DNA of 44,541 nt from positions 1 through 44,541 of the forward strand of contig RPRQ01000040.1 of NCBI GenBank assembly GCA_003818205.1, in the 5' to 3' direction. Under the pieces are notes generated by a model that searched no databases, was not told the DNA's origin, and was given only the letters and a program-made list of their open reading frames with translations. Origin of the DNA: Bacteroidales bacterium (lineage in GTDB: Bacteria; Bacteroidota; Bacteroidia; Bacteroidales; Tenuifilaceae). Below are positions 1 to 44,541 of this stretch, piece after piece; the stretch's first letter is position 1, and every line of letters starts with the position of its first letter. Made by a program: the position numbers and the translations under genes.

Positions 1-120
1 TACTTTAACCTTTATACTTTAACCTTTATACTTTAACCTTTATACTTTAACCTTTATACTTTAACCTTTATACTTTAACCTTTATACTTTAACCTTTATA
101 CTTTAACCTTTATACTTTAA
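1..120. repeat. 14-bp tandem repeat array directly upstream of moaC
   Basis: The unit TACTTTAACCTTTA repeats without a visible error eight times (starts at 1, 15, 29, 43, 57, 71, 85, 99), followed by a partial copy TACTTTAA at 113-120. The window begins inside the array, so the true copy number is unknown. The array ends three bases before the moaC ATG, so the 5' leader of moaC is made almost entirely of repeats. There are no unique spacers, so it is not a CRISPR. The core TACTTTA also occurs in the hairpin repeats at 1689-1764 and 4645-4715, hinting at a related origin. Confidence 0.97.
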
Positions 121-123
121 AAA

Positions 124-573
124 ATGGAACTATCACATATCGACGATAAAGGAAAAGCCAACATGGTGGATGTTGGGGATAAGCCCAATCAGGTTCGTCA
201 GGCTAAAGCCACTGGATTCATTATGCTAAGTTCACAAACTGTGAAACTTATCAAGGAGAACCAAATGAAAAAAGGCGATGTGCTTACTGTTAGCGAAATT
301 GCTGGCATACAGGCAGCAAAACAAACACCAAGTTTGATTCCTCTCTGCCACACCCTGATGCTTACAAAGGTCGATGTAAAAGCTACTCTACTTGACAATG
401 GTGTAAAGATTGATAGCCTTGTTAAGTGCGTTGGTCAAACTGGTGTTGAGATGGAAGCCCTTACTGCTGTTTCAGTCGCTCTTCTTACAGTTTACGATAT
501 GTGCAAGGCCGTTGATAAGAACATGGTAATTGATGGAATTACCCTACTTGAAAAAACAAAGCAGAATCTCTAG
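124..573 (+). CDS. moaC: Cyclic pyranopterin monophosphate synthase MoaC
   Basis: Second step of molybdenum cofactor synthesis in the cytoplasm: converts the MoaA product into cyclic pyranopterin monophosphate. The 149-residue length is typical of the family. Visible hallmarks are IPLCHTL near residue 75, the stretch TGVEMEALTAVSVALLTVYD, and YDMCKAVDK at about residue 125, which carries the conserved Asp and Lys (D126, K129) of the active site. The ATG lies immediately after the tandem array. The next gene, a MOSC-MogA fusion, also belongs to molybdenum cofactor metabolism, so this is part of a moa cluster whose upstream part (perhaps moaA) is outside the window. How the repeat leader affects translation is unknown. 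Confidence 0.97.
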   Translation: MELSHIDDKGKANMVDVGDKPNQVRQAKATGFIMLSSQTVKLIKENQMKKGDVLTVSEIAGIQAAKQTPSLIPLCHTLMLTKVDVKATLLDNGVKIDSLVKCVGQTGVEMEALTAVSVALLTVYDMCKAVDKNMVIDGITLLEKTKQNL

Positions 574-615
574 TAGTTTATTTACTTATTGGTGAATTAT
601 TTTATTAATACCTTG

Positions 616-702
616 ATGGAATGGTGGAATAATGGAATACTGGAAAAACAAAGTGATAGGAAGCCCATCATTCCAGTATTCCATCGTTCCAATACTCCAA
701 TT
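616..702. repeat. Intergenic stem-loop repeat (TGGAAT family)
   Basis: Perfect 14-bp inverted arms ATGGAATACTGGAA (632-645) and TTCCAGTATTCCAT (671-684) with a 25-base loop. Flanking bases repeat the theme (GGAATGGTGGAAT on the left, TTCCAATACTCC on the right). The same TGGAAT...TGGAA / TTCCA...ATTCCA vocabulary reappears at 24001-24134. It occupies the gap between moaC and the MOSC-MogA gene and would form a strong hairpin in the mRNA; there is no following U-tract, so it does not look like a standard terminator. Confidence 0.85.
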
Positions 703-742
703 TCAAAATAAATATTAATTTTCATTCTTATTCGGAACCCCT

Positions 743-1684
743 ATGCTAACAGAACAAAAAATAAAAATCCTTTCGGTGAATATTTCAACTAAGAAAGGAA
801 CAGTAAAATTACCTGTTGAGAAAATAGTATTGAACGATTTAGGCGTTGAAGGCGATGCACATGCAGGGGAATGGCATAGGCAGATTAGTCTTCTTGGAAT
901 TGAGAGTTTTAACCGATTCAAGGAGATGGCAAGAAGAGATATTAACTTCGGTGAATTTGCCGAAAATATCACAACCCAAGGAATTGAGTTGGTGAATACC
1001 AAGCCAGGCGATAGATTTATTGGCACTGACCTTGACCTTGAGGTTACGCAAATTGGAAAAGCGTGCCATGGCGATAGCTGCGCCATTTATCGCGAGGTTG
1101 GAAATTGTGTAATGCCCAAAGAGGGTATCTTTTGTAGGGTGCTGAGGCATGGAATGCTTAAAGCAGGCGATGAGCTTACCTTCCATCCCAAAATTTATAA
1201 AATACAGGTTATCACCCTGAGCGATAGAGCAAGCAGAGGTGTTTACGAAGATAAAAGCGGACCTGAGGTTGTTAGACTCATTTCTGAATACTTTGATACT
1301 CTAAAATGGCAATTCACGGTTGAATCAACCATTATTCCTGATGATGAAGAGCTACTCCGAGTAAATCTTGCCAAAGCGAAAGAGGAAAACTACGATTTGC
1401 TAATCACAACTGGAGGTACAGGAATTGGGCCAAGGGATATTACCCCCGATGTTGCTCGGCAGATGATTGATAAAGAGATTCCTGGAATAATGGAAATGAT
1501 TCGAGTTAAGTATGGTAGCGAAAAACCCAATGCTTTACTAAGCCGTAGTGTTGCTGGTATAATGGGCGAAACATTTGTTTATACCTTACCGGGAAGCGTT
1601 AAAGCGGTTAAGGAGTATATGGAAGAGATTACCAAAACGCTTAAACACCTATTCATAATGAGAATGGGGATTGATGGGCATTAA
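743..1684 (+). CDS. MOSC domain - MogA/MoaB molybdopterin adenylyltransferase fusion
   Basis: A 313-residue two-domain protein. Residues about 1-150 form a MOSC domain (the sulfur-carrier fold of molybdenum cofactor sulfurases), with conserved cysteines around C108 and C113 in GKACHGDSCAIYREVGNC. Residues about 155-313 are a MogA/MoaB domain with the signature TTGGTGIGPRDITPD (from about residue 221) and the later PGSVKAVKE motif; this domain adenylylates molybdopterin before metal insertion. The fusion places two late molybdenum cofactor functions in one chain and sits behind moaC in the same direction, separated by a hairpin repeat. The ATG at 743 gives a normal MOSC N-terminus. Function as MPT adenylyltransferase is well supported; the role of the MOSC half is inferred from family knowledge. 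Confidence 0.93.
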   Translation: MLTEQKIKILSVNISTKKGTVKLPVEKIVLNDLGVEGDAHAGEWHRQISLLGIESFNRFKEMARRDINFGEFAENITTQGIELVNTKPGDRFIGTDLDLEVTQIGKACHGDSCAIYREVGNCVMPKEGIFCRVLRHGMLKAGDELTFHPKIYKIQVITLSDRASRGVYEDKSGPEVVRLISEYFDTLKWQFTVESTIIPDDEELLRVNLAKAKEENYDLLITTGGTGIGPRDITPDVARQMIDKEIPGIMEMIRVKYGSEKPNALLSRSVAGIMGETFVYTLPGSVKAVKEYMEEITKTLKHLFIMRMGIDGH

Positions 1685-1688
1685 TAGC

Positions 1689-1764
1689 AAGTGCCTAAAG
1701 TTTAGAGTACTTCGAGTACTTAAAGTTATTTAAACTCTAGGCATTTTAAGTACTTAAGGCACTT
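1689..1764. repeat. Post-stop hairpin repeat, copy 1 (AAGTGCCT family)
   Basis: Starts four bases after the stop codon of the MOSC-MogA gene. The outer arms AAGTGCCTAAAGT (1689-1701) and ACTTAAGGCACTT (1752-1764) pair with one mismatch, and the interior is full of AGTACT palindromes. It shares the outer arm and the interior string TTTAAAC...TCTAGGCA with the element at 4645-4715. It probably acts at RNA level as a 3' structure, or it is a mobile repetitive palindrome; neither role is proven. Confidence 0.85.
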
Positions 1765-1779
1765 TAAACTTTTCATCCA

Positions 1780-2733
1780 ATGAACCGATTCGATAGGGTA
1801 TCCGCAATACTTATCATGCTTCAAACCAAGAAGTGGGTAACTGCAAACGAAATATCCCAACGGTTTGAGGTGAGCGTTAGAACCATCTATCGAGATATTC
1901 GGACACTTCAGGAGGCTGGCATTCCAATTGGTGCTGAGGCAGGGAAAGGATACTTTATTGTGGATGGATTTCATCTACCCCCTGTAATGTTCACCCCCGA
2001 TGAAGCAGCCTCGCTCCTACTTGCAGGAAAACTAATTGAAAAGATGTCCGATAAATCTATCGGGCAAGGCTTCAAATCAGCGCTTGAAAAGATTTGTGCC
2101 ATTCTCCCCGATAAGGAAAAGGGTTATATCGATAATCTTGACAAAGGGATTGAAGTTTTCTATAACTCCTCGCTAATTTCATCAAAAATAGCAAGCAATA
2201 TTTTATCAGAAATCCAAAGGGCACTGGCTAATAAATTTGTTATTAACATCGAATACCAATCACTACACAAAAACGAAAACTTAACAAATCGTAGCGTTGA
2301 ACCAATTGTTCTGTGCTTTTATAGCATGCATTGGCATCTTATCGCCTATTGTCGATTGCGAAACGAGTTCCGTGATTTTCGTGTCGATAGAATAAAAAGG
2401 GTAACTCCATCAAATGAGATTTGTCCCAAGAGGGAAATTCAGAATGCAAGTCAGTACTTTAGTCGCCTCGGAGAAAATGAAGACTTAAAAGAGATAATCC
2501 TGAGGGTTGACAAAAAAACTGCTGCACATCTTTCGACCTCAAAGTACTATTACGGATTTATCTCCGAAACGGAGTACGAAGATTATTATGAAATGCACCT
2601 TATCTCCTCCGACCTTGATTATACCGCCCGTTGGTTGCTAACCTTTACCGATGGGATAGAGATAATCTCTCCACAAGAACTTAGGGACAAATTTATCGAT
2701 TTGATAAAAACGCTAAATAATCGTTTTTTATAA
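1780..2733 (+). CDS. WYL-domain (YafY/DeoR-like HTH) transcriptional regulator
   Basis: A 317-residue DNA-binding regulator. The N-terminal winged helix-turn-helix (residues 1-60) contains the typical ANEISQRFEVSVRTIYRDIRTL motif. It is followed by the family's GKGYFIVDGFHLPPVMFTPDEA linker, a WYL ligand-sensing domain (about 140-215, with the WYL triad reading WHL in MHWHLIAYCRLRNEFRDFRVDRI), and a C-terminal WCX extension. These regulators sense small or nucleic-acid ligands and often control adjacent genes. The gene heads a plus-strand run beginning with a GyrI-like protein 60 bases downstream, a pairing seen in stress or drug-response loci. The ligand and targets cannot be read from the sequence. 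Confidence 0.92.
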   Translation: MNRFDRVSAILIMLQTKKWVTANEISQRFEVSVRTIYRDIRTLQEAGIPIGAEAGKGYFIVDGFHLPPVMFTPDEAASLLLAGKLIEKMSDKSIGQGFKSALEKICAILPDKEKGYIDNLDKGIEVFYNSSLISSKIASNILSEIQRALANKFVINIEYQSLHKNENLTNRSVEPIVLCFYSMHWHLIAYCRLRNEFRDFRVDRIKRVTPSNEICPKREIQNASQYFSRLGENEDLKEIILRVDKKTAAHLSTSKYYYGFISETEYEDYYEMHLISSDLDYTARWLLTFTDGIEIISPQELRDKFIDLIKTLNNRFL

Positions 2734-2793
2734 AATCTACTGACAAACGGTTGTCACTATAGGTATTTAAGTTTGCATAAAACTTAATGAAAT

Positions 2794-3255
2794 ATGATTA
2801 TTAAAAAAGCACCCTCGATGAACCTCTTTTGTTTTTCAACAGAGGCAACCCTTATGGAACTTGGCAAGTATGTTCGAGTTAAAGCTCATGAAACATACAT
2901 TGAAGCTGTCAAAAACAACCTTGAAATTACAGGCCCAATCTACTGGATTTACTATGGAATGGACGGAAATCCTGAAACAAGATTTAAACTTGACATCGGT
3001 GTTCCTGTTCAACATGTGAAACCAACTTCTGATGGTTTTAACTGCAAAACCATTGGAGAAATGGAGCTTGCAACCTGTATTCATGAAGGTTCATGGGATA
3101 AATTTCCTCAATCCTACTCATCATTAATCGGAGAACTTATGAAATCAGGAAGAATGATGAATGGCATCGCACGAGAGGTCTATATAAATATCGACTTTGA
3201 GAATCCTAAAAATAATATCACTGAAATTCAACTCGGGTTAAAATCATTAGAATAG
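2794..3255 (+). CDS. GyrI-like / AraC effector-binding domain protein
   Basis: A 153-residue stand-alone effector-binding (GyrI-like, SRPBCC-related SOUL/GyrI fold) protein with no DNA-binding domain. The profile MIIKKAPSMNLFCFSTEATL at the start, the central IGVPVQHVKP and the later TCIHEGSWDKFPQSYSSL match the family pattern, in which a hydrophobic cavity binds small molecules. It follows the WYL regulator by 60 bases in the same orientation and may sequester or present the ligand sensed by that regulator. That functional link is an inference; the fold assignment is fairly safe. Confidence 0.85.
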   Translation: MIIKKAPSMNLFCFSTEATLMELGKYVRVKAHETYIEAVKNNLEITGPIYWIYYGMDGNPETRFKLDIGVPVQHVKPTSDGFNCKTIGEMELATCIHEGSWDKFPQSYSSLIGELMKSGRMMNGIAREVYINIDFENPKNNITEIQLGLKSLE

Positions 3256-3290
3256 CTGTTTGTCAGCTGAATCAATAAAACAATGACAGT

Positions 3291-3869
3291 ATGAAGAAAA
3301 AAATATTTGTATTCCTTTTTAATGGTTACTCCGATTGGGAGATAGCATACCTTGCGCCCGAGATTAAAAAGAGTGATGTGTACGAACTTGTCTATTTCTC
3401 GAAAGACGGTAAACCTGTACAATCCATGGGTGGTTTATGTGTTTTACCTGAAATGTCCTTTCCCGAAATTAATATAAATCATGTTTACATGCTGATTCTT
3501 CCCGGTGGAACCGCATGGGAAATTGGAGAAAACAGGGAAATAGACCTATTCATAAAAACCCTGTTCGCCGAAAAAAGAACAATTGCCGCTATCTGTGGAG
3601 CTACGATATATCTAGGGCAACAAGGGGTTTTAAACAATCTAAAACATACAAGCATCGATTTAAACTACCTAAAGGGAGTTGCACCGAACTATTCAGGAGA
3701 AAAGAGTTATATCAATTCCCTTGCCGTTACCGATGAAAATTTAATTACAGCTAACGGTGTTGCCCCAATCGAATTTGCGAGAGAAATCTTTACAAAGTTG
3801 AAACTGATGAAAGATGATGAAATTGAGAAATGGTTCCAACTCTTTAAAAATGGGCTTTGGAGTGAATGA
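3291..3869 (+). CDS. DJ-1/PfpI family protein (class I glutamine amidotransferase fold)
   Basis: A 192-residue cytoplasmic protein with the DJ-1/PfpI fold. It starts with the typical strand KKKIFVFLFNGYSDWEIAYL, has LILPGGTAWE and the nucleophile elbow AAICGAT with C102 as the presumed reactive cysteine. Closest in style to the YoaZ/YdeA-like subgroup, members of which act in oxidative or carbonyl stress, or remain uncharacterised. It lies 35 bases after the GyrI-like gene in the same direction, consistent with a small stress-response operon under the WYL regulator. The substrate cannot be stated. Confidence 0.88.
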   Translation: MKKKIFVFLFNGYSDWEIAYLAPEIKKSDVYELVYFSKDGKPVQSMGGLCVLPEMSFPEININHVYMLILPGGTAWEIGENREIDLFIKTLFAEKRTIAAICGATIYLGQQGVLNNLKHTSIDLNYLKGVAPNYSGEKSYINSLAVTDENLITANGVAPIEFAREIFTKLKLMKDDEIEKWFQLFKNGLWSE

Positions 3870-3968
3870 AGCAAAACAAATTATCCATTATAGAAAATAA
3901 ACTAAATATTGTTTATTACCGAAAACTTTGATGTTTAACTTTAGGCATCAATTCAAAAAAAGAAAACA

Positions 3969-4643
3969 ATGGGATATCATATAGATTTAAAATCAATAAC
4001 CATTGATGAGTATAAGAGAAAACTTGAGAGTTCTTTTTTAATACCAAGTAGAATGGTTTTGAAAGATAAAATAGATGAGCGTTTCAACCACTTCAATTCA
4101 ATTGGCATAAAAAACGTTCACGAGCTGCAGCTGATGTTAAAGAGTAAGAGTAAGCAAATTGAACTTGCAAAAAACCCCCTTTTCTCTGAGGAATATCTAA
4201 CTATCCTCTTTAGAGAGCTGAATAGTATTCAGGCAAAACCTAATAAGCTGAAGGAATTCATTGGTATATCAAATGATACTATCAATAAACTTGAGAAAGA
4301 GGGAATAAAGGATACCCTTAAACTATTTGATAGAGTGCGAACTGTAGAAAGTCGAAAGGAGTTAGCCAATAAATTAGGGATTAATGAAAATGAAATCCTT
4401 GAACTAACGAAGCTTTCCGACTTATCACGAATTAAATGGGTGGGAGCAACTTTTGCTAGAGTTCTGTATGATGCCGGATTTGAAACGCTCGAAAAAGTAT
4501 CCAAGGCCAATTATGAAGACCTTCATAAGTCCATTGTAAAACTAAATAAGGAGAAAAATCTTTACAAGGGACATATCGGACTAAATGACATGAAAATATG
4601 CGTATTAGCAGCGAATGATGTGCCCTTGGAGATAGAATATTAA
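3969..4643 (+). CDS. DUF4332 domain protein (helix-hairpin-helix-like)
   Basis: A 224-residue cytoplasmic, highly charged, mostly helical protein. Two regions resemble tandem helix-hairpin-helix modules: residues about 40-140 (KNVHELQLMLKSKSKQIELA and LEKEGIKDTLKLFDRV) and about 150-215 (LSRIKWVGATFARVLYDAGF followed by LEKVSKANYEDLHKSI). This repeated 'gap-in-a-helical-hairpin' pattern is the DUF4332 signature, thought to bind DNA or RNA non-specifically. No enzymatic motif is seen. It follows the DJ-1 gene by 99 bases and is followed directly by a large hairpin repeat. Confidence 0.8.
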   Translation: MGYHIDLKSITIDEYKRKLESSFLIPSRMVLKDKIDERFNHFNSIGIKNVHELQLMLKSKSKQIELAKNPLFSEEYLTILFRELNSIQAKPNKLKEFIGISNDTINKLEKEGIKDTLKLFDRVRTVESRKELANKLGINENEILELTKLSDLSRIKWVGATFARVLYDAGFETLEKVSKANYEDLHKSIVKLNKEKNLYKGHIGLNDMKICVLAANDVPLEIEY

Positions 4644-4644
4644 G

Positions 4645-4715
4645 AAGTGCCTAGAATGCCTAAAGTAATTTAAACACTCTAGGCACTCTAAGTACTTTAG
4701 GCACTCTAGGCACTT
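4645..4715. repeat. Post-stop hairpin repeat, copy 2 (AAGTGCCT family)
   Basis: Begins one base after the stop of the DUF4332 gene. The two 23-base arms (4645-4667 and 4693-4715) are inverted copies with a single mismatch, giving a very stable stem with a 25-base loop. The left arm begins AAGTGCCTAGA and the right arm ends TCTAGGCACTT, followed by TTAAC. It is the same family as 1689-1764, in the same position relative to a stop codon. Confidence 0.88.
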
Positions 4716-4754
4716 TTAACTTAAAATTAATAACATTCTTAAATAATTATAACA

Positions 4755-5105
4755 ATGAAAGAGATTGTAAATGACACCAAACTAATCGCCTACTGCGGAT
4801 TATACTGCGGTTCGTGTTCTAAATTTTTAAAAGAATCGTGCCCTGGTTGTGCAGGAAACGAGAAGGCCACATGGTGCAAGGTTCGCTCATGCAATATGGA
4901 GCATGGTTATGTTAGCTGCGCCGATTGTAAGGAGTATTCTAATGCCATGGATTGTAAAAAATTTAATAATTTCATGTCAAAATTATTTGGATTCGTATTT
5001 AAATCCGATAGAAATGCTTGCGTTAACATGATAAGAAGTAATGGCTACGAAAACTTTGCTAGCTATATGGCAAGCAATAAACTTGTGACGATTAAAAAGC
5101 AATAA
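4755..5105 (+). CDS. DUF3795 cysteine-rich protein
   Basis: A 116-residue protein with the DUF3795 pattern: IAYCGLYCGSCSKF, then CPGCAG, WCKVRSCNMEHGYVSCADC and MDCKKF. About ten cysteines in the first 70 residues suggest a bound metal or Fe-S cluster; this is inferred from spacing, and the family has no established function. It is the first gene of a tight trio, with five bases to the GNAT-YoaP gene, which is followed by a second DUF3795 gene. No signal peptide or membrane segment is seen. Confidence 0.87.
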   Translation: MKEIVNDTKLIAYCGLYCGSCSKFLKESCPGCAGNEKATWCKVRSCNMEHGYVSCADCKEYSNAMDCKKFNNFMSKLFGFVFKSDRNACVNMIRSNGYENFASYMASNKLVTIKKQ

Positions 5106-5110
5106 AAAGG

Positions 5111-5860
5111 ATGGAAAAAATAATCACGTTAACCGAACAAAACATATCGGAAGAGCACATCTGCTGCGCGATATCTGATAAGAAATGTAAAGCAGGATAC
5201 GAAGCAAAGAAGGATTGGATTAGACACCAATTTGCCGATGGGTTTATCTTCAAAAAACTTGATGTTAGAGGTAAAGTATTCATTGAGTATGTACCAACTG
5301 AAAATTCATGGAGTCCGATTATTGCTGAAGGTTATATGATGATAAACTGTTTTTGGGTATCGGGGCAATATCAGGGTAATGGAAATGGAAAGCGCCTTTA
5401 CGAGGAGTGTCTAAATGACTCAAAGGATAAAAATGGAATTGTAGTTATTACCGGAAACAAGAAACTCCCCTTTTTAACCGATAAAAAATTCTTTCAAAAA
5501 CAAGGATTTGAGCTCTGCGATACAGCTGAGCCCTATTTTGAACTTTGGTTTAAAAAATTCAAGAACGATGCGCCAATTCCGAAATTTAAAGATATTGCAA
5601 AGCAAGGAATATGTAATAATAAAGAAGGGCTGACTGTTTATTACTCTAACGGTTGCCCTTTTACTGAATACTATGTAAACACCGAACTTGTTAATGTTGC
5701 AAAGAAAAAAGGTTATAAACTTAGCGTTGTAAAGATTGAAAGTAAAGAACAAGCCCAAAATCACTTTGTCCCGTTCACGATTTTCAGCATCTTTAAGGAT
5801 GGTAAGTTTGTTACGCACCATATCCTGAACGAGAAATATTTTGAGAAGTTTGTTGAGTAG
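5111..5860 (+). CDS. GNAT acetyltransferase with C-terminal YoaP domain
   Basis: A 249-residue protein. The N-terminal half resembles a GNAT fold: the acetyl-CoA loop reads WVSGQYQGNGNGKRLYEECL (about residues 78-97), followed by a distal strand and FFQKQGFELCDTAEPYFELW. The C-terminal half (about 170-249) matches the YoaP domain, with a thioredoxin-like start LTVYYSNGCPFTEYYV in which a single Cys replaces a CxxC pair. The YoaP family of Bacillus is of unknown function. Flanked on both sides by DUF3795 genes with gaps of five bases and one base, so the three proteins are very probably co-translated and may work on the same substrate. Confidence 0.88.
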   Translation: MEKIITLTEQNISEEHICCAISDKKCKAGYEAKKDWIRHQFADGFIFKKLDVRGKVFIEYVPTENSWSPIIAEGYMMINCFWVSGQYQGNGNGKRLYEECLNDSKDKNGIVVITGNKKLPFLTDKKFFQKQGFELCDTAEPYFELWFKKFKNDAPIPKFKDIAKQGICNNKEGLTVYYSNGCPFTEYYVNTELVNVAKKKGYKLSVVKIESKEQAQNHFVPFTIFSIFKDGKFVTHHILNEKYFEKFVE

Positions 5861-5861
5861 C

Positions 5862-6269
5862 ATGAAAATGCCCTCCGAGATTCCTGAGTCCTTTTTTGCA
5901 CCATGCGGAATGAACTGCATGGTTTGCTATGTTCATTTGAAAGAGAAGAAACCCTGCAGTGGTTGCCTTGGAGATGACCAATTTAAACCCGACCGTTGTA
6001 AAGCATGCAGCATAAAAAACTGTGCGAAAGAAAAAGGATTCACATACTGCTATGAATGCTCAGATTTCCCTTGTAAGCGAATTAATAATCTAGAAAAAAG
6101 CTATAAAAAACGATACAACACTAGTTTGATTGAGAATAGCAAGATGGTAAAAGAGAGAGGAATTATGGCATTTCAAGTAGAAGAACAGAAAAAGTGGAAA
6201 TGCAGCAAATGCTCGGGTGTGATTTCGCTACATGATAAGATATGCTCTAATTGTCATAATACGATTTGA
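5862..6269 (+). CDS. DUF3795 cysteine-rich protein with C-terminal zinc ribbon
   Basis: The ATG at 5862 is one base after the stop of the GNAT-YoaP gene; the longer frame from TTG at 5841 would overlap that gene and is less likely. The 135-residue product starts with the DUF3795 motif FFAPCGMNCMVCYVHL, then CSGCLG, CKACSIKNCAKEKGFTYCYEC and FPCKRI. It adds a C-terminal ribbon WKCSKCSGV...ICSNCHNTI (two CxxC pairs) that the first DUF3795 protein at 4755 lacks. The ribbon probably binds zinc. Function unknown; the context ties it to the YoaP gene. Confidence 0.87.
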   Translation: MKMPSEIPESFFAPCGMNCMVCYVHLKEKKPCSGCLGDDQFKPDRCKACSIKNCAKEKGFTYCYECSDFPCKRINNLEKSYKKRYNTSLIENSKMVKERGIMAFQVEEQKKWKCSKCSGVISLHDKICSNCHNTI

Positions 6270-6350
6270 TATAAAATCTTTCTTGTAAAATATTTTAGCT
6301 GAGTGAAATTTACTTACTCAAGTACAACTAGAAATAACCAAAAATAAAAA

Positions 6351-6400
6351 ACAAAGACACAAAGAAACCAAGTAACCCTTAGCGTCTTCGTGTCTTTGCG
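6351..6400. repeat. Inverted repeat between convergent genes (CAAAGACAC family)
   Basis: Arms CAAAGACAC (6352-6360) and GTGTCTTTG (6390-6398) are perfect complements, extended inward by AAGA/TCTT with one mismatch. It sits in the gap between the convergent DUF3795 gene and trxA and could act as a two-way terminator. The right half resembles the sequence at 13641-13671 (cttagtgtcttggcggcttt, then gcgtgagagtt), a type of 'tagcgtcttcgtgtctttgcg' string often seen as an intergenic repeat. Confidence 0.75.
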
Positions 6401-6410
6401 TTTAGAAGTA

Positions 6411-6767
6411 TTATTCTACTCCCAACACTTCCTTAAACGCTTTCTTAAAAGAATCTTTTGGCAATGCTCCTTGCGCCATTTGAGGCTGTGCATTCTTTGG
6501 AATGAAAAGTAAAGATGGAATACTCTTAATTCCAAATACCGAAGCTAACTCCTGCTCGCTCTCAGTATCTATTTTGTAGATATTCAGCTTACCATCGTAC
6601 TCCTTTGAAAGCTCCTCTAGAATTGGAGCAACCATTTTGCAAGGTCCGCACCAATCGGCATAAAAATCAATAATCGCAGGCTTATCGCCTTCAAACTTCC
6701 AATCGGTATTCTTCTCGAAGTTAAATACCTTCTGCTTGAATGTTTCTAATGTTAAGTGCTCAATCAT
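6411..6767 (-). CDS. trxA: Thioredoxin
   Basis: A 118-residue cytoplasmic thioredoxin with the redox motif DWCGPCK (C40, C43) and cis-proline in KSIPSLLF (P84). It reduces protein disulfides using electrons from thioredoxin reductase. No signal peptide. A modest N-terminal extension (LETFKQKVFNFEKNTDWKFE) precedes the fold. It is transcribed alone on the minus strand, convergent with the DUF3795/YoaP trio, whose YoaP domain also has a thioredoxin-like element; a functional relation is possible but not shown. Confidence 0.96.
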   Translation of the reverse strand: MIEHLTLETFKQKVFNFEKNTDWKFEGDKPAIIDFYADWCGPCKMVAPILEELSKEYDGKLNIYKIDTESEQELASVFGIKSIPSLLFIPKNAQPQMAQGALPKDSFKKAFKEVLGVE

Positions 6768-6974
6768 ATTCTTAATTTATTTAGTTTTCATTTATCATAT
6801 CGACTTATCTATATATGTCAAATTATATACCAAAACGTAAGTTATGACAAAATGTTCGTTATATGCTCATTTACATTTATCAACCATTTATAGTTATTTG
6901 GGTTTACATATTCAAATAGTCTAAATTATTCGTCATTAATCATTCAGCAATTATGCCATAAAGGCAATTAGTTG

Positions 6975-6982
6975 TATTTTTG
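6975..6982 (+). promoter_or_regulatory. Possible -7 element for the CCA-adding enzyme gene
   Basis: TATTTTTG fits the Bacteroidota -7 consensus TAnnTTTG. It lies 31 bases before the ATG at 7014 and inside the in-frame TTG extension, which argues that translation starts at 7014 rather than upstream. No clear TTTG element is seen at the expected -33 position, so confidence is moderate. Confidence 0.4.
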
Positions 6983-7013
6983 GCAGCATAATAATTGGCT
7001 CTCAAACGTTGAT

Positions 7014-8435
7014 ATGCAACAATACCTAAAACATCCAATATTCAAAATTATTTCGGGAGTAGCTGATGCTGAGAATGTGTCGGCATATGTAATTGGTGGA
7101 TTTGTTCGCGATATATTCCTAAAAAGAACCTCGAAGGATATTGATATTGTTGTACTTGGCAATGGAATTGAAATTGCTAAGAAGGTATCGAAGATGATAA
7201 AGAGGTCAAAAGTATCTGTGTATAAAAACTTTGGTACCGCTCAGCTTAAACTCGATGATGTTGAGGTTGAATTTGTTGGAGCACGAAAAGAATCCTATCG
7301 CCTTGACTCACGAAAGCCAATTGTTGAGAATGGCACGCTTGAAGATGATCTGCAACGTCGTGATTTTACGATAAACGCTCTTGGGATTAGCTTGAATAGT
7401 AAAACCTACGGACAGCTAATCGATCAATTTAACGGGATTGAAGATATTGATGATAAAATAATTAAAACCCCACTCGACCCTGATCAAACCTTTTCGGACG
7501 ATCCCCTTCGTATGATCCGCGCAATACGGTTTGCCTCTCAGCTGAACTTTAACATTGAGCAAAAGACCTTTGCATCAATACAAAAGAATCGTAAACGCAT
7601 CGATATTGTTTCAAAGGAGCGAATTATTGAGGAGGTCAACAAGATCATTCTATCTGCTCGTCCATCCACAGGTTTTCTTCTTCTCGATCAAACAGGTTTG
7701 CTTGAGCTGATAATCCCCGACCTATTTAAACTAAAAGGTGCTGAAACAAGGAATGGTTTAAGCCATAAGGATAACTTCCTACACACCCTACAAGTACTCG
7801 ATAATGTTGCTCGGAAAACAGATAATCTATGGCTGTTATGGTCAGCATTATTTCATGATATTGCCAAACCTGCAACAAAACGATTTTTTCCGAAACAGGG
7901 TTGGACGTTCCATGGACATGAGTTTTTAGGAGCTAAGATGATTCCCGAAATATTCAAAGATCTTAAGCTACCTTTAAACGAGAAGATGAAATATGTTCAG
8001 AAAATGGTACAGCTGCATCTTCGCCCGATAATACTATCGCAAGAGGTTGTTACCGACTCGGCTGTAAGACGTTTACTTTTCGAAGCGGGTGATGATATTG
8101 ATGATCTGATGCTGCTCTGCGAGGCCGATATTACCTCAAAGAACGACAATACCGTTCGTAAGCATTTGGCCAATTTCAAAATTGTACGTCAAAAGCTGAT
8201 TGAGATTGAGGAGAAGGATGCCGTTCGTAATTTCCAACCTCCCATTTCAGGCGAGCTGATTATGGAAACCTTTGGGATTAAGCCATGCAAAGAAATTGGT
8301 ATTATTAAAACCACCATCAAGGATGCCATTCTCGATGGTATAATCCATAATAATTATGATGAGGCTTTTGGGCTAATGCTTGTAAAAGGGAATGAGCTAA
8401 AGCTTAATCCTAAACAAGATCTCAGTAAAGAATAG
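7014..8435 (+). CDS. cca: CCA tRNA nucleotidyltransferase / poly(A) polymerase family with HD domain
   Basis: A 473-residue class II nucleotidyltransferase. The catalytic head has [11 protein letters not shown] (about residue 26) and the metal-binding KDIDIVV, then the RRDFTINAL motif and the [14 protein letters not shown] neck. A C-terminal HD domain carries [17 protein letters not shown] (about residue 280). It adds or repairs the 3' CCA end of tRNAs. The need for this activity is visible in the window: the tRNA-Val gene at 29890-29964 lacks an encoded CCA. The ATG at 7014 is preferred over an upstream in-frame TTG because a -7 promoter-like element lies between them. The gene is followed by a strong two-way terminator. 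Confidence 0.93.
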
Positions 8436-8463
8436 AAACGATTAATGTCTTCATTGTATAAAA

Positions 8464-8500
8464 AAAAGCAATATTGATTTATTAGTTCAATATTGCTTTT
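8464..8500. terminator. Bidirectional intrinsic terminator
   Basis: Perfect stem AAAAGCAATATTGA (8464-8477) with TCAATATTGCTTTT (8487-8500), flanked by A-rich sequence on the left and T-rich sequence on the right, so it works on both strands. It separates the convergent CCA-adding enzyme gene (+) and the cysteine peptidase gene (-). Confidence 0.9.
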
Positions 8501-8527
8501 CCTTTACTGTGTAAAACTTCTACAAAC

Positions 8528-9769
8528 TCATTTTTTAAACTTCGCTAAAATATCTTTAACAGCATCCTTGTGAATAGTAAAGCCCATCATCTTTAGCTTA
8601 ACGTAATCTTCATGGAAGAAATAGTAACCAAATTCTGGTGCATTTGAGTCATTATTTCGTGAACCTGAACCTGAATCTTTGATAAGATACCAGTCTTTTC
8701 CATCGCGCTCACAGTATCCAACCAAATGAATTCCATGATCATCTGTTGTTGTCTCATTAGTAAAGCGAAACTGACGTGCGTCGTCGTTGATAAATGCCGA
8801 TGGAATATCAAATGATGGAATCATGGCAGCCTGTGTAGTACGCGAAAAACCTGGTTCCGATACATCACCACCTATACTCATTGTATATCCATTACGAATT
8901 CCCTTTTTAATAGCATCCATATATACATCTAGTGGAACATTGTAATAATCGGTACTATGCCACCAGTTGTCGGGCACTTTGTACTCAACCTGCTGCCAGT
9001 ATGGCTCCTGCTTGTACGAAAGGATTTCAACATAGTCATCGGGATTGATCTTAACATAATCCTTCAGAAATGAAATGGGTGTATATTCTTTACCCTCGAA
9101 CATAAATTTAACGGGTGGTTCACCTAAGTAATAGTTTAACATACTTTTGACAGTTGAAATCACCAACTCCTCATTCCAAGAATTTGAAGATTTAACCGAC
9201 TCAAGATATGAGTTCAGTTCATTATACAAAGCCTCGTGGGTATGGTATTTACGACCAGCTGGTAATGCTGAATATATTGATAACGGTAAACATCCATACA
9301 TTCTAAACATGCGGGTTAATGCATTGCCCTCAGAACCTTCACCAAAGGCAGAATTACCTCTTTCTTTCACATACCGACGTGCCTTTTCGATATACTCGTT
9401 ATAAACGGTAAACATCTCTGAAATGCGAATTTCCTTATTATAGATACGCTTCACCTCTGACTCAATGAATGATGTGGTTGAAAAGCACCAGCAAGTATTT
9501 GTATTTCCCTGTGATACAGGAGGAAATGACCAAAACTTTTTATAATCAGAAATCTTGTTCGGGATTTTTGTGATATCCTGCACCATCTGAAACCGAGTAA
9601 TCTGAACCTGTGGTTTTTGAATCTCGTTAACAGCATTTACATCTTTCAGAATGGACTTTTGGTAAAAACCGGGCTCAACATTAATGAACTCCGATTTATC
9701 TTGGGATTGAGCGAATAACGAGCTAGCTAAACCCAAAAAAATTAATGTGAAGAAAGAATTACGTACCAT
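8528..9769 (-). CDS. Secreted C1-family cysteine peptidase (bleomycin hydrolase-like)
   Basis: A 413-residue protein with a signal peptide (residues 1-20, FLGLASSLFAQ). The papain-type catalytic region reads VSQGNTNTCWCFSTTSFIESE, with oxyanion Gln Q88 and nucleophile C93. The histidine is probably H345 in TTDDHGIHLVGY. The third catalytic position, normally Asn in an NSWG motif, reads KDSGSG with D365, an unusual substitution that may alter or weaken activity. C1B relatives (PepC/bleomycin hydrolase) are aminopeptidases, but the signal peptide puts this one in the envelope or outside. It lies downstream of, and co-directional with, the MORN-caspase gene, although a terminator at 9803-9839 separates them. 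Confidence 0.88.
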   Translation of the reverse strand: MVRNSFFTLIFLGLASSLFAQSQDKSEFINVEPGFYQKSILKDVNAVNEIQKPQVQITRFQMVQDITKIPNKISDYKKFWSFPPVSQGNTNTCWCFSTTSFIESEVKRIYNKEIRISEMFTVYNEYIEKARRYVKERGNSAFGEGSEGNALTRMFRMYGCLPLSIYSALPAGRKYHTHEALYNELNSYLESVKSSNSWNEELVISTVKSMLNYYLGEPPVKFMFEGKEYTPISFLKDYVKINPDDYVEILSYKQEPYWQQVEYKVPDNWWHSTDYYNVPLDVYMDAIKKGIRNGYTMSIGGDVSEPGFSRTTQAAMIPSFDIPSAFINDDARQFRFTNETTTDDHGIHLVGYCERDGKDWYLIKDSGSGSRNNDSNAPEFGYYFFHEDYVKLKMMGFTIHKDAVKDILAKFKK

Positions 9770-9802
9770 AATTATAGGGTTTTAATTTTTCGAAAGTAAT
9801 AA

Positions 9803-9839
9803 AAAGTCCTGAAATGCATTGTTAACATTACAGGACTTT
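9803..9839 (-). terminator. Intrinsic terminator of the MORN-caspase gene
   Basis: Arms AAAGTCCTG (9803-9811) and CAGGACTTT (9831-9839). Read on the minus strand the stem is followed by TTTTTATTACTTT, giving a standard U-tract. It lies 18 bases past the stop of the MORN-caspase gene and suggests that the downstream peptidase gene has its own promoter. Confidence 0.85.
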
Positions 9840-9856
9840 AAAGTACTATAACGTAT

Positions 9857-12800
9857 TTATTTTATCTTCCAAGTTTCCCAAGTTCCTTCAACATCGGAAC
9901 TAGCATTAACCTGAGGCGTTTGAACCTTACCGTTCAGAGCAGTCTCTTTTTTTACATTGCTAATTAAAGCGTTTGCAAGGTCTTTGTATGATATATTTCC
10001 CTTTGAATCCTGAATGTTTTTCAACAAGAAGTAGGTCATATATCCATGCTGCTTTTCGCGATAAACACCAGATGATTCATCGCCTGAACTTGATGTGAAT
10101 ACAACTATTTTTCCATTTACAACATTCTCCTTAGGTCTTACCTTAACCCCTTTCATGGCAACAAGAGCCTGATTCCGAGCACCCCCACTAAAACATGCAT
10201 CAAGGAAAACGGTTACCTTTTTGGAAGGAAATTCATTCAGCTTTGCGTATAAGTCGTTCATCCTTACTCCCTGATTTACATTATTCCCGCTAACATCTAC
10301 AGGGATAAGATAGCCCTCTTTGGTCTTTTCGTCTGGTAGTCCATGACCTGAATAGTAAACAATTACCTCGGCATTCCCCTCGTCAACGCTTATCAGGTTG
10401 GTTAACCATGCTATGCCTTGGTTCATCTGACCAGAAGTGGCATTAACTAGGAGTTTAACCTGTTTCTCAGGAATACCAAAGGTTTTAACGCAGTACTCCT
10501 TGAAAACCTTTGCATCGTTAGCTGCAAAATCGACATTCACCTCATTGCTCAAATCAGGTTGAAACGTGGTGTAATCCTCATTCCCAATAATCAGGGCATA
10601 TGTATTCGACTTAACAATACCGCTAACCGGAATATCCGTATCAACTTCCGCTTTACCTATGGAAATAGTATTCGTGCCCTTCTTAATATTATTGCTAATT
10701 CCACCTGCTTTCCCCTCAACATCAATTACAATCTCGTTAAACTTGTAGCTAATGCTTGTAGTAGCGTAGGTAGTGCTGCTTTTACTATCATAAATATATT
10801 TCTTTTTGCTAACGGGATTAACAATTTCAGCGCTTGCAAGCACAAAGTTATTATCCTTTACATAGAAATCGGGGTTATTGAACTGATAGCTGCTGAAATT
10901 CTGCTTAAAGATGGGTGCTTCGGCAACAGGAACTGCAACCACAAATTCACCAAGTTCATCAGAAGAGAGCAAAAAACTCTCATTATCTGCATCATAGAGA
11001 CCAAGCTTAACATTCTTAAAATTGATGGTCTCCTTAAATTCCTTCTTTAGGTTTTCAATGGCCTCCTTCTGAAAGTCTTCGATTCTCTTATTGCGTGCCA
11101 CTTCGGTTACACGAACTTTATAATCAATTGTTTTCTCAAACTCTCCCTTCTGCTGCCATTGGTTCACCTTCTCCTCAACATACGCTTTAATTCGGTCGGA
11201 AACGCTTGCCTTCTTATTGGTGAAATTGGTGTTATTATCGTTAGCCAAATAGGTTTTACCATCATTATTAATCTGTTCCGATGCTCCTTTATAAACGCCA
11301 TTATCCCACTTTCCAACCTGTAATGTGCCATCCGTTTTTGTATATGAACCCTGCCCATTCTGATTGCCATCTTTCCAATTACCTGCATGATATGACCCAT
11401 CAGTCCAATAGAATGTACCATAACCATTCCGCTTATCATTGGCGAAGCTGCCATTATACTTCATCCCATCGGCATGTAAGTAAATACCTGCTCCACTTCG
11501 AAGCCCTTCATTAAAATAACCCTCGTACATCTCGCCTGAATCAAAAATCCAAACACCGTATCCATTTGAGCAATTCCCCGAAACGCACCCTGCTGTTTTG
11601 CTAGAACCCGAGAGGCTACCATCCTTAAATTCGCCTAAAGCTTTTGTTCCATCGGAATAGTACTGTGTACCGTAGCCATTCTGCTTCCCATTTTCCCAAC
11701 CACCAATATACTTGGACCCACTATGCCAGGAATAATACCCTTTTCCGCTGAGTTGGCCATTCTTCCAGTCACCAATATATTTATCGCCAGCCCAATTGCC
11801 CTCACCCCAGGTGTAAATGCCAAACCCATTCTCGCAGTCGCCATTTATACAAGTTGAAGCCAAATTGGTACTACTCGATTCGCCTTTGTAATTCCCTTTT
11901 TCAAATTTACCAATCTGTTTAACTCCATTGGCTTTTGTGTATGTACCCTGTCCATCCTGATTCCCATCCTTCCAATTCCCTACATAGTAAGCACCATCGG
12001 TCCAATAGTATGTACCGTAACCATTTCGTTTATTATTATCGAAATTACCAGTGTATTTTTCACCATCGGCATATAGATAAGTTCCAGAACCAGTTCTATA
12101 GCTATCCTTAAAGTATCCCGAAAACTTATCGCCAGTATCGTAGATTCTTATACCGTAACCATTATTACAATCGCCTGATATACAGCCATATTCTGTAAAG
12201 TTCTTACCTATTAATTTAGCATTCTCCCAATTCCCACAGCTCTTTGTCCCATCCGCATGGTATTGTATCCCATACCCATTAATGACTCCAGCAGACCAAC
12301 TTCCTATATACTTATCGCCATTGCCCCATATACAAACACCTTCACCCTCCATAGTCCCATTCTTCCACTCACCAAAATACTTATCAATATTACCTGAAGC
12401 GGCTTTCCATTCGTATATCCCCCATCCATTCTCGCAGTTCCCTTCAATGCAGGAGGAGGATGTTGAAGCTAAGCTATTACTGCTCTGCGAAGAGGTTCCA
12501 ATGTACTTACCTTTCTCGAACGTACCCGTTTGCACAGCCCCATCGGATGCGATATAGGTTCCATAACCATCCTGATTTCCATCCTTCCAGTTACCAGTAT
12601 AGGAGGAGCCATCAATCCAATAGTAAATACCATAACCATTCCTTTTATTCTGAACAACATTCCCCTTATACTTTTGTCCATCGGCATAGAGGTAAGTACC
12701 TTCACCATTTCGATACCCCCCACTCCAATATCCTGCATAGAGATCACCGGATTCATAGACCCATACACCGTATCCATTATCGCAATCGCCACTTAAACAA

Positions 12801-13135
12801 GCGGCAGAAGTAAATTTAGCACCTGAAATCTCAGCATTTAGCCAATTACCTGATGTTTTTGTTCCATCTGTAAAATATTGTGTTCCATAGCCGTTTATTA
12901 CACCTTTAGACCATGAACCAATATATTTCTCACCTGTATGCCAGCTATACACTCCTTCACCATCGCGATAGCCATCTTTCCATTCTCCAATATACTTATC
13001 GCCAGCACTTGAGCCCGATTTCCACTCATAAATACCCCAGCCATTATCACAATTGCCTTTTATACAGCTAGATGTTTGACCAAATCCATCTAATACAATA
13101 ATGGATGTCAATAGAATTACAAAAATCTTTTTCAT
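9857..13135 (-). CDS. Secreted MORN-repeat protein with C-terminal caspase-like (peptidase C14) domain
   Basis: The ATG at 13135 gives a clear signal peptide (MKKIFVILLTSIIVLDGFGQ); the longer open frame adds 34 unconvincing residues. The 1092-residue protein has three consecutive ~200-residue units (about 13075-12466, 12465-11861, 11860-11270 in DNA), each made of MORN-like repeats such as NGYGTYYWTDGSYYVGNWKDG and each holding two CxxGxCxNGxG motifs (six in all). A charged, probably helical linker (KAYVEEKVNQWQQKGEFEKT) and a beta-rich stretch follow. The last ~245 residues are a caspase-type domain: TYALIIGNEDY, catalytic H931 in YYSGHGLP and C981 in FLDACFSGG. MORN repeats often bind lipid or surfaces; combined with secretion this suggests an envelope-anchored protease. 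Its target and activation are unknown. Confidence 0.92.
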   Translation of the reverse strand: MKKIFVILLTSIIVLDGFGQTSSCIKGNCDNGWGIYEWKSGSSAGDKYIGEWKDGYRDGEGVYSWHTGEKYIGSWSKGVINGYGTQYFTDGTKTSGNWLNAEISGAKFTSAACLSGDCDNGYGVWVYESGDLYAGYWSGGYRNGEGTYLYADGQKYKGNVVQNKRNGYGIYYWIDGSSYTGNWKDGNQDGYGTYIASDGAVQTGTFEKGKYIGTSSQSSNSLASTSSSCIEGNCENGWGIYEWKAASGNIDKYFGEWKNGTMEGEGVCIWGNGDKYIGSWSAGVINGYGIQYHADGTKSCGNWENAKLIGKNFTEYGCISGDCNNGYGIRIYDTGDKFSGYFKDSYRTGSGTYLYADGEKYTGNFDNNKRNGYGTYYWTDGAYYVGNWKDGNQDGQGTYTKANGVKQIGKFEKGNYKGESSSTNLASTCINGDCENGFGIYTWGEGNWAGDKYIGDWKNGQLSGKGYYSWHSGSKYIGGWENGKQNGYGTQYYSDGTKALGEFKDGSLSGSSKTAGCVSGNCSNGYGVWIFDSGEMYEGYFNEGLRSGAGIYLHADGMKYNGSFANDKRNGYGTFYWTDGSYHAGNWKDGNQNGQGSYTKTDGTLQVGKWDNGVYKGASEQINNDGKTYLANDNNTNFTNKKASVSDRIKAYVEEKVNQWQQKGEFEKTIDYKVRVTEVARNKRIEDFQKEAIENLKKEFKETINFKNVKLGLYDADNESFLLSSDELGEFVVAVPVAEAPIFKQNFSSYQFNNPDFYVKDNNFVLASAEIVNPVSKKKYIYDSKSSTTYATTSISYKFNEIVIDVEGKAGGISNNIKKGTNTISIGKAEVDTDIPVSGIVKSNTYALIIGNEDYTTFQPDLSNEVNVDFAANDAKVFKEYCVKTFGIPEKQVKLLVNATSGQMNQGIAWLTNLISVDEGNAEVIVYYSGHGLPDEKTKEGYLIPVDVSGNNVNQGVRMNDLYAKLNEFPSKKVTVFLDACFSGGARNQALVAMKGVKVRPKENVVNGKIVVFTSSSGDESSGVYREKQHGYMTYFLLKNIQDSKGNISYKDLANALISNVKKETALNGKVQTPQVNASSDVEGTWETWKIK
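11270..13075 (-). repeat. Three-fold internal repeat of the MORN region
   Basis: The coding region consists of three ~600-bp units that start with similar protein text (CIKGNCDNGWGIYEWK, CIEGNCENGWGIYEWK, CINGDCENGFGIYTW) and end with KRNGYG...YWTDGS/A...GNWKDGNQ. The order of features is the same in all three. The units have diverged in DNA but are clearly products of tandem duplication. Confidence 0.88.
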
Positions 13136-13486
13136 AACATCTCTGGTTAAGTAGGTTTTATTTTGCATATAGCAAATATTCAGAAGGTTAAAACGGATAA
13201 ACGATATAGCTATTCGTATTGTAAAAGTAGCGCACAAACACTTAAATATAAATAAATTTGCTATTTATTTTTTGAATTCCTAATAAATACTATTCTCTAC
13301 TTGATGCTTTACCTGAGAAGTAGAAGAAATAATAGCATTATTGTAACTACTCAGGTACATTTTCAGATAACCATTTTTTTTCATGGGCAAATGTAAACTA
13401 CAGTCATAAAGACTGTTACTCGCTTTTGTCTCTCGCAAACCTGCCCGCTGTACTTAGGTGCTAAGGCAAGCGAGACCGCAATGACC

Positions 13487-13520
13487 GCAAAGAAAAAACG
13501 TATTCGTTTTTTCCCTTTGC
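13487..13520. repeat. Hairpin in the 13136-13954 non-coding stretch
   Basis: Stem GCAAAG-AAAAAACG (13487-13500) pairs with CGTTTTTT-CC-CTTTGC (13505-13520), a four-base loop and a two-base bulge. Just before it, GTCTCTCGC (about 13429-13437) and GCGAGAC can also pair. The surrounding text (gcgagaccgcaatgaccgc) resembles dispersed intergenic repeats. The rest of this 820-base gap holds the CAAAGACAC-like string near 13641-13671 and the small RNA candidate; no gene is seen in it. Confidence 0.6.
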
Positions 13521-13712
13521 GAGCGCGAATTGATTGTAATTCGAGTAATTCCATTTCTCTAGGCTAATTCCAAAAAAACACTTTCCCAATGAACTTTCGG
13601 CTATATTCTTTTATTGTATTTTTCTTTGTGTTCATAGAATACCTTAGTGTCTTGGCGGCTTTGCGTGAGAGTTTTTATTGCTGCTGAATAGTTACACTTT
13701 AATTTTTTGTCA

Positions 13713-13817
13713 CAAAAAAAGGGCTGCTTAACCAGAGCAGCCCCAAAACCAAACCCTAAACTTTATTTAACCTAAACCTTTGTAAGAAAAAAACTCTATT
13801 ATTATTCCTAAAACTTA
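13713..13817 (-). ncRNA. Candidate small RNA with own promoter and terminator
   Basis: On the minus strand a -7 element TATCTTTG (13823-13830) is followed about 100 bases later by a strong intrinsic terminator: GGGCTGCT/AGCAGCCC stem (13721-13743 on the plus strand) with a T7 tract at the minus-strand end. Between them there is no start codon followed by a useful open frame, only purine-poor text rich in GGTTTAGG-like strings. No minus-strand gene follows for more than 500 bases, so the terminator does not belong to a protein gene. It could also be the leader of a lost gene. No Rfam family was recognised. Confidence 0.5.
13721..13743 (-). terminator. Intrinsic terminator of the candidate small RNA
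   Basis: Arms GGGCTGCT (13721-13728) and AGCAGCCC (13736-13743), followed on the minus strand by seven T residues (13714-13720). There is no T-tract on the plus strand, so it is directional. Confidence 0.85.
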
Positions 13818-13822
13818 TGGTA

Positions 13823-13830
13823 CAAAGATA
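13823..13830 (-). promoter_or_regulatory. -7 promoter element for the candidate small RNA
   Basis: Minus-strand TATCTTTG is a perfect TAnnTTTG. The -33 position lacks TTTG; instead an inverted repeat TTAAC-GAGA-GTTAA (13854-13867) lies just upstream, a possible activator site. Confidence 0.5.
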
Positions 13831-13924
13831 GTCCATGCAATAGCTAATGCGGGTTAACGAGAGTTAATAAAGGTTAAGTTACTAAAATAGTTTTTACCAC
13901 TTAAATATTGAAGGGTAGAGTTAT

Positions 13925-13932
13925 TACCTTTG
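13925..13932 (+). promoter_or_regulatory. Possible -7 element for the T9SS plug gene
   Basis: TACCTTTG fits TAnnTTTG and lies 23 bases before the ATG at 13955. No -33 TTTG at the right distance was found. Confidence 0.4.
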
Positions 13933-13954
13933 AATTCGTATCTTTAATCAAAAT

Positions 13955-15238
13955 ATGTTTACTGTAACGAACCATACCTTTGCCATTTGGCTGATTACCA
14001 GCCTTTCTATTCTTTCCGCTAACCTTTCAGCTGCAAAGCCTTGCTTACAGAGTCAAGAAAATAAGATTAACACGGTTAGAATTCATAAAACTGGCAGTGA
14101 GCTTTCTGAACCGATCGTTGGGCTTGGGGGGAATGAATCGATAACCCTAACCTTTGACGATCTTTCCGATAGCCCTTTGAACTACTCATACACATTAATT
14201 CACTGCGCCAGCGATTGGAGCGAATCAAAAATAAATAAATCGGACTATTTGGATGGTTTCGAAACCAACCCCATTAACGAGTACCAGAGCTCATACTCAA
14301 CCACTGTTCCCTACACACATTATAAACTGCAGATACCGAACAATGATATTAAAATTAAACTTTCAGGTAACTATTTGATTAGAGTGCTTGACACCTATAA
14401 CCCCGAGAGAATCATTTTTGAGAAGAAGTTTATGGTTGTTGAGAATCTTTTAACCCTATATGCAAAGTTGAGACAAGCCATTGCTCCTGAAAGAAAAGAA
14501 ACCTCACAACAAATCGAACTTTCAGTTGCCACAAGCCCTTTAAGCATCTCTAACCCTCACACCGATTTAATAGTGATCGCTATTCAAAACGAAGAACCCC
14601 AAGGCTATTTTTATGGGATAAAACCTGTATTTATTAGATCGAATGAGATAGTCTATTCATCGCCAGATAATCTAATCTTTAATGGAATAAATGAGTTCCG
14701 CTCATTCAATACAAATTCGATACGATTTATCTCATCGGGTATTAAAAGCATCGACCAGACCGATGGGGGTTATAGCGTATTGCTACTACCATCGGAGAAC
14801 AATAGAAAACAGGTTTACTCCACCCAGCCCGATATTAATGGGAAATACAAGATAAACCTTGAGAATAGCGATCAAGGTGATATAGAGGCCGATTATATCT
14901 GGGTTTACTTTACCCTACCCTATTTCGATCAGCTAACCGACAAAGAGGTTTACGTTTACGGCGAGCTAACAGATTGGAAAACTTCACCCTTAACCCAGAT
15001 GCAGTATAGCTATCAGCGAAGCGCTTATGAGCTACGCATGCAGCTGAAACAGGGCTATTACAACTATCGCTATGTAGTAAAGGACACAAAATCGGGGGAG
15101 ATTGATCCAATCTTCTTCGAAGGGAATCACTCTGAAACAGAGAACAGCTACCTTATCCTTGTTTACTACAAAGAGGTTGGCAGTAGATACGAAAGGCTCG
15201 TTGGAATTAGAAAGTTGAATTCTCGAATTTCAAATTAA
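13955..15238 (+). CDS. Type IX secretion system plug protein (DUF5103 family)
   Basis: A 427-residue exported protein: the hydrophobic N-terminus (residues 8-27) is a probable signal peptide. The text YSYTLIHCASDWSESKINKSD, followed by NPINEYQSSYSTTVPYTHYKLQIPN and LSGNYLIRV, is the hallmark of the first T9SS plug domain. A later YVYGELTDWKTSPLTQMQY and GYYNYRYVVKD match the C-terminal domain. In the characterised Flavobacterium complex, Plug closes the periplasmic side of the SprA translocon. Other T9SS genes are not in the window, which is normal because these genes are scattered. The stop overlaps the stop of the converging HD gene by three to four bases. Confidence 0.9.
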   Translation: MFTVTNHTFAIWLITSLSILSANLSAAKPCLQSQENKINTVRIHKTGSELSEPIVGLGGNESITLTFDDLSDSPLNYSYTLIHCASDWSESKINKSDYLDGFETNPINEYQSSYSTTVPYTHYKLQIPNNDIKIKLSGNYLIRVLDTYNPERIIFEKKFMVVENLLTLYAKLRQAIAPERKETSQQIELSVATSPLSISNPHTDLIVIAIQNEEPQGYFYGIKPVFIRSNEIVYSSPDNLIFNGINEFRSFNTNSIRFISSGIKSIDQTDGGYSVLLLPSENNRKQVYSTQPDINGKYKINLENSDQGDIEADYIWVYFTLPYFDQLTDKEVYVYGELTDWKTSPLTQMQYSYQRSAYELRMQLKQGYYNYRYVVKDTKSGEIDPIFFEGNHSETENSYLILVYYKEVGSRYERLVGIRKLNSRISN

Positions 15239-15789
15239 AACCCTAATTCTGCGGCAATGGGTCGAAGAGCAGCCAATGATATTTCGGCAAACTCATCGAG
15301 GGGGATACCAATTTTTTCACATTCCATAATCGTTTCACGATTAACTGTAGCAGCAAACAGCTTCTCTTTCATCCGCTTGGTAATGGATTTTACCTTTACG
15401 CTCTCAATCTTCTTATCGGGATAGACCAACGCTGTAGCAAATATTAGCCCAGTAATGGTTTCGCCTGCTGCGAGAGCATGCTGAAAACGAGTTGTACGTT
15501 GCAGCCCTGTTGCACACTCGTTGTGCATACGAATAGCATCAACAGTATCGGGGGGTAGCTCATTGGTTAGCATTTCGGCACCCACCAGGGCATGCTTCAT
15601 CGAATCGCCATTTGTAATTTCAACATCAATATCGTGAAGAAGCCCTGCAATACCCCAAACATCCTCATCCTCCCCAAATCTTCGGGCAAGGGCTCTTAAA
15701 ACCGCCTCGGAAGCGATGCTATGGGCAATCATTTTTGGATTTGAAACATGATTTTTTAGAAGTTCAAGGTAGTAGCTGCGAGTTTTCAT
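15235..15789 (-). CDS. HD-domain phosphohydrolase
   Basis: A 184-residue cytoplasmic HD/HDIG-type metal-dependent phosphohydrolase. Likely metal ligands are H23 (IAHSIASEAV), the LLHDID pair H52/D53, H76-region KHALVGAEM and IRMHNE. This arrangement matches small bacterial HD proteins annotated as 'HDIG domain' hydrolases with unknown nucleotide or phosphate-ester substrate. It converges on the T9SS plug gene and shares the sequence TTAA at the two stops (15235-15238). No partner is evident. Confidence 0.88.
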   Translation of the reverse strand: MKTRSYYLELLKNHVSNPKMIAHSIASEAVLRALARRFGEDEDVWGIAGLLHDIDVEITNGDSMKHALVGAEMLTNELPPDTVDAIRMHNECATGLQRTTRFQHALAAGETITGLIFATALVYPDKKIESVKVKSITKRMKEKLFAATVNRETIMECEKIGIPLDEFAEISLAALRPIAAELGF

Positions 15790-15860
15790 TGAAATAACAG
15801 TTTATGAACAATGATGTAAAAATATTAAAAAATATTTAAATTATTTACTACGGAAATACA

Positions 15861-15903
15861 GGTCTGCCGCCTGCCTGCCTACCAGGCAGGCAGGCGGCAG
15901 ACC
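15861..15903. repeat. Perfect 20-bp palindrome (GCCTGCC family)
   Basis: Arms at 15861-15880 (beginning GGTCTGCCGCC) and 15884-15903 are exact inverse complements around the spacer ACC. This is the longest perfect palindrome in the window. It has the GCCTGCC core also found at 24026-24047 and 26444-26465. No T-tract follows, so it is a repetitive palindrome rather than a terminator. Confidence 0.95.
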
Positions 15904-15937
15904 TAAAGGGGTTTGATTTTCGTGTTAATAAAATTAC

Positions 15938-16042
15938 TACAAATAGGTCATCGCTACGCGACTTTAAAGAGCAGCATTGCTGCGAACTATTTGTATAATA
16001 GATGATTATATTTTAACTAGAAGCAGCATCGCTGCGACCTAT
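15938..16042. repeat. GCAGCATYGCTGC repeats with outer inverted repeat
   Basis: TACAAATAG (15938-15946) pairs with CTATTTGTA (15987-15995). Within this hairpin lies GCAGC-ATT-GCTGC (15971-15983), and a second, near identical GCAGC-ATC-GCTGC occurs at 16023-16035 followed by GACCTATT. The text ATAGGTCATCGCTACGCGAC at 15944 is a diverged inverse of the same unit. These are dispersed short palindromic repeats in a gene-free field. Confidence 0.85.
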
Positions 16043-16160
16043 TGAATTTAGGTTTTTTCTCGGTTAATAATAGACATTATACAGATTAAGTATCAGCTGT
16101 TGTATCTATACTGCTTACCCAAAGCGTTATAGCCCTCGGAAAGGGGGTTGTTCTAATAAC

Positions 16161-16178
16161 TCCGCCTTTTAAGGCGGA
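16161..16178. repeat. Short palindrome of the GGCGGAGT family
   Basis: TCCGCCTT (16161-16168) and AAGGCGGA (16171-16178) with spacer TT. The same hairpin occurs at 16327-16346 and 44419-44434. Confidence 0.85.
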
Positions 16179-16293
16179 GATAATGATCTAACGATTTGTG
16201 GGTTTCACCCCTTGACTTTCTATGCCAGCTGCTATATACTTTCTATTAATCAACGTAGAAACAATTCTACCCTTAAAACCGTACACTACGCTT

Positions 16294-16346
16294 TTGGCTA
16301 AAGCCGAGGATTCTTCTTTATCTTGACTCCGCCTTAAAAGGCGTAG
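16294..16346. repeat. Double-hairpin dispersed repeat, copy 1
   Basis: Two short stems in a fixed order: GGCT-AA-AGCC (16296-16305), a linker containing TTTATC, then CTCCGCCTT/AAGGCGTAG (16327-16346, one mismatch). The element at 44419-44470 is the reverse complement of the same arrangement with stems, linker words (TTTATC, TTGACTCCGCC) and order conserved. Confidence 0.85.
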
Positions 16347-16438
16347 TTATTGATTTTTGATTTAAAAAGCACTGTAACTATCATATTATGAGATTTTAAC
16401 GAAGCGCAAAACTGCTTAATCTATATAATGTATAATGA

Positions 16439-17479
16439 TTATTTATTAATAACAAAATCGATATAAACGGGCAGATGGTCGCTAAAGCCACCATGGTACT
16501 TAAATCCAGCATAAGTACGGAATGGCTTATCCCCTACAAATGCTTCATCGGGCTCAAGCAGAAAATCAGCCCTGAAAACCGAAGTTTTCTCGGGTGATGT
16601 GAATATCTTCCTTCTCTTATCGAGTAAGCTCTCCGAAACGATAATCTGATCGATCATCCCCCAAACCCCTTTATACTTATAGCTGCCTTGCCCCCTTGAC
16701 TTTAGCATTGATGAAATGCTCACCAAGCCCGAAGGGCACTTATCTTTAGCATTCGAGCAAACCTTCAACCCATCGACCAATGGCGTGCTCTCTGGCTCAT
16801 CGTTAAAATCGCCCATAATAAGAATTCGGGCATCGGGGTAAAAAATCTTTATTGAATCAACTTTCTGTTTTAGGGTATTCGCCGCAGCAAATCGACCTGC
16901 ATTCGACTCCAGCTCACCGCCAAACTTCGAAGGCCAATGGTTAACAAAAATATGAATAGTATCAATGCCTCCAATTACGCCCCTGGCGTAAAGAATTTCT
17001 CTTGTTCTACGCCTTGAATCATCAGGGAAGATAACCCGGAAAAACCTCGATTCCTGTAATCGGAATAATTCCTTTCGATAAAGCAGCCCCACATCAATCC
17101 CACGTGCATCGGGCGATTCACGATGAACTATTCCATAGTCAAACTTCAATAATGGAGTTTCATGGACTAACCGGTAAAGCACAAAACCATTCTCCACCTC
17201 GCACATACCAACAAAAATGGGTGGCTCCCATTCACCAACAGCAACTATGGTTTTATAAATCCCGTTAATCTTATCATTCATTCTCTTCCACGTCCAATGA
17301 CGAGTGCCCCTAGGCGTGAACTCCTCATCGTTAGTTAGCGAATCGTCGAAAGGATCGAATAGGTTCTCAACGTTATAGAACATGGCTCGATAACGCTTCG
17401 GGGAAACTTCCTCCTGAGCGTTAACTGGAAGATTGAAGGCGATGAAGAGGAATGGAAATATTAATAAAAATCTTACCAT
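16439..17479 (-). CDS. Secreted endonuclease/exonuclease/phosphatase-fold protein
   Basis: A 346-residue protein with signal peptide (MVRFLLIFPFLFIAFNLPVNAQ). The EEP (DNase I-like) fold is evident from RYRAMFYNVENLFDP, VGMCEVEN, the HIFVNHWPSKFGGELES segment, ILIMGDFNDEPES and the final GGFSDHLPVYIDF with catalytic Asp-His. Known members cleave phosphodiester or phosphomonoester bonds with a divalent metal; whether this one acts on DNA or on phosphorylated lipids or sugars cannot be told. It starts six bases after the upstream lipoprotein gene and is co-transcribed with it. Confidence 0.92.
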   Translation of the reverse strand: MVRFLLIFPFLFIAFNLPVNAQEEVSPKRYRAMFYNVENLFDPFDDSLTNDEEFTPRGTRHWTWKRMNDKINGIYKTIVAVGEWEPPIFVGMCEVENGFVLYRLVHETPLLKFDYGIVHRESPDARGIDVGLLYRKELFRLQESRFFRVIFPDDSRRRTREILYARGVIGGIDTIHIFVNHWPSKFGGELESNAGRFAAANTLKQKVDSIKIFYPDARILIMGDFNDEPESTPLVDGLKVCSNAKDKCPSGLVSISSMLKSRGQGSYKYKGVWGMIDQIIVSESLLDKRRKIFTSPEKTSVFRADFLLEPDEAFVGDKPFRTYAGFKYHGGFSDHLPVYIDFVINK

Positions 17480-17485
17480 ATTAGG

Positions 17486-18919
17486 CTACTCTTTGCGCTC
17501 GTATGCACCTAAATCAGGGAATAAATCGAGAAGATGACTAATATTCTTTAAATCGATTGGAAATAGCGTAGCAAAATCAACTTTCCCTCCATCCTTTGCA
17601 GGGCTTAGGGTGTCGAGCTGATAGTTCAGCTTCCAAGGATCTTTAAACTTCGGATCCTCTTTGGATACGCTAACAAATTTGGTTGGATCGGAGGTGTTAA
17701 AATCGTTTGGCATTTTTAGAATACAATGGTCGAAATTGTAGTTCATGGCTGCGCTGACGGCTTCCCCTTTATAAGTATTATCAATCTCAAGCTCCTTATC
17801 TCTGCTCCCATAAACTATGCAATTATTGAATGATGCTTGCTCCAAATCACGGGGTTCAACGAATAGTGATCCATTCTCAACCTTTGAATATAGATAGTAA
17901 TTATTGAGCATTAACGCAGGCCCATTCCTATAAATATACTGTCCCCAATAGTTTGCAATAGTGCAATGGTAAAATTGGTAAACTCCTCCCATTGTTAATG
18001 CAACGCTTACCTGACCAGCATTTGAGAAAAGGCAATTATCGGCATCTATTTTTGAACCACGAGCATACAGCCCAATGGAGCTCACATTTTCAATCTTTGT
18101 GTTGCTAATCCTCAGGGTTGGCGTACCGACGGTAACACAGGTATCAACAATAATTCCATTAATTGATCCTCTAATTTCAGCCCATTCAATGCTATTATTC
18201 TTGCTTCCTGCATATAGCCATATACCTCCCCATTGTCCCGCTTTATCGCGATAAAACAGTTCTCTTCTATCGCCCTCAAAGGTTATAGGGTTTTCGAATT
18301 CGCCGTTAACTTGAAGCGTTCCCTGAACAACCAAATAGGCATTATTATGAAAATATAATTTTGCCCCGGCCTCAATATTCAGTAAAATGTTAGGGTTAAC
18401 AAGCAGGTAATCGTATATCAAATAGGGCTTATCGGCTACATAGGTAGTATTACTCTCAATTGTCTCGGTTTTAATTAGATGAACATCCTGCCCCCAAGCA
18501 ATCAGCTTAACATCTTGCGCATTACCATTGGTCTCGAAAACAATTGAATCGGCTACCACAAGCGGCGAGCTCTGATTGTTCGGGTCAACGGTAACCTGAA
18601 CAAAAATATAAAGGCTATCATTTCTGCGAATGGTAATATCCTCAACCGTAGCCGAAGCGGCTCCATCAACATTTATTTTAAAGTTTGATGTACCTCCTCC
18701 AACCAATTTAATAGATGAAATCTTTAAATCGTAACTATTTCTGTTATAAACTTTAAAGTGCTGAGTGGATGAGCCGATGGAGGTAAAAACGGTATCGAAC
18801 ATCACCGTATCGGTTGAGAAATTGAGCCTTAACGATGGGTTAGTAGAAATATCCTCCCTCTCACAAGCAGCAAACCACAGAGCAAAAACTAGAAAAAATA
18901 TGGGGTAAACTCTATTCAT
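17486..18919 (-). CDS. Lipoprotein with predicted parallel beta-helix
   Basis: A 477-residue lipoprotein: signal sequence ending in the lipobox FAAC (Cys at about residue 19). After an Ig-like N-terminal region (DTVMFDTVFTSIGSSTQHFKVYN) come strand-rich repeats typical of right-handed beta-helices (NILLNIEAGAKLYFHNNAYL, WAEIRGSINGIIVD, NTKIENVSSIGLYARGSKID). The end, SPAKDGGKVDF...DLGAYERKE, matches the conserved end of right-handed beta-helix surface proteins. Likely an outer-membrane surface lipoprotein of unknown ligand. Co-operonic with the secreted EEP enzyme downstream, and divergent from the amidohydrolase gene. Confidence 0.82.
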   Translation of the reverse strand: MNRVYPIFFLVFALWFAACEREDISTNPSLRLNFSTDTVMFDTVFTSIGSSTQHFKVYNRNSYDLKISSIKLVGGGTSNFKINVDGAASATVEDITIRRNDSLYIFVQVTVDPNNQSSPLVVADSIVFETNGNAQDVKLIAWGQDVHLIKTETIESNTTYVADKPYLIYDYLLVNPNILLNIEAGAKLYFHNNAYLVVQGTLQVNGEFENPITFEGDRRELFYRDKAGQWGGIWLYAGSKNNSIEWAEIRGSINGIIVDTCVTVGTPTLRISNTKIENVSSIGLYARGSKIDADNCLFSNAGQVSVALTMGGVYQFYHCTIANYWGQYIYRNGPALMLNNYYLYSKVENGSLFVEPRDLEQASFNNCIVYGSRDKELEIDNTYKGEAVSAAMNYNFDHCILKMPNDFNTSDPTKFVSVSKEDPKFKDPWKLNYQLDTLSPAKDGGKVDFATLFPIDLKNISHLLDLFPDLGAYERKE

Positions 18920-18965
18920 AGCGCTTCAAAAGTAGAAATTATTTTCTGCAAACGATTTTAAAAGA

Positions 18966-18973
18966 TAAATTTG
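18966..18973 (+). promoter_or_regulatory. Possible -7 element for the amidohydrolase gene
   Basis: TAAATTTG fits TAnnTTTG and lies 36 bases upstream of the ATG at 19009 in the short divergent gap to the lipoprotein gene. The -33 region reads TTTTCTG, only a weak match. Confidence 0.45.
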
Positions 18974-19008
18974 ATACTTTTACTCTCCTTAATTCAAAAA
19001 TCATTACG

Positions 19009-20658
19009 ATGAAAAAAAGTACAATATTAGCCCTAATATCCATCATTCTAACTTCAACAATCCTAATTATGGCATGTTCAAAACGCCAAAAAGTTGATTT
19101 AATTGTAGCTAATGCTACAATTTATACCGTTGACTCAACCTTTAGCCAAGCGAACAGCATGGCCATTAGCAACGGAAAAATTATAGCAATAGGCTCTAAA
19201 CAGGATATTGAATCGCAATTCACCTCCGACAGCATTGTTGATGCGGAAGGGAAATTCGTTTACCCAGGCTTTTTCGATCCCCACTGCCATTTCTTGAATT
19301 ACGGGCTAACCCTTAGCAACGCATCGCTTTCGGGGGCAAAAACATGGAGCGAGGTTGTTGACCGATTGGTGGAACATCAAAAGGCATTTCCTTCCGAATG
19401 GATTCAAGGAAGGGGTTGGAATCAGAATGAGTGGGATATTAAAGAATTCCCAACCAATGAGCTGCTCGATAAAGCCTTTCCGAATAACCCTGTTCTTATC
19501 ATAAGAATCGATGGACATGCTGCAATAGCAAACAGCCTTGCCCTTAAGATGGCTGGCGTTAATGAAAAAATGAAGAAGGATGGCGGTGAACTAATATTAA
19601 AGGATGGTAAGCTTTCAGGTGTTCTTGTTGATAATGCCATTGATCTTGTAAGAGCTATTATTCCTGAGGTACAAAACTCAACGAAAACCTTGGCCTTACA
19701 AAAGGCTCAGGAGAATTGCTTTGCAGTTGGTTTAACATCCGTATCGGACGCAGGCTTAGAGTTCAACGATGTACTTCTGATTGACTCTCTTCAAAGGTCA
19801 GAATTAATCAAGATGAGGGTATATGCTATGCTAAACCCTACCCAAGAGAACTTTGACCATTTTATTTCAAAGGGAATTTATTCTACCGACAATTTAACCG
19901 TTCGCTCCATTAAACTTTTTGCCGATGGAGCGCTAGGCTCAAGAGGAGCCTTGCTGCTTCAACCTTACTCCGATGCTCCCAACACAAAAGGATTACAGGT
20001 TGAACCAACCGAAAGTCTTAGCAAATTCTGCGAAATTGCCTATAAGGCAGGTTATCAGGTTAACACGCACTGTATAGGAGATGCAGCCGTTCGGTTGATG
20101 CTGGACCTATATGCTAAAAACCTAAAATCGACAAACGATCTGCGGTGGAGGATTGAACACTCCCAAATCGTTGACCCCACTGACATTTCGAAGTATGGCG
20201 CTTACAGCATTGTTCCCTCCATACAAACAACCCATGCTACCTCCGATATGACCTGGGCCGATGAGCGTTTAGGCGATAGAATAAAGTACGCTTACACCTA
20301 CCAAGACCTGTTGAAACAGAATGGTTGGCTACCCAACGGTAGCGATTTCCCCATCGAGAATATCAATCCGCTTTACGGATTCTATGCAGGGGTTACTCGT
20401 AAAGATTTATTGGGCTCTCCCGAGGGTGGTTTTCAGCCCGAAAATGCTCTGACAAGAGAACAAGCACTCAGAGCAATGACCATTTGGGCGGCAAAAGCGA
20501 ACTTTGAGGAGGACTTCAAGGGTAGCCTAGAAGCAGGGAAATGGGCTGATTTTGTGATTTTCGATACCGATTTAATGAATGCTACAGAAACCGATTTGCC
20601 CAAATCAAAAGTTATTAGCACTTTTGTTGCAGGTGAGCTTGTTTATCAAAAAAAATAG
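19009..20658 (+). CDS. Amidohydrolase family (YtcJ-like) lipoprotein
   Basis: A 549-residue metal-dependent amidohydrolase (Amidohydro_3 type) with a lipoprotein signal peptide ending in LIMAC (C23). The family hallmarks are VDLIVANATIYTVD, GKFVYPGFFDPHCHF with the first metal histidines, KLFADGALGSRGA, NTHCIGDAAV, RIEHSQIVDP and NGSDFPIENINPL, and an ending in KWADFVIFDTDLM. The family hydrolyses C-N bonds; the substrate of this member is not predictable. As an exported lipoprotein it acts in the periplasm or outer envelope. The GNAT gene follows after nine bases, so the two are likely co-transcribed. Confidence 0.93.
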   Translation: MKKSTILALISIILTSTILIMACSKRQKVDLIVANATIYTVDSTFSQANSMAISNGKIIAIGSKQDIESQFTSDSIVDAEGKFVYPGFFDPHCHFLNYGLTLSNASLSGAKTWSEVVDRLVEHQKAFPSEWIQGRGWNQNEWDIKEFPTNELLDKAFPNNPVLIIRIDGHAAIANSLALKMAGVNEKMKKDGGELILKDGKLSGVLVDNAIDLVRAIIPEVQNSTKTLALQKAQENCFAVGLTSVSDAGLEFNDVLLIDSLQRSELIKMRVYAMLNPTQENFDHFISKGIYSTDNLTVRSIKLFADGALGSRGALLLQPYSDAPNTKGLQVEPTESLSKFCEIAYKAGYQVNTHCIGDAAVRLMLDLYAKNLKSTNDLRWRIEHSQIVDPTDISKYGAYSIVPSIQTTHATSDMTWADERLGDRIKYAYTYQDLLKQNGWLPNGSDFPIENINPLYGFYAGVTRKDLLGSPEGGFQPENALTREQALRAMTIWAAKANFEEDFKGSLEAGKWADFVIFDTDLMNATETDLPKSKVISTFVAGELVYQKK

Positions 20659-20667
20659 AAGATAGCC

Positions 20668-21135
20668 ATGGAAATACTCCTTGCAGATAAGAATAAGCTG
20701 ATTGAAGTTCTATATATCATGCGCGAATGCTCACGACAGCTAATCGATAAAGGTGTAAAATATTGGAATAATAGCCTCTCCGATTATAACGAAATATCCG
20801 AAGACATTGCCAATCAATGCGTTTACCTGCTAGTATTTAATAGGGTTGCCATTGGAACCATAACCATTAAACCCAATAAGAAAAATCCTAAAACAATCAA
20901 TGTTAGCCGTTTAGCAATTATTCCCCACTTCCAAAAACGTGGGCTTGCCGGTGAAATATTAAAATTTGCCGAAGACCTTGCCAAAGAAAGGGGTTCAACA
21001 ACCCTAATTGGCTCAACACCCATTGACGATGAGGCGCTTACCCAGCTATTGATAGAGAATGGTTTTATTAATCAAGGGGTTGACAGTGAAGTTCACGATG
21101 AGTTTGTAAGGATTAAGTTTGAGAAAAAAATTTAG
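20668..21135 (+). CDS. GNAT family N-acetyltransferase
   Basis: A 155-residue cytoplasmic acetyltransferase. The fold is visible in AIGTITIKPNKKNPKTINVSRLAIIPHFQKRGLAGEILKFAED, where the acetyl-CoA loop reads QKRGLAGE (normally Q/RxxGxG/A). It ends with LLIENGFINQGVDSEVHDEFVRI. The acceptor substrate is unknown. It follows the amidohydrolase lipoprotein gene by nine bases and is closed by a hairpin terminator at 21151-21167. Confidence 0.88.
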   Translation: MEILLADKNKLIEVLYIMRECSRQLIDKGVKYWNNSLSDYNEISEDIANQCVYLLVFNRVAIGTITIKPNKKNPKTINVSRLAIIPHFQKRGLAGEILKFAEDLAKERGSTTLIGSTPIDDEALTQLLIENGFINQGVDSEVHDEFVRIKFEKKI

Positions 21136-21147
21136 CCAATACTTAGA

Positions 21148-21175
21148 AAAGCCCTTAATATAAGGGCCTTTCTAT
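21148..21175. terminator. Intrinsic terminator between convergent genes
   Basis: GCCCTTA (21151-21157), loop ATA, TAAGGGC (21161-21167) with AAAA before and CTTTCTATT after. It closes the GNAT gene (+) and may also serve the minus-strand gene ending at 21192. Confidence 0.75.
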
Positions 21176-21191
21176 TATTAATAGGTTGCTT

Positions 21192-21731
21192 TTACAAATA
21201 AAAATTCAACCCTCCGCCAATAAAATGGTAGGTAGGATCGGTTAACCCTATTTCGGCTTCAAAAATAAAACTCATATTCTTCTTAATCCCAATCTCAAGC
21301 CCAAGGGGTAACCAGAGCAGGACACGGGTTTTATCGTCATTAAAGTTAATGTCCGAATCAAGGCCTGTGGAGAAGCGAATATCACTCCTTATGGGGAATG
21401 TAATATTCAAAGAGCCATCCAAACCAAAATCACCGAACTGATGCGCTCCAACAGCAAACGACATTCTATGGGGTAATGCAAACTCAACGTCTGCTCCAAA
21501 ATAATCCAAAGGGCCAAGTACACCAACCTTTGCCGAGAAGTCGATGCCCTGCTTAATACCATAACCCCCATGAAGAAACATGATAAACTCTGAATCACCG
21601 TTAACCATTACACCCGGCTCGATACCCAGTGAAAACTTTTTTGGTTTAAGGGTTTGACCTGTATTGAATACCTGCCCAAAGGTTGTACTAGCTATGAATA
21701 GGATTGCTAGAATGGTAAGAAAATTTTTCAT
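21192..21731 (-). CDS. Small outer-membrane-type protein of unknown function
   Basis: The ATG at 21731 gives a signal peptide (MKNFLTILAILFIASTTFGQ); the longer frame upstream adds unrelated residues and crosses a promoter-like element. The 179-residue product has alternating hydrophobic/polar strands (KFSLGIEPGVMV, FIMFLHGGYGI, IDFSAKVGVL, ADVEFALPHRM, IFEAEIGLTDP) and ends with FIGGGLNFYL, an aromatic C-terminus typical of outer membrane beta-barrels. About ten strands fit. The length suits an eight- to ten-stranded barrel. Transcribed alone after the TolC gene terminator. Confidence 0.8.
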   Translation of the reverse strand: MKNFLTILAILFIASTTFGQVFNTGQTLKPKKFSLGIEPGVMVNGDSEFIMFLHGGYGIKQGIDFSAKVGVLGPLDYFGADVEFALPHRMSFAVGAHQFGDFGLDGSLNITFPIRSDIRFSTGLDSDINFNDDKTRVLLWLPLGLEIGIKKNMSFIFEAEIGLTDPTYHFIGGGLNFYL

Positions 21732-21762
21732 AATATGCTTTATTGGTTGATTAGTTTGCAAA

Positions 21763-21770
21763 CAAAAATA
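21763..21770 (-). promoter_or_regulatory. Possible -7 element for the small outer membrane protein gene
   Basis: Minus-strand TATTTTTG fits TAnnTTTG, 31 bases before the ATG at 21731. The -33 position reads TTTC. Its position supports the chosen start codon. Confidence 0.45.
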
Positions 21771-21795
21771 GTAAGTTTTTTTTAAACCAGAAACA

Positions 21796-21821
21796 AACCC
21801 CGGGGAACCACTCCCGGGGTT
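21796..21821 (-). terminator. Hairpin downstream of the TolC gene
   Basis: GC-rich arms AACCCCGGG (21796-21804) and CCCGGGGTT (21813-21821); on the minus strand it is followed by TGTTTCTGGTTT. It lies 40 bases after the TolC-type gene stop and just ahead of the next gene's promoter. Confidence 0.7.
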
Positions 21822-21860
21822 AAACAAACCATAACAAACCTACAAAAATAAACCTGCGAA

Positions 21861-23216
21861 TTACAGGGTTATTGGGATACCCCGATAAAAATCGAGTATT
21901 TTAAGTTTCAATAAGTATGAATACTTTGCGTTAATTAAATCAGCGTTTGCCCTTACAAGGTTTGACTTTGCTATCCAGTAGTCTACAGCATTTATCATCC
22001 CCAAATCAAACTTTTGACTAGAAAACTCAAATACTTGTTGTAGCGCATTTACTGACTCATTCGATTGATCATATGTATCTTTAGCAGCAAGAGCATCAGC
22101 AAAGGCTTGTTGAATATTTTTAAGAACTTGTTTCTTCGTTTCGTTAAGCGCTTCTTTACGATCTAATACATTTATTTTAGCGCGACTAATTTGATTCTGC
22201 GTTGAATACTTATTAAAGATAGGTATTTGAATATTCAATCGTATAGAAGTAAATGTATTATCAGATATTTGATTAGAATAGGAATAGTCAGGGTAAGGCC
22301 TTAATGATGCGGAGAATGGGTCAATTGCACTTTGAGAATAACGACTATTGTAATCAAAGGACATATAAATTCTAGGACTTCTTAACGCTCTAGCCATGTT
22401 CAATCCCTTTTTTGATTGCAAAAGCCTATACTCTGAAGATTTTATCTCAGGCAAACTTACAGAAGCAATCCCAAATATTTCATTACAGTCAGGAATTGGT
22501 GGGCTTGTAATGATTAAATCTTTCTTTAAGTCAATCTGAAAGTTATTAGTTGAATCGAGTTCCAAAAACTGCGCTAGAGTTAGTCGAGACATGACTAGGT
22601 TGTTATTTGCTACAGTTAAATTTTTCTTTTCTAAATGATATTGTGATTTAATTTCAAGAAAACCGCCTTCGGTAATTTGACCTAACTCGAATTGGCTTTT
22701 TGTTTTATTGAGTTTTAAATCTGCAACGGTAAGCTGTTCATTCGCTAGTTCAAGCATTTCTGAAGCATAAAGAACTTGTAGATAATTTGCTACAACATTT
22801 AGTACTAGATCGTTCTTTAACTTTTCAACATCAGACTTGCTGGCCAAATATCCGTATCTATTACCACTTATACTGCTTATTTTTGTAAACCCCTGAAATA
22901 AATCAAGTTCTGAGGTAATACCAAAACTTCCGCTTTCAACTTTTTTATCTTCGTAAGTACTTTGATAGTAGTTATAACTTAAACCTTTAGAAATACCATG
23001 TCCACCATATGCGTTAATGGCTGGAGTGACATCTGCATAAGATTTAATATAATCTGACTTTGCTATTTCTGAGGTATAAATACTTCGCTTTATTTGAATG
23101 TTGTTTTGAAGTGCTTGGTTAATGCACTCCTCCAATGTCCATTTCTTTTGAGCAAAAAGCGAGGTTGCTGATAGAAAAGTAAAAACGGCTAAAGAATATT
23201 TAAGAATTCTAATCAT
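21861..23216 (-). CDS. TolC family outer membrane efflux protein
   Basis: A 451-residue protein with signal peptide (residues 1-22, LSATSLFAQ) followed by the family start KKWTLEECINQALQNNIQIK. Two long alpha-helical/coiled regions per repeat (LELANEQLTVADLKLNKTKSQFELG and the second VNALQQVFEFSSQKFDLGMINAVDYW) and strand pairs match the outer membrane efflux fold. As a trimer it forms the outer-membrane exit duct of tripartite pumps. It is the last gene of the minus-strand efflux group with HlyD and an ABC ATPase. The group lacks a permease. Confidence 0.93.
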   Translation of the reverse strand: MIRILKYSLAVFTFLSATSLFAQKKWTLEECINQALQNNIQIKRSIYTSEIAKSDYIKSYADVTPAINAYGGHGISKGLSYNYYQSTYEDKKVESGSFGITSELDLFQGFTKISSISGNRYGYLASKSDVEKLKNDLVLNVVANYLQVLYASEMLELANEQLTVADLKLNKTKSQFELGQITEGGFLEIKSQYHLEKKNLTVANNNLVMSRLTLAQFLELDSTNNFQIDLKKDLIITSPPIPDCNEIFGIASVSLPEIKSSEYRLLQSKKGLNMARALRSPRIYMSFDYNSRYSQSAIDPFSASLRPYPDYSYSNQISDNTFTSIRLNIQIPIFNKYSTQNQISRAKINVLDRKEALNETKKQVLKNIQQAFADALAAKDTYDQSNESVNALQQVFEFSSQKFDLGMINAVDYWIAKSNLVRANADLINAKYSYLLKLKILDFYRGIPITL

Positions 23217-23260
23217 GGCAAAAAGATTTCAACTATGTTATGGTAGAAATTAACTCAACC

Positions 23261-23614
23261 CTACAGTATTTCAATCATCTCGAAACTCTTCGAGTCAACT
23301 TTCTTAAGTAAGGGCATTACATTCTTAATATAATATTTGATTACGTCAAAATCTGTTGAATCGGGTTGATCGTTAAGCTGAAAACTTAAATTCAGGTTTC
23401 CCGAATCGTAAAAACAAGTATCTAAAATTATTGGTTCAATATTTTGTTGGGCTGTATTATCCAACTCAGAGGTTAAAACAATTGTTGGTGCTTCTTCATC
23501 TACAGGTTTGGCTTTGACTGATTTCGGACTGACAGTTTCTGACTCATCTGCTTTTGCAAACCCAACGTTTACTAGCACTAAAGCTAGAATAAAAAATCCA
23601 TATTTTAACCTCAT
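23261..23614 (-). CDS. Exported protein of unknown function in the efflux group
   Basis: The ATG at 23614 gives a signal peptide (MRLKYGFFILALVLVNVGFAKA); the longer frame overlaps the upstream gene and is rejected. The 117-residue product is acidic, with a disordered Thr/Glu-rich stretch (ESETVSPKSVKAKPVDEEAP) and a C-terminal portion (FQLNDQPDSTDFDVIKYYIK). No family recognised. It lies 11 bases downstream of the gene at 23925 and 44 bases before the TolC gene, so it is part of the transcription unit. Confidence 0.7.
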   Translation of the reverse strand: MRLKYGFFILALVLVNVGFAKADESETVSPKSVKAKPVDEEAPTIVLTSELDNTAQQNIEPIILDTCFYDSGNLNLSFQLNDQPDSTDFDVIKYYIKNVMPLLKKVDSKSFEMIEIL

Positions 23615-23625
23615 CGTAGTAGTTT

Positions 23626-23925
23626 TTAGTGTCCGTTTTTCTTTCGGTAAAGTACTTGTATGTGCGTTGCTCCTGCACGAGGAGTAAATATCTGTATCAG
23701 CTCCCACCCCTTATCGTAATGAGCAAGAGAGTCTCTCAACTGCGTAATCTGCTCTAAAGTTGCATGTAACGTATCGCTTTCCGTAGAGCTTTGCTCGGAG
23801 TTGATACTCCATGGAAAGGATTCTACTCTGAAGCTATAGCTCATTTTCTTACCGCCAATGGTAACAATAACATCGGCTATTTCATCATCTCCAAGGTTCG
23901 AAATTGGTATGCAAATCTCTTTCAT
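23626..23925 (-). CDS. Small protein of unknown function in the efflux group
   Basis: A 99-residue, probably cytoplasmic protein: no signal peptide or membrane segment. The start is preceded by AAAGAAAGGGTAATACT, a usable ribosome binding region (GAAAGGG). N-terminal strands (IADVIVTIGGKKMSYSFRVESF) are followed by a helix (LEQITQLRDSLAHYDKGWELIQIF) and IQVLYRKKN. No known family. The order with the TolC gene suggests a role tied to this locus. Confidence 0.65.
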   Translation of the reverse strand: MKEICIPISNLGDDEIADVIVTIGGKKMSYSFRVESFPWSINSEQSSTESDTLHATLEQITQLRDSLAHYDKGWELIQIFTPRAGATHIQVLYRKKNGH

Positions 23926-24000
23926 AGTATTACCCTTTCTTTAATTTTAACATGACTTTTTTTAAATAATTATTGATTGTATAGTAATTTTTAATTTATC

Positions 24001-24134
24001 TGGAATGTTGGAAGATTGGAATATTGCCTGCCTGTCGGCAGACAGGGAAAAGAAGCATAAACAGATTTCATTTAAACACCTTTAAACTCGCAAGTTCGGT
24101 TCTTCCACTATTCCATTACTCCATTCTTCCAAAA
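24001..24134. repeat. Composite intergenic repeat, copy 1
   Basis: Outer TGGAATGTTGGAAGATTGGAAT (first 20: TGGAATGTTGGAAGATTGGA) is inverted by TTCCACTATTCCATTACTCC near the right end. Inside are the palindrome GCCTGCCTGTCGGCAGACAGG core (24026-24047, arms CCTGTC/GACAGG at 24031-24046) and the string AACTCGCAAGTTCGGTTC (24085-24102). The latter two recur in the same order and orientation at 26444-26499. It sits between the ABC ATPase gene and the 99-residue gene. Confidence 0.85.
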
Positions 24135-24182
24135 GTAAATATTCTCGTTTTACTAATTATTTTTCTTACAATTCCCTTAAAA

Positions 24183-24866
24183 CTACAGCATTTTCTTAAC
24201 ATTCTCGGTTACAATATGACCGTCGAACAGCTGAACGATTCTATGCGCCTTCTCGGCATCGGTTGGTGAGTGTGTAACCATTACAACGGTTGTTCCTTCG
24301 CGGTTCAACTCGCTTAGTAGCTCCATAACCTCTTCGCCATTGGCTGAATCGAGGTTACCGGTAGGCTCATCGGCAAGGATTAGCTTAGGATTTGCAACCA
24401 CTGCACGGGCAATTGCCACCCTTTGCTGCTGACCACCCGATAGCTGTTGTGGGAAGTGCCCTTTTCTATGAGATATTTTCATACGCTCTAAAACGGCTTC
24501 AACCTTTTTCTTACGCTCCGATGAGGGCACGTTCATGTAAAGCAAAGGTAGCTCAACATTTTCAAAAACAGTTAGCTCGTCAATCAGATTGAAACTTTGA
24601 AATACAAATCCGATATTTGACTTACGTAGGTTTGTACGCTGCTTTTCTTTGAACTTCGATACCTCAATCCCGTTGAAGTAGAATTCGCCACCGCTCGGAT
24701 TGTCCAACAAACCAATGATGTTTAGAAGCGTGGATTTCCCACATCCCGAAGGACCCATAATGGCTACAAATTCGCCTGGTTTTACTTCAAGGTTAACTTT
24801 ATTTAAAGCAGTGGTTTCAACCTCTTCGGTACGAAAAACCTTTACTAATTCTTGTGTTTTAAGCAT
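24183..24866 (-). CDS. ABC transporter ATP-binding protein (MacB/LolD type)
   Basis: A 227-residue stand-alone ATPase with Walker A MGPSGCGKST (38-46), Q-loop VFQSFNLIDE, signature LSGGQQQRVAIARA (about 141) and Walker B LILADEPTGNLD, followed by the H-loop VMVTHSPTDAEK. The LLNIIGLLDNPSGGEFYFNG text is typical of the LolD/MacB/FtsE group, which drives FtsX-type mechanotransmission permeases. It is directly downstream of the HlyD adaptor gene (43 bases), but no FtsX-type permease gene exists in this locus, so it must work with a permease encoded elsewhere or the partner has been lost. Confidence 0.94.
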   Translation of the reverse strand: MLKTQELVKVFRTEEVETTALNKVNLEVKPGEFVAIMGPSGCGKSTLLNIIGLLDNPSGGEFYFNGIEVSKFKEKQRTNLRKSNIGFVFQSFNLIDELTVFENVELPLLYMNVPSSERKKKVEAVLERMKISHRKGHFPQQLSGGQQQRVAIARAVVANPKLILADEPTGNLDSANGEEVMELLSELNREGTTVVMVTHSPTDAEKAHRIVQLFDGHIVTENVKKML

Positions 24867-24909
24867 TGTCGTAAATTTTAATGTTCCGTTATTTTATATA
24901 GTCATTCGT

Positions 24910-26166
24910 TTATTTTGTGAGCAAGAGCTTATCAACGCTATTATAATTATCGTAGCTCGATACGATTACCTTTTCGCCAGGCTTTAACCCCTCAACCACT
25001 TCGTAGAACCGAGGGTTTTGACGATTAATTCGGATATTGCGCTTGGTAGCAAAACTTCCCGATGGGTCAACTACGTAAACCCATTGACCACCTGTACTTT
25101 GGTAAAATCCGCCACGGCTTAAAAGAACGGCTCTTTGCGATTCGCCTAGCTCAAGGTTGATGCGCGAGGTTTGACCAATTCGGATATTTTTGGGTACCGT
25201 ATCGGTGAACACCATGTCAACCGTAAAACGCCCATTTCTAACCTCGGGGTAAATGGTCTTTATCTCCCCATTAAATTTTTTGCTTGAAAATTCGCAGTCT
25301 CCTGTTAAATTTCTTACAATTCTTGATATATAATGCTCATCAATATCAACCTTTAACTTATAAGAATCAAGTACGTTGATTGTACCCATGCGAGTTCCCA
25401 TACCAATAACCTGTCCAATTTCAAGATTGAGTGAAGCCAATTCACCAGTAACAGGAGCTCTAAATTCGAGAGATTCCAAACGTTTACGAACAATCCTTGA
25501 ATTCATTTGCATTCTCTCATCTTGTTCCTCAAGGGTTTTAATTTGCGTGAGGTTGTATATGGAATCCTTCATTGCGCTTTGACGAAATAGGCTTATCCTT
25601 TCAGTAGTGAGTTCATAAGCCTCCTTCGACCGCTCAAATTCATCTTTTGATATATGTTTTTGTTCATAAAGCACCCTATTGTTCCTGTAAGTACGCTCTC
25701 TTTCCTTTAAATCAAATGTAAACTGAATTAATTGACTCTTGGTATCGAGAGTTTGCCTTTCCATTTGAAGTCGAATATTTCGAAGTTCATTCGTGCTTCT
25801 GGAAACTGCGGCCTCATTATTCGAAATTTCAAGTATAAGGCCAGTGTTGCTGAAACGAGCAATTACATCACCTTTATTAACCAAACTCCCTTCTTTCAGA
25901 ACAATCTCATCAACCCGACTTCCGCTCTCGGTTGCATCTAGGTAAATGGTTCGGATTGGAGCAACAGTTCCAATAACAGTTATGTAATCTCTAAAAAGGT
26001 CTTGGGTAACCTCCTCAACGGTTATCTTATCAACTTCAACGTTAAGCTTTGAGCTTTTATCGCCAAAAGCGATATAGTACACAATATAAACTGAAAGCAC
26101 AGCCGTGCCTAAAATTAGAAGAATCTTTTTAAGAGTCCATTTCTTTTTTTGAATCGCTTTATCCAT
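24910..26166 (-). CDS. HlyD/MacA-type periplasmic adaptor
   Basis: The ATG at 26166 (MDKAIQKKKWTLKK) fits the usual family start; an ATG at 26178 four codons upstream is the alternative. The 418-residue protein has a signal anchor (KILLILGTAVLSVYIVYYIAF), a split lipoyl domain (IVLKEGSLVNKGDVIARF and FRAPVTGELASLNLEIGQVI), a long coiled-coil (about residues 105-225) and C-terminal beta domains with VVEGLKPGEKVIVSSYDN. It bridges the inner membrane transporter and a TolC duct across the periplasm. It heads the minus-strand group adaptor - ATPase - two small genes - TolC. Confidence 0.92.
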   Translation of the reverse strand: MDKAIQKKKWTLKKILLILGTAVLSVYIVYYIAFGDKSSKLNVEVDKITVEEVTQDLFRDYITVIGTVAPIRTIYLDATESGSRVDEIVLKEGSLVNKGDVIARFSNTGLILEISNNEAAVSRSTNELRNIRLQMERQTLDTKSQLIQFTFDLKERERTYRNNRVLYEQKHISKDEFERSKEAYELTTERISLFRQSAMKDSIYNLTQIKTLEEQDERMQMNSRIVRKRLESLEFRAPVTGELASLNLEIGQVIGMGTRMGTINVLDSYKLKVDIDEHYISRIVRNLTGDCEFSSKKFNGEIKTIYPEVRNGRFTVDMVFTDTVPKNIRIGQTSRINLELGESQRAVLLSRGGFYQSTGGQWVYVVDPSGSFATKRNIRINRQNPRFYEVVEGLKPGEKVIVSSYDNYNSVDKLLLTK

Positions 26167-26196
26167 CACAAAAAACATTTTCAGGTTCGTAATCTT

Positions 26197-26213
26197 TAAA
26201 CAGTTTATATGCC
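26197..26213 (-). promoter_or_regulatory. Weak sigma-54-like promoter before the adaptor gene
   Basis: Minus-strand TGGCATATAAACTGTT has a full -24 TGGCA and a -12 part reading CTGT instead of TTGC, with the correct spacing between GG and the second element. An NtrC-type activator gene is divergent to it, and a direct repeat lies about 70-100 bases upstream. Only a tentative match. Confidence 0.3.
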
Positions 26214-26280
26214 ATACTTATCTAAGCGTTGATTTTAAGTGCTTTGTGGCATTCATATATTTTATTATAATCAATAATCA

Positions 26281-26316
26281 TGTTCGATTATGCAACATTT
26301 CCTGTTCGATATCGCA
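26281..26316. promoter_or_regulatory. Direct repeat TGTTCGAT between divergent operons
   Basis: TGTTCGATTATGCA (26281-26294) and TGTTCGATATCGCA (26303-26316) share 12 of 14 bases and start exactly 22 bases apart, about two helical turns. The position, upstream of the efflux operon on one side and of the NtrC-type regulator on the other, fits an activator or enhancer site for that regulator. Confidence 0.5.
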
Positions 26317-26435
26317 CACTTCTTATGCAAACCATAACATCAAACCTATGTAAGAGTTTTTTAATATATTTACCGAGTTATCAGGATTTATAAAATGGTA
26401 GCTATTCAACCGTAATCGAAATGAAAAAAAACCAT

Positions 26436-26512
26436 GGAGATACGCCTGCCTGCCGGAAGGCAGGCATTATTGGCTACGCCGAACTCGCAAGCTCGGTTCC
26501 AGTCTTCCAAAA
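26436..26512. repeat. Composite intergenic repeat, copy 2
   Basis: Contains a 22-bp near-perfect palindrome with GCCTGCC arms (26444-26465, one mismatched pair), then AACTCGCAAGCTCGGTTC (26482-26499), which matches 24085-24102 with one change, and CAGTCTTCCA. Same order and orientation as 24001-24134. It lies in the leader of the sigma-54 activator gene. The rest of the 26167-26604 gap holds the TGTTCGAT repeats and no gene. Confidence 0.85.
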
Positions 26513-26604
26513 ACATAGTGTTCGTATTAAAGTATTAGTTAATAGCGATATAACATGCATTATTATATCGAACTCACGTTATTATAATCCAAATATCTAC
26601 AGCC

Positions 26605-27984
26605 ATGATTAAAAAAGCAGGGAAAATATTAGTTGTTGATGATAATGAGGATATTCTATTCGCAATTAAGCTGCTGCTTAAACCTCACATCGAGCTGCTG
26701 CATACGACCCCAAACCCATCGGATATTCCAGAACTGATGGCAAAGGAAACGTATGATGTTATCCTTTTGGACATGAATTTCACGAAGGATGCAATCAGCG
26801 GACAGGAAGGGTTTACATGGTTAGAAAAAGTACTAAGCATCGATCCGAAAGCTATAGTAATTTTTATTACTGCATACGGAGATGCTGAAAAAGCTGTAAA
26901 GGCAATAAAAGCAGGTGCTACCGATTTTATTCTTAAACCTTGGCAAAACGAAAAGCTAATAGCTACCGTTTCGGCGGCAATGAAGCTAAAGCGCTCGCAG
27001 CAAGAGGTTGACACCTTAAAAATGAAGCAACAGGAGATTAGCGAGGTTCTCGATCAGCCATTCCATGAGTTTATTGGGAGCTCGGAGGGAATGCGAAGTG
27101 TTTTTGCAACGATTCAAAAGGTTGCAAAAACCGATGCAAACGTCCTTATACTCGGTGAGAATGGGACAGGCAAAGAGCTCGTTGCAAGAGCTTTACACCG
27201 AAATTCTCCTCGTAATGGTGAAGTTTTTATTAATATCGATCTCGGTTCAATCGCTGAATCGCTGTTTGAAAGCGAGCTGTTTGGTCATGAGAAGGGCGCT
27301 TTTACCGATGCCAAGAAAGAAAAACCAGGAAGATTCGAGATAGCATCAGGGGGAACGCTTTTCCTCGATGAGATTGGTAATCTTACCCCTGCAATGCAGG
27401 CGAAACTCCTCACGGTAATTGAGCGTCGCGAAGTAATCCGAGTCGGCTCTAATAAACCGAAAAATATTGATGTACGCTTGATTTGCGCCACGAACATCAA
27501 CATCAATCAGATGACCACCGAGGGACAATTCCGACAGGATCTCCTTTATAGGATAAATACCGTTGAAATCCACCTGCCTCCGCTAAGAGAAAGAATTGGC
27601 GATATTGCCCTTTTAGCAAAGCACTTTGTTCAGATTTACACCAAGAAGTATAAGAAGGATATCAGTAGCCTAAGCCCCGATGCGCTAAAGAAGCTGAATG
27701 GCTATCATTGGCCCGGCAATGTTCGTGAACTACAACATGCAGTAGAACGAGCCATAATCATGAGCGACTCTACTATTCTTCAACCCGATGATTTTTTCTT
27801 CTCGGCTACAAAACAGCCGAACGCTAGTGAGGGCGAATTGGACACCTACAATCTCGAAGAGGTTGAAAAAGCCATTATCAATAAAGTGCTCAAGCAGGCT
27901 CAGGGTAACATTACGCAAGCCGCGAATGAGCTAGGCATTACCCGCACATCATTATACCGTAGAATGGAAAAATATGATTTATAA
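26605..27984 (+). CDS. Sigma-54-dependent response regulator (NtrC family)
   Basis: A 459-residue activator. The receiver (1-125) has acidic pocket DDNED, phospho-acceptor D56 in VILLDMNF and Lys in FILKPW. The AAA+ domain (about 155-385) has Walker A GENGTGKE (184), the sigma-54 contact loop ESELFGHEKGAFTDAKKEKP, Walker B GGTLFLDEIGNL and the R-finger region FRQDLLYRINTVEI. A Fis-type helix-turn-helix closes it (ITQAANELGITRTSLYRRME). Phosphorylation triggers ATP-driven opening of sigma-54 promoters. It overlaps the downstream histidine kinase gene by 11 bases and is divergent from the efflux operon, its probable target. Confidence 0.96.
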   Translation: MIKKAGKILVVDDNEDILFAIKLLLKPHIELLHTTPNPSDIPELMAKETYDVILLDMNFTKDAISGQEGFTWLEKVLSIDPKAIVIFITAYGDAEKAVKAIKAGATDFILKPWQNEKLIATVSAAMKLKRSQQEVDTLKMKQQEISEVLDQPFHEFIGSSEGMRSVFATIQKVAKTDANVLILGENGTGKELVARALHRNSPRNGEVFINIDLGSIAESLFESELFGHEKGAFTDAKKEKPGRFEIASGGTLFLDEIGNLTPAMQAKLLTVIERREVIRVGSNKPKNIDVRLICATNININQMTTEGQFRQDLLYRINTVEIHLPPLRERIGDIALLAKHFVQIYTKKYKKDISSLSPDALKKLNGYHWPGNVRELQHAVERAIIMSDSTILQPDDFFFSATKQPNASEGELDTYNLEEVEKAIINKVLKQAQGNITQAANELGITRTSLYRRMEKYDL

Positions 27985-29329
27985 AAATTTTAGGGTAAAC
28001 GCAATTATCAGAATACTTTTAATTGCCACAACAATATTTCTACTTTTCTATACTTGGAAAGAGTTCTTCATTACGCCTGTTCTAATCGGTGCATTCATTG
28101 TTATACAGCTATATGCCCTTTTCAAGTATATCGATAAAACAAATCGAGACCTTTCAAGTTTTTTAGAATCGATAAGGTTTAGCGAGTTTACCCGATCTTT
28201 TCAGATGGAGGGTATGGGATCGTCGTTTGATGAGCTGAATAAGGCGTTCAACGATGTAATCAAAGATTTTCAGAACGTAAGAACTGAGAAGGAGGAGCAT
28301 TTCCATTACCTACAGAGCATTGTACAGAACATTGATGTAAGTATAATTGCCTATCAAAAGGATGGTACCGTAGAGATGATTAACAAATCGGCAAAAAAAC
28401 TATTTCAGCTCAGCGGGTTGAAAAATGTTAAGCAGCTCTACCCCATTAGCAACGAACTGGTTGAGAAATTATTGAGTATTACCCCAGGCGAGAGTGCCCT
28501 TATCAAGGTACAGCAGGAGGATGATTTATTGCAGCTAGCAATCAATAGCAATGAGTTTAAAATTCATACCAAAACCATTGTTCTGGTTACTATTAAGAAT
28601 ATTCAAAGCGTTTTGGAGGAGCAGGAAACCGAGGCATGGCAGAAGCTGATTAGCGTTCTCACCCATGAGATTATGAACTCCATTACGCCAATAGCCTCGC
28701 TCTCATCAACCATTGATATGATGATCAAAAGCTTCCAGGAGGAGCAGGCAGCCGATCCCAATGCCAGTATCGATTCCGAAACAGCACATGAGATACAGCA
28801 AGGGTTACAAACCATTCACAAACGTAGTACAGGTCTGCTCCACTTTGTAAATACGTACAGAAATTTAACCCGAATACCTAAACCAAACTTCAGAATTACT
28901 ACTGTTAAGAATGTGTTCAATAATATCATCCCTTTAATGAACGAAGAAATTTCGCAAGTAGGTATTTCATTCCATAGTGAGATTGACCCACCTGAAATTG
29001 AGTTCTCGGTAGATATTGAGCTGCTTGAACAGGTAATTATTAATATCCTGAAAAATGCTATTCATGCCCTTGAAGGGGCTGAAAAGCCTCAGATAACACT
29101 AAAAGCATTTCTAAACAAGCGGGGGAAGGTTACCATTCAGGTTGCAGACAACGGCGTAGGTATTTTACCCGAGGTGCTCGATAAGATATTCATCCCATTC
29201 TTTACAACAAAACCCAAGGGTTCAGGTATAGGCCTTAGCCTTTCAAGACAGATCATGCGCTTACACGGTGGAAGCATAACCGCATACTCCGTTCCAGGGC
29301 ATGGGACTACGTTTACGTTGACATTTTAA
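27974..29329 (+). CDS. Membrane histidine kinase paired with the sigma-54 activator
   Basis: A 451-residue kinase with two N-terminal membrane helices (IIRILLIATTIFLLFYTW and PVLIGAFIVIQLYALFKYI) and very little between them, so sensing is probably in or near the membrane. A PAS-like segment (about 110-190) precedes the dimerisation helix with phospho-acceptor H231 in VLTHEIMNSITPIASL. The ATPase core shows N-box NILKNAIHAL, G1 VADNGVGI and G2 GIGLSLSRQIMRLHGGSI. Translation is coupled to the regulator gene (11-base overlap). The signal is unknown; a cell envelope or drug stress is inferred from the divergent efflux genes. Confidence 0.95.
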   Translation: MIYKNFRVNAIIRILLIATTIFLLFYTWKEFFITPVLIGAFIVIQLYALFKYIDKTNRDLSSFLESIRFSEFTRSFQMEGMGSSFDELNKAFNDVIKDFQNVRTEKEEHFHYLQSIVQNIDVSIIAYQKDGTVEMINKSAKKLFQLSGLKNVKQLYPISNELVEKLLSITPGESALIKVQQEDDLLQLAINSNEFKIHTKTIVLVTIKNIQSVLEEQETEAWQKLISVLTHEIMNSITPIASLSSTIDMMIKSFQEEQAADPNASIDSETAHEIQQGLQTIHKRSTGLLHFVNTYRNLTRIPKPNFRITTVKNVFNNIIPLMNEEISQVGISFHSEIDPPEIEFSVDIELLEQVIINILKNAIHALEGAEKPQITLKAFLNKRGKVTIQVADNGVGILPEVLDKIFIPFFTTKPKGSGIGLSLSRQIMRLHGGSITAYSVPGHGTTFTLTF

Positions 29330-29424
29330 TTGGCAATGCGGTAACAAATAGCACTTTTTTACATTAAAATTCAAAGTTAAATTTGACAATCTAACTAAAG
29401 AGGAAATAGGCTCTGCTGATGTGC

Positions 29425-29443
29425 AACCTATCCGCAATAGGTT
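29425..29443. repeat. Hairpin after the histidine kinase gene
   Basis: AACCTAT (29425-29431), spacer CCGCA, ATAGGTT (29437-29443). It lies 96 bases after the kinase stop; no T-tract follows. Confidence 0.6.
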
Positions 29444-29454
29444 TGATGCGTAAA

Positions 29455-29505
29455 CTATAGATTGAAAGAATGGTTGATTGCAATCCTTTTTTTTTCAATC
29501 TATAG
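29455..29505. repeat. 51-bp palindromic element
   Basis: Perfect 13-bp arms CTATAGATTGAAA (29455-29467) and TTTCAATCTATAG (29493-29505), extended inward by G-T pairing; the loop contains the separate perfect palindrome GATTGCAATC. It lies between the histidine kinase gene and the transposase remnant and may be an end of that element or a relic of it. Confidence 0.8.
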
Positions 29506-29548
29506 GTACGCGGAGATGGCTTATAAAACCTAGCGTAGTTGGTGGTTT

Positions 29549-29856
29549 TTAAAGTGAATGTACCATTTGATGAAGTTTTTCTTTGGCGATTAACTTCAAC
29601 CCTCGATGAAGCATTAACGTCTCTTTGAAGTGAGTAAAATAGTTTTCCAATCTGTTTGTAGTATGAGGAATAGCTGGGTCATCGAGGTCGTTGAACATAC
29701 TTGGGATGGCATTAATAATCAAAGAAGTTGCCAGATGTAGGTTTTTATGGGTAAACCGTTCTCTTCCTGTTTCTTCATTAACCGTTTTCTCGTTGATGTA
29801 ATGGTGGTTGGCATCATAAATCCACAACTTTTCAACTTGATTCAAGACCTTTAACA
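29549..29856 (-). pseudogene. Transposase C-terminal remnant
   Basis: About 100 codons with no proper start (only TTG codons) that begin right at the tRNA terminator. The text IPHTTNRLENYFTHFKETLMLHRGL is typical of the end of a DDE transposase: the conserved N-x-L-E with the last catalytic Glu and the HRGL motif. The first two catalytic Asp regions are missing, so it cannot be active. Preceding residues VEKLWIYDANHHYINEKTVN and ERFTHKNLHLATSLIIN belong to the same domain. Exact insertion-sequence family not assigned. Loss of the 5' part next to a tRNA suggests deletion after insertion. Confidence 0.8.
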
Positions 29857-29886
29857 AAAAAACCCTTGCGTTTGCAAGGGTTTTTG
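29856..29886. terminator. Intrinsic terminator after tRNA-Val
   Basis: AACCCTTGC (29861-29869), loop GTTT, GCAAGGGTT (29874-29882), with A-runs left and T-runs right, so it works in both directions. On the minus strand it lies four bases past the tRNA 3' end. Confidence 0.9.
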
Positions 29887-29889
29887 TTG

Positions 29890-29964
29890 TGGGAACTGCT
29901 GGGTTCGAACCAGCGACCCTCTGCTTGTAAGGCAGATGCTCTGAACCAGCTGAGCTAAGCTCCC
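29890..29964 (-). tRNA. tRNA-Val (anticodon UAC)
   Basis: A 75-base cloverleaf on the minus strand: acceptor GGGAGCT pairs with AGTTCCC (one G-U), D arm GCTC/GAGC, anticodon stem TCTGC/GCAGA around the loop CTTACAA, so the anticodon is TAC, and T arm CTGG-TTCGAAC-CCAG. The discriminator is A, followed by CAA, so the CCA end is not encoded and must be added by the enzyme encoded at 7014-8435. A near-consensus promoter lies upstream and an intrinsic terminator directly downstream. Confidence 0.96.
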
Positions 29965-29993
29965 ATTAAGAGCTGCTTCCTTTAAAAGCGTTG

Positions 29994-30023
29994 CAAATGT
30001 ATTGGTTTTTTTTAGAAATCAAA
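29994..30023 (-). promoter_or_regulatory. Promoter of tRNA-Val
   Basis: Minus-strand TTTG (30020-30023), 18 bases, then TACATTTG (29994-30001), close to the Bacteroidota housekeeping consensus TTTG-N19-TAnnTTTG. Transcription would start about 20 bases before the tRNA. The rest of the 29965-30284 gap holds only the terminator at 30219-30254 and AT-rich sequence. Confidence 0.7.
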
Positions 30024-30218
30024 AATATTTATTAAAAATTTCAATATTTTCTTCAATCCCTTTCAAACCAAAGAACCTTTTTTATTCTTGAACTATATAT
30101 CAATATCGTGTAACTTCATGTGTTGTAAATTGATTTTCATAATCTTACTTGAATATCAATAACATAGCTCTTAGCTAAAACGACATCGATATTTATATTA
30201 AAACACACAAATAATGTA

Positions 30219-30254
30219 AAAAGGTAAAGCCTCATTTCTAGGACTTTACCTTTT
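30219..30254 (-). terminator. Intrinsic terminator of the transporter operon
   Basis: AAAAGGTAAAG (30219-30229) pairs with CTTTACCTTTT (30244-30254); minus-strand reading ends in a T-rich tail TTTTTACATT. It is 31 bases past the stop of the last gene of the minus-strand array starting at 36416. Confidence 0.88.
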
Positions 30255-30284
30255 CAATATTCGCTTGGTTTCGGTATGATAAAT

Positions 30285-30749
30285 TTAGAATCCCGTTTTG
30301 GGGACTTTCTGCCAGAGTATTAGCACTCCCACACAAGCTCTGTCCTGCCCAATATCCTTAAACTCTGTTTTGGCAGCAAGAAGGGTTATTTCCACAATAA
30401 GCCTTCTTGTCTTTTCAATCGTAAACCCAATGGATTCTAAGTAATCATCATCCTTATTGTCATAGAAAACTTCTTGGGTAAGAGGATCGATTAAACGTAT
30501 GTGAATGGGGTAGAAGTTTGCTTCGGAGCAAATAATAAATTTATAATCCTTCTCGCCAAAAAGGGTTACGCTAAAGTTATTGGGAATATTAGCCTGAAGT
30601 AGCGCATTTTTCGATTGGCCATAAACATTCATCACCTCTCTATTCATCAGCAATAAACAATTGCCCATTCTATTATAATCCCTACAGGGTTGAGCGAAGG
30701 CAATATTTACGCTAATTGCTAATGTTATTGTTACTAGTAGCCACTTCAT
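30285..30749 (-). CDS. Secreted protein of unknown function
   Basis: A 154-residue protein with signal peptide (MKWLLVTITLAISVNIAFAQ). The mature part starts CRDYNRMGNC, then a strand-rich central part (NFSVTLFGEKDYKFIICSE, PIHIRLIDPLTQEVFYDN) and IEKTRRLIVEITLLAAKTE. Four cysteines, possibly disulfide-bonded. The pattern 'gel/solvent-exposed beta fold with IRLIDP...VFYDN' is seen in small Bacteroidota envelope proteins, but no named family is recognised. It starts three bases after the upstream lipoprotein gene, so they are translationally linked. Confidence 0.75.
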   Translation of the reverse strand: MKWLLVTITLAISVNIAFAQPCRDYNRMGNCLLLMNREVMNVYGQSKNALLQANIPNNFSVTLFGEKDYKFIICSEANFYPIHIRLIDPLTQEVFYDNKDDDYLESIGFTIEKTRRLIVEITLLAAKTEFKDIGQDRACVGVLILWQKVPKTGF

Positions 30750-30752
30750 CGC

Positions 30753-31649
30753 TTAGTATTGTTGATTTACAATTTTTGTACGAATATTAATTACTTTAGC
30801 TTTCAACAGGCTAAAGTTTTCATCGCTTGAGGATTTCTTACTATCGTCCGAAATTTTTATTTTCATTCCGCTTGAGGTCATCTTTTTAGTTGCCGAGGAG
30901 GTGTTATTTCTCTCTACCTTGCCTTTATGAAGAATATCTCGAACCTCAGTTAAGTCCATTAACAAGGGCTTTAGCGATTTTTCATCGTTACAAAAGACTA
31001 AGAAACTGCTAAAGAAATTCTCGTAAAACTCACCGATATCGTAAACCGATGATACTAAACGCGGTTGCTTCTGAGCGTCAGTAATTGAATTGGCCGTTAA
31101 ATAGAGCGCCTCAACGATTGATCCAATACCAATGATAGAGAAAAGCATATTATTATCGGTTTGGTCGAGGGAGTTGAAAACATCCGATGAAAGCTCAATG
31201 GAAATCTCTTTGAGGGAGTCGAGGTTAGAGTAATTATCCTCCATCCTTTTAAAGAAACTCTCCTTGAAGAAATGTTCAATGCTTAATTTTAGCGAAAGTT
31301 GACGAAGTGTTGTTAGATATTTGAGCGATTGGGTGTTCTTGTCGAAAACGCTTAAATAGTAGAAATCGCAAAAATACATGCCAAAGTATAGCGCTTGATT
31401 GCGAAATAAATTGATCTCCTCAATATTCTCAAGCGGATTAACTAGAAATTCTTTGTAGGTATAGCCTTGATCTTTGGCAAAGCTCATGAGCTCCTGGGGT
31501 GATGGTAGGAGGTACTCTATTCTTTCTCTGTAAATCGAATCCTTTTGTTGAGCTAAAAGACTGTCCTCTTTCTTTTTGGATTCATTTACGCACCCTAAAA
31601 GACAAGAAGCAAGAATAAGCGTTATCAGTAAATTAGTTTTTCGCCTCAT
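30753..31649 (-). CDS. Lipoprotein of unknown function
   Basis: The ATG at 31649 is preferred over a TTG three codons earlier. The 298-residue product has a lipoprotein signal ending in SCLLGC. The mature part is largely helical (EYLLPSPQELMSFAKDQGYT, IEEINLFRNQALYFGMYFCDFYYLSVF) with an alpha-alpha pattern through residue 230, then a Lys/Ser-rich low-complexity tail (KKMTSSGMKIKISDDSKKSSSD). No family recognised. It lies between the ABC transporter gene (132 bases upstream) and the secreted protein gene (three bases downstream) and may be an accessory of the transporter. Confidence 0.78.
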   Translation of the reverse strand: MRRKTNLLITLILASCLLGCVNESKKKEDSLLAQQKDSIYRERIEYLLPSPQELMSFAKDQGYTYKEFLVNPLENIEEINLFRNQALYFGMYFCDFYYLSVFDKNTQSLKYLTTLRQLSLKLSIEHFFKESFFKRMEDNYSNLDSLKEISIELSSDVFNSLDQTDNNMLFSIIGIGSIVEALYLTANSITDAQKQPRLVSSVYDIGEFYENFFSSFLVFCNDEKSLKPLLMDLTEVRDILHKGKVERNNTSSATKKMTSSGMKIKISDDSKKSSSDENFSLLKAKVINIRTKIVNQQY

Positions 31650-31781
31650 TTTTCTCAATTTTCATTAACAAAACCAATATTTATTTTAACTCTAGGAGAT
31701 TTGTTGTAATACAATTTATGATCAAATAGTTGTTGCAATATATAAAAAAAAGTAATACTATTTTTCAAAAGAACAGAATTA

Positions 31782-34700
31782 TCAGCTATTAAATGTAATG
31801 CGATTTTTGAAATATTGTTGATAAAACCGTTGATACCGTTTTGTGAATTTGGTGAAAAGTTCAAATACAAGAATAATATATAGAATAATAATCATAAACC
31901 ATATCGATATCAAGTTAAACCAATAGGTTTCAATAGTATAGTTCCCTATTCGTTTGAATGAAGCAAAAAAGTGCGATCGACCGATTCGCGATTGGGCTAG
32001 CCTGAAAATTGGATCCGATTTGATGTAAATCTCCGATTCAACCTGAATAACCTGATCGGTTACTGACCGATTCTGAACTAAATCGCTAACAGCTTTATTA
32101 ACTGACTTTTGCTTTAAAGCGGTAACACCTTCTTCGCCGCCATAAGTTAATGAAAGGTTCTCTAAGATTAAATCTTTTCGAAAACGTATTTTGTCGAGTG
32201 CTGCTGAAGCCTGCTTGCGCTTCTTCTCAAGATTGGCTTTAGCCATTACAATCAGTTTATCATCCTGATTTGGGGCTTGATTGCTAATTTCAAGTATAGC
32301 TAATCCATTCTTTATCAGTTTTATATCTTTTCTTCGTAAGGTTTCATCGGTTTTAACGTTGTAATCCTCGATTGCCTCGGTAACCATAGGGATAATGTAG
32401 AAAAGTTGAATCCGATTTACGCTCTCCTGGGTGTTTACATCGGTGAAGTTTTTCTGATACTCGTTATCGTTAAACTGCCTAACCGTAAGCGCTTCAAAGG
32501 CCCACCGCGATGCCATTACCTCCCCTATAATGGGTACTTTATCCTGATCGCCTACCTTGTAGTTCAGCTGATCAAACTTTACGACTACCCCGCTAAAAAG
32601 AATTTGAGGAATTAGCAGGAAGGGAACAATCACGTAAATTGCAGGAACTGATTTTAGCGATGCGGAAACGATCAACCCCATTAAATTTGCTAAAAAGGAT
32701 AAAGAGAACAGGATTAACCAGAAGCTAAGCGTGAAATCGGGAATTTTAAAGAGTAAAACCCCGAAAATGGCCAAAAAGAATGATTGGAATGCGCTAAGGA
32801 TGAAAAAGAAGATAACCTTTGAGTTATAGTAGCTAAACATGCTTAGGTTAAAGAAGGCCTCTCGCTTCAGCATCCTATTATCCCTGATTATACCTTCGGC
32901 ACTGACGATTAAACCTATAAACAGGGCTGAAATAATTGCCATGAAGAAGTATGCCGGCACATTTGAATTTTCGAATAGTATATACTCGTAGGTACCACTT
33001 TTTGTTGTGGCGAATTGCTTTGTGAAGAAAGCCACAAGAAAACCAATGATTGGAGCAATCGATGCGGATAGGATGATAAATTCCCAATCGCCCAACTTAG
33101 TGAGAACCGTTCGATGAAAGAAGAGCTTAAGCTGTTTGAACGATGATGGTTTCTGGAACTTACGCTCAGGAATCGGACCATTGCGCTGAGTATTTCGCTT
33201 GCTCTTCAGATCGTCTAAATAGAATTGATGCCACTGGGTAGGGCTAATCTTTCGTTCGTTAGTGTTCTCACCGTACTGATTTACCTGCTTTTCATCTACT
33301 ATCTCAAAGATTAGGTCGGGGTTAATGTGTCCGCAATAATCGCATGCAATTTCCTTTTTATCGACTCTATCCCCTTTGTTCTTGAAGTAAAGAATCGATT
33401 CAATAGGGTTTCCGAAGAATATAGGGTATCCCCCTTTATCCAGGATAAGAATTGAATCGAATAGCTTAAATATTTCCGATGAGGGTTGATGAATGTTAAT
33501 AAAAAGGAGAGTCCCTTGTAGCGACAGCTCCTTGAGTAGGTTCATTACATTGTCGGAATCCAAAGAGGATAGACCTGAGGTTGGCTCATCAACGAAAAGT
33601 ATTTCGGGCTTACGAATAACCTCCATCGCGATATTCAACCGTTTTCGTTGTCCGCCGCTGATTAACTTTTTAAGGGGCGATCCGACCTTTAACTCCTTAA
33701 TGCTATATAAATCGAACTCTAAAAGGGTTGATTCAACCCTTTTGTGTATCTCGTCATCGGTTAAATTGCCTAATGTAAGTTTTGATGAGAATAGGATATT
33801 TTGATAAACCGTTAGCTCTTCGATAAGCGAATCTTCCTGTGGAACAATCCCAATTATACTTTTAAGATTTTCGTTTTCACTGTCAAGTGGCAAACCGTTA
33901 ATCTCGATTCGTCCATTACAAGGCTTATAGTTACCACAAAGAACGTTGATAAGTGTTGATTTGCCGGCACCGCTCCCTCCCATTATTCCAATCAGCTCGC
34001 CCGAACGTGCATCGAAAGAGAGCTGTTGGATTGCGGTAACCTCATTCGGAAATTTATATTCAATCTCATGCGCCTGATAGTGTATATCGTGAATTGCCTC
34101 ATCGTACGAATAGGCTCTAAGGATATCGCCATAGTAGATTGGCTTTAGATTTTTTCCTGATATGAAAGAGCCATTCTTCAAGGTATAGACGCGTCGGGAG
34201 AAGATAACCTGTTTATTAATCTCAAGGGTAAGCGACCCTCTGTATCTGAATAGAAGTAGATTAGAACCCGATAGATGGAGGAAAATTAGGTAACCGTTTA
34301 GGTGGTCATTTTGAAGAAATTTTACCTCCTCAATGCTAGGATCCTGATTTCCAACAATTAACAGCTGCTTCTTCTGGGGTATTTTATAGATTTCGCCAAA
34401 AATGTAACGGATCAGGTTGAGAAATTCTGTTTTATTAATCTTTAGCTCAAGGGCTATCGTGTTCACAAAAACCTTAAATGGTTTTTCGATGCTAAATATA
34501 TTGTGGAATGAGATTTCAGAGTAAAGAATAAAATCGAGAAGGTTGATAAGAATTTGGTACTTCTCCCGAAGGTTACACTCTTGGTTTATTGATCTGCAAA
34601 CATAGGTGAGCTGGTTTCTGAAGTCGGAGTTCTCCTTAAATAGCGCAGCATACTTTATATATACCTCTATTTTCTCATTGGCAACCTTCTTCCCGAATGA

Positions 34701-34814
34701 TTTTTTCAGGTAGTTTTCGATGTATTTTCTTGTTAACAGCTGTTTTTCATCCCTTTTCAGATTCTGAATGATAGCAAGAAACTGAAGCAGGGCGTTAAGC
34801 ATTGATTCATTCAT
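31782..34814 (-). CDS. ABCG-type ABC transporter with TerB-like N-terminus
   Basis: A 1010-residue half-transporter. Residues about 1-140 are helical and resemble a TerB-like domain (LQFLAIIQNLKRDEKQLLTRKYI...FGKKVANEKIEVYI). A beta-rich FHA-like stretch (about 150-235) follows. The ATPase (about 250-470) has Walker A GGSGAGKST (near 280), signature ISGGQRKRL and Walker B ILFVDEPTSGL, as in the White/PDR (ABCG) group. A Cys motif CDYCGHINP precedes the membrane part with six helices; a ~215-residue loop with a coiled-coil (KANLEKKRKQASAALDK) lies outside between helices five and six. The gene overlaps the upstream degenerate kinase gene by eight bases. Substrate unknown. Confidence 0.9.
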   Translation of the reverse strand: MNESMLNALLQFLAIIQNLKRDEKQLLTRKYIENYLKKSFGKKVANEKIEVYIKYAALFKENSDFRNQLTYVCRSINQECNLREKYQILINLLDFILYSEISFHNIFSIEKPFKVFVNTIALELKINKTEFLNLIRYIFGEIYKIPQKKQLLIVGNQDPSIEEVKFLQNDHLNGYLIFLHLSGSNLLLFRYRGSLTLEINKQVIFSRRVYTLKNGSFISGKNLKPIYYGDILRAYSYDEAIHDIHYQAHEIEYKFPNEVTAIQQLSFDARSGELIGIMGGSGAGKSTLINVLCGNYKPCNGRIEINGLPLDSENENLKSIIGIVPQEDSLIEELTVYQNILFSSKLTLGNLTDDEIHKRVESTLLEFDLYSIKELKVGSPLKKLISGGQRKRLNIAMEVIRKPEILFVDEPTSGLSSLDSDNVMNLLKELSLQGTLLFINIHQPSSEIFKLFDSILILDKGGYPIFFGNPIESILYFKNKGDRVDKKEIACDYCGHINPDLIFEIVDEKQVNQYGENTNERKISPTQWHQFYLDDLKSKRNTQRNGPIPERKFQKPSSFKQLKLFFHRTVLTKLGDWEFIILSASIAPIIGFLVAFFTKQFATTKSGTYEYILFENSNVPAYFFMAIISALFIGLIVSAEGIIRDNRMLKREAFFNLSMFSYYNSKVIFFFILSAFQSFFLAIFGVLLFKIPDFTLSFWLILFSLSFLANLMGLIVSASLKSVPAIYVIVPFLLIPQILFSGVVVKFDQLNYKVGDQDKVPIIGEVMASRWAFEALTVRQFNDNEYQKNFTDVNTQESVNRIQLFYIIPMVTEAIEDYNVKTDETLRRKDIKLIKNGLAILEISNQAPNQDDKLIVMAKANLEKKRKQASAALDKIRFRKDLILENLSLTYGGEEGVTALKQKSVNKAVSDLVQNRSVTDQVIQVESEIYIKSDPIFRLAQSRIGRSHFFASFKRIGNYTIETYWFNLISIWFMIIILYIILVFELFTKFTKRYQRFYQQYFKNRITFNS

Positions 34815-35928
34815 GTTCGCTGGTTTTGAAGGAAATGCCTATAGTAACACCTGTTTCCTTGGTTATATCAACCCAATAGAAGCCATCGTGGACATTAAGT
34901 ACCATTTTGGCTAAGGATAAGCCTATCTCCTGATCAATTGAAGTTGAGTTAAATATTTCGAGTATATCCTGCTTATTAAAAGAAATTCTATTTGTCGTTA
35001 TTTTACAATCAACGGTGTCTTTCCCAAGGCTAAAATCAATAAATATTTCGCCATTCTCCTTGGTAAGGTTGATGGTTTTGTCGAGTATTGCTGTAAAGCT
35101 ATGGAATAGTAAATCTTTATCACCATATATACTTGCACTGGTATGGGTTGGGTTGACGGTAAGTTTAATCTTCTCAAGCTCTAAGTACTCTGTGAGTTCC
35201 AACGCAGAAAATCTAAATATTTCATCGAGGTTAACCAACTTTTTTTTAATGGGGTAACTCCCAAGTTTTAAATCAGAGGAGAGCGTTGCCTTGAAGGTGA
35301 ACTCAACCATCCGATTAAGCGTAGTATCGATTATGCTAAAAAAGGGTATTAATTCGGGGTCGTCAATTTTTTCTTTGATAAGCTGAATGGGGCCACCCAC
35401 ATTGTTAAGAAGCGTTCTTATCTCATAGGTAATATTTCGGATAAAAACAGCTTTCTGCTGATTAATTTCGATGTTGTCCTGTAAATCAACCTTTTGAATA
35501 GTTTTATTTGGCGGATTCTCCAGCTTAGGCTGAGCATCAACTATTGCTCTGCGCAGATTAGAATCTTTTACACTTAACACTAAATCGCCAATTAACAGGG
35601 AGTCGGGAGGCGTTATAGAGGTATTAATAATCGATTCGATTATAATCTCTTGACTCGCTTTTAGCCTAAAGAAAAAGGTAGGAATGCTATAGTCCTTGAA
35701 TTGCTTTTTCACCAAACTTAGATCAGGCTGTTTATTCTCAGCTAAAAATTTGATATTAACGAGTATTGCATCGAATCTCTTTTGCTTAATAGGTTCAACC
35801 TGGGTTAAATAGTTATCTGAATACAAAAATTCACATTGAGGTAATTCCTTTAGAGCATCCTTATAATTGAGGGTATTGCTTTCGGAATCGATTATTAACA
35901 CTATGAAATTTTTATCGTTAACGTTCAT
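34807..35928 (-). CDS. Degenerate receiver - histidine kinase protein (pseudokinase)
   Basis: A 373-residue cytoplasmic protein. Residues about 8-128 have the receiver fold (FIVLIIDSE, FDAILVNIKF) but N58 stands where the phospho-acceptor Asp should be. At 155-215 the dimerisation helix reads AVFIRNITYEIRTLLNNVGG: Y168 (codon TAT, 35425-35427) replaces the phospho-acceptor His. The ATPase-like region (about 235-370) lacks a normal N-box and G1 (AILDKTINLT instead of an Asn) and keeps only a G2-like EIGLSLAKMVLNVHDG. It therefore cannot be a normal kinase. It is translationally coupled to the ABCG gene by an eight-base overlap and probably works as a scaffold or allosteric regulator. Confidence 0.88.
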   Translation of the reverse strand: MNVNDKNFIVLIIDSESNTLNYKDALKELPQCEFLYSDNYLTQVEPIKQKRFDAILVNIKFLAENKQPDLSLVKKQFKDYSIPTFFFRLKASQEIIIESIINTSITPPDSLLIGDLVLSVKDSNLRRAIVDAQPKLENPPNKTIQKVDLQDNIEINQQKAVFIRNITYEIRTLLNNVGGPIQLIKEKIDDPELIPFFSIIDTTLNRMVEFTFKATLSSDLKLGSYPIKKKLVNLDEIFRFSALELTEYLELEKIKLTVNPTHTSASIYGDKDLLFHSFTAILDKTINLTKENGEIFIDFSLGKDTVDCKITTNRISFNKQDILEIFNSTSIDQEIGLSLAKMVLNVHDGFYWVDITKETGVTIGISFKTSEHE

Positions 35929-36026
35929 GGCATACTACATTAAAAGCGTTATTTTCAACAAATTTTTCGTAAAGACAACCACTAAGGCTAGAACAATAGA
36001 TGAACAGAACCATAATTTATCCCCAG

Positions 36027-36416
36027 CTATTCAAATCCTAATAGATGGTTCATTCTTTGCATTAGAAAGTTCTTGTTATACGGTTTTGTGATAAAGGCTG
36101 AGCATCCTGCCGCCATTGCAACCTCCTCATCGTTTGGCATGGCGAATGCTGTAACGGCTATAATGGGTACAACCTTATCGGTTACTCGAATAATCCGAGT
36201 TGCATCTAACCCATCCATCCCGGGCATTCGAATATCCATTAAGATAATATCTGGTTTTTCGTTATTATTAACCTCTATCGCCTCGTCGCCATTATTCGCA
36301 TTAAAAATTGTTATCCCTGTTGTTGACAGGAAGAGTTTAACCATCATGAGGTTAACGCGATCGTCCTCAACTATCAATACTTTTTTTCCTATCCAACTGT
36401 AATTTATAGTAGCCAT
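36027..36416 (-). CDS. Stand-alone response regulator (receiver only)
   Basis: The ATG at 36416 gives a 129-residue receiver; the longer open frame adds 50 residues of non-conserved text. The acidic pocket VEDD (18-19), phospho-acceptor D61 in IILMDIRMPGMDG, Thr in VPIIAVTAFA and Lys in AFITKPYN are all intact. There is no output domain. It sits 98 bases upstream of the degenerate receiver-kinase gene in the same direction and divergent to the hybrid histidine kinase, whose C-terminal receiver it resembles. It may be phosphorylated by that kinase. Confidence 0.94.
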   Translation of the reverse strand: MATINYSWIGKKVLIVEDDRVNLMMVKLFLSTTGITIFNANNGDEAIEVNNNEKPDIILMDIRMPGMDGLDATRIIRVTDKVVPIIAVTAFAMPNDEEVAMAAGCSAFITKPYNKNFLMQRMNHLLGFE

Positions 36417-36650
36417 AACAATGAAATTATTCAGTATGTTAAATAACCAACGATGCCGTAATTTAAGTATATTTTTTTGAAAATAGTTATTGTGTATAAT
36501 ATTAAGGGAGAGAAAAAGAATAAACCCGATAACAAATTTGGTGTGGTCAAACATTGAATAGCGCAAATAATACCTCTTATTTCAACGTTATCTTATCTTA
36601 AAATAATTATTGTATTTATATGTTTACCTGCTAGTTAACTTTTGGTTTTT

Positions 36651-36666
36651 TTATAGTTCGCTATAA
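36651..36666. repeat. TTCG-loop hairpin in the divergent gap
   Basis: TTATAG, tetraloop TTCG, CTATAA. A short but perfect AT hairpin upstream of both the receiver gene and the hybrid kinase gene. Confidence 0.5.
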
Positions 36667-36717
36667 AGAAAATCATCCCAAGAATATGGAGAATGGCAGG
36701 TTTTTATTGAAAAAAGA

Positions 36718-36737
36718 GTGATATATATCACTAGTGA
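36718..36737. promoter_or_regulatory. Overlapping palindromes, CRP/FNR-like operator
   Basis: GTGATATATATCAC (36718-36731) is a perfect 14-bp palindrome with the GTGA-N6-TCAC layout of CRP/FNR-family sites, overlapping TCACTAGTGA (36728-36737), also perfect. It lies midway in the 513-base gap between the divergent receiver gene and hybrid kinase gene. The rest of the gap has no gene. Confidence 0.55.
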
Positions 36738-36822
36738 TTTAAAACAACAGGGGTACAAGTAAATACAAAACCATAATCGATAAATTGCTGTTGCGAAATT
36801 GGCAAAAGAAACAGAAAATTCT

Positions 36823-36830
36823 TACATTTA
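36823..36830 (+). promoter_or_regulatory. Possible -7 element for the hybrid kinase gene
   Basis: TACATTTA differs from TAnnTTTG only in the last base; TTGG 20 bases upstream (36800 region) could be the -33 part. The leader would be about 95 bases. Confidence 0.35.
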
Positions 36831-36929
36831 CATAAACATGCCAATAGTCAATGAATAGTCTTAAAATGAGATATATAGCATACGGTGTTAAGGTCGGTAA
36901 ATAATTGTAATACATATAATTCATTAAAA

Positions 36930-39900
36930 ATGAGGTTGCTATTCAGCTTCGAGAACTCATTAAAAATTCAAGGATTACTAATCTTTCTGATTGGGATGCT
37001 AGGCTTTTTGGGATGGGCAAGCAACGCTCTTCTCCTTGCAAGCTATAGCGATAATTTTATTCCCATGGCTCCCGATACCTCTTTTATTTTTCTGATTTTT
37101 GGATTAGTGCTATTTACAAATTCTTACAAGTCGCATATCCCCATTATAAGAACAGGGACAATAATTACTATAGCTTTTCTTACCTTTTATGGTTTTTTTA
37201 AGTCCGTTGAATACTTTGCAAATAGCGATTTAACATTTGAATACTACCTATCACCTGTTACCGAGAAATGGGGTGCATTCCCATTAAAAAGGATGTCGCC
37301 GCTAACAGGTTTTCTGTTCTTCATGGCGGGTATTGCATTCTTAGTAAAAGCCAAGTTCGGCGAGAAGAAGAGCACAAATGGATTAATTGGAATTCTTGGT
37401 GCTTCGGTTACGTTCTCGGGGTTTGCCGTAATATTGGGATATCTGTTTCAAACCCCTTTGCTTTATAAAAGCGGAGTTATCCCTTTGGCTTTACCTACGG
37501 CAATTTGCTTTCTTATATTAGGCGTTTCCATTGTTATCTATAGCGGTAGGAAAAACTTTATTGTAAGACAATTTATTGGCAGAACACCCTATAACATACT
37601 TATACGAAGCATTATACCCATCCTTTTCTTTGCCATCTTGTTTCAAGGGTTAATCCTAAAATACTTTAACGACTCCAAAACGCTGAACTTTGCCCTCTTT
37701 TCGGCCTTGCTGACGCTGCTATTGATAACCCTAATCGGTTTTGTTATTATTCAGGTCTCAAAATCAGTTTTCAAGAACGCAATATTAGCCGAAAATAAGC
37801 GTAAACAGGCCGAAATAGCTGTGCAATCCAAGGATGAGCTATTAAAGCTAACCGGTGAGTCGGCAAATGTGGGTGGGTGGGAGTACGATGTTCAAACGCA
37901 GCAGATTACTATCTCCTCGGAGATTGCCCGAATTTTAGGGTTGGATACGAAGCAAAATCTAAAAGTTTTTGAAGACTCATTAATGCAGGATTCTCGAAAA
38001 ATATATGATAATGCTATCGAATTAATCATTAAAAAAAGGATTGCCTCGGATTTCGAAGTTGATATTATCACGAATGAAGGGCAGCAAAGGAATTTAAGGA
38101 TAATCGGAATTCCTGTAGTTGAAGATTCTAGTGTTGAGAAAATTAGAGGAATCATACATGATATTACCGGTGAAAAGAATTACGACAAGAAGCAGCTGCT
38201 CATAGCAAATATCCTAGCCTTACTAAATCGTCCTATTGAATGGGGTTTACTGGTTGACGATATCCTATACGGTATTAAGGAATACCTAAAAAATGAGTCA
38301 ATTGTCTTACAGGTACAGGGTAAAAACGACAACCCTTTTAATCATTCAATTGGGTTTCCTGACAAGTATGACATTTCAAAGAATACCCTTTGCCCAAGAC
38401 GAGATAATTGTGATATAGTAAACGAACAGGAATGCAATTCGTTTTACGAATGTTTTTGCGATGTTGTGATTAAAGGGAATTCTAAAACCGCTAATCATAA
38501 TTTCACAGCATTAAGCAGCTTTTGGTTTAATACATTGGATTCGCTCAACGCATATGTGCCAAAATCCGACTTACCTCACCATTTTCGGAATCATTGTAAT
38601 TTAAATGCCTACGAATCCGTTGCATTAATCCCTTTGCATTCCGATGATGAGATTATCGGTTTTCTGCAGCTGAACGATAAGCGGCCGAACTTCTTTAATA
38701 CCGACATTATTGGGTTCATGGAAGAGCTAAGCTCATTAATTGGCATTGCCTTTAAGCGAATTCAATCCGAAAACAAGATAAAGGAGAATGAGAAAAAGTT
38801 TAGGGCAATGTTCGAATCGGCTGCTGTTGGGGTTGCATTAATCGACACGAACAATTGGAAGCCCATCGAAATCAATCAGAAGTATTGCGATATTCTAGGG
38901 TATTCGATGGATGAAATGCTTAGCATAAGCCCAATGGAAATAACTCACGAGAATGACATTGAAGAAAACCTAAAACAAAGGAACCGAATAGTTAACGGTG
39001 AAATAAGCGAATACTCAATAGTTAAACGCTATTACCATAAGAATGGGAGCATTGTATGGGTCAACCTATTCGTATCGCTGATGGCGGACAGCGAACGTTT
39101 CCAAAATTACCATATCGTAATAGTTGAAGATATTACGGCACAAAGAATTACTGAAAAGGCTTTAACGGATAGCGAAGAGCATTTTCGCTCAATTGCTCAA
39201 ACTGCAGGTGATGCAATCATAAGCATGAACGAGGAGGGTAAAATTTTTACATGGAATAATGCTGCATCAACCATTTTTGGGCATAGCGAATCGGAGGTCC
39301 TTGGGGTTGATTTCAAAAATTTAATTATACCAATCGAGTATAGTAACATTATTAGTAATTGCTTTCAACGTGTAAATCAAGAACCCATCGAAAATTCAAG
39401 CGGGAATACAATTGAAATTAAAGCCTTTAGAAAGGATGGTGTAGTAATACCCGTTGAGCTATCAATATCATCCTACAAAAAAGACAATAAGTGGCATGCA
39501 ACGGCTATTCTAAGAGATATTTCAAAAAGGAAAGAAGCGGAAAAGGAGATTAAGGAAAGGGTTAAAGAGATACAATGCCTGCAAAATATTACACGAATAA
39601 TCGATAAGGATAGCCTAACGTTTGCCAAATTCTTTAATAAAGTAGCGAACCTAATCCCAACAGGTTTTCAATACCCCGAAAACACTGAATGTAGGATTGT
39701 GCTTAAGGATCATACATTTCAAACGTCAACCTTCGTTGAAAGTAATCTCAGGTTAAGCTCAGAGATTGTCAACAAAAACAAACAGCTTGGTTACATTGAG
39801 GTATTCCTTCACTACGAAGCGAATGAACCTTCCTTCACCCCATTCTTAACGGAAGAGAAGGAGCTTATAACCACCATCTCAAAAATTCTTAGCGAGTTCA

Positions 39901-41567
39901 TCGAACGAAAGCGCAAAGAACAAATTCAGAAAATAATTTATAACAGTTCCATCGCTGTTGATACATCGGAAAGCTTAGCCGATTTGATTGACTATATCAA
40001 AAATCAGATCGGGCTGCTCATCGACACAACAAACTTTTTTGCTGCGTTCTACGATGAGGAGACCGATACCATAACGTTGCCATACCATAACGATCAGAAA
40101 GATATTATTAAACATTTTCCTGCCGGGAGAACGCTAACCAAACACGTGATAAGAACAAAAAAACCCTTACTGGTAAACAAAAAGCAAATCGAAGAGCTTG
40201 AAAATGCCGGAACAATAGATTCTTTTGGTAATAAAGCGGCGGTTTGGTTGGGTGTTCCGCTAATTGTTAAAGGTAAAATAACAGGAATATTTGCAGTACA
40301 AAGCCACGAAGATAGGAATGCATACGATAACGACGATTTAGAAATGCTTGAATTCATCTCCCGTCAGGTAAGCATCCTGATAGAACGAAAAAAGGTGGAG
40401 CAGGATATGAAAATAGCTTTCGAAAAGGCGAAGGAATCAGACCGATTAAAATCAACATTCCTCGCCACCATGTCGCACGAGCTGAGAACGCCATTGAATG
40501 CGGTTATCGGATTCTCTGATATGATGAAAAATGAAATAGATAACACCAAGATACCCGAATATGCAGGTATCATTAATACCTGCGGATTAAATTTGCTTGA
40601 AATCGTTGAAGATATATTCGATATAACCCTGCTCGAAAGCGGTGAAGTAAAAGTTAGCTTGGAGGATTACAGAATTAGCAATCTTCCGCATGATATAAAC
40701 GATTCAATAGTGTTAGAGCAGGAAAAGCTGAACAAACAACACCTCAGTATAACTTTTATACCCCCCCAAGAAATCGACAATCTAATTCTACATACCGATA
40801 AAACGAAGCTGAAACAAATACTGCTCAACCTTATCAAAAATGCGCTCAAATTTACTTTTAAAGGTTATATCGAGTACGGCCTCAGTATTGATGAAATTGA
40901 CGATAACAGCGTAATAAAATTTTACGTTAAGGATACAGGCATAGGAATTAGCGAGGAGCACATTGAGATAATATTCGAAAACTTTAGGCAGGTTGATGAT
41001 TCCAACACAAGGCTATTCGGCGGAACAGGGCTAGGTCTTTCAGTAGCAAGACGATATACTGAAATGCTAGGTGGAAAAATTTGGGTAGAATCAAACTTTG
41101 GCAAAGGCTCTACCTTCTACTTCACTCTTCCAAACTATGAGCTACTAGCTGTCGATGAAAATATAAAATATAAAGATACCCTATCAGCTATGCTCAATTT
41201 TAAGGGTAAAACAATACTTATAGCAGAGGATGAGACCTCTAACTATGAGCTGTTGGTTGTCTATCTTGAACACCTAGAAGTGAAAATCTTATGGGCTCGT
41301 AACGGTGAGGAAGCCATTACCATTTGCAATACCATTGGCGGTATTGATTTAGTACTTATGGATATAAAAATGCCAAAGATAAATGGATTCGATGCCACCA
41401 TTAGCATTAAAAAGACGCATCCAAACCTTCCCATCATAGCGCAAACTGCCTTCGTCCTCCATGGCGATGATAGAAAAGCGCTAGAAGCTGGATGTGATGA
41501 TTACATCAGTAAGCCTATAAAGAGGCGAGAACTGTACGGCCTGCTATCGAAATACCTTCAAGAATGA
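36930..41567 (+). CDS. Membrane hybrid histidine kinase with PAS and GAF domains
   Basis: The ATG at 36930 is preferred over a GTG at 36885. The 1545-residue protein has about eight membrane helices (1-290), a PAS (about 298-415), a GAF-like domain (425-605) with a Cys-rich insert CPRRDNCDIVNEQEC (from 488) and HHFRNHC, two PAS domains (620-740, 750-870), a further sensor-like segment (880-995), a GAF (996-1160), HisKA with H1183 in MSHELRTPLNAV, an ATPase (N-box NLIKNALKF, G1 DTGIGI, G2 GGTGLGL) and a C-terminal receiver with D1478 in LVLMDIKMP. All catalytic residues are present. It is divergent from the receiver / pseudokinase / ABCG array. Confidence 0.94.
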   Translation: MRLLFSFENSLKIQGLLIFLIGMLGFLGWASNALLLASYSDNFIPMAPDTSFIFLIFGLVLFTNSYKSHIPIIRTGTIITIAFLTFYGFFKSVEYFANSDLTFEYYLSPVTEKWGAFPLKRMSPLTGFLFFMAGIAFLVKAKFGEKKSTNGLIGILGASVTFSGFAVILGYLFQTPLLYKSGVIPLALPTAICFLILGVSIVIYSGRKNFIVRQFIGRTPYNILIRSIIPILFFAILFQGLILKYFNDSKTLNFALFSALLTLLLITLIGFVIIQVSKSVFKNAILAENKRKQAEIAVQSKDELLKLTGESANVGGWEYDVQTQQITISSEIARILGLDTKQNLKVFEDSLMQDSRKIYDNAIELIIKKRIASDFEVDIITNEGQQRNLRIIGIPVVEDSSVEKIRGIIHDITGEKNYDKKQLLIANILALLNRPIEWGLLVDDILYGIKEYLKNESIVLQVQGKNDNPFNHSIGFPDKYDISKNTLCPRRDNCDIVNEQECNSFYECFCDVVIKGNSKTANHNFTALSSFWFNTLDSLNAYVPKSDLPHHFRNHCNLNAYESVALIPLHSDDEIIGFLQLNDKRPNFFNTDIIGFMEELSSLIGIAFKRIQSENKIKENEKKFRAMFESAAVGVALIDTNNWKPIEINQKYCDILGYSMDEMLSISPMEITHENDIEENLKQRNRIVNGEISEYSIVKRYYHKNGSIVWVNLFVSLMADSERFQNYHIVIVEDITAQRITEKALTDSEEHFRSIAQTAGDAIISMNEEGKIFTWNNAASTIFGHSESEVLGVDFKNLIIPIEYSNIISNCFQRVNQEPIENSSGNTIEIKAFRKDGVVIPVELSISSYKKDNKWHATAILRDISKRKEAEKEIKERVKEIQCLQNITRIIDKDSLTFAKFFNKVANLIPTGFQYPENTECRIVLKDHTFQTSTFVESNLRLSSEIVNKNKQLGYIEVFLHYEANEPSFTPFLTEEKELITTISKILSEFIERKRKEQIQKIIYNSSIAVDTSESLADLIDYIKNQIGLLIDTTNFFAAFYDEETDTITLPYHNDQKDIIKHFPAGRTLTKHVIRTKKPLLVNKKQIEELENAGTIDSFGNKAAVWLGVPLIVKGKITGIFAVQSHEDRNAYDNDDLEMLEFISRQVSILIERKKVEQDMKIAFEKAKESDRLKSTFLATMSHELRTPLNAVIGFSDMMKNEIDNTKIPEYAGIINTCGLNLLEIVEDIFDITLLESGEVKVSLEDYRISNLPHDINDSIVLEQEKLNKQHLSITFIPPQEIDNLILHTDKTKLKQILLNLIKNALKFTFKGYIEYGLSIDEIDDNSVIKFYVKDTGIGISEEHIEIIFENFRQVDDSNTRLFGGTGLGLSVARRYTEMLGGKIWVESNFGKGSTFYFTLPNYELLAVDENIKYKDTLSAMLNFKGKTILIAEDETSNYELLVVYLEHLEVKILWARNGEEAITICNTIGGIDLVLMDIKMPKINGFDATISIKKTHPNLPIIAQTAFVLHGDDRKALEAGCDDYISKPIKRRELYGLLSKYLQE

Positions 41568-41820
41568 TTAGTTATTCCCCATTGAACATAAAAAAGGAAA
41601 AAATCATTTTTTATTACCATAAAACAATGATAAATACCTCCGAATGACGAATTATTACTCAATAGTTATTAAAAAGAAATAAGAATTACTTCTCAACAAT
41701 ATGCTAATCAACTTGTTTTACTGTGAATATCTAGCCCATTTAAAGATGCTCCATTGGTAATAAAGTAAGGTTATATTGACTATCTTTAATCGTTGAGTAA
41801 AACAATAAACCTATCAAAAA

Positions 41821-43149
41821 ATGGCAAAAAAGAAATTAAAAAAATTGTTCGTTCTAGACACAAACGTCATCCTTCACGACTATAAGTGCATCTACAATTT
41901 TCAGGAGAATGATATTGTGATCCCCATCGTTGCGCTTGAGGAGTTGGACTTTTTCAAGAAAGGGAACGAAATGATTAACTTTCATGCACGCGAATTTGCT
42001 CGTGAATTGGACAAAATATCAGGCGATAATCTATTCAACGGAGGCATTCAGCTGGGCAAGGAGCATGGAAAGCTAAGGATTGAAACAGGAAAACCATTCT
42101 CGAAAGAAATACTCGAATCCTTCACCGAGAAAAGCCCTGACCATAGGATTCTCGCTATTACTGATTACCTTCATAGAAAGAATCCCGATAGACCTGTAAT
42201 CCTCGTATCAAAGGACATAAACCTGAGGATGAAAGCAAAATCGTTGGGGTTGAACGCTCAGGATTACCTTTCTGATAAGGTTCAGGATATAGATACGTTA
42301 AAAAGAGATATTGAGACGATATCAAATATCAACGATTCTTTAATACAGCAGATGTACGAGAAGCATGAAGGACTAACGGCCAAGGAGCTAAAGGTAAAAC
42401 CCTACCCCAATCAGTTCTACATCATCAAAGGCAACAAATCGAGCGCATTGGGTCGATACGATGGTATCTCTGCTACAATTAAAAGGATAGAAAAGATTAA
42501 AACTTACGGCATCGAACCGCGCAACTCGGAGCAAACCTTTTCCCTTGATGCACTACTTAACCCGAATATTCAACTTGTTGCCTTAACAGGTAAAGCAGGA
42601 ACAGGAAAAACCCTGCTAGCATTAGCCGCAGCACTTCAACAGGAAGCTAATTTTCAGCAAATTCTTTTAGCTCGGCCAATCGTTGCCCTATCAAATCGCG
42701 ATTTGGGATTCCTGCCTGGTGATGTAAACGAAAAGATTAGCCCCTACATGCAACCCCTTTTCGATAACCTTTCGGTTATTAAGAATAAGTTTAAAAGCCC
42801 AAGCAAGGAGTATCAGCATATAGAAGAGTTGCAACGCACTGATCGGCTTGTTATCACACCATTAGCATACATTAGGGGAAGGAGTTTATCGAATGTTTTC
42901 TTTATCGTGGATGAGGCTCAAAACCTCTCGCCACACGAGATTAAAACCATCATTACACGTGCAGGCGAGGGTACTAAATTTGTTTTCACAGGCGATATTC
43001 AGCAAATCGACCACCCTTACCTCGATATGAAGTCTAATGGGTTATCGTATCTAACAGACAAAATGCATGGGCAGGAAATCTTTGCACATATCAACCTAGT
43101 TAAAGGTGAGCGCAGCTTTTTAGCTGAACTTGCTAGCAACTTACTGTAG
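41821..43149 (+). CDS. PIN-PhoH ATPase/ribonuclease
   Basis: A 442-residue protein with an N-terminal PIN nuclease domain (residues 6-160: FVLDTNVILHDYKCIYNF, VALEELDFFKK, DHRILAITDYLH, VILVSKDINLRMKA), whose acidic residues form the metal site. A C-terminal PhoH ATPase has Walker A LTGKAGTGKT (about 256) and Walker B FIVDEAQNL, then FTGDIQQIDHPY. In the known PhoH2/YlaK type the pair acts as an RNA helicase and ribonuclease in the cytoplasm. It stands alone; TATCTTTA at 41781-41788 may be its -7 element. Confidence 0.94.
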   Translation: MAKKKLKKLFVLDTNVILHDYKCIYNFQENDIVIPIVALEELDFFKKGNEMINFHAREFARELDKISGDNLFNGGIQLGKEHGKLRIETGKPFSKEILESFTEKSPDHRILAITDYLHRKNPDRPVILVSKDINLRMKAKSLGLNAQDYLSDKVQDIDTLKRDIETISNINDSLIQQMYEKHEGLTAKELKVKPYPNQFYIIKGNKSSALGRYDGISATIKRIEKIKTYGIEPRNSEQTFSLDALLNPNIQLVALTGKAGTGKTLLALAAALQQEANFQQILLARPIVALSNRDLGFLPGDVNEKISPYMQPLFDNLSVIKNKFKSPSKEYQHIEELQRTDRLVITPLAYIRGRSLSNVFFIVDEAQNLSPHEIKTIITRAGEGTKFVFTGDIQQIDHPYLDMKSNGLSYLTDKMHGQEIFAHINLVKGERSFLAELASNLL

Positions 43150-43312
43150 AAAGTACTTAAAGTTTGAAACTTCATGCACTGAATATATAAAATACTTGAT
43201 TCCCTCAGTATTTTTACTTATTTTTATTAAGTTACTAGGGTTTATGTTTAATGTTGTATGCAATTTTAAGAAAAACACTACTCATATTGATAAATAGTAA
43301 CTTAACAAGAAA

Positions 43313-43786
43313 ATGAAACGATTTATTATATTGATTTTAATATTTTCGTTTTTTTTATCGACTAATTGTCAATCCTATAAACGGCCTAATATGGATTTAA
43401 AAATTGTTCTGGATTTTATTGAATCAATAAATAACGCAAACACAGATAAACTTTATGACCTAATGAGTAATGACCATGTGTTTATAGATTCTCGTGGTAA
43501 TAGTATCGTTGGCAACGACAATATGAAAAATGCTTGGATAGGCTACCTTGATTTGTTTCCTGATTATAAAATAGAGATTACAGATACGCTTCAAAATGAT
43601 TCAATAATAGTTCTTTTGGGCTATGCCAGCGGGACTTATAAAACAAAAAATAAGAATGTGGGCAATAATAATTATTGGAAAGTTCCTGCATCATGGAAAG
43701 CGATAGTTGTAGATAAAAGAATTAAGCTTTGGCAGGTATATGCCGATAATAGTGTAGCAATTGAAATAATGAATAAGAACAAATAA
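43313..43786 (+). CDS. NTF2-like (SnoaL-type) exported protein
   Basis: A 157-residue protein with a signal peptide (MKRFIILILIFSFFLSTNCQS) that could also be a lipoprotein signal (STNC, Cys at 19). The mature part has the SnoaL/NTF2 pattern: VLDFIESINNANTDKLYDLMSNDHVFIDSRGN, then MKNAWIGYLDLFPDYKIEIT and the final strand IKLWQVYADNSVAIEIM. Fold clear, ligand and activity unknown. Stand-alone gene preceded by an AT-rich gap. Confidence 0.85.
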   Translation: MKRFIILILIFSFFLSTNCQSYKRPNMDLKIVLDFIESINNANTDKLYDLMSNDHVFIDSRGNSIVGNDNMKNAWIGYLDLFPDYKIEITDTLQNDSIIVLLGYASGTYKTKNKNVGNNNYWKVPASWKAIVVDKRIKLWQVYADNSVAIEIMNKNK

Positions 43787-43817
43787 AAAACTGTGCACAT
43801 GTTGTAAAACGCTGTCT

Positions 43818-44321
43818 ATGGAATACAAGGAGCTAATCGTGATTCGGCACGCTAAGTCATCGTGGGATGAACCAAATACGGATGATGCTGATAGAGCATT
43901 GATTTCAAGGGGAATAGCTGATGCTTACGCAATGGCGAATCGTCAGAAAAAAATACTAAAGTCAATTGATCTGGTTCTTACTAGCCATGCCAACCGAGCA
44001 ACCCACACCGCAACCATTTTTGCAGGGATTATCGGCTACCCTTACGAAAAAATCAAACTATCATCAAAACTTTATGAGATAAGCGAGCATCAGCTAATAT
44101 CAATCGTTAAATCTCTTCCCAATGATCTTTCCCGAGTTATTATCGTTGGGCACAACCCAACCTTTACCTATTTTGTAAATAAGTATTTAAAAAGCCCAAT
44201 TGATAATATTCCAACGGCAGGTATGGTAGGCTTATCCTTTCATACCGATTCATGGAGCGATATTTCAAAGGACAACCTTCAATCTAGCTTTTTTGAATAT
44301 CCAAAAAAGGAACAATTGTAA
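43818..44321 (+). CDS. sixA: SixA-type histidine phosphatase
   Basis: A 167-residue histidine phosphatase of the SixA branch: the catalytic LIVIRHAKSSWDE with R10-H11, DDADRALISRGIADAYAM, LTSHANRATHTA with the second Arg, and IVGHNPTFTYFVNKYL with the second catalytic His. SixA of Escherichia coli removes phosphate from histidine residues of phosphotransfer proteins; the name here is by similarity, and the target is not known. The neighbouring two-component-rich region (27974-41567) makes a phospho-histidine substrate attractive, but this is inference. Confidence 0.92.
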   Translation: MEYKELIVIRHAKSSWDEPNTDDADRALISRGIADAYAMANRQKKILKSIDLVLTSHANRATHTATIFAGIIGYPYEKIKLSSKLYEISEHQLISIVKSLPNDLSRVIIVGHNPTFTYFVNKYLKSPIDNIPTAGMVGLSFHTDSWSDISKDNLQSSFFEYPKKEQL

Positions 44322-44418
44322 TATATTTGTTTCGGGATGCTATCAATTTTATTGATTTTGGGATAGCCATTAATAATGCGAATTAAGGGTTGAATATTAC
44401 AGCTAACACAATAAATAA

Positions 44419-44470
44419 CCGCCTTTTAAGGCGGAGTCAAAGGGATAAAGGGTACTGGGCTTTAGCCCAA
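44419..44470. repeat. Double-hairpin dispersed repeat, copy 2
   Basis: CCGCCTT (44419-44425) with AAGGCGG (44428-44434), then AGTCAAAGGGATAAAG, then GGGCT-TT-AGCCC (44457-44468). Reverse complemented this equals the arrangement at 16294-16346. The 44322-44541 tail holds this element, a short ATCAAT/ATTGAT hairpin at 44342-44356 and no gene. Confidence 0.85.
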
Positions 44471-44541
44471 CATCGATTAGAATACGAATGACAGAGTAAA
44501 ATGAACTCAACATTTATCATCTTTTTAGAATATTCCTTAAA

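Follow-up and report, generated by a model that had tools for sequence, protein, structure and literature searches.

A Bacteroidales ABCG transporter as a candidate for gating by a phosphorylated receiver and a dead histidine kinase

We describe a gene cluster of uncultured Bacteroidales in which the gene of an ABCG-type pump lies directly behind that of a dead histidine kinase and is accompanied by a phosphorylatable receiver, an arrangement that suggests a phosphorylation-switched pump. The reading that we favor, by a narrow balance of judgment, is that a kinase phosphorylates the receiver, that a DivL-like pseudokinase recognizes the phosphorylated form, and that transport is gated in response. 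The layout is conserved among relatives, and the pseudokinase has lost its catalytic motifs.

Gene cluster and conservation

The window, that is, the whole stretch of DNA analyzed (44,541 nucleotides), carries on its minus strand the genes REC, PSK, ABCG, LIPO, and SEC in this order, followed by a terminator; a hybrid histidine kinase gene is divergent from them.

36930-41567, plus strand: hybrid histidine kinase, divergent, 1545 aa (ATG start at 36930)
36027-36416, minus strand: REC, free single-domain receiver, 129 aa (ATG start at 36416)
34807-35928, minus strand: PSK, pseudokinase, 373 aa, with a dead receiver, a pseudo-DHp, and a degenerate CA domain
35554-35928, minus strand: PSK degenerate receiver, aa 1-125 (Asp to Asn and Lys to Pro in the alignment)
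35239-35463, minus strand: PSK pseudo-DHp, aa 156-230 (H-box TYEIRTLLN, His to Tyr)
34810-35238, minus strand: PSK CA remnant, aa 231-373 (N-box Asn and G1 lost)
31782-34814, minus strand: ABCG half-transporter, 1010 aa
34401-34814, minus strand: TerB-like helical N-terminal domain of ABCG, aa 1-138 (all-helical in the model)
34107-34373, minus strand: small beta-rich domain of ABCG, aa 148-236, between the TerB-like domain and the NBD (model secondary structure)
31965-32462, minus strand: large, mainly helical domain of ABCG, aa 785-950, before the last membrane helix (model)
30753-31649, minus strand: LIPO, lipoprotein (ATG start at 31649)
30285-30749, minus strand: SEC, small secreted protein, 154 aa (signal peptide by eye)
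30219-30254, minus strand: terminator-like hairpin with T-run (folding energy versus shuffles)

The coordinates, strands, and junctions that an earlier note had given for the five minus-strand genes and the facing kinase were all verified. PSK and ABCG overlap by 8 bases, LIPO and SEC are 3 bases apart, and spacers of 98 and 132 bases follow REC and ABCG, respectively. The hairpin proposed as the single terminator is real (-22.2 kcal/mol for a 66-nt stretch; z, -5.7), and neither of the two longest gaps inside the cluster folds more strongly than shuffled sequences (z, +2.4 and +0.5). A simple terminator scan missed this hairpin. Matches to a Bacteroidota-type promoter motif numbered 3 in the window, where 3.1 were expected. 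LIPO has an alternative TTG start open at 31658, and the hybrid kinase read from a GTG at 36885 would have 1560 aa. Receiver, HisKA/HATPase, ABC, and ABC2 domains were confirmed by Pfam in genes of the window.

The three other genomes of the genus that are >90% complete all share the six genes of the window, the hybrid kinase included (3/3); the fifth (G001, 67% complete) gave no match to PSK. The five-gene core recurs in two more genera of this family. A tree of 138 ABCG sequences contains a clade of 24 members with support of 1.0, and all ABCGs whose immediate upstream neighbor is a kinase-like gene fall within it (22 of the 24 members). The other two members are one at a contig edge and L230, which has no adjoining kinase-like gene. 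LIPO lies within three genes of ABCG in 24/24 members and SEC in 23/24. The spacing between PSK and ABCG has a median of 7 bases and is ≤20 bases in 17/22 loci, as computed; a value of 175 for L228 is an artefact of its divergent N terminus, as the called frames overlap. Frames of ≤940 aa or ≥1100 aa were omitted from the ABCG trees, and L137, a base-for-base duplicate of L037, was left out of both the 22 and the 138-sequence tree; an earlier tree had included it (13 tips, 12 distinct).

The earlier note had made its interpretation depend on conserved neighbors, and the kinase-like gene, ABCG, LIPO, and SEC do stay linked in the clade, where ABCG identity drops to about 40%. We therefore rejected a chance, one-off mixture of genes. 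The layout, which the same note knew from no described system, is thus conserved, but the note overlooked that a large ABCG-LIPO family exists, of which this locus represents a single branch. Among 149 genomes, 60 have both ABCG and LIPO, 2 only ABCG, 1 only LIPO, and 86 neither, a count which assumes that both searches sampled the same 149 genomes (the handles listed agree, the non-matching genomes being listed in part). Named isolates in which LIPO adjoins an ABCG of this family include Marinifilum caeruleilacunae (L175), Ancylomarina sp. (L186), and Labilibacter sediminis (L206), all three outside the pseudokinase branch. Near L225, L227, L230, L138, L140, and L217, where several of the stretches reach contig ends, no kinase besides PSK was seen. 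The upstream neighbor in L138 is a TonB-dependent receptor.

Transporter, lipoprotein, and secreted protein

The window ABCG matches the Pfam families ABC_tran (6.6e-32) and ABC2_membrane (2.5e-16), its NBD precedes the TMD in one chain, as in the ABCG fold, and the Walker A (GGSGAGKST), signature (SGGQRKR), Walker B (LFVDEP), and H-loop (NIHQPSS) motifs are intact; key residues are invariant in 43 aligned rows. Profile matches in the PDB are ABCG1/2/5/8. The AF2 model (mean pLDDT, 85.3) has ABCG5, ABCG16, ABCG1, and ABCG2 as its top Foldseek matches (E, 1.8e-22). As to the name TerB, proposed earlier for the N terminus, PF05099 matches 11/19 scanned rows (best, 4.8e-8) and the model is all-helical there, but the window copy is not among the matches. 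Its own N terminus hits zero Pfam families at E≤1, and the N-terminal profile has 0 matches among PDB sequences. The beta-rich domain (aa 148-236) has no Pfam name. Judging from the ABCG fold, the domain formed by aa 785-950 is probably extracytoplasmic.

LIPO carries a lipobox (LLGC, residues 17-20) with predicted lipidation at Cys20, which is invariant in 20/20 and 35/35 aligned rows. Its AF2 model is all-alpha (mean pLDDT, 78.6) and resembles nothing among PDB folds at E≤0.001 (best E, 1.7); a sequence-profile search returned only helical-bundle noise. At E≤0.01, neither LIPO nor SEC matches any family in Pfam or NCBIfam, and names from weaker Pfam matches were rejected as scattered and inconsistent. 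In 11/40 fetched loci the stretch contains LIPO and SEC but no full-length ABCG; in one of these (L126) ABCG is cut by the contig end. The uvrA and serine-biosynthesis neighbors of LIPO and SEC pairs were rejected as a clue to the cargo because by eye they are housekeeping genes. The cargo is perhaps a lipid or a lipid-linked envelope component.

Pseudokinase and receivers

PSK lacks what an active histidine kinase needs: a Tyr has replaced the phospho-acceptor His, and the ATP-site motifs are lost. Its CA remnant matches HATPase_c weakly (0.0012), under the curated cut-off. The alignments of catalytic motifs and of the receiver thus bear out its earlier description as a phosphorylation-dead receiver-kinase. 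Among the 22 kinase-like proteins of the clade, the phospho-acceptor His is missing from 21, and the ATP site (N-box Asn, G1, and G2) is incomplete in 21. L040 is the sole one with all ATP-site motifs; L225 retains the His, and its ATP site is gone. His, Asn, and G1 are retained in 14/14 aligned neighboring control kinases, which were drawn from an author-chosen list of loci. Among kinases not on this list, the His is retained in the hybrid kinases of L037-L039 and in the REC-HK proteins L101 3583 and L102 13525, and L139 6315-7724 has Tyr.

The free receiver (Response_reg, 1.2e-28) has an intact phospho-acceptor, Asp61, and its residues D18, D19, D61, and K111 are invariant in 4/4 aligned rows of the genus. 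Its top PDB sequence match is DivK (3.7e-25). The facing hybrid kinase has a hydrophobic N terminus followed by PAS, GAF, HisKA with its His, HATPase, and REC domains; in two genomes the free receiver gene is followed directly downstream by a hybrid kinase gene.

By alignment, an intact receiver is fused to the pseudokinase in 13/22 clade loci. In the other 9 the fused receiver is dead or absent, and 8 of these have a free, intact, same-strand receiver within the cluster; at the ninth, the contig end cuts the cluster. All 22 loci belong to a single clade, and the nine whose fused receiver is dead or absent sit in one ten-member subclade, so these are not independent events. We do not rely on a Fisher test on the free receivers (P=0.007), which ignores shared ancestry and excludes two later loci.

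Proposed mechanism and its alternatives

We hypothesize that the free receiver gains its phosphoryl group from the hybrid kinase or from some other kinase and would then dock on the pseudo-DHp of PSK. Since PSK would be unable to phosphorylate or dephosphorylate the receiver, it could serve as a reader of the phosphorylation state, in the fashion of DivL and DivK. PSK may relay this state to the TerB-like N terminus of the ABCG dimer and so switch transport, with LIPO and SEC as putative envelope partners of the pump. We infer the physical contacts, the contact site, and the direction of the signal. The wiring from kinase through free receiver and pseudokinase to transporter, as first drawn in the earlier note, is backed by gene linkage, and it gains support because the receiver is either fused to PSK or, at nearly all other loci, free within the cluster. 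Of the overall interpretation in that note, the linkage and the dead kinase have stood, while binding, phosphotransfer, and gating continue to be proposals.

In other branches, a second and unrelated type of phospho-switch, SiaABC, precedes the same ABCG-LIPO-SEC trio. The order PP2C-SiaB-SiaC-ABCG-LIPO-SEC was found in 13/40 fetched loci (in L055, for example, genes for PP2C, DUF6272 [SiaB], and SiaC stand before the trio), and SiaABC genes are absent from the window operon. ABCG alone served to fetch 79 named loci, of which 30 lie ≤3 genes from a contig end; in 34 of the 79, neither LIPO nor SEC nor any Sia or kinase-like gene was detected within three genes. The signalling linkage is thus no property of the whole ABCG family. 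We tentatively suggest, at somewhat short of even confidence, that Bacteroidales have a large ABCG-LIPO-SEC family in which different phospho-switches (SiaABC, or a receiver and a dead histidine kinase) can stand in for one another in gating, the dead kinase having become a response regulator's output domain with an ABC transporter as target.

Parts of this scheme have known counterparts. The Rv1747-PknF system of Mycobacterium tuberculosis likewise pairs an ABC transporter bearing regulatory domains with a modulating kinase encoded beside it and works through phosphorylation-dependent contacts, which in the window branch are predicted; it differs in its FHA domains and Ser/Thr kinase. That system is not known to include a receiver or a pseudo-histidine kinase. 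In Caulobacter, DivL has Tyr in place of His and reads DivK~P, and it is a multi-PAS protein acting on the kinase CckA (PMC4211667). As described there, DivL-DivK-CckA thus combines, like PSK and REC, a Tyr-for-His kinase fold with a DivK-like single-domain receiver, and DivL reads the phosphorylation state without changing it, the role that we propose for PSK. PSK shares the non-His acceptor site and the conserved DHp, with receiver binding predicted. Unlike DivL, it has no PAS match, has lost its ATP site, adjoins an ABC transporter, and carries a fused receiver in many relatives; its match to DivL is weak (E, 0.04), and we do not class it as an ortholog. In Pseudomonas aeruginosa, SiaC binds and activates SiaD, SiaABC is encoded with SiaC's effector, a diguanylate cyclase, and modulation of adjacent proteins is suggested to be common among DUF1987 proteins (PMC8457831). 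In the related Bacteroidales loci the switch genes similarly sit beside those of the trio, whereas the window branch has a receiver and a pseudokinase instead. The single-domain receiver EpsW activates the membrane envelope enzyme EpsZ post-translationally in Myxococcus xanthus, by a mechanism described there without a pseudokinase adaptor or transporter (PMC12802240). Searches of listings from the open part of PubMed Central showed no description of a receiver/pseudokinase- or SiaABC-linked ABCG system.

If true, our proposal would mean that two-component phosphorylation can control an ABC transporter directly, at the post-translational level. It would also show stages in the conversion of a histidine kinase into an adaptor, some relatives having a fused receiver and a partly retained ATP site and others a receiver in trans and a dead ATP site, with the DHp retained. 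Moreover, it would give a functional context to Bacteroidales DUF6272/SiaC pairs and to two unnamed envelope protein families.

The same gene linkage is expected if the signal runs the other way, PSK relaying flux or substrate load at ABCG and LIPO to the hybrid kinase or the receiver. Signalling from a transporter to its kinase has a counterpart in Bce-type systems, sensing could lie with the lipoprotein and a large domain on the far side of the membrane, and a receiver-binding pseudokinase could compete with the kinase. However, the window module includes no DNA-binding regulator to receive such a signal, and the Sia-linked PP2C bears its own PAS/GAF sensors, which argues for input from the switch side; we consider this direction unlikely. 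DHp domains dimerize, and RetS damps GacS via a heterodimer; PSK, whose DHp is its best conserved part and whose weak PDB matches include RetS (E, 0.02), might damp the hybrid kinase likewise, the transporter being merely co-transcribed. This seems to us distinctly unlikely, given that PSK lies directly upstream of ABCG in 22/24 clade members, at ≤20 bases in 17/22, and that the kinase genes differ in kind, place, and presence.

Operon linkage can also signify mere co-expression. The receiver and PSK have no DNA-binding output, and their contact with ABCG is conjectural; they might regulate something else and be co-transcribed with the transport genes only incidentally. Against this, the link is maintained across a clade in which ABCG identity drops to about 40%, and an unrelated phospho-switch occupies the same place in other ABCG branches, and we rate it a shade lower than kinase damping. 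Compared with these alternatives, phosphorylation-dependent gating remains our preferred reading. The loss of the catalytic motifs and of the N-terminal receiver in the window clade could suggest that PSK is a decaying remnant, an idea that we reject as highly improbable: the reading frame is open in 22/22 loci, and purifying selection is evident between L038 and L039, where dN/dS is 0.13 for the whole of PSK, 0.35 for the linker, 0.17 for the dead receiver, and 0.02, at 97% identity, for the pseudo-DHp, its most constrained part.

The operon and its relatives

Five genes follow one another on the minus strand from 36416 to 30285, in the order free receiver (REC), pseudokinase (PSK), ABCG half-transporter (ABCG), lipoprotein (LIPO) and small secreted protein (SEC). 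The earlier note described tight junctions within this run, and these were borne out as written. The features are as follows.

First gene from 36416, minus strand: REC, free receiver, 129 aa
Second gene, minus strand: PSK, kinase-like protein, 373 aa
31782-34814, minus strand: ABCG half-transporter, 1010 aa
Fourth gene, minus strand: LIPO, lipoprotein, 298 aa from ATG
Last gene, to 30285, minus strand: SEC, small secreted protein, 154 aa
30219-30254: strong hairpin with a T-run, closing the REC-to-SEC run
Divergent from the REC-to-SEC genes: hybrid kinase, 1545 aa

The gaps of 98 and 132 bases within the run fold no better than shuffles, which fits a single REC-to-SEC transcript but does not prove it. 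Just past the terminator, a short minus-strand ORF (29549-29857) looks by eye like a transposase remnant.

All six genes are present in the same layout in the other three genus genomes above 90% completeness (loci L037, L038 and L039; the L037 stretch matches public record JANYLA010000078.1 base for base), and a PSK search of a fifth genus genome (67% complete) gave no match. A PSK match at E ≤ 1e-20 occurs in 6 of the 27 family genomes, four of them from the genus and two (L101 and L102) from elsewhere in the family. G018 and G023, also of the family, carry a more divergent PSK that escaped this search. L101 and L102 have receiver, PSK, ABCG, LIPO and SEC in the window's order on one strand, with a receiver of 129 to 130 aa and a PSK of 223 to 224 aa, and several kinases and receivers precede the run.

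In a midpoint-rooted FastTree phylogeny of 138 ABCG sequences, every ABCG with a kinase-like gene directly upstream falls into a single clade of 24 (support 1.0), and an earlier tree of 127 sequences had the same outcome (13/13 tips, one duplicate among them). The kinase-like gene is directly upstream in 22 of the 24; L227 is cut by a contig edge and L230 lacks one. LIPO lies within three genes downstream in all 24 and SEC in 23. The 22 kinase-like proteins are one clade and not independent inventions. Judged by SEC, the window's branch looks restricted to the order: of 344 genomes from the order, 71 match the SEC profile at 1e-12, a figure that counts cross-matches to other SEC branches, compared with 1 of 395 genomes drawn from the phylum, the window's own.

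Within the stretches fetched, no kinase besides PSK was found near L225, L227, L230, L138, L140 or L217. At L138, a TonB-dependent receptor gene (3338-5623) directly precedes the receiver-PSK gene on the same strand, and at L217 this position is taken by an unlabelled gene equal in length (761 aa); these genes are a possible hint to signal or cargo. The window genome's second receiver-linked ABCG locus, L040, has two tandem SEC genes (11434-12401) and a receiver-PAS-PP2C protein downstream.

A dead kinase and its receiver

Judged by their motifs, the 22 ABCG-linked kinase-like proteins are dead as kinases. In the alignment, the phospho-acceptor position holds Asn in six, Tyr, Phe and Gln in four each, and Thr, Glu, Asp and His in one each; the sole His belongs to L225 (5175-6230), whose receiver and ATP site are degenerate. 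Of the 22, 10 retain the N-box Asn and 5 the G1 motif DxGxG, and only L040 has complete ATP-site motifs. As a control, His, Asn and G1 are all present in 14/14 co-aligned kinases of the same loci. Outside this control list, a kinase-like protein at L139 (6315-7724), encoded on the opposite strand near the ABCG operon, carries Tyr at the His position and a receiver at its C-terminus.

PSK is nevertheless kept up by selection despite its dead sites, and its best-guarded part is the site where a kinase would meet its receiver. Between L038 and L039, PSK taken whole has a dN/dS of 0.127. The pseudo-DHp, 97% identical, has the lowest value at 0.02, followed by the CA remnant (0.09), the dead receiver (0.17) and the linker (0.35).

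An intact N-terminal fused receiver (Asp, acidic residues and Lys) is present in 13 of the 22 PSKs. In the four PSKs of the genus, the fused receiver has Asn for Asp and Pro for Lys, in L225 it has Gly for Asp, and four PSKs lack it. Nine PSKs are thus left with no working fused receiver. In six of these nine (window genus, L101, L102) the gene directly upstream encodes a free intact receiver; of the 13 whose fused receiver is intact, only L040 has a free receiver in that position. At L228 and L229, the free receiver lies downstream of SEC in a same-strand cluster, with a 936-aa hybrid kinase next. The contig of the ninth, L225, ends 574 bases past SEC; its sister L227, cut on the opposite side, has a receiver after SEC. 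That the receiver is fused to PSK in some relatives and encoded on its own in others is the classical sign that the two probably act together. Because the nine PSKs and L227 form one ten-member subclade (support 1.0), the loss of the working fused receiver is best taken as a single event; support for the order of the deeper branches is weak. In two family members, SEC and the free receiver are separated by an unnamed gene (L237 5949-7277, 442 aa; L238 1587-2885, 432 aa), and the L237 protein has no Pfam match.

A model by analogy with DivL

The best relative of known structure for REC is DivK. Caulobacter DivL has Tyr in place of His, as some PSKs do; according to PMC4211667, it does not add phosphate to DivK or remove it, and senses DivK~P through its kinase fold. 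The sequence match between DivL and PSK is weak (E 0.04), so DivL is an analogue of PSK and not a member of its family. By this analogy, the likeliest model is that PSK would read the phosphorylation state of the receiver. PSK would then act on ABCG, as proposed because the two genes are only a few bases apart (median 7), perhaps via the TerB-like N-terminus. Pfam finds TerB in 11 of 19 scanned ABCG rows, and the window copy has no match.

The AF2 model of ABCG (mean pLDDT 85.3) has helices at 3-138 and strands at 151-227, followed by NBD and TMD; ahead of the final membrane helix, at about 785-950, it shows a large domain made up mainly of helices. The fold of the model matches ABCG transporters. 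LIPO is modeled as all-alpha (mean pLDDT 78.6), and no PDB relative was found. Our guess is that LIPO and SEC would dock on the outer domain of ABCG. By analogy with other ABCG proteins only, the cargo might be a lipid-linked envelope component.

The wider ABCG-LIPO family

The window genome has six ABCG of the family and six LIPO. Among 149 genomes of the order, LIPO (E ≤ 1e-6) occurs in 61 and ABCG (E ≤ 1e-150) in 62; 60 have both, two ABCG alone, one LIPO alone and 86 neither, and therefore LIPO and ABCG are very probably a functional pair.

In other branches, a Sia partner switch accompanies the transporter. PP2C (with PAS/GAF), DUF6272 (SiaB-type) and SiaC directly precede ABCG-LIPO-SEC in this exact order in 13 of 40 fetched loci (38 picked by LIPO match, two by PSK match), and LIPO-SEC-ABCG adjoins SiaC-SiaB in 5 of the 40. 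The regulatory reading is stronger because a switch different in kind stands at this same position ahead of the ABCG-LIPO-SEC trio. According to PMC8457831, Pseudomonas SiaC binds and activates SiaD, and its authors suggest that DUF1987 proteins generally modulate adjacent proteins.

We also sampled loci by ABCG only (79 named loci, the best 80 of 563 matching with one duplicate removed; a contig end lies within three genes in 30). Among these best matches, LIPO is within three genes of ABCG in 35/79, Sia proteins in 17/79 and a kinase-like gene directly upstream in 5/79, and 34/79 have no LIPO, SEC, Sia or kinase-like gene within three genes. Thus, signalling linkage is a mark of some ABCG branches and not of the entire family.

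In the window genome, one ABCG lacks an adjoining LIPO (L041) and one LIPO lacks an ABCG (L116); these two may be partners in trans. LIPO-SEC pairs without a family ABCG occur at G000:C35 / L116 7597-9056, L100, L106, L109, L122 and L127, where nearby genes read as uvrA and serine biosynthesis. L233 has a LIPO-SEC-LIPO-SEC tandem, with no ABCG gene within the fetched stretch. Between NBD and TMD, ABCG carries a CxxCG motif (residues 491-495 of the protein encoded at 31782-34814) that is invariant in 43/43 aligned relatives and is possibly a metal or redox site.
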